Source: Sandarakinorhabdus rubra
GTDB lineage: Bacteria; Pseudomonadota; Alphaproteobacteria; Sphingomonadales; Sphingomonadaceae
Direction of reading: 5' to 3'
Assembly (NCBI RefSeq): GCF_010994245.1
Contig: NZ_WMHO01000001.1
Coordinates: 1 to 61,987 of the forward strand
DNA: 61,987 nucleotides
Numbering within the stretch: the stretch's first letter is position 1; each line of letters begins with the position of its first letter. The notes beneath the pieces were generated by a model. It was not told where the DNA came from. It made no database searches and was given only the letters and a program-made list of their open reading frames with translations. A program made the position numbers and the translations under genes. Shown here piece by piece: positions 1 through 61,987 of this stretch.

Positions 1-201
1 TTTGCCGCCGATGGCCGGCCGCGCAGCCTGGCCGAGGTGCATGATCTGGTGGCGGGCCGCATCCACCGCCACGGGGCCGGCACTTCGCCCGGCACGCTGC
101 TGCCGCAGACCGGCAATCCGCTGCCGCCCGCTCAGCCGCAGCCTGACCTGGCGGCGGCGCGCGCCCGCATGGCCTATCTGATGCTGGCAGCCATGCAATG
201 A
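1..201 (+). CDS. C-terminal end of an unidentified gene upstream of flhA (partial)
   Basis: An open frame runs in from the left edge and ends at a TGA at 199-201, giving the last 66 residues of a protein. The tail is rich in Ala, Pro and Arg and ends with a short helix-like stretch (ARMAYLMLAAMQ). The stop overlaps the flhA start in an ATGA arrangement, so the two genes are translationally coupled and probably share a flagellar operon. I see no motif that names it. A flagellar assembly protein is a guess from position only. Confidence 0.6.
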   Translation, partial: FAADGRPRSLAEVHDLVAGRIHRHGAGTSPGTLLPQTGNPLPPAQPQPDLAAARARMAYLMLAAMQ

Positions 202-2279
202 GCGCGCTGGTTGCCCGTCTGCCTGGCGGCCTGTCGGGGCGCGCCACGCTGGTGCCGCTGGCGGTGCTGGTGCTGCTCGGCCTGATGGTGGTGCCGCTGC
301 CGGCGGTGCTGCTCGACATCTTCTTCATCGCCAGCATTGCTGTTGCGCTGACCGTGCTGATGGTGGCGGTCAATATCCGCCAGCCGCTCGATTTCTCGGC
401 GTTTCCGACCGTTCTTCTCTATGCGACGCTGCTGCGGCTGGCGCTCAATGTCGCCTCCACGCGCGTCGTGCTGGTGCATGGCCATGAAGGCACGGCAGCG
501 GCCGGCCATGTGATCGAGGCGTTCGGCAGCTTCCTTGTCGGCGGTGATTTCATCGTCGGCATCTTCGTCTTTGCGGTGCTGATGATCATCAATTTGGTGG
601 TCATCACCAAGGGGGCGGGCCGCGTATCGGAAGTGGCGGCGCGCTTCACGCTGGATGCGCTGCCCGGCAAGCAGATGGCCATCGATGCCGATCTGAACGC
701 CGGCCAGATCACCGCCGACGAAGCCCGCGCCCGCCGGCTCGAAGTCACCACCGAGGCCGATTTCCACGGCGCCATGGACGGTGCCTCCAAGTTCGTGAAG
801 GGCGATGCCATCGCCGGGGTGCTGATCCTCGCCATCAACATCATCGGTGGGCTGATCCTAGGCACCGTGTCGCACGACATGGCCATTGGCGATGCGGCGC
901 GCACCTATCTGCTGCTGGCGGTGGGCGATGGCCTGGTCGCACAGGTGCCGGCGCTGCTGCTGTCGATCGCCGCTGCCATGGTGGTGACGCGGGTGGGCAA
1001 GAGCGAGGATCTCGCCGGCCAGGTCGGCAGCCAGATCGGCCGCGCCGCGCCGTGGCTGCCGGTGGGCCTGATCCTGGCGCTGATCGGCCTTTTGCCCGGC
1101 ATGCCATTGCTGGTGGTGGCGCCTGCCGTGGGGCTGGCGCTGTGGCTGGCGCGGCGCCGCCCGGCGGAAACGACAACCACGGCCGAAGCGGACTCTGCCC
1201 CGGCAAACGACAGCGGCCGCATCGATTGGGCCGATGTGGCCGACACCGCGCCGGCCGCGCTGGAGATCGGCTTCGGGCTGGTGCCGCTGGTGGAAGATGT
1301 GCGCGGCGCCCCGCTGATGGCGCGCATCACCGCGGTGCGTCGCCAGCTTTCGAAGAACCTGGGCTTTGTGCTGCCGCAGGTGCGCGTGCGCGATGATCTG
1401 GCGCTGTCGCCCTTCCAGTATCGCATCACGCTGGCCGGCGTGGTGGTGGGGGAGGACGAGGTGTTCCCCGACGATCTGCTGGCGATCGCCGCCGGCCCGC
1501 TGGCCACCACGGTGCCGGGCCGCGACGCCCATGATCCGGCCTTCGGCCTGCCAGCGCGCTGGATCGATCCTGCCGACGCCGATCTGGCCGAAGCCGCCGG
1601 TTACACGGTGGTCGATCCTGCAGCGGTGATCGGCACGCACCTCAATGAACTGCTGCAGGCCCACGCCCACCGCCTACTGGGGCAGGACGAGGTGCAGGCC
1701 CTGCTCGACACGCTGGCCGATGCCGCCCCGGCGCTGGCCGCCGCGCTGACGCCCAAGCTGCTGCCGGCCTCGGTGGTCACGCAGGTGCTGGCCCGGCTGC
1801 TGGAGGAGGGGATTTCGATCCGCGACATGCGCTCAATCGCCGGCGCGCTGGTGGCGGTGGCGCCCAAGAGCCAGGACCCGGTCGAACTCGGCGAGCTGAT
1901 CCGCCCGGCGCTGGGCGGCGCCCTCGTGCAGGCGCTGGCCGGGGTGAAGGGGCCATTGGCGGCCGTCGCTATCGATCCGGGGCTCGAACATCTCCTCGTG
2001 CAGGCGGTGCGCGCCAATCCGGGGGCGGCGCATCCCTTCGATCCGGCGCTGGTCACCCGCGTCGCCGAGGCGGTGGCAGCGGCCACGACGGGCCTGCTGG
2101 CTGGCCCGCGCAAGTTCGCCATCGTCACCGTGCCGCCGGTGCGCCGGGCGCTGTGGCAGCTGCTGCACGCGCGCCTGTCCGGCGTTCCGGTGCTGGCCTT
2201 TTCCGACATTCCCGAAACCCGCGACGTGGAGGTGCTGGCCGTCATTGGCGCCCCCGCCAACAATGAAGGAGCTGCCTGA
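198..2279 (+). CDS. flhA: FlhA, flagellar type III export gate protein
   Basis: This 693-residue protein matches the FHIPEP family in length and layout. An N-terminal half with about eight membrane segments carries the family signature around residues 60-85, including LLRLALNVASTR. It is followed by a cytoplasmic half that in FlhA forms the nonameric export ring. FlhA binds chaperone-substrate complexes and couples proton flow to export of rod, hook and filament subunits. The start at 198 overlaps the preceding stop by 4 bp, and the stop overlaps the fliA start by 1 bp, so all three are likely co-translated. FlhA and FliA in direct succession support motility in this organism. Identification is secure. 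Confidence 0.96.
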   Translation: MSALVARLPGGLSGRATLVPLAVLVLLGLMVVPLPAVLLDIFFIASIAVALTVLMVAVNIRQPLDFSAFPTVLLYATLLRLALNVASTRVVLVHGHEGTAAAGHVIEAFGSFLVGGDFIVGIFVFAVLMIINLVVITKGAGRVSEVAARFTLDALPGKQMAIDADLNAGQITADEARARRLEVTTEADFHGAMDGASKFVKGDAIAGVLILAINIIGGLILGTVSHDMAIGDAARTYLLLAVGDGLVAQVPALLLSIAAAMVVTRVGKSEDLAGQVGSQIGRAAPWLPVGLILALIGLLPGMPLLVVAPAVGLALWLARRRPAETTTTAEADSAPANDSGRIDWADVADTAPAALEIGFGLVPLVEDVRGAPLMARITAVRRQLSKNLGFVLPQVRVRDDLALSPFQYRITLAGVVVGEDEVFPDDLLAIAAGPLATTVPGRDAHDPAFGLPARWIDPADADLAEAAGYTVVDPAAVIGTHLNELLQAHAHRLLGQDEVQALLDTLADAAPALAAALTPKLLPASVVTQVLARLLEEGISIRDMRSIAGALVAVAPKSQDPVELGELIRPALGGALVQALAGVKGPLAAVAIDPGLEHLLVQAVRANPGAAHPFDPALVTRVAEAVAAATTGLLAGPRKFAIVTVPPVRRALWQLLHARLSGVPVLAFSDIPETRDVEVLAVIGAPANNEGAA

Positions 2280-3019
2280 TGGACGCCCGTCTTGGCCTTG
2301 ATCCGGCCCTCTATGCCCCGGCCCGGCTGGCCCAGGTCGATCCCGAACGGCTGATCTCCAGCCACACCGCGCTGGTGCGGCGCATCGCCTGGCATGTCCA
2401 TGCCCGCGTCTCTGCCGCCATCGACATCGAGGACCTGGTGCAGATTGGCATGATCGCCCTCATCGAGGCAGCGCGCGGTTTTGAAGATCGCGGCCATGCC
2501 GCCTTTGCCACCTATGCATCCGTGCGGGTGCGCGGCGCGATGATCGACCAGCTGCGCAAGGGCGCCACGATGGTGCGCTCGGCGATGCGGCGGAAGCGCG
2601 AATGGGGCCAGGTGCGCGCCCGGCTGGAAAACCAGCTCGGCCGGCAGGCCAGCGAGGCCGAGATGGCCGCAGCGCTCGACCTGCCGCTGGCCGAGTACCG
2701 CGCCGCCATCGCCCAGACCCAGGCGGTGCAGACCGACCGGCTCGACGATGTCTATTCCGATCACAGCGACTGGTTCGCCAGCGACGATCCCGACGCGCAC
2801 GACCATCTGGAGGCCGATCACCGCCGCCGCGCCATCGCGGCCGCCATCGCCGAACTGCCCGAACGCGAAGCGCAGGTGCTGCAGCTCTATTTCGTCGAGG
2901 AGCTGAACCTCGAGGAAATCGGCCAGGTGCTCGGCGTTGGCCCGGCGCGCATCTGCCAGATCAAGAAGGCTGCGCTCACCCGGATGCGCGGCAAGCTCAC
3001 CGGCTGGGCTGACGAATAG
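2279..3019 (+). CDS. fliA: FliA, sigma-28 RNA polymerase factor for flagellar genes
   Basis: This 246-residue sigma factor begins on the last base of the flhA stop. It has sigma-70 region 2 (around residues 25-100, with DLVQIGMIALIEAARGFE and FATYASVRVRGAMIDQLR), a region 3 stretch, and region 4 near the C terminus (LPEREAQVLQLYFVEELNLEEIG). The absence of region 1 and the length are typical of FliA/WhiG-type sigma factors. FliA directs transcription of late flagellar genes such as flagellin and motor genes. Its place next to flhA supports the name over other group 3 sigma factors. No anti-sigma FlgM gene is visible in the window. Confidence 0.93.
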   Translation: MDARLGLDPALYAPARLAQVDPERLISSHTALVRRIAWHVHARVSAAIDIEDLVQIGMIALIEAARGFEDRGHAAFATYASVRVRGAMIDQLRKGATMVRSAMRRKREWGQVRARLENQLGRQASEAEMAAALDLPLAEYRAAIAQTQAVQTDRLDDVYSDHSDWFASDDPDAHDHLEADHRRRAIAAAIAELPEREAQVLQLYFVEELNLEEIGQVLGVGPARICQIKKAALTRMRGKLTGWADE

Positions 3020-3060
3020 GGCGGTTGCGGGCCACCTGATCGCTTGGCAGGCTTTCTGCC

Positions 3061-3888
3061 ATGGTCGATCTCTCCTCCCTGCGTTCGGTGCTGTATCTGC
3101 CGGCGAACCGTGCCAGTGCCATCGCCAAGGCGCGCACGCTGCCGGCAGATGCCGTCATTCTAGATCTGGAAGATGCGGTGCAGCCGGATGCCAAGGCGGA
3201 GGCCCGCGCCGCTGCCGTGGCCGCCGCGCTGGAGGGTGGCTGGGGGCAACGGCTGCTGTTCCTGCGCGTCAACGGCATCGGCACGCCTTGGCACGCCGAC
3301 GACATGGCCGCAGCGCATGTCGATGGCTTTGCCGGGGTCGTGGTGCCCAAGGTCGATACCGCAGCCGAAGCCGCCGGGCTGGTGGCGCGCGCTGGCGGCC
3401 GGCCGGTGCTGGCGATGATCGAAACGCCGGCCGCGGTGCTGAATGCCGCGGCCATTGCCGCCGTGCCGGGGATCGCCGGGCTGGTCGCCGGGATGGCCGA
3501 TCTGGCCAAGGCGCTGCGCTGCGGCAGCGACCCGGCCCGCATCCCGTTGCTTTACAGCCTGTCAGCCATCGTGCTGGCGGCACGGGCAAGGGGAATCGCC
3601 TGTTTCGACGGCGTGTTCACCGCCTTTCGCGATGTGGACGGCTTTCGCGCCGAGGCCGCGCAGGCCAGGCTGCTGGGCTTTGACGGCAAGACGCTCATTC
3701 ACCCCTCGCAGGTCGAACCCTGCAATGAGGCATTCTCGCCCACAGCCGACGAAGTGGCGCGCGCCCATGCGATGATCGCGGCCTATGAGGCGGCGCTGGC
3801 CGAAGGGCGCGGCGTGGCGACGCTGGACGGCGAGATGGTGGAGGTGCTGCACGTCGAGCAGGCCCGGCGCCTGCTGGCGCGCGCCTAG
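3061..3888 (+). CDS. HpcH/HpaI aldolase / citrate lyase beta (CitE-like) family lyase
   Basis: This 275-residue protein has a CitE-type TIM barrel: the N-terminal LRSVLYLPANR stretch, the acidic metal-site motif DAVILDLEDAV near residue 33, and later ETPAAVLNA and FDGKTLIHPSQV, the family's characteristic C-terminal segment. CitE-like enzymes cleave or form C-C bonds in acyl-CoA thioesters such as malyl-CoA, citramalyl-CoA or citryl-CoA, using Mg2+. The substrate cannot be read from sequence. It lies 41 bp after fliA, so it may be read through from the flagellar operon. The citryl-CoA-lyase-like protein at 54604-55359 was much closer to it before the island inserted, which could mean a shared pathway. 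Confidence 0.85.
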   Translation: MVDLSSLRSVLYLPANRASAIAKARTLPADAVILDLEDAVQPDAKAEARAAAVAAALEGGWGQRLLFLRVNGIGTPWHADDMAAAHVDGFAGVVVPKVDTAAEAAGLVARAGGRPVLAMIETPAAVLNAAAIAAVPGIAGLVAGMADLAKALRCGSDPARIPLLYSLSAIVLAARARGIACFDGVFTAFRDVDGFRAEAAQARLLGFDGKTLIHPSQVEPCNEAFSPTADEVARAHAMIAAYEAALAEGRGVATLDGEMVEVLHVEQARRLLARA

Positions 3889-4916
3889 GCGGCTTTCGCT
3901 CCGCACTTGTGGCAGAAGGGCGCGAAGCTGCCCTTGCGCGCATTGCACGCCGTGCAGGCTTCATAGAGGCCGATCCCGCAGTGCGGGCAGAAATCAATGT
4001 CGGGGTTCTTGAGGTCCACGGGCCGCTCGCAGCCGGGGCAGACGCCCTTTGCCAGCCGGGCGAGAGCCTGATCATAGGCCAGCACCTCGCGGCGCACGAG
4101 ATCGGGCTGGGCCTCGATGGCGCGCTGCCGGGCGAGATAATCCTGCAGGCCCAGGATCGCCCAGCGCCCGACCAGCAGCGTGATGATGACCCCGACTCCA
4201 TAGCGCACATAGCCGCCATAGCTGGGCAGATAGGGCACCAGCTCGACGAAGAAGGCGAACAGCGCGAACAGGATGAAGCCCCACACGAACGGCCACCAGC
4301 GGCTCTTGCGCTGCCGCTTGAACAGGAAGCCGGCGATCACCAGCAGCGGCAGGGTGACGGCGAGGCGATACAGGAACACCCTGAGTTCGGAGGCCTGCAG
4401 GGCTCCCTCCAGCCGCTCCTGCGCGGCCTCGCGATAGGGATCGAGCGCGCGCGCCAGCCGGGTCTCGGCCTGCTGCGCATCCAGCACCGCCTGGCGCTGC
4501 GCATCCACGACGCGGGTGGCGGCGGTCTCGGCGGCCTTCAACTCGTCGAGCTGGGCCGTGCGGTTCTTTAGCTCTTCATCCTGCTCGGGCCGGCCGGTGG
4601 CGGTGCGGGTGGCCACCCAGTTGTCGAACGTCTCGCGGGCGGCGGCATAATCGCGCGCCGTGCCCTGCCGTCGCAGCTCGGCCTGGTCCAGCGCGGCCTG
4701 GGCGGTCTGCAGCGCCTGGGCCGCGGCGGCGCGCTCGACCTCCAGCGGCTTGGACGCCGGGTCCATGAACTGGTCGAGCGACAGCTCGGCTTCCACCTGC
4801 GGTAGATCGCCCACCACGGCGTTGCCCAGCCCGATCAGGAAGAAGGCAAAGGCCAGCGCGATCAGCCACAGCGCCCGGTTGAACCATTTTTCCGAGAGGC
4901 GAATGGCGCTGTTCAT
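3885..4916 (-). CDS. membrane protein with coiled coil and C-terminal double zinc ribbon
   Basis: I chose the start at 4916 (MNSAIRLSEK), because upstream residues of the open frame run into the tRNA gene. The 343-residue protein has one membrane segment at about 10-32, an alanine/glutamate-rich coiled coil at about 55-175, and three membrane segments between about 180 and 258. It ends in two zinc ribbons (Cys pairs at 293/296 with 310/313, and 321/324 with 335/338). The stop overlaps the convergent CitE-like stop. Function is unknown. The layout suggests an inner-membrane protein with a cytosolic metal-binding tail. Confidence 0.75.
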   Translation of the reverse strand: MNSAIRLSEKWFNRALWLIALAFAFFLIGLGNAVVGDLPQVEAELSLDQFMDPASKPLEVERAAAAQALQTAQAALDQAELRRQGTARDYAAARETFDNWVATRTATGRPEQDEELKNRTAQLDELKAAETAATRVVDAQRQAVLDAQQAETRLARALDPYREAAQERLEGALQASELRVFLYRLAVTLPLLVIAGFLFKRQRKSRWWPFVWGFILFALFAFFVELVPYLPSYGGYVRYGVGVIITLLVGRWAILGLQDYLARQRAIEAQPDLVRREVLAYDQALARLAKGVCPGCERPVDLKNPDIDFCPHCGIGLYEACTACNARKGSFAPFCHKCGAKAA

Positions 4917-5011
4917 GGGCCACAGGCTGGCGCGGGGGCCACGCCCTGTCAAATCCGGCGATTTGCGCTTGGCAAAGCCGGCCCGATTGCCTAACCGGCG
5001 GCTCCGGCTGC

Positions 5012-5086
5012 TGGGGCGTCGCCAAGCGGTAAGGCAGCGGTTTTTGGTACCGCCATTCCCAGGTTCGAATCCTGGCGCCCCAGCCA
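5012..5086 (+). tRNA. trnQ: tRNA-Gln (anticodon TTG), CCA encoded
   Basis: The cloverleaf is readable. The acceptor strand TGGGGCG (5012-5018) pairs with CGCCCCA (5076-5082), the discriminator is G5083, and CCA is at 5084-5086. The anticodon stem GCGGT/ACCGC encloses the loop TTTTGGT with anticodon TTG at 5044-5046. The T loop GGTTCGAATCC is canonical. The last 17 bases are the attachment core of the genomic island, and integration leaves the tRNA intact. The island now separates the gene from the T-rich sequence (51172-51189) that followed it originally. Confidence 0.97.
5070..5086 (+). other. attL core (3' end of tRNA-Gln)
   Basis: The sequence tcctggcgccccagcca spans the 3' half of the T stem, the acceptor strand and CCA. 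It is repeated exactly at 51153-51169. Insertion within the tRNA 3' end is the usual target of this class of tyrosine recombinase. Confidence 0.9.
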
Positions 5087-5150
5087 ACCTCCCTTCCAAG
5101 ATATTGATAAGCAAGGAAGTTCGTTCCCATTTCCGGGGCTTGGCTGGGAC

Positions 5151-5174
5151 TCTGTTACAGTGGACTGTAACAGA
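5151..5174. repeat. palindrome near left island end, partner of the one at 51070-51092
   Basis: TCTGTTACAG and CTGTAACAGA flank a 4-bp spacer, forming a 24-bp palindrome 64 bp inside the attL core and 19 bp before the integrase ATG at 5193. A near copy lies inside the right end. It could be an arm-type binding site for the integrase, a directionality-factor site, or an operator for integrase expression. Confidence 0.7.
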
Positions 5175-5192
5175 AGGGCGCAAATCTCAGGC

Positions 5193-6932
5193 ATGCGGGC
5201 GGTTCCAAACACCATCCGGCGGGGCGGCGTTTTCTACTTCAGGCGCTCGATTCCGCGTGACCTGAGAACCCTACTCAACCGCGCCGAGCTGTGCTGTAGT
5301 CTCAGGACGTCGGACATCGGGGCCGCCCGTGGCCTGTCCCGATCCCTCTATCTGCGTTCGGAGGAACTGTTTGAGATTGCAAGGTCGTCACCCATGCTGA
5401 GCGAAGCCGACCTCGCGCGGATCGTGCAAGAATTCTACGCACGCGTCCTCGATCAGGACAACCAATGGCGGCTGGCCAGCGCTGGTCCGCTGGACGAGAG
5501 CATGCGGCTGGCGCTCGTTGCCAGGTACTCAGAACTGGCGGAGAGTACGCGCAAGGACCTCGCCAGAAGCAATTTCGGGGCCGTTGACGAGATCGGCCAG
5601 TGGATGATCCAGAAGCACGGGCTGTCGGGCAAGCTTGACCGAAAAGATGAGCGGCTGGTCCGGCAGGCCCTGCTGCGGGCCGGCATTGACCTCGCCGAGG
5701 CAGTTCGTGCCCGGTTCGAAGGGGACTTCAATTTCGAACCGCGCGACAAGCTTCTGAAGACGGCGATCGAGAATGCCGCGGCGGCGCCGCACCCGCAGCC
5801 CGGCATCAAGCAAGCTGCTGAACCAAAGCCGCCTCAACCAGACACTCCAATGTTCTCAGCCGTGGCGGAGGAGTTCCGCCAAACCCAAGCGCGCCTGAAG
5901 GTGTGGGAACAGCAGACAGCACTTCAGGCCCGCAAGACCTATCAGCTCTTTGCCGAGATGTGCGGGGACAAGCCGTTGTCGGCCTACACCAAGCAGGACG
6001 CGACACGCTTCAAGTCGGTCCTCCTCGAGCTGCCCGACAACTACAGCAAGGCCGTCCAGTATCGCGGCATGACCGCAGAAGAGATTGCCAACGCCACCCG
6101 ATCCCAGGACTTGCCGAGAATCAGCCCACGCACGGTCAAACGTCATCTCACGGCAATGTCCGCCCTCTGGGACAGTGGGATCGAGAGCGGCGAGCTCTCA
6201 GCCAATATCTTCAGAGGGTTCAAGCTCCCGGCACAGAAGCGGGCCCAGGACCAACGGTCTATGTGGACGACCGAGGATCTCGATCGCCTGTTCGATACGC
6301 CAGTCTGGCAGGGCTGCCAGTCCGCTGCGAGGCGCTCCAAGCCAGGCAAGCACATTATCCGTGACGAGAAGTATTGGCTGCCCCTGATCGCGCTCTATTC
6401 CGGCATGCGCCAGGAGGAGATCTGCCAGCTGCATCTCACCGACATCCGCCAGATCGACGGCGTGTGGGTGTTCGACATCAATGCGGCGCCGCCCCGCCAG
6501 CTGAAGAACCAAAACGCGGTCAGGATTGTCCCGGTCCACAAGGAGCTCATCCGGCTGGGCCTTCTTGGCTACGTGGAAGACCAACGCAAGGCAGGCCATG
6601 ACATGGTCTTTGACCGACTGACGCCTGGCGGCGCGGACAATCGCCTCGGGCACAATTTCACCAAGTGGTTCACCCGCTATCGCCGTGAAGTTGGTCTCTA
6701 CGAACCCAAGCTGGACTTCCACTCGTTGCGACACAGTGCAACGACCTTTCTGCAGCGGGCAAAGGTGCCGGTGGCATTAATCGACGCACTCACCGGTCAC
6801 AGCACTCCTGGCGAGACGGCGCGCTATAGCAAGGGCTATGAAGTGATTGATCTACAGGAAGCGATCGATAAAATTGATCCAAGACTAAGTTCGAGTACTG
6901 GACTGCGTGAGCGAATTACTCTGAAGGTCTGA
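5193..6932 (+). CDS. tyrosine recombinase (integrase) of the genomic island
   Basis: I start it at ATG 5193 (MRAVPNTIRRGG), because the GTG at 5160 lies inside the palindrome. The 579-residue protein has a DUF6538-type N-terminal segment (GGVFYFRRSIPRDLRT), a SAM-like core-binding domain near residues 210-330, and a catalytic domain. The catalytic residues are visible: Arg406 (SGMRQEE), His510 and Arg513 (HSLRH), His536 (TGHST) and nucleophile Tyr545 (ARYSKGY). It lies beside tRNA-Gln and is transcribed away from it. It should catalyse recombination between attL and attR. The catalytic set looks complete, so it is probably active. Confidence 0.95.
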   Translation: MRAVPNTIRRGGVFYFRRSIPRDLRTLLNRAELCCSLRTSDIGAARGLSRSLYLRSEELFEIARSSPMLSEADLARIVQEFYARVLDQDNQWRLASAGPLDESMRLALVARYSELAESTRKDLARSNFGAVDEIGQWMIQKHGLSGKLDRKDERLVRQALLRAGIDLAEAVRARFEGDFNFEPRDKLLKTAIENAAAAPHPQPGIKQAAEPKPPQPDTPMFSAVAEEFRQTQARLKVWEQQTALQARKTYQLFAEMCGDKPLSAYTKQDATRFKSVLLELPDNYSKAVQYRGMTAEEIANATRSQDLPRISPRTVKRHLTAMSALWDSGIESGELSANIFRGFKLPAQKRAQDQRSMWTTEDLDRLFDTPVWQGCQSAARRSKPGKHIIRDEKYWLPLIALYSGMRQEEICQLHLTDIRQIDGVWVFDINAAPPRQLKNQNAVRIVPVHKELIRLGLLGYVEDQRKAGHDMVFDRLTPGGADNRLGHNFTKWFTRYRREVGLYEPKLDFHSLRHSATTFLQRAKVPVALIDALTGHSTPGETARYSKGYEVIDLQEAIDKIDPRLSSSTGLRERITLKV

Positions 6933-6961
6933 ATCGCTCTGGGGGTTGCGTCAAAATTGAC

Positions 6962-6989
6962 TTGACAGCAGAGTCTCGATCCATTAAAT
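6962..6989 (+). promoter_or_regulatory. candidate sigma-70-type promoter after the integrase
   Basis: TTGACA (6962-6967) is followed after 16 bp by TTAAAT (6984-6989) in an AT-rich stretch about 125 bp before the gene at 7115. The -35 is consensus but the -10 matches only partly, so this is a weak candidate. Confidence 0.3.
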
Positions 6990-7114
6990 TTAAAATTGCT
7001 ACTGCATCCACTGTCTGAACTACAGTCTTGCTGAAAACTGCCTAACTATCCTTCCATCTAAATAAAATACTTACTGTCTCTTCCCCCTTTGGGGAGATTT
7101 GTAAGAGGCGGAAA

Positions 7115-7402
7115 ATGAAATTTGATAAGCTACCAACAGCTGAGCCCAGGCCGGGTGACAGTGCTGCAATGCTCGAAGCCATCAAGGAGCTGGAGAGGCA
7201 AGGGGTCGACGTGCGACGCCCTCTCGGCAGCCCGTATCAGCTCAAGGTGGCTGCCGACTTGAGCTACTTCCCCGACAAGGGAACCATCTATCAAGACGGC
7301 GCCCGAGGGGCCATGCCTCAGCGCGGTTTGCGTTCTCTGATCGACCTGCTGAAAGCAGAAAAGCAAGGCGGGAGTAGTGTCCAGCTGTCGTTGAAGGGTT
7401 AA
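7115..7402 (+). CDS. small hypothetical protein (95 aa)
   Basis: The ATG at 7115 follows a good ribosome binding site (AAGAGGCGGAAA). The protein has no membrane segment or metal motif. It has a helical N-terminal half and a segment (KVAADLSYFPDKGTIYQDG) that reads like a short beta meander. It is followed within 37 bp by a PD-(D/E)XK protein on the same strand, so the two may work together. I do not recognise the family. Confidence 0.6.
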   Translation: MKFDKLPTAEPRPGDSAAMLEAIKELERQGVDVRRPLGSPYQLKVAADLSYFPDKGTIYQDGARGAMPQRGLRSLIDLLKAEKQGGSSVQLSLKG

Positions 7403-7438
7403 GTGATTTTGACGACCCCTAAGGCAGGTTTGCGAACG

Positions 7439-7975
7439 ATGCCCGAGATCCCCTCCATCGCGGATGTCCAACGCAAGGCTTCTGCGTCTGCTTTCGGTCA
7501 ACCGCTCGTCACCAATGTGCTGCGCGGCTTGGTTGCGGAGGCCATTGTTGCATTGGCTTTGGAGCCGGAATGGACCTGGTGCGGCGGCGATTATGCAAGT
7601 TGGGACTTCGTCAACCAAAACGGGCTCAGGCTGGAGGTCAAACAGTCAGCCGCGCGGCAGAGCTGGGCCGTCGGTAAGGCAACCACGGCGTGCTCGTTCG
7701 ACATCGCGATCCGTACAGGTCGGTATGAAGAGACAACCTGGGTGCCAGAGGCAGGACGTGCTGCGCACCTTTATGTCTTTGCACATCACCCCGTTGCTGA
7801 AGAGACCGCCGACCATCGCGACCCCGCCCAATGGGATTTCTATGTGGTAGCGACGGATCGCCTGCCTGCCACGAAGCGTCTCACACTGAAGCGGCTGCAA
7901 TCGCTGACTGAACCTGTAACCTTTGAGAAGCTGGCTGAAGCCGTCTGCCGGGTGGCCGCTCCCGCTGGACCGTGA
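7439..7975 (+). CDS. PD-(D/E)XK-like nuclease fold protein (178 aa)
   Basis: I prefer the ATG at 7439, with AAGGCAGG ten bases upstream, over a GTG at 7403 that lacks a binding site. The centre of the protein has WDFVNQNGLRLEVKQSAARQSW, which fits the nuclease core Asp...Glu-x-Lys, preceded by a helical stretch with a conserved-looking Glu (LRGLVAEAIVALAL). The length and fold resemble small restriction-type endonucleases. No methylase is adjacent. A role in DNA cleavage is inferred from the motif only. Confidence 0.6.
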   Translation: MPEIPSIADVQRKASASAFGQPLVTNVLRGLVAEAIVALALEPEWTWCGGDYASWDFVNQNGLRLEVKQSAARQSWAVGKATTACSFDIAIRTGRYEETTWVPEAGRAAHLYVFAHHPVAEETADHRDPAQWDFYVVATDRLPATKRLTLKRLQSLTEPVTFEKLAEAVCRVAAPAGP

Positions 7976-7989
7976 CGGGGTGGGAGATC

Positions 7990-8085
7990 ATGCGCAGCAA
8001 TGCAATGAACCCCGACATTCAGTTCCTGAGCTTCGGCACCAATGAGGCTTGGCAGGTTGGGACGTGGGCCGATTGTTCTAGTTAG
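7990..8085 (+). CDS. possible 31-aa small ORF
   Basis: ATG 7990 follows GGGAGATC, a passable ribosome binding site, and reads 31 codons to a TAG at 8083-8085. It ends on top of the stop of the convergent HNH gene. It could be a remnant of a longer gene or a chance frame. There is no recognisable motif. Confidence 0.2.
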   Translation: MRSNAMNPDIQFLSFGTNEAWQVGTWADCSS

Positions 8086-9002
8086 CCTGCAAGCGGTCCA
8101 GCGCCGAACCTTTCCCGATGCCGAGCCACATATTCCGGCCGTGGGTGCAGGCGCCGGTCGTTTGGTAGCCGTATCCTCTCACCAGCGGCAGGAAATAGCT
8201 TCCTGAGCTCCCCTGGCACCTTGTTGTGCGAGACCAGAAGGCCAAGGTCTTCACTCAGGCTGATCAGGTGGCGATCGAACAGCCAGTGTGCTGTCGCTGA
8301 CAATGCGATCCCATTCTGCACCACGTCGGGTCCGCCATCTGACACCGGCCAGATATGAGCGGCCTGTGCTTCGGCCTTGCCGCCACCATTGACGATGCGC
8401 AGTCCGGTGACCGCGCAAGTCTTGTCATACGCATCAAGGACATGCCCCCGGAAGGCCGCATCCCTGATCTTCCTGTTTACCAGCATCTGCTCAATCCGCC
8501 GTTCTGTCAGGGGCTCAGCCAGCAAGGCCGCCGTTGCTGGGTCAAGGCGCTGCACTTCCAGCTCCAGCCGAATGGCGTTTTCGGGAGCGAGTGTTTCATC
8601 CAGACCAGCCGCCACGATCGCTGCAAAATCTTCCCCGTCCACCGCCCTGACCGACAGTCCGCGCAGAGCACGGCCCGCAAAGCCTGGGTTTGCCAGCTCG
8701 CGCAAGAACCGTTCCGCAAACCGCCCGTTGTTATCTCTGTAGGGGACTGGCCGATCAAACTCGAGGAAGTCGGTCATCCGGGCATAAAAGTGACCGCGTA
8801 CCGCCGGATCAGGATCGACCCTGTCTACCCGCGCAGCGCCGATATAGGCCATCCGGCCGCCATCAGCGCGGGTTTCTCGGTAGATCACCCAGTCACCGAC
8901 ACTGCGCTGCACGCTGGCGATATACTGGCTTGGAAAATGGTAGCGCAGTCCGATTTCATCATCATAGGCGGAGCGGCCGCTGATATCGAAGATTGCTTTC
9001 AT
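8082..9002 (-). CDS. HNH endonuclease with N-terminal PUA/EVE-like domain
   Basis: I take the start at 9002 (MKAIFDISGRSAYDDE), since the residues upstream do not look like part of the fold. In the C-terminal half, YDKTCAVTGLRI is followed by AQAAHIWPVSDGGPDVVQNG and HWLFDRHLISL, which is the HNH pattern of the PF13391-type nucleases. The first 100 residues (RYHFPSQYIASV, GDWVIYRETR, YIGAARVDRV) look like a PUA/EVE-like base-binding domain. Such combinations are common in modification-dependent restriction enzymes, so a role against modified phage DNA is a reasonable inference. It is transcribed alone. Confidence 0.75.
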   Translation of the reverse strand: MKAIFDISGRSAYDDEIGLRYHFPSQYIASVQRSVGDWVIYRETRADGGRMAYIGAARVDRVDPDPAVRGHFYARMTDFLEFDRPVPYRDNNGRFAERFLRELANPGFAGRALRGLSVRAVDGEDFAAIVAAGLDETLAPENAIRLELEVQRLDPATAALLAEPLTERRIEQMLVNRKIRDAAFRGHVLDAYDKTCAVTGLRIVNGGGKAEAQAAHIWPVSDGGPDVVQNGIALSATAHWLFDRHLISLSEDLGLLVSHNKVPGELRKLFPAAGERIRLPNDRRLHPRPEYVARHRERFGAGPLAG

Positions 9003-9176
9003 GCTGCAATGCCAGGGCATTATGCCGTGGCTGTCAACAGCGTGCCAATTCAAGCCGAGCGGTGCCGATCCAGCCGCGTCTGAACGGCCCAATGTGCGGG
9101 CTCATAGTTCGGGCATCATCCTTGCGCATTCCGTGAATTCTCCTGGCCTCTCGTCACTGCAAGGCTTGGAGACCTC

Positions 9177-10247
9177 ATGCTCAACAAACAGCCCAAAGAC
9201 CCGATCAGCCCGCTGCCCCTCATTCCCCAGGATCTGCTGAAGAAGCACCGTGTGCTCGAGACGTTCGACACGCGCTTCCGCGCCTGCGCCCGGCTTCTTC
9301 AGGCCCTGTGGCGCGAGAGCCAGGGCTTGCCCATGGGGGTCTTCGAGCGCCCCAAGGCAGCCTCCCGGCGGATCGGGTCCCTGCTTGGGGCCACGGCTGC
9401 ACGGGCGGGCCGGAACTTCCTGACGCCCGCCGTCGCACATCTTGTGCGCCATGAGGTGGCCTACCAGGAACCCGGAGCACTCATTGCCCAGGAGCGGTTG
9501 TACGGGAACCTGCTGTCCTCGATGCCGCTCGCCTTCAATCTGTTCTCGCCCCTGCGGTTCAACCTTGACCGGGCCACCAAGGTCATTCGCAGCCTGATGC
9601 CCGACCTCGATCTCAAGTGCGTTTCGGCCGTCTGGTTCGAACACTCGCCGGGCAGGTTGGACGTTGACCTGACCGGGGACCGCAGCGCCTTCGACGTTGC
9701 GATAATCTACGAACGCTCGGACGGCCGAAACGGCTTCATCGGCTTCGAGGTGAAATACTCTGAAGCCATGGGCGACAGCGGCTCGGCAGAGCGCCATTCC
9801 CGTTATGACGATCTCGCCGACGCATCCGGTCTGTTCAAGGTCCCGACGTCAGTCGTGCTACGCGTCAACCCTCTCCAGCAGCTGTTCCGCGAACATCTGC
9901 TGGCGCAAGCGGCTCTGATGCGTGGGGATTGGGCGGAGTCGACATTCGTGTTGGTTGCCCCGCGTGACAACCTGCCGGTTCAGAACGCAGCCAAGCTTTA
10001 CGCGGCCCATCTGGTCAAGCCGGTGCCGGGGCAGGTGGCTTTCGTGAACATCACCCTCGAGCAGTTCATCGAGGCCATCGGCTGGGCCGGTGATGGCGAC
10101 TATGCCCTGGCGCTCTATGAACGTTACTGTGACTGGGCCCGCGTCCGGGACGCCGTTGAAGCCGCCCTGCGCGCCAAAGGGCAGCAGTGGCAGCTCAAAT
10201 CCGTGCGAACGGCGGCTCCGCTCCAGCTCGTTGCGAGGGCCGCGTGA
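9177..10247 (+). CDS. PD-(D/E)XK nuclease superfamily protein (356 aa)
   Basis: ATG 9177 follows TTGGAGACCTC. Around residues 155-200 the protein has SPGRLDVDLTGDRSAFDVAI and, a little later, GFIGFEVKYSEA, which give an Asp...Glu-x-Lys nuclease core. The N-terminal third is helical and basic. Its stop overlaps the start of the DUF2958 gene by 1 bp, so the two form an operon. I do not know the substrate. It could act on DNA in defence or in island maintenance. Confidence 0.65.
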   Translation: MLNKQPKDPISPLPLIPQDLLKKHRVLETFDTRFRACARLLQALWRESQGLPMGVFERPKAASRRIGSLLGATAARAGRNFLTPAVAHLVRHEVAYQEPGALIAQERLYGNLLSSMPLAFNLFSPLRFNLDRATKVIRSLMPDLDLKCVSAVWFEHSPGRLDVDLTGDRSAFDVAIIYERSDGRNGFIGFEVKYSEAMGDSGSAERHSRYDDLADASGLFKVPTSVVLRVNPLQQLFREHLLAQAALMRGDWAESTFVLVAPRDNLPVQNAAKLYAAHLVKPVPGQVAFVNITLEQFIEAIGWAGDGDYALALYERYCDWARVRDAVEAALRAKGQQWQLKSVRTAAPLQLVARAA

Positions 10248-10729
10248 TGGCACGGCCGCACTTCCTGACCGAGGAGCAGTGGAACCTGCTCCTTGCCAAC
10301 GGCAAACGTTCCGTTGCGGGCGACGACCTCGACCCCGCGCCAGTTGTGAAGCTCTTCACGCCTGACGCGGGCGCGACCTGGCTGCTCACCGAAGTCGACC
10401 CCGATGACGAGGATATCGCGTTTGGCCTGTGTGACCTTGGACTTGGCTGCCCCGAATTGGGGAGTGTCAGGCTCAGCGAGCTGTTGTCCATGCGGGGCCG
10501 GTTCGGGCTGCCGGTCGAGCGCGACCTTTGGTTCAAGTCCGACAAGCCAATCTCGGTGCATGCCGACTTGGCCCGCCAGGCGGGGCGCATCTGCGACAGC
10601 GACCAAGCGGGGCGCCACCTCGAATTCCTCGACATGAACAAGATCCAGGAAACCGGCGGGCGCTGGCCGCGGCGTAAGCGCCGTTCCATCGTGCCAGGAC
10701 CAAAGCCGGGATCTTCCGAAGCTTCGTGA
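10247..10729 (+). CDS. DUF2958 domain protein
   Basis: The protein starts at ATG 10247 on the last base of the preceding stop and has 160 residues. It matches DUF2958 by its opening (FLTEEQWNLLLANG), the central PVVKLFTPDAGATWLLTEVDP and the LCDLGLGCPELGSV stretch. DUF2958 proteins are small, of unknown function, and travel on plasmids and integrative elements, often near ArdC-type genes. An ArdC gene sits at the other end of this island. The C-terminal 30 residues are basic and look disordered. Confidence 0.8.
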   Translation: MARPHFLTEEQWNLLLANGKRSVAGDDLDPAPVVKLFTPDAGATWLLTEVDPDDEDIAFGLCDLGLGCPELGSVRLSELLSMRGRFGLPVERDLWFKSDKPISVHADLARQAGRICDSDQAGRHLEFLDMNKIQETGGRWPRRKRRSIVPGPKPGSSEAS

Positions 10730-10744
10730 TTGCTCGCTGCTCCG

Positions 10745-13700
10745 CTACGCAGCTTCAGCAGGCAGCACCGGGGCGATCCTGTGCAAGCAGAAGCCATCCT
10801 TGCCGACGGCCCGGTTTGCCAGATCGATCACGTGATCATGGTGGCTGAAGACGATCACCTGACTGGTTTGGGCCACCGTCGACAACGCCTGGAGCATTGC
10901 ACCCGCGCGTTCATCGTCAGCCGTGATGAGGAGATCATCGCAGATCAGGGGCAGGGACCCGGTGCCGGCACGTTCCTCGATTGAACCCAAGCGCAACGAC
11001 AGGAACAGCTGGTCTCGGGTGCCCTCGCTCATGCCCTGAGCATCGACCTCAGCTCCATCAGCGCGGACGCCAACGATGGTCGGGCGATCATTGCTGTCGT
11101 AAGCAATCCGCAGGCCCGCAAAAGCCCCACGAGTGACCTGAGCAAAAAGATTACCCGCACGCGCAATCAACGGTGCTTGCCGGGTCGCCCGGTGCTTGTT
11201 GATCAGCCACCGCAGCAGTGCCGCAGCGCTGGCAGCGTGAATGAACTTCTCTGCTTCCGCCGCCAGGGCTGCGCCCGCATCCGCGACGGCTTGCTGTGCT
11301 TCGGCTGCAGCGCTCGTGATGGCCGCGTCGTCCATTTGGCGATCGAGATCGTTCAACTCGCGGCCGATCGTCTCTCGCTCCGAATTGATCTCCGTTCGAC
11401 GCTCGGCAATCGCCTTTAGCCTTGCGGCCGCATCATCCTCGCCCATGGCCGCAACTTCGGCCCGCAGCTGCTCGAGGTCAGCGCCAGGAGCGAGCTCGGC
11501 AAGCTCTGATTTGGCCGCTGCCTCAAGCGCCTTGAGCTCTGCCTGCTGAGCATGTGCCAATAGCATGTCATCCAGGGCGGCTTCGTCCCGAACCCCGGCC
11601 AATTTCATGAGGTTGGTGATGGTACTTGCCACCACTGTCAGGCGGCGTTTGGCATCCGCCAAGTCATCCTCATGGCCCTTCAGATCGACCTCAAGCTTGG
11701 CGAGCGACTGCTCCGCCGCAATCGCCTTTGTCAGGTCGTCTGCCAGCTGACGGGCAGCAACGGCTGGATGATCGGAGGCTTCTCTGCCAAGGTTTATGAG
11801 CAGCGCCGCGACATCCGCGCAAAAGCTGTCGGTCAATATGGTCATGCTGTCTACTTGGTGGGCCAGCTGCCCACGCTTGATGATATCGGCAGAGACAGCT
11901 TCAAGAGCAGCGCTGGCGTCTTCCAAACCGCGAAGTCCAGCCGTTTCAGATAATGCGCCTTCCTGCAGAAGCGACGAGACGGTGGCTTTTCGCTCTGCCT
12001 CGGCCTTCTCGAGATCGCCCTTTTGGCGGGTCAGTGCTTTGGCGCGTTCGGCGTAGGTGCTGAGCTTTGTCGTTAGCTCTTTGCGTTGACTGTCGATCGC
12101 CTGGAGTGATGTCAGGCGGCGCTGTGCTTCGGCAATCAACGCCGTCCCTTCACCTAGCACCTCTGTGCCACTGCCGCGTAAGGCAGCAGCGAGGGCCGCG
12201 GTCGCTGTTGTCATTTCCTGCTGCAATCTCTCCAGGCTGCGCTTGGCGACCGCAGCCGTATCGATGGCTGCCAATGCCAGTTCGCGATTTGCCAGCCAGG
12301 TCGCAAAGTCTTCAGGCAGGATCGGCTCTGCGAACCCGAGTTTCTTGAGGGCCTTGGCCCAGCTTTCTTGCTCCCGTTCGAGCGACTGGCGATGTTGCTC
12401 GAGCCGTTCCTCAGCTTGCGTCTTGAGCGTCGTGGCTGCCTTAATCGCAGCTGTCATCGTGGCATGGTCTGCAACACGAGCTGCTTCCGCTGCCCGCCGG
12501 TCGACGAGCATATCGCTCTGGGTGATGGTTGCAGCGAGAGCATCGCCAGCCGCCGGGTCATCGCTCGAGCGTTCACGTCCCAGGCGGTGGCGCACATCCT
12601 GGAGTGCTGCGTCGCGCGCACCACGGGCCGCCGCAATCGCATCGGCGGTTGGAAGGGTTTCGCCAGCTTCGAGGGTCTGTAGACGCCTCTCGGCGTCAAC
12701 CAGTGCTTGTTGTTGAGCTCTTATCTCTTTCTCTTCTGCCGCAATGCCGGCCTGGGCGTCGGCCAGAACCTTGCGGACACGGTTGAGCTCGCCTTGCGCT
12801 GGCAAGATCATGGCTGCGAGCGCTTCTGCGTCCCCTTGCCAGGGCTGAAGCTTGCTCAGCTGTGCCCTTGCCTTTGTTGCCTTCTCCGCAGCATCGGCTT
12901 GTTGCAGCTGCAGATGCTTGGCGCCGTCTGAGGGGTAAGAGCGCACAGCCAGCTCAAGCGCTTCGAGGCCCATGACGGCAGGTAAACTGTCCAGCTGCGC
13001 TTGAACCTCATTCTGGTCCGCTGTCAGGCTGGCCAAATCGCGTTCGTAGCGAAGCCGGTCTTGCTTTGCATCTCGCTCCGCGCCCAAGTGATCCATCACC
13101 CGGCGGCGCCAGCCGGGCGACGGCAACGGCGCGTCTTTTGGCAGCATGGCGTCTACCCGTGCAGCGGCGATGCGTTCATCGCAGGACTTCAACTCCGCCT
13201 TGCGTCGTTGAAGATCCTCCATGGTCTTCTCGTAAACAGGGCGCCGCTCGCTCAGATCCTCAATCCGCGCTCTCGCCGCCAGCAGCTCCTTGGGCAGCTG
13301 AATCGCATCGATCGCGTCCTGCGCTTTGTCGCGAGCAGTCTCAGCCTTCACTTTGAGTTCTGTCGCGGTGTTCCGTTCCGCCCGTGCGGCCTGCAAGGTA
13401 CGGCCCGCATTTTCGGGTAGGGCAGGGACGTCTCCCATTTGGGCCAGGGACAGCTGAGCCGCTTCCAGGGTGCTGAGCGGGCGGCGCGCCCTGCCAATCC
13501 GCTGGAGCTTCGCCTGTTCCGTATCGAGCTCCTTCGCTTCCTCAATCAACGCCTCGCGCCGGTCGACAGCCTTGCTGCGTGCCGCCTTCAACTCTGCCAG
13601 CTCACTGTCGCTGAGTGCACTCTGTTTGACCTCGCTTGCGGCATCGCTGCGCTCACGCATCAGTTTGTTGATCACCGGGTTCTGACCGGCTGGCTTGAAC

Positions 13701-14212
13701 AGCGAACTTGCCAGCTCTTCGAGTGAAGTAAGTTGACTGCCGATGTTGGAAAGGCCTGTCCCGGCCTCCAGCACGATCCGTGCTGCATCGTCCTTGCCTT
13801 GCAGGATGGCTTCACCCCCCGCACGCAGCTGCGCATGATCGAGGCCGAACATTCGCTCGAAGACGCTGCGGTCAATGCCGGCAAGCAATGGGAGCAATGG
13901 ATCCTGTGCAAACGGCGTGCCGTCAGGACGCAGGAGGGTGTCCTTGTTGCCCTTGCGCCTTATCACATCGAGCCTGGTGCCATCTCGCTCAAGCACCGCC
14001 CGTAGCCGCAACTGGCTGTAGTCATATCGCCAGGCATGGGGCGTCTGGCCGGCGATGCCAAAGAACAGGTCGCTGATCGCCGCCAGCAGGGTCGACTTGC
14101 CCGCTTCATTCGGGCCAACCACCAGGTGGAGGTCCGGCTTACCGGCTCCGAAATCGAGGTACCGATCCGCAAAGCCACCGTAGCGGATCAGTTCCAGTCG
14201 GGAGAAGCGCAT
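10745..14212 (-). CDS. YhaN-type SMC/SbcC-like ATPase (AAA_27)
   Basis: The 1155-residue protein opens with a RecF/SbcC-like ATPase half: MRFSRLELIRYGGF, Walker A GPNEAGKST at residues 33-41 and the YhaN-type GLDHAQLRAGGEAILQG segment. A very long coiled-coil region follows. It closes with an ABC-type signature (MSEGTRDQLFLSLRL, near residue 1061), Walker B (LPLICDDLL) and an H-loop-like FSHHDH. It overlaps the metallophosphoesterase gene by 1 bp, the classic SbcCD/YhaO-YhaN pairing in which the ATPase opens DNA ends to the nuclease. A role in DNA-end processing or phage defence follows from the family. It is tail-to-tail with the DUF2958 gene. Confidence 0.88.
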   Translation of the reverse strand: MRFSRLELIRYGGFADRYLDFGAGKPDLHLVVGPNEAGKSTLLAAISDLFFGIAGQTPHAWRYDYSQLRLRAVLERDGTRLDVIRRKGNKDTLLRPDGTPFAQDPLLPLLAGIDRSVFERMFGLDHAQLRAGGEAILQGKDDAARIVLEAGTGLSNIGSQLTSLEELASSLFKPAGQNPVINKLMRERSDAASEVKQSALSDSELAELKAARSKAVDRREALIEEAKELDTEQAKLQRIGRARRPLSTLEAAQLSLAQMGDVPALPENAGRTLQAARAERNTATELKVKAETARDKAQDAIDAIQLPKELLAARARIEDLSERRPVYEKTMEDLQRRKAELKSCDERIAAARVDAMLPKDAPLPSPGWRRRVMDHLGAERDAKQDRLRYERDLASLTADQNEVQAQLDSLPAVMGLEALELAVRSYPSDGAKHLQLQQADAAEKATKARAQLSKLQPWQGDAEALAAMILPAQGELNRVRKVLADAQAGIAAEEKEIRAQQQALVDAERRLQTLEAGETLPTADAIAAARGARDAALQDVRHRLGRERSSDDPAAGDALAATITQSDMLVDRRAAEAARVADHATMTAAIKAATTLKTQAEERLEQHRQSLEREQESWAKALKKLGFAEPILPEDFATWLANRELALAAIDTAAVAKRSLERLQQEMTTATAALAAALRGSGTEVLGEGTALIAEAQRRLTSLQAIDSQRKELTTKLSTYAERAKALTRQKGDLEKAEAERKATVSSLLQEGALSETAGLRGLEDASAALEAVSADIIKRGQLAHQVDSMTILTDSFCADVAALLINLGREASDHPAVAARQLADDLTKAIAAEQSLAKLEVDLKGHEDDLADAKRRLTVVASTITNLMKLAGVRDEAALDDMLLAHAQQAELKALEAAAKSELAELAPGADLEQLRAEVAAMGEDDAAARLKAIAERRTEINSERETIGRELNDLDRQMDDAAITSAAAEAQQAVADAGAALAAEAEKFIHAASAAALLRWLINKHRATRQAPLIARAGNLFAQVTRGAFAGLRIAYDSNDRPTIVGVRADGAEVDAQGMSEGTRDQLFLSLRLGSIEERAGTGSLPLICDDLLITADDERAGAMLQALSTVAQTSQVIVFSHHDHVIDLANRAVGKDGFCLHRIAPVLPAEAA

Positions 14213-15483
14213 CAGTCCTTCCCCCCAACGATTCGAGTTTCCACCGCCGCCAGTGCCGCCTGCAACAGCGCCTCATGGTCCTTGCTCTTCGCTGCTGAGA
14301 GCAGAGGTGATGCGTCACCCTCGAGGCTGAGGATGTCGGCAGGCAGCTTGGACATGAGCGGCGCCACCGCATCTGCGATGGCCGCCAGGCAATCCGGATC
14401 ATCTCCCGCACCGGCAAGCAGCTCGGCAATCTCGGCAGGCAGGCCGCTTGGCCCTGCCTCGTCCCCGCTATCCTCAACCCGAATCCGCTCAACCCAGATA
14501 TTGTCCGCCACGGCCTGACTGTGGCTGCGCACCTCAGCGTCGAACCATCCCGGATCGCTCGCCAGCTGGCGGGCAAGGGGCCCGTTGGCCGTAATGGTCA
14601 ACCGCGCCGCCGTTGGCCGGTCACCGACGTTGGTGAGCGCCTCTCTCAACTTGCTCTGGATCTCGGCCAAGACGTCTGCGGTGTTACGGGCACCCATGGC
14701 GTCAACAGCCGCGTGAGCCCACCGGACTTCATCGCAGGCCCGATGTTCAACGCTCCTGACCTCGCCCTCTTCAACCTTCACCACCACGGCACCCTTGGCA
14801 CCGGTCTCCCGGACATTGCGGCCCTGGGTGTTGCCTGGATACACAATCCACGGTTGCTGCGAACGAATGGCGTGCTCGTGGACATGTCCCAGCGCCCAAT
14901 AATCATGGCCCGCCGCCTGCAGTTCGCCGACCGTGCAGGGGGCATAAGAGGCATGGCTGGGGTGCCCTTCGAGCGCTGTGTGGAGGATGGCCAAGTTGAA
15001 GAGGCCCTTCTCAGGCGGCTTGTAGGTTGAAGCGATGTTCTCGAACGTATGCGCCTCTTTGTAGCTCCGGCCGTGAACCGCCACGCCTAGATCATCGAAC
15101 TTGACCGTTTCGCACTTGGCGTTGTTCAGTTTGTAGATCCCCTCAGTCGGCGTGAAATGCTTGCTGATCCGGCTTTCAGCGTCATGGTTGCCGAACGCGA
15201 TCACGGCTCTGATGCCCGCTCGGGTCAGCCGCGCCAGTTGAGAGAGAGCAAACTGGCCGGTGGATTGATCCTTCCAGGAGCCATCATAGAGGTCACCTGC
15301 AATCACCACGAAGGCCGCGCCTTCCTCGATTGCGAGGTCCACCACATTGCTGAAGGCGCGGCGCGTGGCCCCGCGCACGAGCTGGGAGAAGGCCGCGTCC
15401 TTCTGCGCCAATCCATTCAGCGGGCTGTCGAGGTGGATGTCGGCTGCATGGATGAAGGTGAAGTCCTTATTCATGCTGTGCAT
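14212..15483 (-). CDS. YhaO/SbcD-like metallophosphoesterase (DNA nuclease)
   Basis: The 423-residue protein carries the calcineurin-like phosphoesterase motifs in order: FIHAADIHLDSP (Asp-x-His), VIAGDLYDGSW, IAFGNHDAES and a GHVHEHA motif near residue 200. These ligate two metal ions in SbcD/Mre11-type nucleases. The start is 15483, or ATG three codons later at 15474. The first follows a GGGA. It is the promoter-proximal gene of the pair with the YhaN-like ATPase. Together they probably form a Mre11-Rad50-like complex on the nucleoid. Confidence 0.88.
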   Translation of the reverse strand: MHSMNKDFTFIHAADIHLDSPLNGLAQKDAAFSQLVRGATRRAFSNVVDLAIEEGAAFVVIAGDLYDGSWKDQSTGQFALSQLARLTRAGIRAVIAFGNHDAESRISKHFTPTEGIYKLNNAKCETVKFDDLGVAVHGRSYKEAHTFENIASTYKPPEKGLFNLAILHTALEGHPSHASYAPCTVGELQAAGHDYWALGHVHEHAIRSQQPWIVYPGNTQGRNVRETGAKGAVVVKVEEGEVRSVEHRACDEVRWAHAAVDAMGARNTADVLAEIQSKLREALTNVGDRPTAARLTITANGPLARQLASDPGWFDAEVRSHSQAVADNIWVERIRVEDSGDEAGPSGLPAEIAELLAGAGDDPDCLAAIADAVAPLMSKLPADILSLEGDASPLLSAAKSKDHEALLQAALAAVETRIVGGKD

Positions 15484-15582
15484 CTTATCCCAAAGGTTGG
15501 CGCGATAAAGCTTCTAACGGGCAGTTCCAAGACGCGGTAGAAACAGCTACGGATAGAACCGGCGAGTAGCGGCAGTTTTCAA

Positions 15583-15999
15583 TTATTCGCTTGTAGATGC
15601 CTTTAGCCTATTTATCTGCTCGAGCGTCATTTCTAACATGCAGGCTTGATAATTCACCTCGCCGCCAGGAGCTGAATCGCTGACTTCTTCAAACCGACAC
15701 CAGTTCTCCCTGAACGTTAGCCAACTGCGTTGCCCAACAACTAGCCTTGCTCGCGCGGCCTGATCACTCCTTGAGCGGAGGATGCCATATACGCGATTGA
15801 GAGTCTTATCTTGCCTAGCGAGTTCGTCGGCGTAGCAAGCTGCCCATTGAATGTCCTTGCCTGCCCCGAAATTAACTGACTCCATACAGTCATCGAACAT
15901 CTTCGACGCTTTCTGGCTGGCTCCACCTGTCTGCGCAATTGCACCCATCGGAGATGTCAAGGAAACGGCAACAACTAATAAAGGAACCAATTTTCTCAT
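15583..15999 (-). CDS. exported LprI-type (DUF1311) protein
   Basis: The start at 15999 (MRKLVPLLVV) has a strong purine-rich site (GAGGGGGGC) upstream and gives 138 residues. A signal peptide ends near AIAQ. The mature part matches the LprI/DUF1311 family, with conserved Cys in CMESVNFG, WAACYADE, ENWCRFEE and QACMLEMT, plus the LVVGQRSWLTFRENWC core. Proteins of this family are periplasmic or lipoprotein-like and one is reported to inhibit lysozyme. The neighbour upstream is another exported protein, so the pair may act in the envelope. Confidence 0.75.
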   Translation of the reverse strand: MRKLVPLLVVAVSLTSPMGAIAQTGGASQKASKMFDDCMESVNFGAGKDIQWAACYADELARQDKTLNRVYGILRSRSDQAARARLVVGQRSWLTFRENWCRFEEVSDSAPGGEVNYQACMLEMTLEQINRLKASTSE

Positions 16000-16072
16000 G
16001 ACGCGCCCCCCTCGTTGTAATGAATTAGCACTCAAGCAAAATAATCAGAACCGTGGGTCCGAATAAATACTA

Positions 16073-16915
16073 TTAGCATCCGCTCACGGGAGAAATTGAA
16101 CTAATGAAAACGCCGTTTTCACGGGCTTCTGTCTGGACAATTGCATCTCCGTTGCATGCCTTGGATCCGGCACGGTAACGATAGCGCACATAATATCCAC
16201 CCTCTGGCTGCTGCGATATTGAAACAAGCTTGAGCGGTTCGCTCAGGGCGCCATAAAAATCGCTCAGCGCGTCAGGCCGAAACGCAGGCCTGTTTCGCTT
16301 CTCAGGAATAATGATTTGCGATGCAGAAAACCCGTCAGCCCTTTCAAGGGCTAGGTAGAAATGTCTTACAACATCTTCTCCTTGGTCACGCAAAGGAAGC
16401 TGATTTTCAGCTTCATTGCCTGTAGAGGCGGCCTGCGTATCTGGCGTGAAAATGTCAGGGTCCATTTGATCAGTAACGGTATCCTCTTCCTCGTCGAGGC
16501 CCTTATTATCAGGCGCACTGGTAAGCGCCCCACTTTCATTGGCTCCATCGCCTATAGACCTTTGGAGCGGCTTCTCTCCCCTCGATAGCATCCCGTTGAT
16601 ATCGTCAGGCAGGAGATTTCTGACGTCATAGCCAAATGCTATCCTCCAATAGACACTGGAGCAGCTAATAAATGGGGGAATGTTCGGGTATTTTACCTTG
16701 ACTACCTCTTCTGCAATTTCGCCTTCGCCCGAACCGCTGACAGACATTGCGGCAGCACCAATGCGGACGAGCACATTTGCATCGTCATTCAGAGCAATTT
16801 CACGAAACACTCTTTTTTCAGTTGCAGCGCATGGGCCCGATGTCGATTCGGCGAGAATCGGGTAGCCGACAAGCATCAGCAACAAGACTAGTGCACTCGA
16901 AAATATGGCCTGCAC
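16073..16915 (-). CDS. exported hypothetical protein (280 aa)
   Basis: A signal peptide covers residues 1-22 (ALVLLLMLVGYPILAES). The mature part has an N-terminal stretch with two cysteines (PCAATEKR, FISCSSVYW) and an acidic, low-complexity middle. The C-terminal domain (VRHFYLALERADGFSAS ... GGYYVRYRYRAGSKAC) reads like an NTF2-like or similar alpha/beta fold and ends in Cys. Codon use is AT-richer than most neighbours. It precedes the LprI-type gene on the same strand. Function is unknown. Confidence 0.6.
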   Translation of the reverse strand: MQAIFSSALVLLLMLVGYPILAESTSGPCAATEKRVFREIALNDDANVLVRIGAAAMSVSGSGEGEIAEEVVKVKYPNIPPFISCSSVYWRIAFGYDVRNLLPDDINGMLSRGEKPLQRSIGDGANESGALTSAPDNKGLDEEEDTVTDQMDPDIFTPDTQAASTGNEAENQLPLRDQGEDVVRHFYLALERADGFSASQIIIPEKRNRPAFRPDALSDFYGALSEPLKLVSISQQPEGGYYVRYRYRAGSKACNGDAIVQTEARENGVFISSISPVSGC

Positions 16916-16973
16916 GATCGTCGATTCCCGTACAAATTGCCTGATCGTAGCTTTGGCCGCATGTGTCGCTGCA

Positions 16974-16992
16974 TAATACGACTCTCAATAGG
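16974..16992 (+). promoter_or_regulatory. sequence resembling a T7-type phage promoter
   Basis: TAATACGACTCTCAATAGG agrees with the T7 class III promoter core at all but two of its 19 positions (-6 and -4). It points at the DUF6946 gene that starts 164 bp downstream. This may be coincidence. It is listed because the match is long and oriented toward a probable defence gene. Confidence 0.2.
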
Positions 16993-17155
16993 TCCAAAGA
17001 CTGACGATTGGCGTTCTATATGTTGATGCTAAGATATCAGCAGCGCTTCCTGCAAGCGCCGATGTTTGAATGCAAATTTCGAGCTAAGTTGCCATCTTGG
17101 TGGGGCGTCTCAGCTCGCTGCGGGTGTGCTGAGAAGAGAATGGGAGCTTTTTCCG

Positions 17156-18439
17156 ATGACCAGCCTGGTATCGCTGCCGCGGGTGCACGTGCCGATCAAT
17201 CGGCCGGAAGACGTCATCCCTCATTTGGGATCTCCGACCCATTGGCAGCCCGGCCGGTCCGCGAAATGTGTCGCTGACAGCTGGTTCGGTTCAAACGCCA
17301 TTCCGGCATCTGTGACGGCTGTGCTGGACGGTGACCCCGTGTTCCGGTCAGCAACATTGCTCGATGCCTTCCTTGAGCGCGGTGTTGACCTGGGTGACGG
17401 CGCAAGGCCCAGTCAGACCGATCTGATGGCGATTGTTGGGCTGGAGGATGGCATTGGCATCCTGGCGGTTGAAGCCAAGGTCGATGAACCATTTGGGCCA
17501 ACCGTCCGGGAGTGGCTGCAAGCAAAGGACCGCGACGCCAGTCAGAAGTCTGAGCGCTTGGCAAGCCTATGTGCTCTGCTGGGCCTCAAGGCGGCCGACG
17601 TAGGTCAGCTGCGCTACCAGCTTTTGCACCGGACTGCGTCTGCTGTGCTCGAGGCCCGTCGCTACAGGGCCGGCCATGCCGCCATGCTCGTTCAAAGCTT
17701 CTGCCCCAAGGGCAGTTGGCACGGCGATTTTGCGGCCTTTGCGTCAGCGATGGGGATGGGCGAGGTGCACAGAGGGTCAATCAGTGCACCCAGAGACTGC
17801 GGCGGAGTGCAATTGCGCGTCGGCTGGGTTTCGGATCCTGTTGTGGGGCCATTTGTCCGGCTCAAGACCCCGCGAACCGTCAAGAGCCTGACCGAGCTGG
17901 GTCGTGAACGATTGTCGAAGTCGTTCTTCATGCGGGACATGCTCTATTCGGAAGTGGCCGCAATCCATGGGCTGAACAACGCGCCTGATGACCCACAGCT
18001 GGCCTTGGCGGCGGGCAGGGGGCTTTGCGAAATGCTGCTCGAGCCTCTCCAAGATCATTGGGGCCGGATCGCCATCCGCTCCGCATACCGCTCCTGCGAG
18101 GTGAATGGCTTCTGCAACGAGATGCAGCGGGCAGGAAAGGCGGGCTACACCTGCGCGTCCAACGAAGCCAACTATGCCAGCCATATTTGGGATCGGCGCG
18201 ACGCCGATGGGTTCATGGGCGCGACCGCATGCGTTGTTGTTCCATCGTTCTGGGAGGCGCATCGGTCGCCAGGAGATTGGCGCATGTTGGCGCGATGGAT
18301 CCACGAGAACCTGCCCCACGCGGGGTTATTCTTCTTCCCGACCTATTGGGCATTCAACATCAGCTGGTCGGAGAATCCGATGGCCGCGCGGACGATCAAC
18401 AGCTACGCTGAGCCGAAGGGACTGTGGGTGCCAAAGTGA
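17156..18439 (+). CDS. DUF6946 (PD-(D/E)XK-like) domain fused to a divergent M15-peptidase-like domain
   Basis: I choose ATG 17156 (MTSLVSLPRV) with GGGAGC upstream, giving 427 residues. The first half matches DUF6946, with SQTDLMAIVGL, GILAVEAKVDEPFGP, LRYQLLHRTASAV and LVQSFCPKGSWHGDF. The Asp...Glu-x-Lys spacing fits a nuclease-like core. The second half (IAIRSAYRSCEVN, NYASHIWDRRDADG, WIHENLPHAGLFFFP, FNISWSENP) resembles D-Ala-D-Ala carboxypeptidase/M15-type proteins, but I cannot see a full HxxxxxxD...HxH zinc set. The frame is unbroken, so this is a fusion and not two genes. It is probably cytosolic, since it has no signal peptide. Confidence 0.6.
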   Translation: MTSLVSLPRVHVPINRPEDVIPHLGSPTHWQPGRSAKCVADSWFGSNAIPASVTAVLDGDPVFRSATLLDAFLERGVDLGDGARPSQTDLMAIVGLEDGIGILAVEAKVDEPFGPTVREWLQAKDRDASQKSERLASLCALLGLKAADVGQLRYQLLHRTASAVLEARRYRAGHAAMLVQSFCPKGSWHGDFAAFASAMGMGEVHRGSISAPRDCGGVQLRVGWVSDPVVGPFVRLKTPRTVKSLTELGRERLSKSFFMRDMLYSEVAAIHGLNNAPDDPQLALAAGRGLCEMLLEPLQDHWGRIAIRSAYRSCEVNGFCNEMQRAGKAGYTCASNEANYASHIWDRRDADGFMGATACVVVPSFWEAHRSPGDWRMLARWIHENLPHAGLFFFPTYWAFNISWSENPMAARTINSYAEPKGLWVPK

Positions 18440-18467
18440 CAGGCGATAGTCGACAGTCAGTAACTGC

Positions 18468-19823
18468 ATGACATTTGGCCTGGAAGCCCACCCAGTAAGC
18501 TTGGAAACTGAGAGAGTTGACGCCTATGATGGGTCATCGCATTCTCTAGAAATGAAACTTCTCGATGAAACCGCGGCCTTGGACGAGGTGCGTAACCTGC
18601 TGGCCCAAACCCAGACAGCGCGCCTGGCGGTCGCATTTTGGGGCAAAGGGGCGATTGAAAGGCTCGGCCTTAGTCGTGAGGGGCTCAAGGCCGAAATTCT
18701 TTGCAATCTCGATTCTGGCGCCTGTAATCCAGCCGAGTTGCGTCGGATCCTGGGTTTGCCTGACATTACGCTCAAGTCGCACCCATCGCTCCATGCCAAG
18801 GTGTACTGGACGCCGTCGGCAGCGGTGTTGGGTTCATCCAATGCCTCTGCCAACGGCCTTGCCCTCGAAGGCCAACAAGCAACTTCATGGCGAGAGGCAA
18901 ACATTCGGCTTAATGATCCCGAGGTCTTGGGCGAGATTGCAACCTGGTTCGACGGCCTCTTCAACCAAGGTTACGAGATTGGTGAGGAACACCTTGGGCG
19001 TGCCGAGCTGATCTGGAATGCGCGCGCCAGATCCGCGCCATCTGGTACCCCGCTCGTTTCCGATTTGCTGACTGCTTACGACAAGGCGCCGGCACACCCA
19101 GCGTGGTCGCAAGTCAAATTGGCTTACTGGAAAGATTATCTGGCGGAAGAGGACCAAGCTTGGCTCGAAGCCGAACACCGCAATGGCAGCTTGTCTTCCG
19201 CGGTTTCGGCCTATGGCGAGTGGAACGACTATATCTTTCCTAACGATTGGGTGCTGGATTTCGATCTCCGTGGGAGATCACCGAAATTTGGAGGTATTTG
19301 GAGCGTCCTTGCAGCTGAAGCTGCTCGGGCCGGCATGCGCCTTGTCCGTCCGGTCAAGCAGATCGAATTTGCAGCTTTGGGCGGCTTAACCCTCGCAGAA
19401 AAAGATGCGGCTCGCTTGGCCAAGCTGGGAGAAATTGTCCTCGCGCAACATTCGGTGGATGGCCGCAACGCAGTAATTGATCTGTCCACCGCTGTTGGCT
19501 TGATGCAGGCGGTTCAGGTCAGGCCGAACGAGAAGGCTTTCAGGGCCGCTATGGAGCAACTTTACAAGGATGCGCGCAAGATCGGTTACCGGTCTCCAGC
19601 CTTCCGTAAAATGCTTGACCAGCACGGCGGCGTTGATACCGCCCGGCGACTGATCCGAGGCCAAGCGACATCGGGCTTCGCAACCTTGTTGGAAAAGGGG
19701 CGGCTTGATCTTTCTGCAGAGGCGCTGATCCTCCAACCTAGATGGCGAGAGCTATTCTACCCTGAAGAGCTTGCAATGGCTGAGAAGCGCTTGCGAGAAG
19801 TCGGCTATTTTTCGAAGCCCTAG
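18468..19823 (+). CDS. phospholipase D-family nuclease-like protein with one HKD-type motif
   Basis: The 451-residue protein has a single PLD-type motif near residues 105-125: HPSLHAKVYWTPSAAVLGSSNASANG, with His, Lys and Asn in the HxK...GSSN pattern of PLD nucleases. A homodimer would be needed for a full active site. The C-terminal 100 residues (RSPAFRKMLDQHGGVDTARRLI, FATLLEKGRLDLSAEALIL, ELFYPEELAMAEKRL) form a helical domain that recurs in defence-island proteins. No strong binding site precedes ATG 18468. ATG 18552 is a possible later start. It lies next to the restriction operon, tail-to-tail with hsdR. Confidence 0.7.
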   Translation: MTFGLEAHPVSLETERVDAYDGSSHSLEMKLLDETAALDEVRNLLAQTQTARLAVAFWGKGAIERLGLSREGLKAEILCNLDSGACNPAELRRILGLPDITLKSHPSLHAKVYWTPSAAVLGSSNASANGLALEGQQATSWREANIRLNDPEVLGEIATWFDGLFNQGYEIGEEHLGRAELIWNARARSAPSGTPLVSDLLTAYDKAPAHPAWSQVKLAYWKDYLAEEDQAWLEAEHRNGSLSSAVSAYGEWNDYIFPNDWVLDFDLRGRSPKFGGIWSVLAAEAARAGMRLVRPVKQIEFAALGGLTLAEKDAARLAKLGEIVLAQHSVDGRNAVIDLSTAVGLMQAVQVRPNEKAFRAAMEQLYKDARKIGYRSPAFRKMLDQHGGVDTARRLIRGQATSGFATLLEKGRLDLSAEALILQPRWRELFYPEELAMAEKRLREVGYFSKP

Positions 19824-19894
19824 TGCGTCTTACCAAGCGTGTTTGATTGTGTGAAATCATTACACTTTTTCAGTCAGTTATTCGAACCTTTTCG

Positions 19895-22800
19895 TCAAGA
19901 ATAGGGTTGATTTTTGGTCCCAGCCTTTGCCCGCAGCGCTTCGTACAGCTGGCCCGGCCCAAGCAGAATGTCCTTCAATCCTGCCCTTACCTTCAGACTG
20001 TCGATTGCCTTTTGGCTCATCTTCTGGTGCGCATCCATGGCATCAATGATCGCGCTCAACAGCTCAGTGTCGAGGGTAGGGGAGGCGGTGAACTGGGCTT
20101 CACTGTTCGCCATGGCCTGCTGCTGGAGATCAGCTGACTGCAGCACCTTCCCGCGGATAACCTCCATCACGTAGACGACCTGATCTTCATCCGTGGTTTC
20201 GTTGCCGAACAGGTCATTCACGCGCTGCACGATCTCCCGGAGCAGCACCTTTTGCTTCTCTTGCACAGAGCCCGATCCGACTTCTCCCACGGGTGCAATC
20301 TTCTCGGCTTCGCCCTCACCAAGTGCCAGGTTGGCTTTACCGAGAGATTTCACGGCGTGATGTGTCAAGGTGATCTGCGATAGGTCGACCGTGTCCCGCT
20401 CGCGCCCGAAATCCAACAGGCGAACCAGCTGCTTGTAGAACAGGAAGCGCTTCTCGATGTCGGTGTTCCCATAGTCGAACATCTGGCTCAGGAAAGCGTA
20501 GAGGCGGTTGAAGCCGCCAAGATCGCTCTTGAAGAGCGTAAGCGCCTCCATCTCGTCCTTGGCCTCCTGGGCGGCCGCATCATCCTTGGACGCCACGGCG
20601 GCCAGCCGCTTGGCCTTTGCTGCCGAGAAGCGCTTCAGCAGGCGGTCTGCCACCGGCGCCAAGGCCGCTTGTAACTGTCCCTGGGTCGAAGTCGGATCCA
20701 TGACGACCTTGACGACCGCCTCAACCTCAAACGTGTCATACCACCCGCCACCATCCAGCTTGGCGCGCAGATCGTAAATGATGTTGGGGTCGGTTACGCC
20801 CTCGAGCTCGGCCGTCTCGTAATAGGTCCGGAAAGCCGCCAGCACTTCCTCGGCACTGTTGGCAAAATCGAGAATATAGGTGGTGTCCTTGCCCGGATGA
20901 GCACGGTTCAGCCGCGACAGGGTCTGCACTGCCTGAATGCCGGCCAACCGGCGGTCCACATACATGCCGCAAAGGAGTGGCTGGTCAAACCCGGTCTGGA
21001 ACTTGTTGGCGACCAGCAGCAGATGAAACTGATCGGTGTCAAAAGCCTTGCGAATATCGCCGCCCTTGAGCCCAGGGTTCAGCTGGGTGTTCGTCTCGGT
21101 GAACGCATCGGGGCCGCTGTCCGGATCATTCACCTCCCCGGAGAACGCCACCAGGGTCCCGAGCTTGTAGCCCTTGTCCTTGATGTATTTGTCGATCGCG
21201 AGCTTCCAGCGCACCGCTTCCTTGCGGCTGCTCAGGACCACCATCGCCTTGGCCTTGCCGTCGAGGAGCGGCGCCACCGTTGAGCGATAATGCTCGACAA
21301 CAATCTGGACCTTCTGCGCGATGTTGTAGGGGTGCAGGCTGACCCACTGCATGATGCCTTTGAGCGCAGCGGAGCGCTCGACCTGCTTGTCATTGAGTTC
21401 TTGGCCGCCGTGCGCCAGTTTGAAGGCCAGTTTGTAGGGCGTATAATTGCGCAGCACATCCAGGATGAAGCCTTCCTCGATTGCCTGCCGCATCGAATAG
21501 ACATGGAACGGCTGGGGCAGGTTGCCCTCGCCAGGGGGGAGAGACGGGTTGGGAACGCGGCCGAACAGCTGCAACGTCTTGGCTTTGGGCGTCGCCGTGA
21601 ACGCCACATAGGTGATGCCCTTCTCGCCGGCACGCGCCGCCATCTGTGCAGCCAGCAGGTCCTCCGTGTCGACCTCACCGCCATCCCTCAAGGATTCCAG
21701 CTCTTCGGCCGAGAGCACCTCTTTCAGCTTGGCTGCCGCCTCGCCCGTCTGCGAGCTGTGGGCTTCGTCGGCGATCACGGCAAACCGCTTGCCCTTGGTT
21801 GCCGCCAGCTCCTGGACAGCTTGCAGTGCAAACGGGAAGGTCTGGATCGTGCAGACGATGATCTTCTTGCCGGCTGCCAGCGCGTCCGCCAGCTGACCGC
21901 TCTTGGCGGCACCATCGTTCTTGATGGTCTCCACCACGCCAGTGGTCCGCTCGAAGTCAAACAGGGCGTCCTGCAGCTGGCCGTCGATCACCCGGCGATC
22001 GGACACCACAATCACGCTGTCGAACAGCTTCTGATTGTCGGCGTCGTGCAGCTCCGACAGGAAATGCGCCGACCATGCGATGCTGTTGGTTTTGCCGGAC
22101 CCAGCGGAATGCTGGACCAGGTATTTGCCCCCAGGCCCTTCAGCCAGAACTGCGGCTTGCAGCCGGCGCGTCGCGTCCAATTGATGGTAGCGCGGGAAGA
22201 TGATCAGCTTGATCGCCTTCTTGGCGTCCCGCTGTGTGACCAGATAGCGCCCGAGCAGCTCCAGCCAACTGTCGCGGGCCCAGACCTCCTCCCAGAGATA
22301 ACGTGTGGGGTGCCCAAGCCCGTCCTTGGGGTTGCCCTTGCCGCCACCATCGCCCTTGTTGAACGGCAGGAACATGGTTGCCGGACCGGCCAGCCGGGTT
22401 GTCATCATCATTTCGAAGTTCGACACCGCAAAATGCACCAGCGCCCCAGACGGGAACGTCAGCAGGGGCTCTGGCTGTTGCCCCTTGGGATTGGGGTGCC
22501 TGTCGAACTTATATTGGTTCACCGCATCTTCGACGCTCTGGGTGAAGTCCGTCTTGAGCTCAACGGTCGCTACCGGGATCCCGTTCAGGAACAGTACCAG
22601 GTCAATGCAGTTCTCGTTGGACAGGCTGTAGCGCACCTGCCGAACCACGCGCAGGCGGTTGGCTTCATAGCGGCTGACGATTGCCGGGTTGAGGCCTGAA
22701 GCTGGCTTGAATTGCGCGAGCGCGATCCGTGACTTCACCCCAATGGTCTCGAACCCGTGCCGCAGGACATCGAGGGTGCCACGGTCGTCCAGAGACTTGC

Positions 22801-23023
22801 GCAGCCGATCGAGCAAGGTGGCTTCGGCGGCTGGACCATGGGCCTTCTGCAGCGCCTCCCACGCCTGAGGCTGGGTGGCCTGCAGCCACGCCACCAGATC
22901 GGCTGGAAACAGCGCTCGCTTGCGATCGTAGCTGGCGGCATCTCCCGGCGCATATAACCAGCCGTTTGCTGCCAGATACGCGCAGACCTCGTCCTCGAAG
23001 CTGATTTCCTTGTGGATGCTCAT
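19895..23023 (-). CDS. hsdR: type I restriction enzyme R subunit
   Basis: The 1042-residue protein has the N-terminal nuclease core (Asp141, then Glu155-x-Lys157 in VATVELKTDF) and an SF2 translocase. Walker A (HSAGSGKT) is near residues 305-312 and the DEAH box at 419-422, followed by later helicase motifs (VAFTATPKAKTL, KFQTGFDQPLLCGMYVD). HsdR translocates and cleaves unmodified DNA together with the HsdM/HsdS methylase. It is last in the leftward operon and overlaps the preceding stop by 4 bp. The length and motif set are complete, so it looks functional. Confidence 0.95.
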   Translation of the reverse strand: MSIHKEISFEDEVCAYLAANGWLYAPGDAASYDRKRALFPADLVAWLQATQPQAWEALQKAHGPAAEATLLDRLRKSLDDRGTLDVLRHGFETIGVKSRIALAQFKPASGLNPAIVSRYEANRLRVVRQVRYSLSNENCIDLVLFLNGIPVATVELKTDFTQSVEDAVNQYKFDRHPNPKGQQPEPLLTFPSGALVHFAVSNFEMMMTTRLAGPATMFLPFNKGDGGGKGNPKDGLGHPTRYLWEEVWARDSWLELLGRYLVTQRDAKKAIKLIIFPRYHQLDATRRLQAAVLAEGPGGKYLVQHSAGSGKTNSIAWSAHFLSELHDADNQKLFDSVIVVSDRRVIDGQLQDALFDFERTTGVVETIKNDGAAKSGQLADALAAGKKIIVCTIQTFPFALQAVQELAATKGKRFAVIADEAHSSQTGEAAAKLKEVLSAEELESLRDGGEVDTEDLLAAQMAARAGEKGITYVAFTATPKAKTLQLFGRVPNPSLPPGEGNLPQPFHVYSMRQAIEEGFILDVLRNYTPYKLAFKLAHGGQELNDKQVERSAALKGIMQWVSLHPYNIAQKVQIVVEHYRSTVAPLLDGKAKAMVVLSSRKEAVRWKLAIDKYIKDKGYKLGTLVAFSGEVNDPDSGPDAFTETNTQLNPGLKGGDIRKAFDTDQFHLLLVANKFQTGFDQPLLCGMYVDRRLAGIQAVQTLSRLNRAHPGKDTTYILDFANSAEEVLAAFRTYYETAELEGVTDPNIIYDLRAKLDGGGWYDTFEVEAVVKVVMDPTSTQGQLQAALAPVADRLLKRFSAAKAKRLAAVASKDDAAAQEAKDEMEALTLFKSDLGGFNRLYAFLSQMFDYGNTDIEKRFLFYKQLVRLLDFGRERDTVDLSQITLTHHAVKSLGKANLALGEGEAEKIAPVGEVGSGSVQEKQKVLLREIVQRVNDLFGNETTDEDQVVYVMEVIRGKVLQSADLQQQAMANSEAQFTASPTLDTELLSAIIDAMDAHQKMSQKAIDSLKVRAGLKDILLGPGQLYEALRAKAGTKNQPYS

Positions 23024-24114
23024 TTGCGTAGAGCCTGAATGCGGGGCCGCATCACCCGGTCAAGACGGATCATGGCATCAATCATGCGATCTTGAATGCC
23101 TGGCCACTCGGTGGGGTCGGACCGGTAGCCTCCATCTTGCGGAAATGAGATGCCACGGCCCAGCACACCCTGTGTTTCAGTCCATTCCAATGGCGAACCA
23201 AACTCGGCTTCGATGGCGTCCTTCTGCTCAGCCAGCTTGTCGAAGGCTGCTTTATCGTTGGCGATCCAGATGTATACGCTGTTGTTATACTGCCGCGTGG
23301 CATAACTGATCGAGAAGCCTGCAACGCCAATGCTGCCGCTGAGCCATGTGTCTTTCGTCGGTGAGCGATTGGCATGCACCGAATGGCGACCCTTGGCCCG
23401 TGACAGCAGGCCTTCCCAGAAGCGATAGCGCAGGTCATGACGCTCAACCCGGTCCTTTCGTTCCGCCTGTCGCTTTGCGCCGATCTGGGTCTGGAACTCT
23501 GTTGCCTCGGGCAGGGGTATTAACTGCTGGATGTCCATCAGCACCCGGCCGTCTTCCAACCGGTAAGGCTTCAAGCGCACGCAGCGGATATCAATCTGCC
23601 GCTCACGCAGCCAAATCACTGATGTCGTCAGTTCCTTGCTGAAATCCGCCGACGCCAGGATGATCCGTGTGTCCTTGGCGAAGTCGTCTTCAACCGGTTC
23701 GGGCCAGTTGAGAAAGGCTAGGATTTCCGAACGGGCCGCGTCGTGGTCGATGGTGCCCTTGCCGTTCTGCACGCGAAAGCGACTGTAAGCTTCAACAGCC
23801 TGATCGAAGGTCATCGCCGACACCATTGCCGCATATCGGAGTGCCTGCAACTCCATGTGCCCGCCGTCGTTGGTACGCTTCAATTCAACCACAACCAGAT
23901 TGGCGTCTGTGTCGAGACAAAGCAGGTCTATGCGGCGGCTGCTATCCTGCCAGTCGCTGAATTCCTCGGCCAACACCATCAAACCGTCTTCCAGGCATTC
24001 GATACGGTCCTTGAGCAAACGCTGGATATCGCCGCGCTCGCTCAAGCGCTCCGTCTCGAAGCTGGTAGCGCTGACCGGCGTCAGACTGTCCTGGCGGACT
24101 TCGTAGATCGGCAT
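23020..24114 (-). CDS. NucS/RecB-like nuclease-fold protein with C-terminal DUF4268
   Basis: The first 130 residues carry SSRRIDLLCLDTDANLVVVELKRTNDGG, a clear Asp...Glu-x-Lys core as in endonuclease NucS-type proteins, followed by ALRYAAMVS. The C-terminal half (YRFWEGLLSRAKG, GVAGFSISYATRQYNNSVYIWI, IEAEFGSPLEWTE) matches DUF4268. The gene sits inside the type I operon, overlapping hsdR by 4 bp and 7 bp after the paralogue gene. Such accessory proteins accompany some type I systems, where their job is not settled. It may control or assist HsdR. Confidence 0.75.
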   Translation of the reverse strand: MPIYEVRQDSLTPVSATSFETERLSERGDIQRLLKDRIECLEDGLMVLAEEFSDWQDSSRRIDLLCLDTDANLVVVELKRTNDGGHMELQALRYAAMVSAMTFDQAVEAYSRFRVQNGKGTIDHDAARSEILAFLNWPEPVEDDFAKDTRIILASADFSKELTTSVIWLRERQIDIRCVRLKPYRLEDGRVLMDIQQLIPLPEATEFQTQIGAKRQAERKDRVERHDLRYRFWEGLLSRAKGRHSVHANRSPTKDTWLSGSIGVAGFSISYATRQYNNSVYIWIANDKAAFDKLAEQKDAIEAEFGSPLEWTETQGVLGRGISFPQDGGYRSDPTEWPGIQDRMIDAMIRLDRVMRPRIQALRK

Positions 24115-24121
24115 GTGGTTC

Positions 24122-24661
24122 CTATGCGTCTTTCTTTGGCCGCAGTCCCAGGTTGGCCAGCGCAGCGGCCACCTCGGGTTTCATGGTCCATTTCCAAGGA
24201 TGTTCCCGCTGGTCGAGATCGGCGAGGATGCCGCTCCAGAACGGCGTGTTGTCTTCCCCGTAAACTGTCGGCGGGGGCAGATAGGCCCGGCGGCGTTCGC
24301 ACATCGTTCCAAAGTGCAGCTGCCATGACAAGTCCTTCCAGCCGCACGCGGCCGAAAGCTGTTCCGTGGACGATTCCGGATGATCGAGCAGAGCTTTCAA
24401 CACCTTTGCCTCGGTGTCCGTCATCGGCGCGTCGGTGAAGGTGCGGATCAGCCGTTCGGGCACATCCAAACCGCTTAGTTCGCCCAAAAAGGCTACACGT
24501 TCCTGCGCTTCGCACGCGTCGATTGCCGCGATGATCGCGGCGGCTTCCGCCTGCTGGACGGGTGTGCCGTTAGCAAGGCGGTTGGTGGCATTGGCGCGCA
24601 TCTGGTCGCGCTGTGCCTTTGTCTGGCCGGGAATGGCAGCGATCAGCTTTTCAGTGCTCAT
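24122..24661 (-). CDS. type I operon accessory protein, paralogue A (179 aa)
   Basis: The protein is a clear paralogue of the next gene upstream. Both open with MS-x-E-x-x-I-A-x-IP, then an R-x-x-M-R-A basic helix, and share a middle helix (TEQLSAACGWKDLSWQLHFGTMCERRRAYL here) and a C-terminal TMKPEVAAALANLG segment. The middle looks like a winged-helix-type DNA or protein contact domain. It overlaps the neighbouring gene by 4 bp. I do not recognise a named family. The tandem duplication inside an hsd operon suggests a role with the restriction complex. Confidence 0.65.
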   Translation of the reverse strand: MSTEKLIAAIPGQTKAQRDQMRANATNRLANGTPVQQAEAAAIIAAIDACEAQERVAFLGELSGLDVPERLIRTFTDAPMTDTEAKVLKALLDHPESSTEQLSAACGWKDLSWQLHFGTMCERRRAYLPPPTVYGEDNTPFWSGILADLDQREHPWKWTMKPEVAAALANLGLRPKKDA

Positions 24662-25206
24662 TCCGGCTTCACCTGAAAGCCCAGGTGCCGGAACGCCGCG
24701 ACTGCCTCTGGCTTCATCGTGTAGCGGATGATGCCATCCTCGCCTCGGTCTTGCAGTGTGAGCAGGGGCAGGTTGGCGCTTTTGCCGGCAGATGGTGTGC
24801 CAGAAAGTTCATTCAGATAGGCGGCGCGTTGGGCACAGATGGCGCCAAAGCCCAGATCCCAAGTGTTGGGCGCCCAGCCTATCTTCGTGGAAAGTTCCGC
24901 GCAATTGCCTCCGGGGTTGGCCAGCAGCACCTGAATCAGGCGTTGTTCGGTCGGGCTTGGCGGGTCTATTTCGAATGCGGCCTTCACCCTTTCCGAGAGC
25001 GGCTTGCCCGCCAGAGCCTTGATGGTCGCCATATCTGCCTCAGTCAGATGCTGCTCATGGTCATCCAGTGCTGCCAGCAGCTTCTGCGCCTCGGCGATCT
25101 GCTCAGGATTAGCTGAATCCAGCTTCGCCAGCGCATGCGCTCGCATCGTCTTGCGTTCCAGCGCTGTGCGATTGGGGATGGAGGCAATGATCCTCTCGAT
25201 GCTCAT
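24658..25206 (-). CDS. type I operon accessory protein, paralogue B (182 aa)
   Basis: It shares with paralogue A the opening (MSIERIIASIPNRT), the RKTMRAHALAKL helix, the CAELSTKIGWAPNTWDLGFGAICAQRAAYL segment and the closing YTMKPEAVAAFRHLG. Sequence identity is modest by eye, so the duplication is old. It overlaps hsdS by 4 bp and paralogue A by 4 bp, so it is certainly co-translated. The similar sizes and complete domains mean neither copy is decaying. Function is unknown. Confidence 0.65.
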   Translation of the reverse strand: MSIERIIASIPNRTALERKTMRAHALAKLDSANPEQIAEAQKLLAALDDHEQHLTEADMATIKALAGKPLSERVKAAFEIDPPSPTEQRLIQVLLANPGGNCAELSTKIGWAPNTWDLGFGAICAQRAAYLNELSGTPSAGKSANLPLLTLQDRGEDGIIRYTMKPEAVAAFRHLGFQVKPE

Positions 25207-26573
25207 GCGGGCTCCTTTTGAGACTCGGCTGAAATAAAGCCACGCACGTCGATCTTGCCGGTGACGGCTGCCGAGATAATAACGGCGCGGCGTTCCTGAA
25301 GGAGATGTATGCCGCGCTCGGCCTCTTCGATCAGTGAGTCCAGCTTCTCAATCTGTTCGTCAACGAAGCGCGCGATCTCTGCCTGCTCCTTGGGGTCAGG
25401 AAGCGCTATCCTGATGTTGCCCAAGATGGTCCGACTTACTCGCTGCATGGTAGTGCCGCGAGCCAGAGTTTCGGTATGAAAAAGGTAGGATTTAGTCGAA
25501 AGGAAGTGGACTAGAAAGCCGCGATTAACAGTGTGGTCCGGTCTCACGATTACGTTGTCAACTGAAGTGACGATACGGCGACCAAGATCAGGAACTACGC
25601 AGGCCCTGCCCACAGGTGCGTTAAGCCGCGAGATCAAAACATCTCCGGGAAACACCTCGGTGCAATTGAGCTCGCGAAACTTGTCGTCGCTGATGAAGCC
25701 AGCACCCTGCTCCTTGTAGTAACCGTTCCCCACGTTTCCGGTGGTGATGTAACGGATGCCATCGTCTGAAATATCTTTGGCTTCGATCCAGTCGCCGTCG
25801 ATGAACACAGTTCCCGGCTCCGTTGAAACGGCTTTTAGAGGCCTTACCTCCCAGTGCGCTGGGATGTCGCCGAGCCACTCGATACCAGACGGCTTCAGGG
25901 GGACCTGGGGGTTGAGGCCTTTGGTGACTGCGTGGGAAATCACGGCCTGCCGCTTCTCATTCAGCAGCGCGATCAGCCGCCGTTGTTCCTCCACAAGCGC
26001 GTCGGTCTTCCCAGTTTCACGGTCGAGAAAGGCGGCGATGACGGCCTGCTCGCTCAATGGCGGCACTGGGACCGGCGTGTCGGCCATATAGGAGAACTCA
26101 ATACTCTCGACCGTCGCGCCGAGCTTCAACCAAAGCGGCAATAGGGTTGAATTCAGGCCCTGAATGAAACGAGACAGATAATCGGCCCTATATCTCTCAA
26201 GGTCGACCGAGATCGCCTTCATGTCTTGGTTAAGAGCAACCGGCTTAGAGTTAATGGCGACCGGTATAGTGTGACGGAGGATGCCTGAGCGGACAACAAC
26301 CAAAACGGCGCCAGGGGCTAAGAGAGCGCTTGTGCTGCCCTCCAGTCCCTCAGCGGTAATGAACTCCTCGGTTTCGGAGATCAGTTCCACCTTCATGTCC
26401 TTCGGGGACACCCATGGAATGTCACCGTTCCAGTAGGCCGGCTTGTCTCGGCTGGGGGTCCCGCCTCCCGAGAACCGGGCTAGGTGCTTTAGTGGAACCA
26501 CATTCCAGTGCGCTGGCACCTCCCCCAGCCAAGTCACGCCGCTGTCCTTGGTGGAAGGGTAAGGCACGCTCAT
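25203..26573 (-). CDS. hsdS: type I restriction-modification specificity subunit
   Basis: The start at 26573 ([18 protein letters not shown]) overlaps the preceding stop by 4 bp and gives 456 residues. There are two target recognition domains, each opening with an IEWLGDIPAHW/VTWLGEVPAHW repeat and ending in a coiled spacer helix (LSEQAVIAAFLDRETGKTDALVEEQRR and PKEQAEIARFVDEQIEKLDSLIEEAERG). HsdS decides the bipartite DNA target and scaffolds two HsdM subunits. The target sequence cannot be read from the protein. Confidence 0.93.
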   Translation of the reverse strand: MSVPYPSTKDSGVTWLGEVPAHWNVVPLKHLARFSGGGTPSRDKPAYWNGDIPWVSPKDMKVELISETEEFITAEGLEGSTSALLAPGAVLVVVRSGILRHTIPVAINSKPVALNQDMKAISVDLERYRADYLSRFIQGLNSTLLPLWLKLGATVESIEFSYMADTPVPVPPLSEQAVIAAFLDRETGKTDALVEEQRRLIALLNEKRQAVISHAVTKGLNPQVPLKPSGIEWLGDIPAHWEVRPLKAVSTEPGTVFIDGDWIEAKDISDDGIRYITTGNVGNGYYKEQGAGFISDDKFRELNCTEVFPGDVLISRLNAPVGRACVVPDLGRRIVTSVDNVIVRPDHTVNRGFLVHFLSTKSYLFHTETLARGTTMQRVSRTILGNIRIALPDPKEQAEIARFVDEQIEKLDSLIEEAERGIHLLQERRAVIISAAVTGKIDVRGFISAESQKEPA

Positions 26574-26938
26574 TTGGCCAACCCTGCCACTTCGGCGATC
26601 ACCTGAACGGCCTCCCACAGCGACTTGGGTTGGTAACGGATCAGGTCCACATCCTTGAAGCCCGGTTCGCGGAAAAGATTGTGGTTCGGTTTACTGATGT
26701 CGAACAGCCGGTGATCGAAAAACGCGTCCTCGCAGTGGGCCAGCCGATGACGCCGCACACTGTCGGCACGGACCCAGATGTTGGCCACAGTCTTGCGGCT
26801 GGGCTCGGTCGCGATTGGCGCACCTTGATGGGTGGCATACAGGTTGCAGTGCGCCGGGTGGCGGGTGCCGCTTTGAATCACGCCGGGGTGGGCCTCCACC
26901 AGCGCGGTCACCGCTGCGACGAGCTCTGCGCCGGTCAT
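26570..26938 (-). CDS. small protein between hsdM and hsdS (122 aa)
   Basis: It overlaps hsdM and hsdS by 4 bp each, so its translation is locked into the operon. The sequence has a helical N terminus ([17 protein letters not shown]), a His/Cys stretch ([17 protein letters not shown]) and an aromatic middle ([17 protein letters not shown]). I do not recognise the family. Its position suggests a subunit or regulator of the methylase complex. Confidence 0.6.
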
Positions 26939-28770
26939 GCTGCCAGACCCTCAATCATCGCCTTGATGCGGTCGGTCACTACCAGCAAGTCGGCATCGAT
27001 CTCAGGCAGCGGCCGGGGTGGCTCGAAGACGTAAAAGTGGCGGTTGAATGGGACCTCGTAGCCTACTTTGGTCTTGGCGTGGTCGATCCAAGCGTCGGGC
27101 GCATGGGGCAGCACTTCGCGCTTGAAGTAAGCCTCCACGTCCTCGGCCAGTGGAACATTCTCGGTGTCACGCAAGCTGCTATCGGCCTGTGGCTTGCCCT
27201 TGGCGGCGCCGCGCTGGCCCAGCACGATGTTGCCGCGTTCGTCTCGAAGGGGCCGCTCCACAGTTATGGTGCGATAACCGAAGGCGGTGGTGGGGAAGAC
27301 GCGGGACAGCGGTGCCAGCTTCACCTTGCCGCCTGCAGGCGCTTGGGGCGGGGCTTCATCCTCCCAGATGATTTCCCGCGCAATCTCCTTGCCGTCGGCG
27401 TTCAGCACCGTCGCCAGCTGAGCTTCCTCAGCTTCACCGAACAGGCGGGTGAGGGCGGCGATGTCAGTTTCCCCAAGTTCCTTTCGCTTGGACCCAAGTG
27501 ACTTGCGCATCTTCTGCCAGAAGCTGGAGCCGTCGATCAGCTGCAGCTTGCCCTTGCGGTGCGCGGGTTTGCGGTTCGAAATGACCCAAACGTAGGTGGC
27601 AATACCGGTGTTGAAGAACATGTCCGTTGGCAAGGCGATGATCGCCTCCACCAGGTCATTCTCAAGCAGGTATCGACGGATCTCGCTCTCGCCACTGCCA
27701 GCGCCGCCTGTGAACAGTGGTGAGCCGTTGAGCACGATTGCGAAGCGACAGCCGCCTTGGGCCTCCGGCCGCATCTTGGACAGCATGTGCATCAAGAACA
27801 GGAGCGAGCCGTCCGACACACGTGGCAGGCCTGGCCCGAAGCGCCCGGCGAAACCAAGCGTCTCGTGTTCCTTGCGGACCTCCTTCTCGACCTTCTTCCA
27901 CTCCACGCCGAACGGCGGGTTGGCCAGCATGTAGTCGAACTGCCGCCCAACGTGCCCGTCCTCGGAGAGCGTGTTGCCAAAGGCGATGTTACTGACATCC
28001 TGGCCCTTGATCAGCATGTCGGCCTTGCAGATCGCGTAAGACTCAGGGTTCAGCTCCTGGCCGAACATGGTGAGCTGGGCACCGGGGTTCTGAGCGGTCA
28101 AATGCTCATCAGCGACCGACAGCATGCCGCCGGTTCCGGCAGTGGGGTCATAGATGGTGCGGACGATGCCCGGCTTGGTCAGCGCTTCATCGTCCTCAAC
28201 GAACACCAGGTTGACCATCAGACGGATGACCTCGCGGGGGGTGAAGTGGTCCCCGGCCGTCTCGTTGGAGGCTTCAGCGAACTTCCGGATGAGCTCCTCG
28301 AACACATGGCCCATCTGCATGTTCGAGACTTTGGTGGGATGCAGATCGATGCCGGCGAACTTCTCGGCGACCAGGTAGAGCAGCTTGGCCTTGTCCAGCC
28401 GGTCAACCTGGTTGTGAAACTCGAACCGCGCAAACACGTCGCGCACCTCGGGCGAGAACCCCTGCAGATAGGCGGTGAGGTTCATGCCCACGTTGGCGGC
28501 ATCGCCCAGCACAGCCTTCAGATCGAGCGGCGAGGCGTTGTAGAAGCTGACCCCAGACTTGCGGCGCAAGAAGGCGTCCGGGTTCATGCCCTGGCTCTCG
28601 CGCAGCTTCATCTCTTCAAGCACTGCCGCCTTGGTCGGCGCCAGCACGCAATCCAGCCGGCGCAGCACGGTGAACGGCAGGATGACTTTGCCATAATCCG
28701 CAGGCTTATAGTCTCCCCGCAGCAGGTCAGCGACAGACCAGATGAATGCCGACAATGACTGTTGATTCAT
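26935..28770 (-). CDS. hsdM: type I DNA methyltransferase M subunit
   Basis: The 611-residue protein has the N-terminal helical HsdM_N domain and an N6-adenine methylase domain with the SAM motif DPTAGTGG at 208-215 and the catalytic NPPFG at 284-288. An extended C-terminal region carries long helices. It is the first gene of the leftward operon, so the promoter lies in 28771-29007, where a 10-bp GCACGCGTGC palindrome (28786-28795) could be an operator. The operon order is hsdM, 122-aa gene, hsdS, paralogues B and A, DUF4268 gene, hsdR. Confidence 0.95.
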
Positions 28771-29007
28771 GGAGATTCCCGAATTGCACGCGTGCGTTCT
28801 CTTTGACCGCTAATCCGACCGGCTGGCAAGCAGCTCAAAGCTTCGACGGTGCCGTCCGGCCGCGTGAACGGCGAGGTGGCGGACGAGCCCCGGCATATGC
28901 ATTCTGGCAATGCGACCGGCGCCGTTTCGCGGCTCTGGTTGGAAGGTTGGCGAGCGAGCCCACGGAAGGGCCGTTCTTGGACAATGAGAGGACTTGGGGG
29001 AGGGGCG

Positions 29008-30189
29008 ATGCGCTATTGGGTTTATGGCGACGGCAGCTTTACCGTCATGCTCGGCGACCTCATCGCCTTCGCCTGGTTAGCGCCAATGCGTGACCTGGCC
29101 GCCCAGATCGGCATGACCGATACCGGTTTGCGCAAGCTGCTGAAGGCCCAAGGCGTCATTCTTCCGGAGCAGGGCTATTGGAACAAGCTGCGGGCCGGCA
29201 AGCTGACGCCTGTGCTGCCCAAGACTCCGCCACGCCGGCCGGGAGAGTCGCAGCGCATACGGCTTGATGGCCGCTTTGCCGGCAAAGTCTCACCCGCGCC
29301 GCCGATATCAGCCGAAGGTCCGTTTGCCTCCATCGAGGTGCCCGAGGATCTCGACGCACTACTGGACCGGGAGCGTGCTGCCATTGGCCGGGTGGCTGTG
29401 CCCAGGGACCTCTCCAAGCCTGCACCGGGTTTGCGGAGGTTGCTTCAGAGTGAGGAGCGGAGGCGCCAGCGGTTCGCCAAGAGCCGCTACTCGTGGGACG
29501 CTCCACTGTTTGACGGGCCGCTTGCCCAGCGAAAGCTGCGGATCCTCAACGGGCTCTTTCATGCGCTGCACAAGCGCGGCTGCCACGGCGAGGTCTATGA
29601 ACACCAGTACGAGCTGCAGGCTAGCGTCCAGGTGGGGGAGCAATGTGTCCGCCTGAGCTTCTCCACGCTGTCGTCATACAAGACAGTGATGCGCCATGGC
29701 CGCCGGGAACCTGCCGAGGAGCTATCGGCAGGTACGCCGCTCAAGCTCAGTCTGCACATCACCATGCGCCACAAGATGCAGTTGAGTTGGTCTGACACCA
29801 AGGATAGCCGTCTCGAGTCATGCCTCTCTGAGGTCGCCGCAGCCATCATCGTGGCTGGAGAAGCCGGCTACCGCGCGTCGCTCTGGGAGCATATCGAAAT
29901 GCTGGAAAAGCGGCGGCGGCAAGAGGAGGCGGAGCGCCAGGCGCGGATCGCGGAGGCCAGTGCCGCGCGACTGGCAGCGCTCAAGGAGAGTGGCGACCTG
30001 TTGCGCAAGGCAGAAGACATCCGGTCGCTTATTGCCAGGGTGAAGACAGCCGTTGAGGCCGGCGTGCGCAAGGTCCCACCTCAGCAGCTGGCGGATTGGG
30101 AGGCATGGGCCAACGGTTACGCTGACAGCCTCGACCCGGTTTTGTCTGGGCATGTCCTGCGCCACATCGCGCCGTCTACACCGAACTGA
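29008..30189 (+). CDS. hypothetical protein with N-terminal HTH-like segment (393 aa)
   Basis: ATG 29008 has a strong site (GGGGGAGGGG) upstream and is preferred over the longer frame from 28849. Residues near 20-60 (RDLAAQIGMTDTGLRKLLKAQGVILPEQGYWNKLRAGK) read like a helix-turn-helix that picks a DNA-binding helix. A middle region (FHALHKRGCHGEVYEHQYELQASVQVG) looks beta-rich, and the C terminus has a Glu/Arg-rich coiled coil. Similar proteins occur in mobile elements without a known function. It is divergent from hsdM and could regulate it, but this is speculation. Confidence 0.6.
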   Translation: MRYWVYGDGSFTVMLGDLIAFAWLAPMRDLAAQIGMTDTGLRKLLKAQGVILPEQGYWNKLRAGKLTPVLPKTPPRRPGESQRIRLDGRFAGKVSPAPPISAEGPFASIEVPEDLDALLDRERAAIGRVAVPRDLSKPAPGLRRLLQSEERRRQRFAKSRYSWDAPLFDGPLAQRKLRILNGLFHALHKRGCHGEVYEHQYELQASVQVGEQCVRLSFSTLSSYKTVMRHGRREPAEELSAGTPLKLSLHITMRHKMQLSWSDTKDSRLESCLSEVAAAIIVAGEAGYRASLWEHIEMLEKRRRQEEAERQARIAEASAARLAALKESGDLLRKAEDIRSLIARVKTAVEAGVRKVPPQQLADWEAWANGYADSLDPVLSGHVLRHIAPSTPN

Positions 30190-30410
30190 GGCCAGTCATG
30201 ATGGGTTGCCACTTGCAGGGTCAAGTTGGGCTAAGTCGGCTCAAGCGGCGCCGTGCGGGTTGCGGCGCTTGCCGAGGGCCGCAGGCGTGCTAGGTTCGGT
30301 CCCGGTTCTTCCTGCGGATGTCTGACTGAGCATTCGTGATCGACTCCGAACTCGCAACTCGCATTTTATGAGGTACGTAAATCGCATCTTTATCTCGGAT
30401 CTTCGGCCCT

Positions 30411-32534
30411 CTAAATGATGTTATATATTTGATTTTTAAGCATAATTTTGACTTCTATCTGGACTTGCTCCTCCTCAAATGCCAATTGGCGCATGGCCAA
30501 AGAATCGGTGGCGACAGCCCGCTCGCGTTGCAAGTCGCCTTGAATCATCCGCAATCGGTGAAGCGCCGTCTGGCGCGCTTCGAATGCCTTGAGCTCCCAG
30601 CCGGAGAACAGCTGATCCCATCTCCGTTCCGCAAACAGTGAGCGGAAGCTTGGCAAGTCGGTTGCCATCTCTTGGCGGCTTGCCTGGCTCAGGCTTTGAG
30701 AGACGCTGAAGCGCCGCTGGCTGACGTCGCCAGCCGGCTGGCGCCAAGCATTCGGCACGTCCAGGCGGTCAATGAGCGGCACGCCGTCGACCTCAATTGA
30801 TGGGTCCAGCCCGCGCCACAGCCGCCGGACCAGCTGCCACTGATGAGCAAGCGCACCCTTCGCACTCTTGGCGTGTGACACTTCAAGCCAGTCATCCTGC
30901 CAGCCGTTCCCGCCGAGCTGACGACCAGCCAAGAATTTGCGAAAAATCCAGTCTCTGGCCTTGGCTTCAACAGCGCCGTCCAGGTGCAAGAGGATCGTTG
31001 ACGCGAGCGTGCCGTCGGACAAGCGTTCGTGCAGCACGACCCGGTGCAACAAAGCTTTGTCCGGGCCGCCAGGATCGTCTTTCAACCAGACATCAAATCG
31101 TTGGCCAAGCTCTTTGCCGAGGTCGGAGGTCAGCGCCACGGCCTGTTTCTCGTCACTGATCCCCAGCGCAGCGTGGTTCAGGGTCAGACGCGCGTTGAAC
31201 GTCACCCCGTAGCGCTGCGCCAGGAACGTGGCGGCCGTGTAGATTTCCTCCGCTTGCCGGGCGTTCAAGTGCGTCCCTTGGTCAGCACGGCTGCTTGCAT
31301 CACCGGTTCGCCAGGCTGGCGGCTTGCGGCGGCCGGCATTTGATCGATACGCGGTTCCTTCGCTTGCCCGTACAATGCGAGCTGCGATCTCGCTGCGGTC
31401 ACGCTGCACCGGGCGGTCCATTGTCATCAGGTCGTGAAAGCGGACCACCTGGGCCTCAAGCACCGTCTCGTCGATCCGCAGCGGCATGTAGGACCAGAAT
31501 TCCAGCACTTCATCCATCAGCGTCGCGAGCTCGATGCCCAGAACCTCGGCCCTGGCCGCCAAGCCCGCCACCAGAGCCCGGCAGTCGCCATCGTCCACCA
31601 GAAGCCCAATGTCACTGTTCTGCCGCTGAACGCGGGAGGGGCCAACCTGGGTGAGCTTGAGGTGGAGCAGCAGGTCCAGGATCCGATTGGCCAGTTCGGC
31701 TGGGCTCAGCTGCGCAGCCGCTAGCGATGCGCGTTGCTGGTCGAGATCACCTGCAACCAATGCCTGGAAATAGTCCAGCACATGTCCGACCGTGTCCCGC
31801 CGCAGCTCGGTGCGCGCGCCGTCCACAGTGATTGGACGGCCCTGTGCTGCCGTCGCCACTTGTTCCAGTGCTTGCGCAAGCTGCCGGAACGACGGCGCAT
31901 AGCGAACAAATAGATCGAAGGCGGCTGGCTCACAGCTCAGCCCTTCAGATTGGCAGATCTGCTCCAGGTAGCGGCGCGCTTCGTCAGGGGTTGGTCGCCC
32001 CAACGAAAACTGATCACATCGAGCGCGCAAGGGCGCAATCAGCGCCTCCGGCTCTATCAGGGAAAAGATGTACACGATGTGCTCGGAGGTCTGCTCCAGG
32101 GGCTTCAAGAGCGCCTGCTGCGCCTTGTTCGTCAGCGTGTGCGCTTCATCAAAGTAGATGACATGCGCATCCGCATGGAACGGCTTTATCAAAAGGTCGC
32201 CTTCAACCAGGTTCCGGACTTCCTGGGTCGAGCCATCCAGAGCGCTGTTGATCTCGTGGAAGTGCGGCTGGCGGGAGGCTTCATAGAGGTCGCACGCATC
32301 GCACCTGCTGCATGGTGAGCCATTCTCAAGTGGGGCTTCGCACATCACCGCTTGGGCATAAATCTTGGCCAGCGTGGTTTTGCCGGAGCCGCTGGGACCA
32401 TGCAGGATGATGCTGCCACGCCGCCTGGTTACAACCATCGAGCGTAGCTGCTCGACACACTTGCTTTGCCCAACGACGTCCTCAAACCGGTGTGGTCGGT
32501 ATTTCTCGATCCAGCGCAATGATCCATCAGTCAT
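30411..32534 (-). CDS. DnaX-like clamp loader ATPase with a long unknown C-terminal region
   Basis: I take ATG 32534 (MTDGSLRWIEKYRPHRF), since this opening is that of gamma/tau subunits. Motifs follow in DnaX order: Walker A GPSGSGKTT at 46-54, a zinc site Cys65, Cys75, Cys78, Cys81 (CSRCDAC), Walker B/DEAH at 129-132 within the FDEAHTLTNKAQQALLKPLEQ segment, and the LRARCDQFSL arginine-finger segment. After the lid domain come about 330 residues unlike tau (LNARQAEEIYTAATFLA ... VVLHERLSDGT ... WIFRKFLAG). At 707 residues it is not the housekeeping gene in context. It is divergent from a sliding-clamp-like gene, so the pair may load a private clamp. Confidence 0.8.
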   Translation of the reverse strand: MTDGSLRWIEKYRPHRFEDVVGQSKCVEQLRSMVVTRRRGSIILHGPSGSGKTTLAKIYAQAVMCEAPLENGSPCSRCDACDLYEASRQPHFHEINSALDGSTQEVRNLVEGDLLIKPFHADAHVIYFDEAHTLTNKAQQALLKPLEQTSEHIVYIFSLIEPEALIAPLRARCDQFSLGRPTPDEARRYLEQICQSEGLSCEPAAFDLFVRYAPSFRQLAQALEQVATAAQGRPITVDGARTELRRDTVGHVLDYFQALVAGDLDQQRASLAAAQLSPAELANRILDLLLHLKLTQVGPSRVQRQNSDIGLLVDDGDCRALVAGLAARAEVLGIELATLMDEVLEFWSYMPLRIDETVLEAQVVRFHDLMTMDRPVQRDRSEIAARIVRASEGTAYRSNAGRRKPPAWRTGDASSRADQGTHLNARQAEEIYTAATFLAQRYGVTFNARLTLNHAALGISDEKQAVALTSDLGKELGQRFDVWLKDDPGGPDKALLHRVVLHERLSDGTLASTILLHLDGAVEAKARDWIFRKFLAGRQLGGNGWQDDWLEVSHAKSAKGALAHQWQLVRRLWRGLDPSIEVDGVPLIDRLDVPNAWRQPAGDVSQRRFSVSQSLSQASRQEMATDLPSFRSLFAERRWDQLFSGWELKAFEARQTALHRLRMIQGDLQRERAVATDSLAMRQLAFEEEQVQIEVKIMLKNQIYNII

Positions 32535-32686
32535 GTGTACCCCAGTGGCGTTCCCTGGTTGTTCATGAAAAATGCGGGCAACGTGCCCAACGGTGGTGAA
32601 CGTCGCACATGAAATGGAGGGTGCGGTGAAATTTTTTACTCCCCCCGGCCTATATGTCGGCTGATCTTGCAACCAAGGAAAGCGCC

Positions 32687-34090
32687 ATGACCAGTATTCC
32701 AGATCAAAGGCAGGCAGACGACCAGGACCGCGAGGAAGCTGAGCAGGAGGAGCAGTCTGAAGCGGCGCTAGCGTATCTCCGTCAGCACCTGGAACTCGAG
32801 CTCACCTATGCGGACGGCACCCCAGTGATCGTGCACAAAGAGGACGCAAACCTCCAATTCCATATTGACCCCAAAACGTTGTGCGCCGCGCTTGTCGCGG
32901 TTTGGATGCAGGGTGAGCCCACCGCGAGCAACAAGGCATTTGACGCCATTGGTCCTGGTCGGCCTGGGCATGACGCAGACGATCACCAGACGTGCATCAC
33001 CATCACGCCGAAAGCCATCCGCTTCACGTGCACTGCAGCCAGCGTGAGCTGCGAGACCGAGATCATTTTTGCCGAGCCGCTACGCCATGTCCCTGATGAT
33101 GGGGTGGCCTTCCTGATTCCGCAGAGTGCGTTCAAGAAATTTTTCACACAGCCGAAGCTCATATCTAAGGAAAATAAAACGACAAAAAGGACAGAGAAAA
33201 AATGGATAGGGAAGCCTTGGCAACCAACGTCATATAAATCGATAACATACGAAGAGGGAGAGTCTCTTTTGTGTCTTGAAGACACAAAAGGCGGCATATT
33301 CAGATTTACGGTAAGAAAGGTCGTGGCGCCTGCGCCGCTTAGGGTTGGCGATGGCGCCGTCCCTACCGACGGACTGTCGTGCCAAGCTCTGGCAAGTGCG
33401 TTCAATTACTTGGGATTTATGTTCGTCTCAAGCCCCGCAGCTGTTCAACCCTCGGATGCTTCTCTTGCCGGGGGAGAAATGGTCCTAAACGGCCAAAGCA
33501 AGGGGCTGATATGCCAGAACGCCGCGCTGAAGCCATTCGAATTTGAGATGGCTCTCAGCACTGCCAAGCGAGCTCGACCACTCCTGCGTCGCTTGGCTGG
33601 TAACTGCTCGATGAGCACCGGCGACGAAAAATTGGTCTTGGTCGATCGTGTGTTCAGACTGTCTGTTCCGATCAAGACACTGAAAGTGCCTCCCGTGCAC
33701 TTCAAGCAAGTGAGAAAGGCGCTTGATGGGGGTTCCTGGGCCATCAACAATCATGATTTTGACTTGTTTTGGGCCGGTGTGTACATTGTCACCAGCCCTG
33801 ATACTCCTGTGTCATTGAGCCTCAAGGAGAAGGATGGAGAATACGCGCTTATTGCGGACGGTGTTTCCGCGGCAGGCAAATTTGTTTCCGAGATGAATTT
33901 GAGGCCTGAATGCGACAATAAAGTTCCGGAATTGGCAGTGGACAGTAGGCTGTCGGCGGAAGATGTCGTAAAGCTCGGCCGTCATAAAAAGTATGACGGT
34001 TTATCAATATCGTTCGATAAGAAGTTTGTTGTATTCTCTGAGGCCAAAGATGACGAACGCTGTTATTTTGTACTGTCGTTGAGAATATAA
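32687..34090 (+). CDS. probable sliding-clamp-like (DnaN-fold) protein
   Basis: ATG 32687 has AAGGA upstream. The 467-residue protein looks like a diverged beta clamp: an acidic N-terminal tail, then three repeats of about 120 residues (first around ALAYLRQHLELELTY and PKTLCAALVAVWM, second around LSCQALASAFNYLGFMF, third around LRRLAGN to the end). It has a clamp-like C terminus (YFVLSLRI, compare YVVMPMRL of E. coli DnaN). A lysine-rich insertion near residues 160-185 (KENKTTKRTEKKWIG) lies in an AT-rich stretch. The strongest support is the divergent clamp-loader gene next door. The fold call is by eye and moderate. Confidence 0.55.
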   Translation: MTSIPDQRQADDQDREEAEQEEQSEAALAYLRQHLELELTYADGTPVIVHKEDANLQFHIDPKTLCAALVAVWMQGEPTASNKAFDAIGPGRPGHDADDHQTCITITPKAIRFTCTAASVSCETEIIFAEPLRHVPDDGVAFLIPQSAFKKFFTQPKLISKENKTTKRTEKKWIGKPWQPTSYKSITYEEGESLLCLEDTKGGIFRFTVRKVVAPAPLRVGDGAVPTDGLSCQALASAFNYLGFMFVSSPAAVQPSDASLAGGEMVLNGQSKGLICQNAALKPFEFEMALSTAKRARPLLRRLAGNCSMSTGDEKLVLVDRVFRLSVPIKTLKVPPVHFKQVRKALDGGSWAINNHDFDLFWAGVYIVTSPDTPVSLSLKEKDGEYALIADGVSAAGKFVSEMNLRPECDNKVPELAVDSRLSAEDVVKLGRHKKYDGLSISFDKKFVVFSEAKDDERCYFVLSLRI

Positions 34091-34359
34091 TGCGCATATC
34101 GCAAACGCCTCATGCGATCATTGACATTGCCTTTCATTCAACGAGTTTGGCGTTTTCCTGAATTCTCCCAGCCTGGTTTCATTCAAACCTGTGCCTTCAG
34201 CTGGACTTCAATTCCACTGTGACCCTTCAAGCGGAGCAGATCCGTCGATGGGTTTCGGCAGTGCGAACGTGGGAAACCAGCGCACTCCCGATTGCGCAGG
34301 TGGATTGCAGCAATGGCACTTGGCTCCGGTTCTAGGGGACGCCCTACGATCAGATACGA

Positions 34360-34794
34360 TCAAAACAGTGCAAGGACGAAGGGCAAGCCAAAGGTAATGC
34401 CAAGGATCGCTAGGCTGATTGCGAGCCAAATCAGCAAATGCACACGAGCGATGCGATCAAAGTCTGTGAGGATCTCCGGGTCTGGGTGCACAATGGGCTT
34501 TGGCGGTGTCGTTGGCCCAGGGCTACCCTGTTCCCGCCCGCCAGGCCGTTGTTCGCTGCCACCTGGACCCGGTGGGCGCGGGCTCCCTTCCAGGCCCGGC
34601 CATCCTCTGCCTCTGTCTGGGGCGCCTTTCTCTCTCTTGTTGCTGTTGCTGCGATCAGTCTGCGGGTTGCCTGTATATGCGTCCGAAAGTCGCCTCTGAG
34701 CTGCCAGCGCCTCCAGTTCAGCAGCGAGGGCATCGACGCGATTGTCGAGTGCCTGGAAGCGCTGTTGAGCAATGCGGGGACCCGCATTTGTCAT
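34360..34794 (-). CDS. tail-anchored membrane protein, third gene of the ZorAB-like operon (144 aa)
   Basis: The protein has a short coiled coil at the N terminus (QQRFQALDNRVDALAAELEALAAQRR) and a Pro/Gly/Arg-rich linker. A single C-terminal membrane segment (LLIWLAISLAILGITFGLPFVLALF) ends at the stop. It overlaps the ZorB-like gene by 4 bp. The layout fits a small inner-membrane partner of the motor with its coiled coil in the cytosol. I know of no family name. It ends convergent to the clamp-like gene across a 269-bp gap that shows no gene. Confidence 0.65.
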   Translation of the reverse strand: MTNAGPRIAQQRFQALDNRVDALAAELEALAAQRRLSDAYTGNPQTDRSNSNKREKGAPDRGRGWPGLEGSPRPPGPGGSEQRPGGREQGSPGPTTPPKPIVHPDPEILTDFDRIARVHLLIWLAISLAILGITFGLPFVLALF

Positions 34795-35477
34795 TTGAGC
34801 GGAACCATGGTGAAGCGCAGGTCCACGCGGCGGTTTTCTGCGGCGGCGGGGTTCTTCGTGTCGACAAGACGGCTTTCGGCATAGCCGCTGATACCCAGCA
34901 ACGGCACCTGGCTCTTATCGTCAGCGTTGAGAAGTTTGCCTAGGCCTGGCTCCGTCTGGACCAGTGTCTCACGGACGCGTGTCGCGCGGGCAGCCGAGAG
35001 CTCCCAATTGTCTTTCCAAGGGGCTTTGGCGCGCAAGCTGTTGGTATGCCCCTCGATGTAAATCGCATCGAGAACGGGCGCGCTGTCCTTTGGGCAGGCC
35101 GCAATGCGGGTGCGAGTGTAGCATGGCACCTCTGCCTGCAGTGCAGATGCAAGGCGGCGGAGCGTCGGCTCACCTCCTGGCCGCAGAGCAGCGCTGTTGT
35201 TGTCGAACAAAGTATCCTGCGGCAGCCGAATGATGCCTTGATCCAGCGCCGCCTGCTTCTTTGGATCCAGCCCGGCCCTCTTGACCACGGCTTCAAGGAG
35301 CTGAGCCCGAGCTTTTTGCTGCAGTTCGGCCGCACGCTGGAGCTTGTTCTGTTCAATCCGGAACCCGATGGCGAAGGACACCAGCAGGATGATGAAGATG
35401 AACAGGAAGCCGATCACCAGGTCGGTGACAGACGCGTAAAAGTTGTCGGCTGGTGCGGCGCGGCGGGCTCGGCTCAT
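34791..35477 (-). CDS. ZorB/MotB-like stator protein with OmpA peptidoglycan-binding domain
   Basis: The 228-residue protein has one N-terminal membrane helix at about 18-40. Asp19 (SVTDLVIGFLFIF) sits where MotB and ZorB carry the ion-carrying aspartate. A short linker helix follows, then an OmpA-like domain with YIEGHTNSLRAK, NWELSAARATRV, ISGYAESRL and ENRRVDLRF, the peptidoglycan-binding pattern. Two of these with five ZorA-like subunits would form a proton- or sodium-driven motor anchored to the cell wall. It overlaps the ZorA-like gene by 4 bp. It is shorter than flagellar MotB, and no flagellar genes adjoin it. Confidence 0.85.
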   Translation of the reverse strand: MSRARRAAPADNFYASVTDLVIGFLFIFIILLVSFAIGFRIEQNKLQRAAELQQKARAQLLEAVVKRAGLDPKKQAALDQGIIRLPQDTLFDNNSAALRPGGEPTLRRLASALQAEVPCYTRTRIAACPKDSAPVLDAIYIEGHTNSLRAKAPWKDNWELSAARATRVRETLVQTEPGLGKLLNADDKSQVPLLGISGYAESRLVDTKNPAAAENRRVDLRFTMVPLK

Positions 35478-37096
35478 GGTTGCCCCTCAGCTTCTGAGGA
35501 CGGCGGCTCTGGCGACGCTGGCGGCGGCGCGAATGCCTTGATTTCCGGATTTCCGGCAGTTGGTGGCGCAACGCTACTGTCAGGCTGCTCTGGTGGCGAA
35601 ACGGCGCTCTGCGGTTCAGGGGGCAGGGTGGCAGCCAGGGGCATCCCGCTGTCCACAGCCGCTCGCTCAAACAGGGCATCGATCTTGTCGATCACGTTGG
35701 CCAACCCCGTGTCCAGGCCTGCAAGGCCCTGCTGCCAGGCGAGCAATGCCGGAACCACTTCAACACCAGCTCGCTGGAACAGTTTCGCAGCTTCATTGAG
35801 CGCAGCACCGGCAGGCGCGGCTTGGCGCATGGCGTCCACCACAGGCAAGGCATCCACCAGCGCTTGCCGGGCCATGCGAAGACCTTCAGCCCCATCCTCC
35901 AGCTCGCCTCGGAAGCCTTGGACCGACTTGTTGAGCCGATCATCTGCGGCAGCCACGGCAGCCGTCAGGTCGCGCAACAGCGTTTCGATCCCGCCGTAGA
36001 TTTCAGCCGCGTTGTCTGCGCCGGTACGCATGCGCAGCACGCTGTCATCAACCGCTTCGGCATAGGCATTGGCAGCCGCTTCAATGGCTGGCGGCACCTC
36101 GGCAAAGCGGGTCACCGCCGTCTCCAGCTGTTCCGCAAGTGTGCGGCTATACTTCTCAATGGCAATACCAAGGTCGCGCGCGAAAGCTGCAGCCATCATC
36201 TCGATCTGCTTGGCATTCACCTCTGCAACCCGCTGCGACAGATCCGTCATCCGATCCGCAATGGGGGTCAGCGCTGCGACCAGCCCGTTTTCCAGCTCCT
36301 GGCGAACGGACGCTGCCACGGCTGCCGCCATATCTTCGTTGCGCGCCTTGGTGAGGCGGTTCTGTTCTACCGATTGCATCACCAGATCAGCCAGCAGCGA
36401 TTGCTGGCTCACCTGTGGCAGGGCGCTCGCAAGCTCGTCCGCCAACTCTGCCAGGGCAGTCTCGGCACGAAGCACCCCGCGATTGCGGACGACGATGAAA
36501 AAGATCGAGCAGCCAATGCCGACGATGGAGGTCAGAAACTTGAGTGCGCTTGCTTTCAGCAATGGCACAATCGCCGAAATGGATTGTGTGTCGGACGCGT
36601 TCAGGGTGTTTACACCGACCCCAATCGTCAACGCGAGCAGCACAAAAGTGGTGGCAAGGCCGGTGCCAACGAGGATGTTCGGGTAGGCCTCAAACCGACG
36701 GAGATCGACGTCTTTCTGGTAAAGCAGGTCTGGCGAGAAGATGTCCTGAGGGCTGCGGCTCAGTGCCTGCCCATGGCTAGTCATCATCAAGCTCTGTTCC
36801 AGTTCCCGCCAGGCCAGTCCGAGCGGGCCGCCGCGACGGCTCGCCAGAAAGTCGCTCGAGAGCAGAACTGGCATGCTCCGCAGCGCGCCATCGGCTTCGG
36901 CATCGCTTTCGTCAGGGATATGATCGTTGGCGGGCAGGGCTGCCATGCGCCGCATGACCTCCCGTTGGTCGCTGTCTGCCGCCAAAGCGATGGCGTTTAT
37001 CCGGGAACGGAAGGTGCCCCACGTTGACAGGGTCCAGACCACCAGCACGACGATGCCGACGATCGTAAAAGCGAGAAGAAGCGCGTACAAATCCAT
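35474..37096 (-). CDS. ZorA-like MotA/TolQ/ExbB-type motor protein with long cytoplasmic tail
   Basis: The 540-residue protein has membrane segments at about 5-24, 140-163 and 186-204. The second and third carry the polar pore residues expected of this superfamily (GLATTF, LTSIVG). A cytoplasmic loop holds VDLRRFEAYPNILVG, as in TolQ-type proteins. After residue 210 it continues with about 270 residues of heptad-like helix and a proline-rich end. A long tail like this marks ZorA rather than MotA, TolQ or ExbB. It is first in the leftward operon and divergent from the vWA gene, whose promoter lies in the same 70-bp gap. Confidence 0.85.
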   Translation of the reverse strand: MDLYALLLAFTIVGIVVLVVWTLSTWGTFRSRINAIALAADSDQREVMRRMAALPANDHIPDESDAEADGALRSMPVLLSSDFLASRRGGPLGLAWRELEQSLMMTSHGQALSRSPQDIFSPDLLYQKDVDLRRFEAYPNILVGTGLATTFVLLALTIGVGVNTLNASDTQSISAIVPLLKASALKFLTSIVGIGCSIFFIVVRNRGVLRAETALAELADELASALPQVSQQSLLADLVMQSVEQNRLTKARNEDMAAAVAASVRQELENGLVAALTPIADRMTDLSQRVAEVNAKQIEMMAAAFARDLGIAIEKYSRTLAEQLETAVTRFAEVPPAIEAAANAYAEAVDDSVLRMRTGADNAAEIYGGIETLLRDLTAAVAAADDRLNKSVQGFRGELEDGAEGLRMARQALVDALPVVDAMRQAAPAGAALNEAAKLFQRAGVEVVPALLAWQQGLAGLDTGLANVIDKIDALFERAAVDSGMPLAATLPPEPQSAVSPPEQPDSSVAPPTAGNPEIKAFAPPPASPEPPSSEAEGQP

Positions 37097-37166
37097 GTGA
37101 AATCATTACCCTCGCTGGCCTTGCCGTGATTTGGGAGTTGCCATAAAGCTCCATAACGGTCCAGTC

Positions 37167-38492
37167 ATGTATCGGAACGGGGGTGAGTGCGTGGGCTACG
37201 TCACAAGCAAGAGGTTGTGGATATCTTTAGCCGTGCCGCTTCTCATGGCGGCGTCGCCTTCGGCTGCTGTCGCTCCACCTCCTGCGCCCGCGCTTGATGT
37301 CTACCTTGATGCATCGGGAACCATGGCTGGCTTTGTGCAGCCGCAGTTCAACGAGAAGCCCGTTGGTGACCTGCTTACGCTGCTGACCAATGGCGTTGGC
37401 ACGCCGCCCAAGTCAGTTCTGAAATGGCGCTGTTTTGGTGACAAGATCGCTCCAATCACAGGGGACATCGATTCCTTCAGCAAGCCGGCGGTCTTCTCCA
37501 AGCCGACGGCTTCGCCGTGCGGCAATCAGACCAGCCGCGTTGACAAGGTTCTGGCGGAGGTTCGCAAGCAACCAGTTGGAAGCTTGACTTTGATCGTCAG
37601 CGATCTGTGGCTGGATGGCAATGAAATGGCGGCTGATCCGGCGGTCGCCCTGGGCGTGCCTCTAAAGGCGATGCTGGAAGAGGGGCGCGCTGTGGCCATT
37701 CTTGGCGTAGAGGCGCCGTTTAAGGGGAAGATAACGGGCGTTCCAGGGCTGGGCGGTGGCAGTTTTGCTGGCGCCACCAAGCGGCCCCTGTTCATCCTTG
37801 CCGTTGGTCCGGAAACCGATCTGGTCCGATTGGTCCAAGGCTTGCGCGGCAGTGGGGCGCCGTCTTTCTCAGGCAAGCGCCTCAATGTTGCGTTGTTCCG
37901 GGGGCGAGGGGGCCCGCGGAATGTGCCGCTTCCCACAACGATGGGAGGGGGTGTCTCAGGTAATCCTGGGGCCTATCAGATCGACAAGCAGCTCTTTGCC
38001 GAACAGCAAGGGCGGCTGGAGCGCGTAGTGGCAGGCAGGGAAAGGCTATTGCCGGGTACCATCTGGCAAGGCCCACTGACGGGGACCGCATTGGTCGAAC
38101 TGCAGACCAAGCAAGGAGGCTGGCAGCTTCTGTCCAAGCCGCTGCCTGTTTGGTGGGAGGCGAATGATAAGCGCAGTCTGCAGTTCCGGTTGGATGCTGC
38201 TTCGCTGAAGGGGCTGCCGGCTGGTAGCTATCGGGTCACGGCGCTCATGGGCAACAAGGGGCTTGCGCGTCCAAATCCAGACACCAAGTGGCTGCGTGAC
38301 TGGAGCCTGTCGCCATCGGAGAAGCCGCAGCCTGGTTTCGTGAAGGCGCTCCAGCTGGCTGTGTTGGCGGACATACTTGAAGCGGGTGACGACCAATTGG
38401 CGCGCCAGGTGCCATTTGGGAAGAAAGGCAGTGTTGAGCTGCCGTTCCGGCCGAACCAACTGTTTCAGTTTAACTTGAAGGTGAAAGAATGA
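37167..38492 (+). CDS. exported von Willebrand factor A-like protein
   Basis: A signal peptide ends near SAAVAP, so the protein is periplasmic or membrane-attached. Shortly after comes DVYLDASGTMAGF, a metal-site (MIDAS-like) motif with Asp48, Ser50 and Thr52, and later LTLIVSDLWLDG, the strand and Asp of a vWA fold. The rest (about residues 200-440) is beta-rich and unassigned. The start is uncertain: ATG 37167, or GTG 37191 with GGGGGTGAG before it. Its stop overlaps the next gene by 4 bp, and it opens the rightward operon of the tubulin/actin-like cassette. Confidence 0.75.
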   Translation: MYRNGGECVGYVTSKRLWISLAVPLLMAASPSAAVAPPPAPALDVYLDASGTMAGFVQPQFNEKPVGDLLTLLTNGVGTPPKSVLKWRCFGDKIAPITGDIDSFSKPAVFSKPTASPCGNQTSRVDKVLAEVRKQPVGSLTLIVSDLWLDGNEMAADPAVALGVPLKAMLEEGRAVAILGVEAPFKGKITGVPGLGGGSFAGATKRPLFILAVGPETDLVRLVQGLRGSGAPSFSGKRLNVALFRGRGGPRNVPLPTTMGGGVSGNPGAYQIDKQLFAEQQGRLERVVAGRERLLPGTIWQGPLTGTALVELQTKQGGWQLLSKPLPVWWEANDKRSLQFRLDAASLKGLPAGSYRVTALMGNKGLARPNPDTKWLRDWSLSPSEKPQPGFVKALQLAVLADILEAGDDQLARQVPFGKKGSVELPFRPNQLFQFNLKVKE

Positions 38493-39151
38493 CCGGAAAG
38501 CACTGGGTTGTTGCCCTTCTTTCGGTTCTGCTGCTGCCGCTGCTGGCTGGGGCCGTGCTGTGGTGGGGCGTGAATGCCCAGCTGGCTGACACTCGCTGGC
38601 TCGATCCATCAGTCTTGAATAACGCGTCCAGCGTACAGCAGGCCGAGCCCGCCGACACGTCCGAAGCAGGTGATGCGGATGAGAATGAGTTTGGCGAGTC
38701 TGCCTTGCCAGAGGTTGAAGACGACGAAGGCCAAACCCAAGGCAATCAGGGCAACGTCCTGGTCGACACAATCCGCGAGCAGGTTGCGGGCCGGTTGGTA
38801 GAGGCCATTTGGCAGGGCGTCCTTGCCACAATCGTTCTGGGCATCGTGTGGACGTTCGTTGTGGCGGCGAAACTGCCATCCGTGGTTGGTCCCCAGTCAG
38901 CGCGCAGTTTGTCTGTGCCTTGGTGGGGTTTGACCCTTGTGCAGATCGTGGCCGTTGCTGTCCTGGCTTATTTGGCGACGGTGAGTGACGAAGTGGCGAC
39001 TTACCTCGTTCAGGCTGGCAAGCTATGGTTCAGCGCCGCCATCGTATTGATATTGCTGATCACGTGGTGGCTGGCCAGCCTTCTGGCCACACCGCACCGT
39101 TTGCGCCCATCGGTGCCTGGCGGCAATAACGTGCCGTTCGGGATGGAGTGA
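38489..39151 (+). CDS. four-helix membrane protein of the cassette (220 aa)
   Basis: Membrane segments are at about 7-28, 105-126, 147-165 and 179-199. An acidic segment of about 45 residues between the first and second (DENEFGESALPEVEDDEGQ) would face the periplasm or the cytosol depending on topology. It overlaps the vWA gene by 4 bp and ends 5 bp before the tubulin-like ATG. It probably links the exported vWA protein to the cytosolic NTPases. I do not recognise a family. Confidence 0.7.
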   Translation: MTGKHWVVALLSVLLLPLLAGAVLWWGVNAQLADTRWLDPSVLNNASSVQQAEPADTSEAGDADENEFGESALPEVEDDEGQTQGNQGNVLVDTIREQVAGRLVEAIWQGVLATIVLGIVWTFVVAAKLPSVVGPQSARSLSVPWWGLTLVQIVAVAVLAYLATVSDEVATYLVQAGKLWFSAAIVLILLITWWLASLLATPHRLRPSVPGGNNVPFGME

Positions 39152-39156
39152 GCGCC

Positions 39157-40662
39157 ATGACCAAAGCCATCGTCATCACCATGGGCGGCACCGGTGCAAA
39201 ACTCGGTGAAGCCCTCACGCATCTTGTTGCTGCCGGGATCGGCCCCAGTGACGTGCACTTGTTCCCGATCGATCAGGACAGTGGCAATGGCAACACAGCC
39301 CGGCTCGAGCGTGTTGCCAAAGCCTATGAGAATTGTCGCAAGCTATGGCGGACGCCAGGCCAGCCGCATGTCGTTACCGATGATCTCTTCGCCCACAATT
39401 TGACGCTTGCGTCCCGTTGGACGCCGCATGATGGCGGCAGCACCTTGTCCAAGTTGCTGGGGAAGCTAGACGAGGAAGACAGGGCCCTCTTCGATCTCCT
39501 GTATTGCCCTCGGACTGAGCAGGACATGGGTCTTGGTGGCGGCTATCGCGCCAGGCCCAATGTTGGGGCTACCGCGTTGACCACGGCCATCCGCGCTACG
39601 CCTCAGCCTGACTTCTGGACTGAACTCACCCAGGCAATGGCGCCAGCCCTGAACGGCAATCCTGTTCGGGTGTTGTTGATGGGCAGCCTGTTCGGTGGAA
39701 CTGGAGCGGCTGGCTTTCCAACCCTAGCGCGCTTGATCCGTAACCACGCTGCCAAGATGCGCATGGGCGACAACCTGAGCATTGGCGGTGTACTGATGCT
39801 GCCCTACTTTGATTTTCGGGATCCTGATCAGGATGCTGAAGGCGATGCGGCCAACGTTGCACGGCAGGAAGAGTTGCTGCTGCAGACCCGCAGTGCACTT
39901 GAGCATTATGCCGAACTGACCTCGCCCCATGGCGCGCTGTTCAGCGACCTCTATCTTGTTGGCTCACAACCCTACACGCGGCTTGCCTACCATGCCCCGC
40001 AAGGCGATGCGCAAAGCAATCCGGCGCTTGCTGTGGAACTGGTCGCGGCCCTGGGCGGGTGTCGTTTCCTCAAAGACGGTCCGAGCGCTGACGGCCCGAA
40101 AGTGTTCGCCACAGCACTGCAGCAAGCCAACGGCTGGAACTGGTCAGATCTTCCGGAGGTCGAGGCCTATGAGAAGCTTGGCCGCTTGCTAAGGCTTGCA
40201 ACGGCGTGGCGGCATTGGGAACCTCTGGCGCTCAATCCCAAGAAGCGATTGGGCTTCCTGAGGGATGCATGGGCCAAGGCGCAGAACCTTGGCAAACTGT
40301 CCGACAATACAGGCCCGCACGTGGAAGCGCTGGATCGTTATCTGGTTCATTTGGTTGAATGGGCTGCCATGGTAGAGGCCTACGCTAGGGGATCCGGGCA
40401 GTCGTTCAACCTTTGGAAAACGGACAAGCAATTGGCCGCGCCGATCAACACCAATGAACCGCCAGCGGCCGTTCAGCTGAAGGATCTGGCTGACGAGAAG
40501 GCGTACGAAGCGGCATTTAATGATTTGATCGTCCCCGCGGAAGGCAAGCTCGACCCAGGAAATGCAGCCAGTCTTCTCACGGAGATTGGTCGGGCGGGCA
40601 AAGAGGATGCGCCAGGCCTGGGCATGTTCATGACGGCGCTCCACCGTGGCTGTGCAGTTTAA
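39157..40662 (+). CDS. tubulin/FtsZ-like GTPase (Tubulin_2-type)
   Basis: ATG 39157 follows GGAG by 8 bp and gives 501 residues. The N terminus has VITMGGTGAKLGEAL, a nucleotide-loop opening, and DVHLFPIDQDSGNG. At residues 176-186, GSLFGGTGAAG is the tubulin signature (GGTGxG-type loop) that contacts GTP phosphates. A later region (PNVGATALTTAIRATPQPDF, GGVLMLPYFDF) is consistent with the N-terminal GTPase domain of the bacterial tubulin-like families that sit outside FtsZ. It is not FtsZ: it lacks the T-loop sequences and genomic context. It may polymerise, but this cannot be read from sequence. Confidence 0.8.
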   Translation: MTKAIVITMGGTGAKLGEALTHLVAAGIGPSDVHLFPIDQDSGNGNTARLERVAKAYENCRKLWRTPGQPHVVTDDLFAHNLTLASRWTPHDGGSTLSKLLGKLDEEDRALFDLLYCPRTEQDMGLGGGYRARPNVGATALTTAIRATPQPDFWTELTQAMAPALNGNPVRVLLMGSLFGGTGAAGFPTLARLIRNHAAKMRMGDNLSIGGVLMLPYFDFRDPDQDAEGDAANVARQEELLLQTRSALEHYAELTSPHGALFSDLYLVGSQPYTRLAYHAPQGDAQSNPALAVELVAALGGCRFLKDGPSADGPKVFATALQQANGWNWSDLPEVEAYEKLGRLLRLATAWRHWEPLALNPKKRLGFLRDAWAKAQNLGKLSDNTGPHVEALDRYLVHLVEWAAMVEAYARGSGQSFNLWKTDKQLAAPINTNEPPAAVQLKDLADEKAYEAAFNDLIVPAEGKLDPGNAASLLTEIGRAGKEDAPGLGMFMTALHRGCAV

Positions 40663-40674
40663 GGGGAGCATCTG

Positions 40675-43600
40675 ATGCCTCATTATCTTTTGCCCGGCCT
40701 GACCCATCAAGAGCTGGGGCAGCCTGCAGTCTCTGGGCAGTGGTTGGAACTGCCAGACCTGAAGGAGCTGGCCGCTGATCTGAATATCAGCCAGCAAGCT
40801 GATGACGCCGTCATCAAGAGTGTTCCAGATGCCTGGGCACCGGTCCGCGCGTGGCGTCAGGCGTTGTTCAACAATCGACACCAGCTGCATGCACGCACGC
40901 GTCGCCAATGGCGCGCTTTGTTGGCACTGCTGGCCTTGCAACCGCGCTTCTCCGGTGAATACACGCTCAGCCTGCGAGAGGTGCCGCTCGATGCAGGTAA
41001 TCCCCGCTGGCGTGGTGTGCTTTCCGAGCTGTCGCCAGCTGAGGGCATTCATGCCGCGTCTGCACAGGAGGCTTGGTTAAGGCCGGTCCTGCTCAGGGTT
41101 GTGCCCAGGGGCGGTCAGAGCGTGGACGTGGCCATGCTGACGCCTGATACATTGTTGGCTGCCGGCCACAGCGCCACAGCTTTGCGTATCCCTGGTGTTG
41201 TCTTTGCGGAGAAAGGCCTCGCCGATCCGCTTGCCTCCGACCTTTCGGCGACAGACCTCGGCATCATTGCTGACTATGCCAACGGCATTGTGAATGCCTT
41301 GGCAGGGCAGGGGGTCAGTGGAAAGTCCTGGGATGGCCTCGCTCGCGAGCTTCAAGCCTACGCAGGCGATATCGAGGCGCTGATTGGCAGTGGCCAGCGC
41401 GGACGGCGCCTGGCCGTTCGCGCCCGCCGATTGAATTTGCCGTTTACAGGGCTGCACAGCGTCCTGGACAGCAGCTTCGAAACTGACCCAACTCAGTTCA
41501 ATCCTGGCTTCTCCCATACACAGTTGGCGCTGCGACCCATGAGTGATCCGGCGCCATTTGGTGGCGTCGTGTTGATCGATGAGGATCTGCCGCGGACAAT
41601 TGGAGGGTCGGCGGCATCCATTCATGTCTATCGTGAGCTCACACTCAAGGATGCGCTGAATGATCCGGCGCGCGTAAAGGCGAAAGCTGCCAAGGATGGC
41701 TGGCTGGCAATCACAGTAGACGAGCTTTGGACGCCGTGTGTTGTGGATTCTGACGGAACACCGCCTGCTGCCCATGGACCGAATTGCCCAGTTCCGCTGC
41801 CAGTAACGCCGTTGGCGCTGCTGCTGGCTGATGGCGATCGACTCCGGAGCGCTGTCCGCCTCACGGCCAACGGCAAAGACCGTGAAGCCACCTTTGAGGT
41901 CCGTCTTGAGGACGGGCGGCTGCATACGCTTCGGCGACGTTGGCAACCCGACCAGATCCAGCGTGCGGACATCGACAGCTCCATGGCTGTCTGGCCCGAT
42001 TTTGCTGCGGCCGACTGGCCCTTTGATTTCCTGCAGAGCGCCGCCAACCCATTTGCCGAAGTGCTGCCTCAGGCTGCTGTCTCGCTCCGATTGCTTCAGG
42101 CAGACCTGAATGCAGCTGGGCCTGGTCGGAACGAACGTGCCGCCGGCTGGGGCTCGGGAGCAGTGTTGCGAAAGCTCTGTGCCCAGGAGACGGGCCAGCT
42201 GCCCGACCAGGGTGAGCCTTGGTTGCAGCGGATGCGTTTTGCCGACTCGTCGCAGATACGCGGCGAATGGCAAATCACGAAGATGGGCATCGAGGCCATC
42301 GCCGTGGCGGTACAAAGTGATGCCCTTGAACGGTCTTGCGGACTGGTGCTGGTTAGTCGCCGAGCACCTGCGCTGACTACCCAAGAGCGCGCAAAAGTGG
42401 CGATCGATTTCGGAACCACCAGCAGCATCGCCTACGTGGAGGCAAACCAACGGTCAGAGCCAGCACATCTGAAAGCGCGCTCGCTGCCAATTATTGCGGT
42501 TGATCCTTCACAAATGGATGCATGGGCGCAGCAGAAGTATGTGACATTGGCGGATTTCTTCGCTGGGATCGGCCTTGGTATGCCTTTCCCGACCATGTTG
42601 AAGCAGCGTGACAATACGCCAGAGGCTGCCGCTGACTGGCCAAATGCAGGGCAGGTTCTGTTTGTGCCTCCGCCCGAAGGAAAGTCTTCGCGCGAGGTGG
42701 CCAAATGGGTGGCCAATCAGACTTTGAAGGCTGGCCTCAAGTGGCAGGCCGGCCCTGGTGGTGATGGTGAGAACAACGTCGCGGCACTCAGGTTCCTTCA
42801 GGATCTGGTTCTTAGAGTGGCGGCCGAACTGCGAGACAAGGGTGTCACGCCAGAGCGCATTAACTGGCGCTTTTCCTATCCGCAGGCCTTTACCGACCGT
42901 GAAACCGCCTATTTCAAGCGGATGACTGAGCAGGTTGCACAAGCTTTATCAGCTAAGGCACGCGTCGAGCATCGTACTGAGGCAGAAGCTGCGATGACGT
43001 ACTTCTGTGATGACTCGGAGCAAGCATTCACCGCGCCCACACAGCTGTCTGTGATGTTGGATATCGGCGGGGGCACCACCGACATTGCGATCTATCTACA
43101 CAAGGAAGCGCTGTGGCGCGGCTCAGTGAGGCTTGCGGCAGGGGATTTCTTTTCCAACTGGTTAGAACGTAACAGCAGTCTGCTGAAAAAGGCGCCTATG
43201 GGCGGCACCGATCCCACCGCCGACCTACCCAACGATGATAGCCATCGTAAGCAACGTCGGTTGTTGATCGAGCTGGCGGCCAGCAAACCAAGTTTTAGCG
43301 ATCAGCTCAAGAGGTTCATGGACACCACCGCCGGCGCTGATCCTGATTTGCAACGGCTGCAGGTTACTGCGTCAACGGCACTTGCAGGACTGCTGTGGTA
43401 TACTGGCCGCGTACTCAAAAAAGTGCTGGCCGGCGGCCAAGTGGATCCCAGGCTGGCTGCGCACCCAACAATCTTGATGGCAGGCCGCGGGTCCAGCTAT
43501 TTCCGGCTCTTGACGAAGCCCGACCAGCAACATTTGACGCGAATGTTAATGTTGGGTGCTGGCCTGAAAGGTAATCCGCCGGAATTGATCTTCTCGGTCA

Positions 43601-44025
43601 ACCCAAAGCAGGAGGTGGCACGAGGCTTGCTTCACGACGCGCCGTCATCAGCAAGTAACGTGGAGGCATTTTTGCCTTTGGGGCTTGGGCTCGAGCTGCA
43701 ATACGGTGGCAATCTCACTGCAGAAGCGGAACTTGCTCAGGTCACTGGCAAGAAGCCTAGTGCGATCGACATGGCAGACTTCCAGGAGTTCCTAGACGCG
43801 CTGAAGGTTGCCACGGGGATTAACCTCACGATTAGCCAGGGCGGTAGCCTGAAGGCAAAGGACAGCATTGCTCGTGGCACGATAAAAGAGATGGTCAGGG
43901 AAGCCGAGCTGACGCGGCCAGTGAAGCCGCCGTTCGTTGAGGCTCTGCATCTTTTGGTCGACATGCTGGCGCATCCAAAGGATCAGCGTGACCAGTTTCT
44001 GCGCGTTGACGTGGGCAACCCGTAA
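40675..44025 (+). CDS. giant actin/Hsp70-like ATPase (SrfB-like)
   Basis: The 1116-residue protein has an actin/Hsp70 ATPase core in its second half: phosphate-1 loop DFGTTSS at residue 578, phosphate-2 loop DIGGGTTDI at 796, and an adenosine-type AGRGSSYF around 936. These motifs match the family of the virulence-associated protein SrfB. The first 570 residues are unlike it and unassigned, perhaps a binding domain. It starts 12 bp after the tubulin-like stop and ends on the first base of the next gene's ATG. It likely assembles or changes shape upon ATP hydrolysis, possibly driven by the motor. Its partners are inferred from operon order. Confidence 0.8.
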   Translation: MPHYLLPGLTHQELGQPAVSGQWLELPDLKELAADLNISQQADDAVIKSVPDAWAPVRAWRQALFNNRHQLHARTRRQWRALLALLALQPRFSGEYTLSLREVPLDAGNPRWRGVLSELSPAEGIHAASAQEAWLRPVLLRVVPRGGQSVDVAMLTPDTLLAAGHSATALRIPGVVFAEKGLADPLASDLSATDLGIIADYANGIVNALAGQGVSGKSWDGLARELQAYAGDIEALIGSGQRGRRLAVRARRLNLPFTGLHSVLDSSFETDPTQFNPGFSHTQLALRPMSDPAPFGGVVLIDEDLPRTIGGSAASIHVYRELTLKDALNDPARVKAKAAKDGWLAITVDELWTPCVVDSDGTPPAAHGPNCPVPLPVTPLALLLADGDRLRSAVRLTANGKDREATFEVRLEDGRLHTLRRRWQPDQIQRADIDSSMAVWPDFAAADWPFDFLQSAANPFAEVLPQAAVSLRLLQADLNAAGPGRNERAAGWGSGAVLRKLCAQETGQLPDQGEPWLQRMRFADSSQIRGEWQITKMGIEAIAVAVQSDALERSCGLVLVSRRAPALTTQERAKVAIDFGTTSSIAYVEANQRSEPAHLKARSLPIIAVDPSQMDAWAQQKYVTLADFFAGIGLGMPFPTMLKQRDNTPEAAADWPNAGQVLFVPPPEGKSSREVAKWVANQTLKAGLKWQAGPGGDGENNVAALRFLQDLVLRVAAELRDKGVTPERINWRFSYPQAFTDRETAYFKRMTEQVAQALSAKARVEHRTEAEAAMTYFCDDSEQAFTAPTQLSVMLDIGGGTTDIAIYLHKEALWRGSVRLAAGDFFSNWLERNSSLLKKAPMGGTDPTADLPNDDSHRKQRRLLIELAASKPSFSDQLKRFMDTTAGADPDLQRLQVTASTALAGLLWYTGRVLKKVLAGGQVDPRLAAHPTILMAGRGSSYFRLLTKPDQQHLTRMLMLGAGLKGNPPELIFSVNPKQEVARGLLHDAPSSASNVEAFLPLGLGLELQYGGNLTAEAELAQVTGKKPSAIDMADFQEFLDALKVATGINLTISQGGSLKAKDSIARGTIKEMVREAELTRPVKPPFVEALHLLVDMLAHPKDQRDQFLRVDVGNP

Positions 44026-44759
44026 TGTTCAATCTGATTTCAGCTATCGCGACTGGCCTGGCTCTATTTGCTGTAGGGCTTGCGATCGCGGCATGGTTCC
44101 GTGTGACCAAAGCTCTGCGGTTTGCCAATGAGATTGAACAATGGCGCAAGGATGCTGAGGCTTCTGGAGATGAAGCGCTTAAGCGGCTTGGTGCAACCGA
44201 AAGAGATCGGATCATTCTCCGCCGCTTGGAAGGGCAAGTGGAAGATCTGCGGGAACGCCTCTTCAAACTTGAGCGCCGAAATGATGCCGAGGCCACCATG
44301 CAACGTGCCCCGGCAAATTCTGCTACATTCTCAAGCTCAATTTCCGGTTCGGATAGATCAATTGACGTCATTCCTTCCGTCTTCACGCCGCCGTCCCCCG
44401 AATTACCGCGCGATCCCTATGCCTATCTGCTCGATAACCTGCGGAGAGATTTTAACGCAGCCGCGCTGAAGCCTTCGCCCGATAAGCTTGATGAATTGGT
44501 CGCAAAGCACCGGCTCGAGGATGAGGCCGGTGGATTGTGGCGCATGCGGTTGCCTGATGGGCGCGTTGCTATCATGCCTGGACGCGCCATGCTTGTAGGT
44601 TGGGCTCGAGAGTATCGTGGTGAAATGGCTAAGCCTCTCCGGGATGACCATTTGGCCAAATGGTACGACATGACCACAGATGACGTCCTCGCCTTGGACC
44701 GTGTCGCTGTGCGGCAGCCAAACGGGGACGATAATCGTGGTGTTTTGCGCGGCATCTGA
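44025..44759 (+). CDS. membrane-anchored coiled-coil protein, last gene of the cassette
   Basis: The first 25 residues form a membrane helix (LISAIATGLALFAVGLAIAA). A coiled coil follows at about 35-90 (RLEGQVEDLRERLFKLERR), then a Ser-rich linker and a C-terminal domain of about 110 residues (DPYAYLLDNLRRDFNAA ... GGLWRMRLPDGRVAIMPG). Its ATG overlaps the SrfB-like stop by 1 bp, so it is translationally coupled. It could tether the cytosolic ATPase to the membrane motor. No family is recognised. Confidence 0.65.
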   Translation: MFNLISAIATGLALFAVGLAIAAWFRVTKALRFANEIEQWRKDAEASGDEALKRLGATERDRIILRRLEGQVEDLRERLFKLERRNDAEATMQRAPANSATFSSSISGSDRSIDVIPSVFTPPSPELPRDPYAYLLDNLRRDFNAAALKPSPDKLDELVAKHRLEDEAGGLWRMRLPDGRVAIMPGRAMLVGWAREYRGEMAKPLRDDHLAKWYDMTTDDVLALDRVAVRQPNGDDNRGVLRGI

Positions 44760-44814
44760 CCGACCTTCTCCGAAATGGAGGCTCGCGCTGTTAAGTAGAT
44801 CCGTTATCGCATCA

Positions 44815-44846
44815 TTGCAGGAAGTTATTAAGCTCTCTTCCTGCAA
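44815..44846 (+). terminator. 10-bp perfect inverted repeat after the cassette
   Basis: TTGCAGGAAG (44815-44824) and CTTCCTGCAA (44837-44846) form a perfect 10-bp stem around a 12-nt loop, 56 bp after the last cassette gene. There is no T-run after it, so it is either a weak terminator or an operator. Confidence 0.45.
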
Positions 44847-44892
44847 GAGGTGAGATGGCCGGGTACCCCGGTCGTTACAGCCGAGATGTCCT

Positions 44893-45255
44893 ATGGATCA
44901 GAGCTTCAGCTCACGCGGCAGCGCGAGCGCCCCAGTCGCAGATGCGCCAACTGTCACGATCAGTCTGCGAGGCCCGAGCCATGGCCGGCGGCCGGCCGAC
45001 CAGCTGGCGGCTTTTCTTCCGACGGCTGATGGCGGCGTGTTCCTGGGCGCACATGCGGATGTTCTCGGTTCATGGACTGGAATGATGGACTTCATCCTGA
45101 AGACCATGCGACCCTTCCGTGACGGTGGCCAGGCCAGAATGACCTTCTACGTCGACGGCTGGCGCGGCGCCTCGTTTGGGTTTGAGGCGCCATCTTCAGA
45201 ACACCCCGATAGCTTCATCGTGGCATTCTTTGACCCTCCAGCCGATCGGAATTGA
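44893..45255 (+). CDS. small hypothetical protein (120 aa)
   Basis: ATG 44893 has no strong binding site. The protein has a Ser/Ala-rich start and a region (GVFLGAHADVLGSWTGMMDF, MTFYVDGWRGASFGFEAP) that suggests a compact alpha/beta fold. It follows the cassette after the inverted repeat, so it is probably a separate transcription unit. No family is recognised. Confidence 0.45.
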   Translation: MDQSFSSRGSASAPVADAPTVTISLRGPSHGRRPADQLAAFLPTADGGVFLGAHADVLGSWTGMMDFILKTMRPFRDGGQARMTFYVDGWRGASFGFEAPSSEHPDSFIVAFFDPPADRN

Positions 45256-45336
45256 AGTCGGTCCAGACCGCCATTTACCGACTTGGCCAAGCCGCAAGAA
45301 AACTCGGTATTGTTCGGGTGACAGCGAGGCGCCGCT

Positions 45337-46068
45337 CTAGCGGCAAATCTTTTCGCAAGGCACCCCATCTCCATCGCCGTCCAGGGTTTTCACGCCGCAC
45401 GTTTGCAGATGGTACAAGGCCTCATCGCAAGAGGTCATCTGGCGACAGACGCGTTTGGTCCCACATTGAAATGCAGAGCCGCCTGGTGAGCCAGACATCA
45501 ATCCGAGTGAGGAGCCGGGCAGCGGAGTCATGGTGGTCTGCGCTGTTGTTCGGCCGCCGCCGCGTCGAGCTGCTCGCCAGTCCCAAGGCGCCATGATCTG
45601 ATCGGCTTGCAAGCCCCAGAGCCCGCGGCGAGCCTGGCGGGCTTGTTCTTCCCATCGGAGGTAGCGCTGGTCTGACAGGTAACGGCGATAGGCCCAGGCG
45701 CCGCCGCGCTTCACCATCTCGGCATTGATGTTTGTGTTGCCGCGAGTGAGGACGGCGACAGCACGACCATACCGATCAATGTCGGTAACGCGGGCGCTGA
45801 TTGTTTGTCCGTAGACGAGGTCTGAGAGTATCCGCTTGGACTTGCGGCCGTAGGGCTGCCCGCCTTCAGGCGCATCAATCTCTCCAAGCCGGATCTTGTA
45901 CTGGCGACGACCATCAACCAGGAGCGTGATGGTGTCGCCATCAGTGACGCCAACCACCTTGCCCCGCAGTGTCTCCGCCAGGCCGGGCGCCGCCAATAGA
46001 GTGGCCGCTACGATCACCGCGGTGACGAATCGAACAACCAAAGCCAACTTCAGACAATTACCCAGCAT
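45337..46068 (-). CDS. secreted staphylococcal-nuclease-like protein with Excalibur domain
   Basis: A hydrophobic signal segment covers about residues 7-30. The SNase domain (LRGKVVGVTDGDTITLLVDG, IRLGEIDAPEGGQPYG, VTDIDRYGRAVAVL) has the calcium/active-site pattern DGD...R...DRYGR. The C-terminal CDEALYHLQTCGVKTLDGDGDGVPCE is an Excalibur calcium-binding domain. It should be exported and could degrade extracellular or periplasmic DNA. Its start overlaps the DUF6961 stop by 1 bp, making it last of a three-gene operon. Confidence 0.85.
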   Translation of the reverse strand: MLGNCLKLALVVRFVTAVIVAATLLAAPGLAETLRGKVVGVTDGDTITLLVDGRRQYKIRLGEIDAPEGGQPYGRKSKRILSDLVYGQTISARVTDIDRYGRAVAVLTRGNTNINAEMVKRGGAWAYRRYLSDQRYLRWEEQARQARRGLWGLQADQIMAPWDWRAARRGGGRTTAQTTMTPLPGSSLGLMSGSPGGSAFQCGTKRVCRQMTSCDEALYHLQTCGVKTLDGDGDGVPCEKICR

Positions 46069-46292
46069 CAGTGCTGTGTTTCACCGGGCTGAGGCGATTG
46101 CAAGTGACGGATCCGCTCCAGGATCTCTAACCAGGTCCTTTGGCCCTCCATATCGCCTTCAGCCCCGAGCTCATCAACACGTAGAGCAGCCATGACGGTG
46201 GCGGCATGCCCGTGCTGATCGATCTGTTGCCTGGCGCACGCCCAAAGCTCCCAATCCGAAATCCGCCTAGTAGGAGGCGGCGGGCGGGTCAA
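46068..46292 (-). CDS. DUF6961 small protein (74 aa)
   Basis: The protein has the core ISDWELWACARQQIDQHG and AAxRVDELGAEGDMEGQRTWLEIL, as in DUF6961, a small helical family seen in sphingomonads. It sits between the DUF5818 gene (4-bp overlap) and the nuclease gene (1-bp overlap). No function is known. Confidence 0.8.
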   Translation of the reverse strand: MTRPPPPTRRISDWELWACARQQIDQHGHAATVMAALRVDELGAEGDMEGQRTWLEILERIRHLQSPQPGETQH

Positions 46293-46516
46293 AGGGCCGA
46301 CCGCTGTTCTGAGACGGGCGTGATTGAGTGAACGTCAAGGATATCAAAGTCTGCCCTGAAGCCGATGACATGCACTCTCTGGCCAACAAGGCGCCAAGCG
46401 GCGGTGTTGGCGTCGAGACGCCAAACACCGCCGTCGTCGCACTGAAGGATTAGGTTTGCGGGCTGGTTGTCCTTCAGTAGTGAGCCAAGCAGTTCGTATC
46501 GCTTACCCCTGGGCAT
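46289..46516 (-). CDS. DUF5818 small protein (75 aa)
   Basis: The protein begins MPRGKRYELLGSLL and contains CDDGGVWRLDAN and VGQRVHVIGFRADFDILDVHSI, which is the DUF5818 pattern, probably a small OB-like beta barrel. It is first in the leftward operon with DUF6961 and the SNase. The family is common in sphingomonads and supports the host guess. No function is known. Confidence 0.8.
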   Translation of the reverse strand: MPRGKRYELLGSLLKDNQPANLILQCDDGGVWRLDANTAAWRLVGQRVHVIGFRADFDILDVHSITPVSEQRSAL

Positions 46517-46652
46517 CAGTTATCCTGTCTTGCGAAATCCTACATTTCAAGAGAGTTGTTTCATCGATCGTTGACGTCCGTGTTGTAGGGATCATTTGTG
46601 GCACGTCCAACAACGTTGGACTTGTTTTGATTGTCTTTTGAGGTCTCGAGCA

Positions 46653-47192
46653 ATGAGCACGTTCAAGAAGCTATCGGCAAAGGCAGAGGAAGCAAATGCA
46701 TCACTCGCACAGGCTTTCAAAGAATGGAAAGATGAAAATATTTCCCGTCGCGAACAGTTAGCAATTAATAAGGAGAATGAACTCCGCACCTTGAAAATTG
46801 ATATCGATCAAAAATTGAAAGAAATTAGTGACCTTGAATCCCGAAGAGCGTTTCGAAAGATATCCTATATTTTATGCTTTATCTTCGGAGCTTTGCCAGC
46901 GTTTTTCCTGGGCCTATTGGTCAGTGATGTCGGGCCTTCGGTCGAGGGTTACGAGAGCGTAACTGCTACGCTGCCGAGCGAGGGTGGCAAAGAGGCTCCA
47001 GCGCGATCCGCTGGGTCTTCATACGACAGCTCCCCTTCTGAACTGGGCATTTGTGTTCAACGTGGGGTGGAATACTTCAAAGAGATTGGTTCGTATCCAA
47101 CACTGAGGGCGCCACCTGAGGCCGGCCGTGCCGCTGAAACCGTAGCAGAAGAGAGATGCAAAAGAAGCTTGTCGGCGTTTGGCTCGCCATGA
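46653..47192 (+). CDS. coiled-coil single-pass membrane protein (179 aa)
   Basis: ATG 46653 (MSTFKKLSAKAEE) is preferred over the upstream frame start. The first 75 residues are a charged helix, likely coiled coil. A membrane segment follows (ISYILCFIFGALPAFFLGLLV), then about 90 residues beyond it. Codon use is AT-richer than in neighbouring genes, a sign of transfer. It is divergent from the DUF5818 operon. Function is unknown. Confidence 0.55.
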   Translation: MSTFKKLSAKAEEANASLAQAFKEWKDENISRREQLAINKENELRTLKIDIDQKLKEISDLESRRAFRKISYILCFIFGALPAFFLGLLVSDVGPSVEGYESVTATLPSEGGKEAPARSAGSSYDSSPSELGICVQRGVEYFKEIGSYPTLRAPPEAGRAAETVAEERCKRSLSAFGSP

Positions 47193-47463
47193 CGCTGAAT
47201 ATCAACGGATCATTGATGCCGCTATTGAGCGTGACCTGACCCCCTGATTTTCCTCCACGATGGATTAGAGTCCGGCACATGGATGACCCTGTCCTGGGAT
47301 TGTAACCGTCCAGAATGAGAGATCTGGCCCTTCAGCGGCCGGCGCCATGAACCCCAGGGATGTGCTAGGTCGGGCACGAAGATAACTTCTCTCTCGTTCT
47401 AGCGCCCTTGCTTGAGACGGTCGCGTTCTTACCTATGGCGAATGACATTCTAGGATTAGGTGG

Positions 47464-48240
47464 ATGGGTTTCTTGTTCGATCCCTATCGAGAAGGGCACT
47501 GCTGCCTATGCGGGGTGGCCGCGCCGCTGACTGGTGAGCACAAAGTAAAGGCGTCGGCCATCCGAGCGATGTTTGGCAGTACGAGGATGGTGATTGGCCA
47601 GTTCGGGGGCGGGCGGACCTATCGCAACGCGCAGGGGCCAAAGTCCAAGGCGCTTCACCATTCCGCTGGGCTATGCGCCGATTGCAATGGAGCGCGAACG
47701 CAGCCAGCTGACAGGGAGTTCGACCGGCTGCACAAGCTGGCGTTGGGGCTCCACGCCGCCGGAGCTGACCCCAGCACAGTATTTCAAGATGAGCGGTATG
47801 TAGAGAGTGGCGAGCCCTACGCCAGCGTGTTCCGCTACTTTGCCAAACTGCTTTGCTGTCACATGGGCGATGTCCACGGCCCTCGTCCCGTACAGCTCAG
47901 CGCGTTCGCAATAGGCGAGCTCGCGCAGAACCGCGTGTTTCTGTCCATCGACAGAGATCCCAACTACCGCGATTGGTCAACCGTATCGGGCGATCACGCT
48001 TATGCGGCTCATGGGGGACTGGCCGTAATCATGGACCGCAAGACGGAGCTTCCGGCGGGCATTCGGAGTTATCTGACGTTGGGGCCAATCCGCTATCGCT
48101 ACTGGATGGAGTTCGCGCCAATCGAGGCGACAGCATTGGCCTACTTCCACCAAGACTTCTGGCAGGCGGCACGCGCCGCAATGCAGAAACACATCGACAA
48201 CCCATGCACCGACGAACAGCTAGAGCGTATGGGTTTCTAA
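47464..48240 (+). CDS. HNH-like zinc-binding protein (258 aa)
   Basis: The N terminus holds CCLCGVAAPLTGEHKVKASAIR and then LCADCNGARTQPADREFDRLH, a Cys-x2-Cys / Glu-His / Cys-x2-Cys-Asn pattern like HNH endonucleases with a structural zinc. The last 150 residues are unassigned, with mixed beta and helix. Start ATG 47464 has AGGTGG close by. It is transcribed alone and convergent with the YiiX-like gene. A DNA-cleaving role is inferred from the N-terminal motif. Confidence 0.6.
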   Translation: MGFLFDPYREGHCCLCGVAAPLTGEHKVKASAIRAMFGSTRMVIGQFGGGRTYRNAQGPKSKALHHSAGLCADCNGARTQPADREFDRLHKLALGLHAAGADPSTVFQDERYVESGEPYASVFRYFAKLLCCHMGDVHGPRPVQLSAFAIGELAQNRVFLSIDRDPNYRDWSTVSGDHAYAAHGGLAVIMDRKTELPAGIRSYLTLGPIRYRYWMEFAPIEATALAYFHQDFWQAARAAMQKHIDNPCTDEQLERMGF

Positions 48241-48350
48241 ATGACTGAACTCGATGGCGATTTCTAGGCTTATAGAAATCGGCCCGCTCTCGGATGAAAG
48301 GCCGCCATAGCCGTCAGACGACCCTATGCGCAAAGTCAAAGGTAGCCAAG

Positions 48351-49388
48351 CTAAGGTGCTGGCGCTGCGGCCATGACATCCTTCCAAGCAGTCGTCTGCT
48401 GCAGCGGGTCGCTGTCAGGCACTGTGACGCCCGGCGGGACGAGGTACCCGAGGAACCAGCCGAAATTTACGTCACCGACGATCCCGCCAGGGGACACCAA
48501 ATCTTGCAGGAAAACATACCACGCGCTTTCGTCTGCGATCCCGACGATGCACCATATTCTTGCTACTAGAGCCGAACAGAAATACTTGGTCCGTTCGTCA
48601 CCCTTGACACTAGAAGCGCCGTCGATAATAGCCTGCACGTTCTTCCAGTATTCATCGCGTCGAATACCAACGAACTCCAGCACCCCACGCAGATCATACC
48701 GAGTCTTGTTCGTCACTAGTTGAGCAGCGAAGTCACGAAGAATTTCTTGACGCTCCGGACCGAATCCGCACTGCGACCGGATAACGCCGATGTAGCCGCG
48801 GGTGGGAACTTTCAGCGGCGCGATCCGAACGCGGGGTACGACAGCTTCAAGGATCTTTCCATCGCCGAGATAGATGGCAGCGTGCGAATATGGACTGCTG
48901 GTTCGCCACCTAACCATAGCGGACATCACTGACGTCTTCTTGGTACGGTAGAGAAGAATGTCGCCAGCCTGAAGCTGGCTGGTATCAATCTGGTAGGGGT
49001 GCGCGATGGCTAAGGTTCGGGCAGCTCGGTATTGGCGATAGGCAACCAAACCGACGGCCGACGCGAAAGCAGCGAGGAGCCATTTGCTGTAGTTGGATCT
49101 GGCCATTCGACGAATAAGCGCACTATATCTCGCAATGTCAATACTTTGCGCCCCGCGCCGGATCGCGGCGGCAGTTAAAGCGTGCCCGAAATGAGCTGCC
49201 TTGTAGTGGCCAGAGATGCCCAATAGTCTGACCAATGCTGAAAGCCGCCTTCGGTCGACCTTGGCCAACGATTGCTCTAGGGCACGTCTAAACCGACGCC
49301 GTACGTCTGGGCTGGCGGCGCAAAGCGGAAACTTCTCCCCTAGATGATTGAACCTGCCCCCAACGGAGGGGCTGTTGATGCGTTCCAT
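48351..49388 (-). CDS. YiiX-like (permuted NlpC/P60, C92-type) cysteine peptidase-like protein
   Basis: The C-terminal part has LQAGDILLYRTK, SSPYSHAAIYLGDGKILEA and YFCSALVARIW, where the His and Cys match the permuted papain-like fold of the YiiX/C92 group. A hydrophobic helix precedes it (WLLAAFASAVGLVAY), so it is likely membrane-anchored. The start is unclear: ATG 49388 lies inside the ardC start region, while ATG 49106 would give a 251-residue protein with an N-terminal anchor. Members cut peptides or amide/lipid bonds. The substrate is unknown. Confidence 0.6.
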   Translation of the reverse strand: MERINSPSVGGRFNHLGEKFPLCAASPDVRRRFRRALEQSLAKVDRRRLSALVRLLGISGHYKAAHFGHALTAAAIRRGAQSIDIARYSALIRRMARSNYSKWLLAAFASAVGLVAYRQYRAARTLAIAHPYQIDTSQLQAGDILLYRTKKTSVMSAMVRWRTSSPYSHAAIYLGDGKILEAVVPRVRIAPLKVPTRGYIGVIRSQCGFGPERQEILRDFAAQLVTNKTRYDLRGVLEFVGIRRDEYWKNVQAIIDGASSVKGDERTKYFCSALVARIWCIVGIADESAWYVFLQDLVSPGGIVGDVNFGWFLGYLVPPGVTVPDSDPLQQTTAWKDVMAAAPAP

Positions 49389-50301
49389 GTTTGAACTGAT
49401 CACCAACCAAGTGATCGATGCGATCCAATCAGGTGCCGATGATTACCGGATGCCGTGGCACCATCCCGAAGGCCTTCGCCTGCCGTCCAACGCGATCACC
49501 GGCCGGTCCTACAGGGGCATCAACACCCTTGTCCTCTGGGCTGCCGCCGAGCGAGTTGGCTACCGCACCAACAAGTGGGCAACGTACCAACAGTGGGCCC
49601 AGAACGGCGCCCAGGTGCGCAAGGGTGAGCGCTCCACCACGGTGTTCCTGTGGAAGCCAGTAGGGCACGGGAGCGCTGCCGAGGACGACGGCGGTGACGC
49701 CCGCTCCGGTGCCTTTGTGGCCCGCGCCTTCCGGGTGTTCAATGCCGACCAGGTTGATGGCTTCGATCCGGTAGAGCCGGCAGCTGCGAAGCTGGACCCG
49801 AGCCAGCGCATCGACCGGGCCGAGGCATTCTTTGGTCGCCTACCGGCCAGCATTTGGCATGGCAGCGACAGTGCCTTCTATGACCCGCACTCTGACACGG
49901 TCTCGATGCCGTCGTTCGAGGCGTTCATCTCGCCCGACGCCTTCTATTCCGTCCTCAGCCATGAGCTGGTCCACTGGACCGGCTCCAAGCAGCGTCTCGA
50001 GCGTGACCTGTCCGGGCGGTTCGGTTCGGAAGCCTATGCCATGGAGGAACTGGTGGCGGAGCTTGGCGCGGCCTTCCTCACCGGGCATCTGGGCCTGGGA
50101 TGCGAACCCCGCACCGATCACGCGCCCTACATCAAGACGTGGCTGCGGGTGCTTGGCGGTGATCCCAAGGCCATCGTAACGGCCGCCAGCCGGGCGCAGG
50201 CAGCGGCAGATTTCATCATCGCCCTGGCTGAGGAGGCGGCAGGTGAGGCGTCCAAGGGCGAGGCCTCCAACGCCAGCATGCTGACGAGGAGGGCGGCATG
50301 A
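49378..50301 (+). CDS. ardC: ArdC-like antirestriction protein (ssDNA-binding domain plus zincin)
   Basis: ATG 49378 follows the strong site GGAGGGG. The first 130 residues match the ArdC ssDNA-binding domain (FELITNQVIDAIQSG, PWHHPEGLRLPSNAITGRSYRGINTL). The rest is a zincin with HELVH at 195-199 and a downstream Glu in the MEELVAELGAAF segment. ArdC proteins enter recipients with conjugating DNA and protect it from restriction. Here it shares an operon (4-bp overlap) with a Cas4-like nuclease, so the island carries both restriction and antirestriction genes. Confidence 0.88.
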   Translation: MRSMFELITNQVIDAIQSGADDYRMPWHHPEGLRLPSNAITGRSYRGINTLVLWAAAERVGYRTNKWATYQQWAQNGAQVRKGERSTTVFLWKPVGHGSAAEDDGGDARSGAFVARAFRVFNADQVDGFDPVEPAAAKLDPSQRIDRAEAFFGRLPASIWHGSDSAFYDPHSDTVSMPSFEAFISPDAFYSVLSHELVHWTGSKQRLERDLSGRFGSEAYAMEELVAELGAAFLTGHLGLGCEPRTDHAPYIKTWLRVLGGDPKAIVTAASRAQAAADFIIALAEEAAGEASKGEASNASMLTRRAA

Positions 50302-51011
50302 CCGCACTCACGTCCGAGGTCCTGTACCGGCTCTCCAAGTCCAAGCTCGCGTCATTCGAGCACTGCCCCAAGCGGCTTTGGCTGCAGATCCATCGGCGGG
50401 AAGAGGCGAGGTTCGACCCCGACACCCTTGCCCGCTTCAGGATCGGTCACGGCGTCGGTGCGAAGGCGCAGCAGTTGGTGCCCGATGGCATCATGGTCGA
50501 AGCCGTCCCGGACATTCAGGCTGCCCTTGAACGCACGGCGAGCCTGTTGGCAAACGAGCCCAGCCGGCCAATCTTCGAGGCCACGTTCCAGCGTGAGGAC
50601 GTGCTTGTCCGCGCCGACATTCTGGAGCCGGACGGGCAGGGGGGCTGGCGTGCCATCGAGGTCAAGGCCAGCACCCGTGTGAAGCCCTATCAGCTGGCCG
50701 ACCTGGCCACCCAGGTTTGGGTCATGCAGGGTTGCGGGGTATCCGTGACCGGTGCCTTCATAAGGCACCTGGCGGAGTCCATCATGTGGACACGGCCCGA
50801 CATGTCGGCTGTGCGTTTCCGCGACACGGACGTGACACTGCCGATCAGGCGTTACCTCGAGAACCGCGCCGCGGTCGCCGCGGCTGCCCGCAAGGCCATC
50901 CGGGGGCCGGAGATCGAGCTTGAGATGGGCCGGCATTGCCAGTCCCCGTTCAAGTGTGAGTTCCAGGAGCACTGCACGAAGCGCCGCGACCTGCCGCTCC
51001 TCGCAAGGTGA
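50298..51011 (+). CDS. Cas4/RecB-like PD-(D/E)XK nuclease (237 aa)
   Basis: The opening RLSKSKLASFEHCPKRLWLQ and the closing CQSPFKCEFQEHC give the four-cysteine pattern of Fe-S RecB/Cas4-type nucleases. VRADILEPD and WRAIEVKAST supply the Asp...Glu-x-Lys core. It resembles the N-terminal half of DUF2779 proteins, whose C-terminal half is missing here, perhaps a natural short form or a truncation at the island end. It overlaps ardC by 4 bp and ends about 60 bp before the right-end palindrome. Confidence 0.75.
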   Translation: MTALTSEVLYRLSKSKLASFEHCPKRLWLQIHRREEARFDPDTLARFRIGHGVGAKAQQLVPDGIMVEAVPDIQAALERTASLLANEPSRPIFEATFQREDVLVRADILEPDGQGGWRAIEVKASTRVKPYQLADLATQVWVMQGCGVSVTGAFIRHLAESIMWTRPDMSAVRFRDTDVTLPIRRYLENRAAVAAAARKAIRGPEIELEMGRHCQSPFKCEFQEHCTKRRDLPLLAR

Positions 51012-51069
51012 AGTGTGTTTGGCCTGCGCACTTGGAAGCCGGTGCGCGCTTGCATCCCGCGCGATAACC

Positions 51070-51092
51070 TTGTTACAGAGAACTGTAACAGA
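51070..51092. repeat. palindrome near right island end, partner of the one at 5151-5174
   Basis: TGTTACAG (51071-51078), a 4-bp spacer and CTGTAACA (51083-51090) repeat the left-end palindrome, and both are followed by GA and a G-rich stretch. It lies about 60 bp inside the attR core. Matching positions at both ends favour a role in recombination. Confidence 0.7.
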
Positions 51093-51152
51093 GGGGCCAA
51101 GCCAGAGCTCTTAACTTGTTGATTATCTTGGGCTGGAAAACCTGGGTGGGAG

Positions 51153-51169
51153 TCCTGGCGCCCCAGCCA
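51153..51169 (+). other. attR core (17-bp copy of tRNA-Gln 3' end)
   Basis: An exact copy of tcctggcgccccagcca lies outside any tRNA gene. It marks the right boundary of the island. The T-rich stretch just beyond it (from 51172) was probably the original tRNA terminator region. Confidence 0.92.
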
Positions 51170-51190
51170 GCCCTTTTTGGGGGATTTTTC

Positions 51191-52327
51191 ATGGCCGACC
51201 GCTTCCTCACCACGCACGTGGGCAGCCTGCCGCGCGCCGCCGATCTGCTGGATCAGATCATCGCCCGCGAAGAGGGGCAGGCGGTGGACGAGGCGGCGCT
51301 GGCCGCGCGCATCGAACAGGCGGTCGCCTATGTGGTGGGCAAGCAGGCCGCGGCCGGCATCGACATCATCAACGATGGCGAACAGTCGAAGCCCAGCTAT
51401 GCCACCTACATCAAGGACCGGCTGACCGGCTTTGGTGGCACCGGCACCTCCTATGTGTTCCAGGACATCGAGGATTTCCCCGGCGTCAAGCAGCGCATCT
51501 TCGGCGATGAAGGCCGCAAGCACCGCAAGACACCCGCCTGCAACGCGCCTATCACCGTGAAGGACATGGAGGCGGTGAAGCTCGATGCCGCCAACCTGAA
51601 CAGCGCGCTCAAGGCCCACCCCGGCCGCCAGGCCTTCATGTCGGCGGCCTCGCCCGGCGTCACCGCGCTGTTCTTCCGCAACGATTTCTACGCCACCGAT
51701 GAAGACTATGTGATGGCGCTCGCCGAAGGGCTGCGCCACGAATATGAGGCCATCGTCGGCGCCGGCATCCTGCTGCAGGTCGATTGCCCCGATCTCGCCA
51801 TGGGCCGCCACACCCAGTTCCGCGAGCTCGATCTGAACGGCTTCCGGGCGAAGATGGAATTGAACATCGCCGCGCTCAATCACGCCACCCGCAACATCGC
51901 GCCCGAACAGATGCGCATGCACCTGTGCTGGGGCAATTATCCCGGCCCGCACCATTGCGATGTGCCGCTGCAGGACATCATCGATCTGGTCTGGAAGGCC
52001 CGCCCGCACGCCATCCAGTTCGAAGCCGCCAACCCCCGCCACGCGCACGAATTCGCCATCTTCGAAGCCGTGAAGCTGCCCGAGGGCAAGAAGCTCATCC
52101 CCGGCGTTGTCGAATGCCAGAGCCCCTATATCGAACATCCGGGCCTCATCGCCCAGCGCATCGCCCGCTATGCTCACCTCGTCGGGCGCGACAATGTGCA
52201 GGCCGGCATCGATTGCGGCTTCTCCATCCACGCCGGTTCGGGCGGGGTGGATCCGGATGTCGTCTGGGCCAAGATGGCCGCCATGGCCGAAGGCGCACGT
52301 ATCGCGAGCGCCCAGTTCTGGCCCTGA
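51191..52327 (+). CDS. MetE-like (cobalamin-independent methionine synthase C-terminal domain) methyltransferase, copy 1
   Basis: ATG 51191 (MADRFLTTHVGSLPRA) starts 21 bp after the island end. The 378-residue protein is a single MetE C-terminal-type barrel. The zinc ligands are visible: His244 and Cys246 (MHLCWGNY) and Cys342 (GIDCGFS). The N-terminal MetE domain is absent, as in archaeal-type and other stand-alone relatives that transfer methyl or alkyl groups to or from thiols. Before the island inserted, it followed tRNA-Gln directly. A second copy lies at 53512-54537, so a substrate in this cluster probably carries a methyl group. Confidence 0.85.
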   Translation: MADRFLTTHVGSLPRAADLLDQIIAREEGQAVDEAALAARIEQAVAYVVGKQAAAGIDIINDGEQSKPSYATYIKDRLTGFGGTGTSYVFQDIEDFPGVKQRIFGDEGRKHRKTPACNAPITVKDMEAVKLDAANLNSALKAHPGRQAFMSAASPGVTALFFRNDFYATDEDYVMALAEGLRHEYEAIVGAGILLQVDCPDLAMGRHTQFRELDLNGFRAKMELNIAALNHATRNIAPEQMRMHLCWGNYPGPHHCDVPLQDIIDLVWKARPHAIQFEAANPRHAHEFAIFEAVKLPEGKKLIPGVVECQSPYIEHPGLIAQRIARYAHLVGRDNVQAGIDCGFSIHAGSGGVDPDVVWAKMAAMAEGARIASAQFWP

Positions 52328-52339
52328 GCGCCCGTCGGC

Positions 52340-53428
52340 CTAGGGGCGCAGCGTCAGCTTCTGCAGCCGCCAGTTGAGCAGCTCGGCGACATAGAGCGTG
52401 TTCTCGGACGGGCAGGCGATTTCGTGGATCCAGCCGAACTGCCCCACCTGCTTGCCCGAACCGCCGAGCCAGCCCAGCACCTTGCCATCCAGTGACAGCT
52501 TGTAGATGCGGCCCGGCCACGCATCGGAGGCATAGAGAAATTGCCGGCCCGCAGCATCGCGCGGGGTGATGCACAGCGCCCATGGTGCGCCCGGCATCAT
52601 CGTCTTGTTGGGCGCGGCGTCCGGGCCATCGGCAGGCACCACCGGGCGGTTGCCGATCGCCACCGGCGCATCGGCGGGCGCGGGTACATTGATCTGGATG
52701 ATCCTGAGCAGCGTGCCCTTGGTGTCGAACACCTGGATGCGCCGGTTGCCGCGATCAGCGACATAGACCTGGTCCTGAGCGTCGACCGCGATCGAATGCA
52801 GCGTGTTGAACTGGCCGGGCGCGCTGCCGAAACTGCCCCACGATCCCAGCCAGCGGCCATCGGGCGCCACCTTGGCAACGCGCGAATTGATGTAGCCATC
52901 GCTGATATAGGTGTTGCCCTGACTGTCCCACGCCATGTCGGTGACCTCGCGGAACTGGCCATCGACCGGCGGCAGCGGCGGCTTGGGATGCTCGAGCGGG
53001 CGGGCATTCTCGTCGCTCGCCTCCGGCTTGCGGCCGAACACCATGGCGACCCGGCCGGTGAGCGCGAACTTCACCACCATGTTGGAGCCCTTGTCGGCCA
53101 CCCAGATGTTGCCGCCGGCATCGACCCGCGTCGCGTGGGCATAGGACCAAGCGTAGAGATTGTGCCCGATCTCGCGCACATAACGCCCGTTGGCATCGAA
53201 TTCGAGCAGCTGGGCCGCCGCCGCCGCATAGGCCGGCCCCTGCGTGTTGCCGCGCTGGAACACATAGACCTGGCCCGCCTTGCCCAGCGCCACGCCGGCC
53301 ACTTCGCCCATGTGCAGATCCGCCGGCGGCTTCAGAAAATCGACCGCGTCAAAGCGGATCTGGGGCGCCTCCTGCGCCGCGCCGGCCGATGCCAGCATCA
53401 CTGCCAAAAGCCCGATTGCACGCCGCAT
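52340..53428 (-). CDS. exported NHL/beta-propeller protein
   Basis: The start at 53428 (MRRAIGLLAVMLASAGA) gives a signal peptide ending near GAAQEA and 362 residues in all. The rest is a six-bladed-propeller-type repeat with recurring NHL phrases (NIWVADKGSNMVVKF, DQVYVADRGNRRIQVFD, LYVAELLNWRLQKL). Secreted NHL proteins serve as binding surfaces or as peptidyl-hydroxyglycine-lyase-like enzymes. It is last of the leftward group behind MetE-like copy 2 and the citryl-CoA-lyase-like gene. Confidence 0.75.
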   Translation of the reverse strand: MRRAIGLLAVMLASAGAAQEAPQIRFDAVDFLKPPADLHMGEVAGVALGKAGQVYVFQRGNTQGPAYAAAAAQLLEFDANGRYVREIGHNLYAWSYAHATRVDAGGNIWVADKGSNMVVKFALTGRVAMVFGRKPEASDENARPLEHPKPPLPPVDGQFREVTDMAWDSQGNTYISDGYINSRVAKVAPDGRWLGSWGSFGSAPGQFNTLHSIAVDAQDQVYVADRGNRRIQVFDTKGTLLRIIQINVPAPADAPVAIGNRPVVPADGPDAAPNKTMMPGAPWALCITPRDAAGRQFLYASDAWPGRIYKLSLDGKVLGWLGGSGKQVGQFGWIHEIACPSENTLYVAELLNWRLQKLTLRP

Positions 53429-53511
53429 GGTTTTTCCCCCCTGAGTTTGGCGAAGGATACTGCCGGCCCGCCCCTTGCGGAAGGCCGCATCGCATGCGGT
53501 CATGCCGGGCT

Positions 53512-54537
53512 TCAGCCGCCCAGTTCCGCCCGCACGATGGCGGCGCCGGCCACCATTGCCTGCATCTTCCCGAAGGCGGTCTCGCGCGGGAGATATTTCA
53601 TGCCGCAATCGGGCGCGATGATGACGCGCGTCGGATCGACATGGGGCAGGGCGCGGCGGATGCGGGCGGCGACGGTTTCGGCGGACTCCACGGCTGGGTC
53701 CGACAGGTCGATGACGCCCAAGATGATGGTCTTGCCGGTCAGGGACGTCAGGATGCTGGTGTCGAGGTTGGACTGGGCGGTCTCGATGCTCACGGCGCCC
53801 ACGGTCGATCCGGCCAGTTCCGGCAGGAAATTGTAGCCGGCCGGGCGTTCGTGTATGATCGCGGCATAGCCGAAGCAGATGTGCAGCGCGGTGTCGCCGG
53901 TGATGCCCTCCAATGCGGCGTTAACCGCCTCCAGGCCATATTCGCGGGCCTTTTCCGGGCGGGCCTGCATGTAGGGCTCGTCGATCTGCACCACGTCGGC
54001 ACCGGCCGCAAAGAGGTCACGGATCTCGGCGTTCACGGCCGCCGCATAGTCCAGCGCCATTTCGCGCTCGCTGGCATAGAAATCATTCTGGGCCTGGCAG
54101 CTCATGGTGAAGGGGCCGGGCACGGTGATCTTGATGCGGCGGTCGGTGTTGGCGCGCAGGAACTTCACGTCGCGCACCTCCACCGCATGGCGGCGGCGGA
54201 TGCGGCCCGTGACGCGCGGCACCGGGTTGGGATGGCCGGACCGGTCGAGCGCGGTGCCGGGATTGTCGAGATCAACGCCATCCAGCGCGGTCGCAAAGCG
54301 GTTGGAATAGCTTTCGCGTCGCATCTCGCCATCGGTGATGATGTCCAGCCCGGCGCGCTCCTGGTCGCGGATGGCGATGATGGTGGCATCGTCCTGCGCC
54401 TGGGCCAGATGGTCGGGCGCCACGCGCCACAGTTCCAGCGCGCGCACCCGGGGCGGGAAGCGCCCGGCCAGCTTCTCGCGGTCGATCAGCCAGTCCGGCT
54501 GCGGATAGCTGCCCACCAGTGACGTTGGAAACAACAT
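53512..54537 (-). CDS. MetE-like (cobalamin-independent methionine synthase domain) methyltransferase, copy 2
   Basis: ATG 54537 (MLFPTSLVGSYPQPD) follows GGGGGATCAGG. The 341-residue protein has the zinc set His219 and Cys221 (LHICFGYA), Glu252 (SIETAQ) and Cys311 (APDCGMKYL). It is clearly related to copy 1 but diverged, so the two likely act on different partners, such as demethylation and methyl transfer. It lies 66 bp after the citryl-CoA-lyase-like stop on the same strand. Confidence 0.85.
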   Translation of the reverse strand: MLFPTSLVGSYPQPDWLIDREKLAGRFPPRVRALELWRVAPDHLAQAQDDATIIAIRDQERAGLDIITDGEMRRESYSNRFATALDGVDLDNPGTALDRSGHPNPVPRVTGRIRRRHAVEVRDVKFLRANTDRRIKITVPGPFTMSCQAQNDFYASEREMALDYAAAVNAEIRDLFAAGADVVQIDEPYMQARPEKAREYGLEAVNAALEGITGDTALHICFGYAAIIHERPAGYNFLPELAGSTVGAVSIETAQSNLDTSILTSLTGKTIILGVIDLSDPAVESAETVAARIRRALPHVDPTRVIIAPDCGMKYLPRETAFGKMQAMVAGAAIVRAELGG

Positions 54538-54603
54538 GGCCTGATCCCCCTCTTTCCTTGGGGACCAGTTGATTGGACGGCCGCGGCCGGCTGTCAACAG
54601 CGC

Positions 54604-55359
54604 TTACGGGCCGTCATAGCCGATGGCTGCCGCCGCCGCGCCCGACATGATGAAGCCGATCGGGCGCTCAGTTTCCTCCTGCAGATGGCCGATCAGGCTG
54701 GCCGTGCGGGCGAGAAGGGAAATGCCCTTCAGGGCGGCGAGCGGGAAGCCGACATCGAGCATCACGGCCGGGATGGCGCCATTGACGTTGATCGGCAGCG
54801 GGCGGCCGATGGCTGCGGGCAGGGCGGCCTGGATGTCGCGCAGCGCCTTGATGTGCGGGCCTTCGATTCCATGTTCGGCGGCGAGCTTCAGCAGCAGGTT
54901 GGCGCGCGGGTCGCCTTCGCTGTGCTGGGGATGGCCGAAGCCGGGGATGGCCTTCCTGTGCTCGCGCAGGGTCCGCACTTCGGCGGCTGCGTCTCCGCTT
55001 TCCACCACCTGCGCCAGGAAGCGGCCGGCGACTTCGGCCGATCCGAGGACGACACTGCCGCAGCCCAGCAGTCCCGCGGCGACCGCGCCGTGGAAGGCCT
55101 CGGGGGCGGCGGCATAGGTCATGCGCGCGGCGACCACCGAGGGCACCAGGCCATGTTCGGCAATGGCGCACAGGACGGCATTGGCAAAGAATTTCTGGGT
55201 GTCGGTGGGCACCTGGCCGGTCACCAGCATCCAGAAATAGGTGGTGAAATCGGTGTTGCCGATGATTTCGCCCGTCAGGTCTTTCCCGCGCACCTTGATA
55301 TGGTGGGTGTCCGATGTGCAGATGGCGGTGAAGGGGGCGTCCTGCTTGCCGATGCGCAT
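54604..55359 (-). CDS. citryl-CoA lyase-like (citrate synthase-fold) protein
   Basis: The 251-residue protein has the citrate synthase C-terminal fold without the large domain of true citrate synthase. Markers are MLVTGQVP near residue 45, AIPGFGHPQHSEGDPR near 138, and INVNGAIPAVMLDVG. Family members cleave citryl-CoA to acetyl-CoA and oxaloacetate or act on related thioesters. The gene is divergent from the CoA-transferase, and its promoter carries two TTCG-N5-CGAA palindromes. It starts the leftward group. Confidence 0.8.
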   Translation of the reverse strand: MRIGKQDAPFTAICTSDTHHIKVRGKDLTGEIIGNTDFTTYFWMLVTGQVPTDTQKFFANAVLCAIAEHGLVPSVVAARMTYAAAPEAFHGAVAAGLLGCGSVVLGSAEVAGRFLAQVVESGDAAAEVRTLREHRKAIPGFGHPQHSEGDPRANLLLKLAAEHGIEGPHIKALRDIQAALPAAIGRPLPINVNGAIPAVMLDVGFPLAALKGISLLARTASLIGHLQEETERPIGFIMSGAAAAAIGYDGP

Positions 55360-55390
55360 GGGCCTGAATCCTCTGAGTATGGGCTAAAGT

Positions 55391-55422
55391 TTCGAAATAC
55401 GAACTTGCCTTCGATATGCGAA
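55391..55422. promoter_or_regulatory. paired TTCG-N5-CGAA palindromes, candidate IclR operator
   Basis: TTCGAAATACGAA (55391-55403) and TTCGATATGCGAA (55410-55422) are separated by CTTGCC, 19 bp centre to centre. They lie in the gap between the citryl-CoA-lyase-like gene and the CoA-transferase. A matching pair sits before the TonB receptor. IclR proteins bind such paired palindromes, and an iclR gene is in this cluster. Confidence 0.65.
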
Positions 55423-55633
55423 AAGAATAGACGGGGCAAGCCGGTGAGGCAGGGGCGTGCCTGTTCAAGCCGGGGCCGGTGTGCGTGGCAACGGTCGGCA
55501 ATCGGGCGGGCGAAACCAGCGCGTTTTGGGCTCCGGATCGCGCCAATTGGCCGCGAAACTGGTGCAAAACCGGGCGCAAACGGTGAGTTTCCGGTGCCGG
55601 ACGGGCAAATTCAAGGCTGGGAGGACGCGACAG

Positions 55634-56788
55634 ATGCAGGATCAGGCAAGTGCACTGCCGCTGGCAGGGGTGACGGTGCTGGAAATGGGCACCTTCATCA
55701 CCGGGCCGTGCGCCGGCATGTTGCTGGCCGATCTGGGCGCCCGGGTGATCAAGGTGGAGCAGCCCGGCAGTGGCGACCCGTTCCGGGCCTACAAGGGCTC
55801 GCTCTACAGCCCGCACTTCCAGACCTACAATCGCAACAAGCAGTCGATCACCCTCGACACCCGCGGCGCGGATGACCTGGCGGCCTTCGATGCGCTGGTG
55901 GGCGAGGCCGATGTGTTCATCCAGAATTTCCGTCCCGGCGTGGCGAAAAAGCTGGGCGTCGATTTCGAGCGCCTGAAGTCCATCAACGAACGGCTTGTTT
56001 ACGCGAGTATTTCGGGCTTTGGCGCAAGCGGGCCCGATGCCGACCGGCCGGCGTTCGACACCGTGGCCCAGGCCGCCAGCGGCTTCCTGCGCCTGCTGGT
56101 GAACCCTGAACATCCGCGTGTCGTCGGCCCGGCGATCGCGGATGCCATGACTGGCTTCTACACCGCGCAGGGCGTGCTGGCCGCGCTCTATCGCCGGCAG
56201 CAGACCGGGCAGGGCGGGCTGGTTGAAACCTCGATGTTCGAGGCCATGGCGCACTTCAACCTCGATGATTTCACACATCTTTTCGCCGCTGACCAGGTGA
56301 TGGGGCCCTACAGCCGCCCGCACGTCTCGCAATCCTATGTGTTCCAGTGCAGCGACGGCCTGTGGCTGGCCCTGCACATGAGCTCGCCGCCCAAGTTCTG
56401 GGAAAATCTGGCGCTGGCCGTGGAGCGGCCGGACATGCTGGCGCAACCGGCCTTTGCCAGCCGCGATGCCCGGATCGCCCATTATGAAGACGTGGTCGCC
56501 TATCTGGCGCCGATCTTCGCGGCGCGCACGCGGCCGGACTGGCTGGCCCGCCTGCGCGAACTGGAAGTGCCGTCGGCGCCGGTGGCGACCACTGTGGAAG
56601 TGCTTGAGAACGAACAGGCGAAGCATCTCCAGCTGGAGGTGCGGACCAGCGGCCCGATGGGCCTGTTCCGCACCATCCGCTCGCCGCTCTCCTTCGATGG
56701 CCAGCGCAACCTGGCGGTCACCGCACCGCCGCTGCTGGGGCAGGACAACGAGGCGGTGCTGGGCCGACCGGCTCAGGCCGCGGAATAG
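55634..56788 (+). CDS. CaiB/BaiF-type (class III) CoA-transferase
   Basis: ATG 55634 (MQDQASALPLAGVTVLEM) has GGGAGGA upstream and gives 384 residues. The fold markers are LEMGTFITGPCAGMLLADLGARVIKVE, YNRNKQSITLDTRG and the catalytic Asp142 (PAFDTVAQAASG). Class III transferases move CoA from an acyl-CoA donor to a carboxylic acid. The iclR gene follows within 30 bp, so they form one operon under the palindrome-bearing promoter. The substrate is unknown. Confidence 0.9.
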   Translation: MQDQASALPLAGVTVLEMGTFITGPCAGMLLADLGARVIKVEQPGSGDPFRAYKGSLYSPHFQTYNRNKQSITLDTRGADDLAAFDALVGEADVFIQNFRPGVAKKLGVDFERLKSINERLVYASISGFGASGPDADRPAFDTVAQAASGFLRLLVNPEHPRVVGPAIADAMTGFYTAQGVLAALYRRQQTGQGGLVETSMFEAMAHFNLDDFTHLFAADQVMGPYSRPHVSQSYVFQCSDGLWLALHMSSPPKFWENLALAVERPDMLAQPAFASRDARIAHYEDVVAYLAPIFAARTRPDWLARLRELEVPSAPVATTVEVLENEQAKHLQLEVRTSGPMGLFRTIRSPLSFDGQRNLAVTAPPLLGQDNEAVLGRPAQAAE

Positions 56789-56818
56789 TTGACCGCGCCG
56801 GCCTCTCCCTGCCAAGCC

Positions 56819-57625
56819 ATGCCAATGGCTGTGCCCAAGGACCCCGAGTATCTTTCCACCCTGGAACGGGGCCTGAAGGTGCTGCGCGCCTTCGATGCGA
56901 GCCGGCCAGAGATGGCGCTGGTGGATGTGGCGGCGGCCACTGGCCTGTCGCCAGCTGTGGCAAGGCGCTGCCTCAAGACATTGGTATCGCTGGGCTATAT
57001 AAGGCAAGACGGGCGGCGTTTCCTGCTCACGCCGGAAGTGCTGGCCTTTGGCTCGGCCTATCTGAGTTCGATGAACATCGAGACGGTGGCGGTGCCGCCG
57101 CTGCAGGCGCTGTCGGCCCAGACCGGCGACTCGGTGAGCCTGGCCGTGCGGTCGGGGCGCGAGATCCTCTATGTCGTCCACATCCCGTCCAACCGCCGGA
57201 TCCGGATTGGCGCCGGGGTGGGCACCCGCTTTCCGCTCAGCGCCACGTCAATGGGCAAGGTGCTGCTGGCCTTCCAGGGCGAAGCGGCGATCGAGGCCTT
57301 TCTGGCCGAGGCGCCGCTGCCGCGCCTGACCGAGCGGACCATCAGTGATGCGGACGGGTTTCGCGCTCGCCTGAAGAGCGTTGTCGATCGGCGCTACGAC
57401 AGCGCGCTTGATGAACTGGACTATGGCATCGTCTCGGTGGCGGTGCCGCTGTTCGATGCCACTGGCAAGGTGGTGGCGGCCATCAACTGCTCCACCTCCA
57501 CCACCCGCATCAGCCAGGACGAGCTGGTGCGCACCCGGCTGCCGTTGCTGCAGGCCGCCGCTGGCGCCATCGCGGCCGAGCTGCGCCGCTTCCCCAAGCT
57601 GGCTCGCAGCCTGCAGGGGGCCTGA
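56819..57625 (+). CDS. IclR-family transcriptional regulator
   Basis: A winged helix-turn-helix lies at about residues 15-70 (LERGLKVLRAFDA, LVDVAAATGLSPAVARRCLKTL). It is followed by an IclR ligand-binding domain (DSVSLAVRSGREILYVVHIPS, RFPLSATSMGKVLLAF, ELDYGIVSVAVPLFD). I take ATG 56819, though ATG 56825 is possible and neither has a strong binding site. Members such as PcaR/PcaU activate or repress aromatic-acid catabolic operons. The TTCG-N5-CGAA pairs are its likely targets. Confidence 0.9.
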   Translation: MPMAVPKDPEYLSTLERGLKVLRAFDASRPEMALVDVAAATGLSPAVARRCLKTLVSLGYIRQDGRRFLLTPEVLAFGSAYLSSMNIETVAVPPLQALSAQTGDSVSLAVRSGREILYVVHIPSNRRIRIGAGVGTRFPLSATSMGKVLLAFQGEAAIEAFLAEAPLPRLTERTISDADGFRARLKSVVDRRYDSALDELDYGIVSVAVPLFDATGKVVAAINCSTSTTRISQDELVRTRLPLLQAAAGAIAAELRRFPKLARSLQGA

Positions 57626-57941
57626 CCGCGCCGGCACGTTCCGTGTGTGCTCGAAATGACACGGTTCTGCAGGTTTTTGCGGCAGGTTTTCGGGTGTTTT
57701 GACAGGGTTTGCAGCGATTGTTACGGGTTTTTCGCGCTTTTTGAAGCGTTTCGCGCTGGTGCTTTGGAAGGGCGCGCGTGGTGCGGCGAAACGGCCGTGT
57801 CATCTTCGCATATCGAACTTGACTTCGCATGACGAAAGTCTAAGGCCCCCAGCACAGCGTCATCCGCCACGTTTGGCAGGTGACGAGGGTTCCGCATGGG
57901 GCCGGGGCATGGACCCGGACCCGGCACCAGGGGAGACGATC
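57626..57941. other. 316-bp gap between iclR and the TonB receptor gene
   Basis: No gene is seen here. The gap holds T-rich, GGTTTT-type repeats (57670-57760), the paired palindromes at 57805-57836, and a ribosome binding site (AGGGGAGACG) just before the receptor ATG at 57942. It is the regulatory region of the receptor. Confidence 0.6.
57805..57836. promoter_or_regulatory. second paired TTCG-N5-CGAA palindromes, candidate IclR operator
   Basis: TTCGCATATCGAA (57805-57817) and TTCGCATGACGAA (57824-57836) are separated by CTTGAC, again 19 bp centre to centre. The layout is the same as at 55391-55422, with a shared CTTG(A/C)C spacer. It lies 105 bp before the receptor start. Confidence 0.65.
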
Positions 57942-60122
57942 ATGATCATTGCCAACCGCGCCATCGCGCGCCTGCTCATCACCACGGCCATGGCCGCTGC
58001 GGCCCTGCCGGCCTTCGCCCAGGACGCGGCCCCCGCTGCGGCCGAAGACGGCGGCGAGATCATCGTCACCGCCACCCGCCGTGCCGACACGCTGCAGAAC
58101 ACGCCGGCCGCTGTGGCCGCCTTCACCGCTGCCACCATCCAGTCCGCCGGCATCGAGCGCCCGGCCGATTTCATCGCGCTGACCAGCAACGTCAACCTGG
58201 TGCAGACCCAGAACGCCGGCAACGCCTTCGTGATCATCCGCGGCATCACCCAGGCCCGCAACAGCGAGCCGTCGGTGGCCGTCATCGTCGATGGCATCCA
58301 GCAGGTGAACCCGGCGCAGTTCAACCAGGAACTGTTCGACATCGAGCAGATCGAAGTGCTGAAGGGTCCGCAGGGCGGCCTGTGGGGCCGCAACGCCATC
58401 GGTGGCGCCATCGTCATCCGCTCCAAGGCGCCGACCGACGAATTCTCCGGCAAGATGACCGCCGGCATCGACAATGGCTTTGGCTATTATGTGCGCGGCA
58501 ACCTGTCGGGCCCGGTCGCCGAGAACCTGAAGTTCCGCCTCGCCGGCAGCTGGTATGACACCGATGGTTTCATCCAGAACACCTTCCTCAACGAGAAGGC
58601 CGATCCGATCAAGGATCTGAACCTGCGCGGCAATCTGCTGTGGACTCCGGAGCCGGGCTTCGAGCTTGATCTGCGGGTCGCCTATTCGAACCTGCAGACG
58701 CAGGCGCTCTATTTCAACATCGTCAACGATGTGAACGACACCTCGCTGCCGGTGCGCGTCAACAACCGCGGCCAGAACGACCGCGAGATCTGGAACGCCG
58801 CCGTCAAGGTCCGCTACGAAGGCGACTTCGGTGCGATCCAGAACGTCACCAGCTATGACCGGCTGACCGAAGTGCTGACCGGCGACGCCTTCAACTTCCT
58901 GCCCATCGAGGAATCGCTGTTCTTCCAGTTCTTCGGGTTCGACCTGAACCAGAGCCAGTTCCTCGAAGTCGATGCCTGGTCAAACGAACTGCGCTATGAA
59001 TCGCCGACCAGCTGGCCGGTCGAGCTGACGCTCGGCACCTACATGGTGGGCACCAACCGCTTCATCTCCACCGGCAACATGGTTGACACCGGCGCCGGCG
59101 TGTTCCCGGTGTTCCGCGAGCCGCGCCTGACGGGCAACAATCCGCAGTTCAGCTTCCTCGCCGATGGCCAGCGCAACTTCGCCTGGGCGGTGTTCGCCAA
59201 CGCCAGCTGGAAGATCACCGACCAGCTGCGCCTCGATGGCTCGCTGCGCTATGACCGCGACACCCGCCGCAACACCACGCTGACGCCCACCGCCTTCCTG
59301 CCCAACGTGCCCGGCTTCCCGCAGGGCGTGACCGGCGAAGTGCGCCGTCGCCAGTTCCAGTCGTGGCAGCCCAAGTTCACCCTGTCGTACAAGCCGGTGG
59401 ACAATGTGACGCTTTATGGCGGCTGGAGCCGTGGCTTCCGCTCCGGCGGCTTCAACCAGACCGGCGTCGGTTCGGTGGCGTCGGGCAACGGCATTGTCGG
59501 CGTCTCCGACATCTTCCAGCCGGAAGTGGCCGAGACCTGGGAAGTCGGCGTGAAGACGCAGACCGATGACCGGCTGCTGACCTTCAACGCCGCCGCCTTC
59601 ACCACCCGCACCGAGAACAGCTATTTCTTCGTGTTCCTCGCGGCCAACTCCACCCAGAACCTGGGCAACGTGCCGCTGGCGCAGATCAAGGGCTTCGAAG
59701 CCGACCTGACTCTGCGGCCGATGCAGGGCCTCGACCTGAACGTTGGCCTGGGCTTCACCGACAGCAATATCAAGAGCTTCCCGGATGCGACACGGATCGG
59801 CAACGAACTGCCGCTGATCAGCCGCTACACGCTCAACGCCGGCATCAACTACACCCGGCCGATCACCGACACGCTCGACCTCAACTGGCGCGTCGATTAC
59901 AATCGCATCGGCCGCACCTGGTGGGACGTCGAGAACAGCACCAGCCGCAACCCGGTCGATCTGGTCAACATGCGCCTGGGTGTGTCGTCGAAGCGCTTCA
60001 GCGTGACGGCGTTCAGCCAGAACCTGTTCAACGAGATCTACAACGCCGAATTCTCGCCCGGCGGCTTCGTGTTCAAGGCGCGCCCGCGCCGCTATGGCAT
60101 CGAAGCCAGCTTCAACTTCTGA
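57942..60122 (+). CDS. TonB-dependent outer membrane receptor
   Basis: I start at 57942 ([14 protein letters not shown]) with AGGGGAGACG before it. The 726-residue protein has a signal peptide to about residue 25, a TonB-box region and the plug domain ([48 protein letters not shown]). A 22-stranded barrel ends in an aromatic Phe (EASFNF), the usual outer-membrane signal. It imports an unidentified substrate. The palindrome pair upstream puts it under the same control as the CoA-transferase operon. Confidence 0.93.
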
Positions 60123-60138
60123 TCGTCCGGAGACACTG

Positions 60139-60741
60139 ATGGCCCGCGTTCTCGTCCTCTACTATTCCAGCTATGGCCATATCGAGACCATGGCGGCGGC
60201 GGTGGCCGAGGGCGCGGGCAGTGTCGAAGGCGTAACCGTTGACGTGAAGCGGGTGCCGGAACTGGTGCCGGCCGAAACGGCAGCAGCCTTCCACTTCAAG
60301 ACCGATCAGGCCGCCGCCATCGCGGACCCGAACGAGCTGGGTGACTATGATGCCATCATCATCGGCACGCCCACCCGCTTCGGCAACATGGCGGCCCAGA
60401 TGCGCAACTTCCTCGATCAGACCGGCGGCCTGTGGGCCAAGGGCGCGCTGGTCGGCAAGGTCGGCGGCGCCTTCGTGTCCACGGCCAGCCAGCATGGCGG
60501 CCAGGAGACCACGCTCACCAGCATCCACACCACGCTGCTGCACCATGGCATGATCATCGTCGGCCTGCCCTACAGCTTTGCCGGCAACACGATCATGAGC
60601 GAAGTGAGCGGCGGCACACCCTATGGCGCCTCAACGCTGGCCGGCGCCGATGGCAGCCGCCAGCCGTCGGCCAACGAGCTGGACGGCGCCCGTTTCCAGG
60701 GTCGCCACACCGCCGAAATTGCCAAGAAGCTGTTTGGCTGA
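60139..60741 (+). CDS. wrbA: WrbA-type NAD(P)H:quinone oxidoreductase (flavodoxin fold)
   Basis: ATG 60139 ([19 protein letters not shown]) with GGAG upstream gives 200 residues, the family's normal length. It has the flavodoxin FMN loop (YYSSYGHIE), [18 protein letters not shown] and the late [13 protein letters not shown]. WrbA reduces quinones by two electrons with NAD(P)H and protects against semiquinone formation. It follows the receptor by 16 bp and probably acts in the same pathway, perhaps on a quinone intermediate. Confidence 0.92.
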
Positions 60742-60782
60742 GCTGTTCGGCCGAGTATCATTCAGGGGAGGAGGAAGCGATC

Positions 60783-61331
60783 ATGACCATCACCCGTCGC
60801 CCGAACCGGCTGCATCACACCGCCTATGTGACCAAGGACCTGGAGGCCACGCGCGCCTTTTATGAGGATGTGATCGGCCTGCCGCTGATCGCCACCTGGA
60901 CGGAACAGGACGAGCTGTTCGGCAAGCTGCGCACCTATTGCCATGTCTTCTTCGAGCTGAACGACGGCTCGTGCCTCGCCTTCTTCCAGTTCGCGGACCC
61001 GGATGACCAGGCCGAGTTCGGCCCCGAGATCCCGTCGAGCCCGTTCATCCATGTCGCCCTGCACGTCGATGCCGACACGCAGGCGGACCTGGAACAGCGC
61101 ATCGCGGCGGCCGGCATCACCGAGCCGGCCACTTATGTGCTCGACCATGGCTATTGCCGGTCGGTCTATGTCACCGATCCCAACGGCATGATCATCGAGT
61201 TCACCTGCGACACGCCGGGCGCGCTGGAACCGGCCATCGATGCCGAGCGCCGCGCCACCGCCCATGCCGAGTTGAAGCGCTGGCTGGCCGGCGACCGCCG
61301 CAACAACAATCCCTATCGCCACGCCGCGTAA
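60783..61331 (+). CDS. VOC-superfamily (glyoxalase/extradiol dioxygenase-like) protein
   Basis: ATG 60783 follows GGGGAGGAGG. The 182-residue protein has a VOC fold with LHHTAYVTKDLEATRAFYEDVIGLPL, a metal-site His near the start, IHVALHVDADT in the middle and VYVTDPNGMIIEFTCDTPG near the end, where a Glu ligand sits. Members include glyoxalases, isomerases and ring-cleaving dioxygenases. It lies between WrbA and an alpha/beta hydrolase, as in aromatic degradation clusters. The reaction is not readable. Confidence 0.85.
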   Translation: MTITRRPNRLHHTAYVTKDLEATRAFYEDVIGLPLIATWTEQDELFGKLRTYCHVFFELNDGSCLAFFQFADPDDQAEFGPEIPSSPFIHVALHVDADTQADLEQRIAAAGITEPATYVLDHGYCRSVYVTDPNGMIIEFTCDTPGALEPAIDAERRATAHAELKRWLAGDRRNNNPYRHAA

Positions 61332-61335
61332 GGGC

Positions 61336-61987
61336 ATGAGCCGGGCCGCGGCGCTGTCCGCCGATGGCGCCTTCGCCGGCGGGCAGGTGCAGCGCATCGC
61401 CGTGCCCGGCGGTGAGCTGGTGGTGGAGGTGGCAGGGTCTGGCCCTGCCATCCTGTTCTGGCATGGCTGGACGCTGGATCGCCGCCAATGGCGCGGGCAG
61501 GGCGCGTTGGCCGACCGCTTCACGCTGGTGGCGGTGGACCGCCGCGGCTTCGGCCAATCGACCGCACCGCCCGACCTCGCCGAGGAGCCGACCGACGTCG
61601 CCCGCGTGGCAGATGCGCTCGGGCTGGCGCGTTATCATCTCGTCGGGCTGAGCCAGGGCGGCAAGGTGGCGCTGGGGCATGCTGCACAGCGCCCCGCCGG
61701 CCTTGATCGGCTCGTCGTGATCGGTGCGCCGCTGGACATCACGCTGGCGGTGACGCCCGAGGCGGTGCCGATTGCCGAGATGGCAGACCTGGCCCGCGCC
61801 GGCCGGCTCGATGACCTGCGACAGCTGTGGCTGGCCCATCCCTTGACCGCCGGCAGGCCCGAGGTGCGCGCTGCCCTCGCGCTGATGCTGGCCCGCTATG
61901 ACGGGCGTGACCTGGTTGCGCCGGGCCGCCCGCTGCGGGTCTCGCTTGACGACGTGCGCCAGATCGCCGTGCCGGCCACCGCGCTGG
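61336..61987 (+). CDS. alpha/beta hydrolase (partial, runs off the right edge)
   Basis: ATG 61336 lies 4 bp after the VOC stop. The visible 217 residues have the oxyanion-side segment LFWHGWTLDRRQW, the VDRRGFGQS strand and the nucleophile elbow GLSQGGK with Ser as nucleophile. The catalytic Asp and His would lie beyond the window. It may hydrolyse a ring-cleavage product or ester in the pathway with the VOC protein and CoA-transferase. Confidence 0.85.
   Translation, partial: MSRAAALSADGAFAGGQVQRIAVPGGELVVEVAGSGPAILFWHGWTLDRRQWRGQGALADRFTLVAVDRRGFGQSTAPPDLAEEPTDVARVADALGLARYHLVGLSQGGKVALGHAAQRPAGLDRLVVIGAPLDITLAVTPEAVPIAEMADLARAGRLDDLRQLWLAHPLTAGRPEVRAALALMLARYDGRDLVAPGRPLRVSLDDVRQIAVPATAL

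Follow-up and report, generated by a model that had tools for sequence, protein, structure and literature searches.

Sliding clamps and the loaders that place them are usually viewed as replication housekeeping, which raises the question of what a loader-like gene and a clamp-like neighbour are doing inside an integrated island of Sandarakinorhabdus rubra. The window analysed here, that is, the whole stretch of 61,987 nt (GCF_010994245.1, contig NZ_WMHO01000001.1, positions 1 to 61,987, forward strand), contains a 46-kb island inserted in tRNA-Gln, with a 17-bp repeat at its borders. The preliminary description had placed the two genes inside an island, and the following features bear this out:

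5012..5086, + strand: tRNA-Gln(ttg), the integration site, whose last 17 bp (5070-5086) form one island end
5160..6932, + strand: DUF6538 tyrosine integrase of the island
51153..51169, + strand: 17-bp repeat of the tRNA-Gln 3' end, the other island end

The two genes lie about 24 kb from the integrase. Based on the evidence below, we consider it likely that together they make up a private machine for sliding clamps, one that travels as cargo in a family of tRNA-integrated islands. The features of the pair are:

30411..32534, - strand: DnaX-like clamp-loader ATPase (DnaXL) of 707 aa when read from the ATG at 32534, assigned by Pfam, tau/gamma homology, NCBIfam and full-length relatives in genomes G718 and G1145
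32376..32399, - strand: Walker A GPSGSGKT, aa 46-53
32292..32342, - strand: four-cysteine zinc-type motif, C65, C75, C78 and C81 (C-X9-C-X2-C-X2-C)
32139..32150, - strand: Walker B DEAH, aa 129-132
32016..32027, - strand: arginine-finger segment RARC, aa 170-173 (SRC in E. coli tau)
30414..31358, - strand: C-terminal domain of DnaXL, aa 393-707 (~315 residues), common to its relatives (GWE motif)
32535..32686, no strand: 152-bp gap between the two divergent starts
32687..34090, + strand: clamp-like protein of 467 aa whose N-terminal extension has many acidic residues, assigned by alignment and profile tests
34028..34087, + strand: DnaN-like C-terminal tail, last 20 residues, ending YFVLSLRI

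The loader-like ORF in its longest reading spans 30411-32672(-); the ATG at 32534 is the likely start, since MTD... serves as a start in the relative from G718 as well. DnaXL matches E. coli tau/gamma with E=6.8e-28 over residues 55-349 of the long reading (~295 residues) and, in Pfam, PF13177 (3.3e-19), the AAA+ core of the DNA_pol3_delta2/DnaX family. Its 161.7 bits on TIGR02397 do not reach the equivalog cut-off of 250, and DnaXL is therefore a relative of DnaX rather than DnaX itself. The PRK14950 match extends to residue 365 of the short reading, PF12169, the family of the pentamer-forming collar domain, is absent among the best 25 of the 29 Pfam families listed, and the top PHROG match is a phage clamp loader (4.5e-42). 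All motifs that had led to its description as a DnaX-type ATPase, i.e., Walker A, four cysteines, DEAH and finger arginine, are present, and the assignment stands. Alignment revealed the finger arginine also in the three relatives and in the host DnaX, whereas the sensor-1 neighbourhood reads SLI in DnaXL and ATT, with a Thr pair, in those four proteins.

DnaXL thus resembles DnaX (tau/gamma) in the AAA+ core, Walker A, four cysteines, DExH and finger Arg, and differs from it by a C-terminal domain of its own that is found only in rare relatives. This domain had no match in PHROGs or NCBIfam, and searches of plasmids and viral contigs with it gave nothing. When the full DnaXL was used as query against 385 genomes of the class, the sole full-length match among those listed was the window itself, with the others confined to residues 3-359. 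A DNA pattern for DEAH-x6-QQALLK recovered seven Chloroflexi stretches and a viral one, all with frames similar to the ATPase part alone; viral loci found by the ATPase part or a two-row alignment match within residues 1-268 at most. The host has a separate canonical dnaX, with whose product DnaXL shares about 28% identity, and a PF02768 scan of the host genome returned the canonical DnaN on C13 only. A 43-row tree places DnaXL apart from canonical DnaX on a very long branch; its row is joined there with one from a phage, both on very long branches, and no kinship is drawn from this grouping. In view of the tree and of the separate canonical genes in the host, recent copying of the host dnaX/dnaN was rejected as the origin of the pair.

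The clamp-like ORF spans 32654-34090(+) in its longest reading, with a likely start at 32687. Family searches did not recognise its product: it has no Pfam match at E<=0.1, all three clamp domains (PF00712, PF02767, PF02768) are missing, no clamp family model matches it, PHROGs and NCBIfam included, and there is no sequence match in the PDB. Its single NCBIfam match is a flagellar L-ring model (E=0.0022; 17.8 bits vs a cut-off of 480). Two AlphaFold models, computed without relatives, were poor (pLDDT 30.6 and 37.9). Searches with this protein found only the window in draws of 195 other genomes of its order, 397 others of its phylum and 297 others of its family (draws that partly overlap) and nothing in plasmids and phages, and exact peptide words from it gave nothing beyond the window in viral contigs or genome contigs.

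Kinship with DnaN was assessed over the whole length. In shuffle-corrected alignments the clamp-like protein separated 29 DnaN from 152 other frames of 330-420 aa with an AUC of 0.951, compared with 0.602 for the reversed protein, 0.510-0.583 for four unrelated proteins and 0.983 for a plasmid clamp as positive control; the 29 DnaN are from one phylum and mutually related, so that p-values of this test mean little. The control frames in the DnaN tests include antisense frames, and one further DnaN (L047), left out of the 29 by a filter, served as an unplanned positive. A remark in the preliminary description, that the C terminus looks clamp-like, prompted a test of the tail, and the likeness proved to be more than chance: the last 20 residues scored 11.9 bits against the 29 DnaN tails, a value exceeded by one of 407 control C-termini, which was L047 itself (the next scored 2.3), and reached by 1 in 130,322 20-residue windows. 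With longer tails of 40, 53, 80 and 110 residues, 4, 4, 2 and 10 of the 407 controls scored above the clamp-like protein.

The preliminary description had further claimed clamp-like repeats, a claim that is supported in part, by the whole-length preference and the C-terminal third, whereas the N-terminal and middle thirds give no profile signal, nor do DnaN domains I and III. One of nine domain-profile comparisons stands out, that of the C-terminal third with DnaN domain II (25.0; 0/60 shuffles, top shuffle 19.9), and among 250 of the 407 control ORFs only L047 and the plasmid clamp L037 exceeded this score, the next reaching 24.6. The full-length profile match to DnaN has a probability of only 3% (E=0.013), and local alignment did not rise above shuffles (252/300 for one DnaN, 23/300 for that of the host). 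The protein is related in sequence to DnaN, which it resembles in whole-length preference, C-terminal tail and weak profile similarity over one domain boundary; it differs in being ~100 residues longer, in its acidic-rich N-terminal extension and in having no Pfam clamp match.

Relatives of the loader that include its C-terminal domain are rare and were found in three genomes (G718, G1145 and G1146), which all belong to a single other genus. Directly behind the G1146 loader stands a gene for a 565-aa protein that resembles the clamp-like protein of the window. With the N-terminal extensions trimmed, the two align end to end with a score of 18.5 (0/200 shuffles, top -35; z 6.0), compared with z 5.5 for DnaN aligned with the plasmid clamp. 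Among 320 frames of 350-620 aa ranked by the window protein, only two copies of the window protein itself ranked above the G1146 protein (z 7.1), and 8 of the next 11 listed were DnaN. The profile match between the two proteins is weak (probability 1%, E=0.044; 0/100 shuffles), and their local score of 54 barely exceeds the 53 of the best shuffle and the 52 of the best unrelated window protein. The G1146 protein itself matches DnaN (28.3; 0/60 shuffles, top 23.1) and separates DnaN less well (AUC 0.799, reversed 0.687). A two-protein alignment of the window protein and its counterpart scored 30.0 against DnaN (0/100 column shuffles, top 27.3), and the matched stretch crosses a boundary between DnaN domains, covering the latter half of one and the first half of the one after it. 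The G1146 locus had been opened for its loader match, and its clamp-like protein is one candidate there rather than a search match.

The two loci share their mobile context. In G1146 an integrase lies at tRNA-Gln, 2 kb from the pair, and shares 46% identity with the integrase of our island across 585 positions. The genes are divergent in the window and on the same strand in G1146, where the loader is broken into two overlapping frames, with a repeated element, which we take for an insertion sequence, directly upstream. The interpretation of the two genes as an accessory pair is strengthened to this extent, in that a loader ATPase with a clamp-like partner stands side by side also in the distant G1146; the evidence for pairing comes from these two genomes. 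The expected co-occurrence in relatives was kept in one of the three, while the other two have VapE-like and delta'-like neighbours instead. The loaders of G718 and G1145 are full length, 28-29% identical to DnaXL, and stand between genes for VapE-like (PF05272, 2.8e-7 and 3.1e-6) and delta'-like proteins (PF13177, 2.9e-12 in G718; that of G1145 is 46% identical to it), with a tRNA gene less than 2 kb away. These sets have the loader in common with the window and differ in its partners; no clamp-like frame was found within the 13.6 and 20 kb examined, and a search of G718 alone with the clamp-like protein gave nothing at E<=10. A 453-aa frame of G718 with a sub-threshold PF02768 place (E=0.16) was judged from its ends to be an unlikely clamp. 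In our reading, the module is a private, mobile loader and clamp that exchanges partners. A search of the open PubMed Central literature, as far as it was covered, yielded no publication on such a loader/clamp-like pair.

How the pair might work can be outlined from these likenesses. DnaXL would be an ATP-using clamp-loader subunit that combines the catalytic parts of DnaX with a C-terminal domain of its own, and the 467-aa neighbour would be a DnaN-type ring that has diverged strongly. In its ATP-bound form DnaXL, by itself or with the host delta and delta', may open this ring and put it on primer-template or nicked DNA, with release upon ATP hydrolysis, after which the ring would tether island proteins to that DNA. 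Tethering the enzymes of the island to DNA is most likely what the pair is for.

Which enzymes these might be depends on the neighbouring genes. The island carries defence-type genes (type I restriction, PDC-S11, HNH, SNase, ZorAB-like) and an AAA_27/metallophosphoesterase pair. Its proteins were scanned with Pfam (29 proteins) and PADLOC (20 proteins); HsdM (26935-28770), named from motif and place only, and some smaller frames were outside these scans. ZorB and ZorA family matches were found at 34791-37096 (1.7e-56 and 1.6e-20; ZorA scores 68 bits on NCBIfam vs a cut-off of 190). Zorya is reported to comprise ZorC and ZorD, or ZorE, or ZorF and ZorG besides ZorA/ZorB (PMC11890865). In the 20 proteins scanned, PADLOC recognised none of ZorC, ZorD, ZorE, ZorF and ZorG at E<=0.01, and the likeness to Zorya in these proteins is confined to ZorA and ZorB. 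Four other ZorB loci, one of them only 3.2 kb long, contained no DnaXL or clamp match, and the idea that the ZorAB-like genes have their missing effector in this pair was dropped for want of support. Three relatives of the 453aa-220aa-tubulin-actin-like cassette likewise contained no such match, and membership of the pair in that cassette was dropped as well. Delta and delta' subunits were not recognised among the 29 proteins scanned with Pfam, which include no second PF13177 protein.

Two settings for the proposed tethering have to be weighed. The loader may act on invading DNA and place the clamp at its replication junctions, where the clamp would recruit island nucleases (type I restriction enzyme, AAA_27/metallophosphoesterase pair, HNH protein), or the pair may belong to the replication kit of a mobile element, for replication or establishment with DNA synthesis less dependent on the host clamp and loader. 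Conflict with other replicating DNA is quite possible, if short of an even chance, and slightly likelier than the replication of the element, which we regard as a plausible but less favoured setting. The many defence-type genes and a PDDEXK_13/REase-ARP nuclease less than 10 kb from the G1146 pair point to conflict. The lack of any polymerase or primase recognised by Pfam in the 29 proteins scanned fits conflict as well. Element replication is disfavoured by this result, by the equal lack of a helicase loader or Rep protein in that scan, and by the distance between pair and integrase. Against conflict, no link of the pair to any single defence gene emerged from the loci compared, and a regex for clamp-binding motifs over 29 island proteins gave one match, in HsdM. 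The loaders between VapE-like and delta'-like proteins near a tRNA gene, together with the plasmid sets described below, argue for element replication. An extended reading, in which DnaXL is an undescribed mobile-element loader family that swaps partners (a fast-evolving clamp in tRNA-Gln islands, or VapE-like and delta'-like proteins) and the pair marks replicating foreign DNA for neighbouring nucleases as a clamp-based defence layer, seems to us rather unlikely.

It is improbable that the genes are a decaying relic, taken from a phage or plasmid replicon and now functionless. The phage clamp loader as top PHROG, the split G1146 loader with its repeated element and the altered sensor-1 region would agree with decay; however, the two ORFs of the window run uninterrupted through 707 and 467 codons, the loader retains its catalytic motifs, and the pair occurs together in two distant islands. 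Very unlikely, too, is that the 467-aa protein is some other beta-rich loader partner, e.g., an inhibitor or adaptor, with convergent DnaN-like features. Unmatched clamp models, silent domain I and III profiles and the poor fold models would agree with such a protein, but the whole-length preference, tail, domain II and pair-profile tests were all above controls. If the two genes do encode a private clamp machine, a loader and clamp as integrase-island cargo, the clamp missed by family models, suggest that mobile elements keep their own DNA-tethering machine. Acting in conflict, it would be a new way of sensing or marking replicating DNA; acting in replication, it would let integrated islands free themselves from the host clamp.

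Clamp/loader pairs had been called unusual outside replication loci, a claim that needs a limit. On the Lysinibacillus plasmid pSSII-1 a DnaN-like gene adjoins genes annotated as dnaX and delta', and relatives of this DnaN-like gene occur in 11 Bacillales plasmid records, of which one locus was opened. This set resembles the window in that a mobile replicon carries its own loader and clamp genes as near neighbours. Its clamp, unlike that of the window, is recognisably DnaN (PF02767, 0.0013; PHROG processivity factor, 5.6e-12), and it has a delta' gene, whereas the window island had none among the 29 proteins scanned with Pfam. The similarity between the plasmid and window clamps was not above shuffles (52/300). 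Elsewhere, plasmid dnaX loci of Butyrivibrio, Klebsiella and Leptolyngbya have no clamp annotated beside dnaX, and those of Enterobacter and Sphingomonas have canonical dnaX neighbours. The next gene scanned at the plasmid dnaX was polymerase III alpha-like in Butyrivibrio and delta'-type in Leptolyngbya.

The preliminary description placed two divergent open reading frames within an island; both frames are present, and the island encloses them.

5012-5086, tRNA-Gln(ttg)
30411-32534, minus strand, DnaXL, a DnaX-like AAA+ ATPase (counted from its likely ATG)
32687-34090, plus strand, clamp-like protein of 467 aa

A DUF6538 tyrosine integrase comes after the tRNA gene, whose final 17 bp are repeated at 51153-51169. 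This was the only repeat of at least 14 bp found for that stretch, and simple arithmetic gives a chance expectation well below 0.01 for such a 17-bp repeat. Bounded by this repeat, the island measures about 46 kb, and the pair lies between the tRNA and the repeat, with a type I restriction set and a PDC-S11 gene on one side and ZorB/ZorA-like genes on the other. At 10745-15483 the island also carries an AAA_27 ATPase gene (PF13514, 1.1e-68) paired with a metallophosphoesterase gene, which we take to be SbcC/SbcD- or YhaN/YhaO-like.

DnaXL is a DnaX-type ATPase, as had been proposed: it matches E. coli tau/gamma (E = 6.8e-28) and PF13177 (3.3e-19), and it retains the Walker A, four-cysteine, DEAH and finger-arginine elements. 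Its top PHROG is a phage clamp loader (4.5e-42). TIGR02397 gives it 161.7 bits, where the cut-off is 250. In the vicinity of sensor 1, the host protein and three relatives have a Thr pair (ATT), and DnaXL has SLI. The C-terminal ~315 residues matched nothing in PHROGs or NCBIfam. Canonical dnaX (contig C448, 415 bits) and dnaN (contig C13) genes of the host are also present, so the DnaXL/clamp-like pair is additional to the host set.

Four sequence-based tests speak for the 467-aa protein being a clamp; three are given here, and the fourth is the comparison with a counterpart in genome G1146, described below. The clamp-like C terminus claimed for it is borne out by its last 20 residues, which scored 11.9 bits against 29 DnaN tails; the 407 control C-termini include just one higher score, that of the DnaN L047 (next 2.3), and 1 of 130,322 windows reached this value. 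The 10-residue tail test was weaker (55 of 134,392 windows), and for tails of 40, 53, 80 and 110 residues 4, 4, 2 and 10 of the 407 controls, which include L047, scored higher. The C-terminal third scored 25.0 against the DnaN domain II profile, exceeding 60 of 60 shuffles, and among 250 control ORFs out of the 407 available it was beaten only by L047 and the clamp of Lysinibacillus plasmid pSSII-1 (next 24.6). Of the clamp-like repeats described earlier, this part finds support; the N-terminal and middle thirds gained no support from the DnaN domain profiles. Shuffle-corrected end-to-end alignment with the clamp-like protein separated the 29 DnaN from 152 other frames with an AUC of 0.951, in comparison to 0.602 for the reversed protein, 0.510 to 0.583 for four unrelated proteins and 0.983 for the plasmid clamp; because the DnaN rows are kin, it is the AUC against its controls that counts and not a p-value.

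Other tests gave the clamp reading no support. The domain I and III profiles of DnaN gave no support, the whole-protein profile match to DnaN had a probability of 3% (E = 0.013), and the local alignment score with DnaN was reached by 252 of 300 and 23 of 300 shuffles. No match was found in Pfam, PHROGs or PDB sequences, and NCBIfam returned only a flagellar L-ring model, matched weakly at E = 0.0022 (17.8 bits, cut-off 480). Searches with the protein as query recovered the window alone. Single-sequence AlphaFold gave pLDDT 30.6 for the protein and 37.9 for its C-terminal 140 residues, where the element order (helix, strands, helix, strands) is compatible with a clamp domain and carries no weight at that pLDDT.

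Relatives of the loader were found in one other genus. When 279 genomes of the phylum were queried with the DnaXL C-terminal domain, the window and one other genome, G718, were recovered, and within the genus of G718 three of eight genomes match, G718 counted. The G718 frame of 770 aa is 29% identical over 698 columns, nearly all of DnaXL. On one side it has a VapE-like protein (PF05272, 2.8e-7), on the other a protein resembling delta' (PF13177, 2.9e-12). Gene order is identical in the second genome, G1145.

L114 (G718): 4670-5974, VapE-like
L114: 2357-4666, DnaXL relative
L114: 102-2378, delta'-like
L140 (G1145): 9990-11699, VapE-like
L140: 7763-10087, DnaXL relative
L140: 5364-7790, delta'-like

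Both three-gene sets lie less than 2 kb from a tRNA-Ser or tRNA-Arg, and they are possibly a separate mobile replication or conflict unit. The G718 contig stops ~100 bp past the delta'-like gene and may therefore lack additional genes.

In the third genome, G1146, the loader consists of two overlapping frames, an ATPase part and a C-terminal part (L141:13090-14304 and 11990-13183), with 32% and 29% identity to the corresponding parts of DnaXL; this state may reflect a frameshift, a two-gene split or a programmed shift. Directly upstream is a repeated element, presumably an IS630-like insertion. Downstream, and all on one strand, follows a 587-codon frame (L141:10267-12027; 565 aa when counted from its ATG). 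With N-terminal extensions trimmed, its product aligned end-to-end to the clamp-like protein with a score of 18.5, against -35 or less for 200 shuffles (z 6.0); as a yardstick, pairing a true DnaN with the plasmid clamp yields z 5.5. In a ranking of 320 frames (350-620 aa), the G1146 protein came out at z 7.1, behind only two copies of the window's clamp-like protein, and DnaN made up eight of the next 11 listed. The profile match between the two proteins was weak (probability 1%, E = 0.044), with 0 of 100 shuffles reaching its score; the local score was 54, against 53 for the best shuffle and 52 for an unrelated window protein. A two-row profile of both scored 30.0 against DnaN (100 column shuffles, 27.3 or less), the match running from the latter half of a DnaN domain into the first half of the following one, and the G1146 protein alone scored 28.3 at the same boundary (0 of 60 shuffles). 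Its full-length separation of DnaN was weaker (AUC 0.799, reversed 0.687).

About 2 kb upstream of the G1146 loader, past the repeated element, lies a DUF6538 integrase that shares 46% identity with the window's over 585 positions; tRNA-Gln(ctg) adjoins this integrase, and no repeat of the tRNA end was found within the 15 kb searched. A PDDEXK_13/REase-ARP protein lies less than 10 kb from the pair on the side opposite the integrase. The two genes have therefore stayed together in a second integrase locus, a distant one where they are arranged differently. On the co-occurrence of loader and clamp, which the preliminary description named as a point to check, the outcome is mixed: G1146 keeps the pair, and in the G718 and G1145 loci none of 17 frames of 200-900 aa resembled either clamp-like protein (z 1.6 or less).

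Clamp loading by DnaX-type oligomers is well established: with ATP bound, the oligomer opens the ring and deposits it at a primer-template junction or nick, and it lets go of the clamp once ATP is hydrolysed. The retained catalytic motifs make such a mechanism plausible for DnaXL, which would load its private ring in this way; the loaded clamp would then tether proteins to DNA. Neither delta nor delta' was recognised among 29 island proteins scanned with Pfam; the host would need to supply both, unless DnaXL acts alone. A clamp-binding motif scan of 29 island proteins gave a single match, QLTMF in HsdM.

As to the purpose of the pair, we rate conflict with other DNA below even odds but slightly ahead of replication of the element. 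The gene content of the island speaks for conflict. Replication finds its support in G718 and G1145, where the loader's partners are VapE-like and delta'-like, and in Lysinibacillus plasmid pSSII-1 (L037:4001-8163), on which dnaX and delta' stand together with a DnaN-like gene whose annotation is hypothetical; 11 Bacillales plasmid records carry relatives of this last gene. Neither a loader nor a clamp is new in kind, and mobile sets of the two already exist. In the titles and abstract openings of the open literature, we found no description of the DnaXL family with its distinct C-terminal domain, of its change of partners, or of a clamp divergent enough to be missed by every family model used and carried as cargo of integrase islands.

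Two other plasmids were observed. Butyrivibrio plasmid pCY186 (L034) has dnaX followed by a 480-aa protein matching parts of DNA polymerase III alpha (PF17657, PF07733). Plasmid pNY3A (L036), labelled Klebsiella grimontii, has genes named S-layer homology protein and SAR2788 family toxin, which resemble those of a Gram-positive plasmid; the record is possibly mislabelled or mixed.

No link of the pair to particular neighboring genes emerged from the loci compared. The ZorB-like and ZorA-like genes, with an adjoining 144-aa gene, occupy 34360-37096; the ZorA-like protein has only 540 aa, against 789 aa for a matching frame in locus L095. None of ZorC, ZorD, ZorE, ZorF or ZorG was found among 20 island proteins scanned. 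Within the taxonomic order, ZorB loci occur in 5 of 196 genomes, the window counted, and the other four gave no DnaXL or clamp match (G121 being covered by a 3.2-kb contig only); in size alone, neighbors in these loci match ZorC and ZorD. The adjacent cassette (37131-44759) encodes 453-aa, 220-aa, tubulin-like (PF13809, 5.3e-6, slightly below cut-off) and 1116-aa proteins, the last with weak MreB-like matches; our guess is that the 453-aa protein is von Willebrand A-like. This 453aa-220aa-tubulin-actin-like cassette occurs in 4 of 196 genomes, the window counted, and its three relatives are without the DnaXL/clamp pair and without recognisable ZorA or ZorB. Three genomes from another genus (L082-L087) keep the four genes in order, and cyanobacterial plasmids L002 and L003 carry a relative of the 1116-aa protein.
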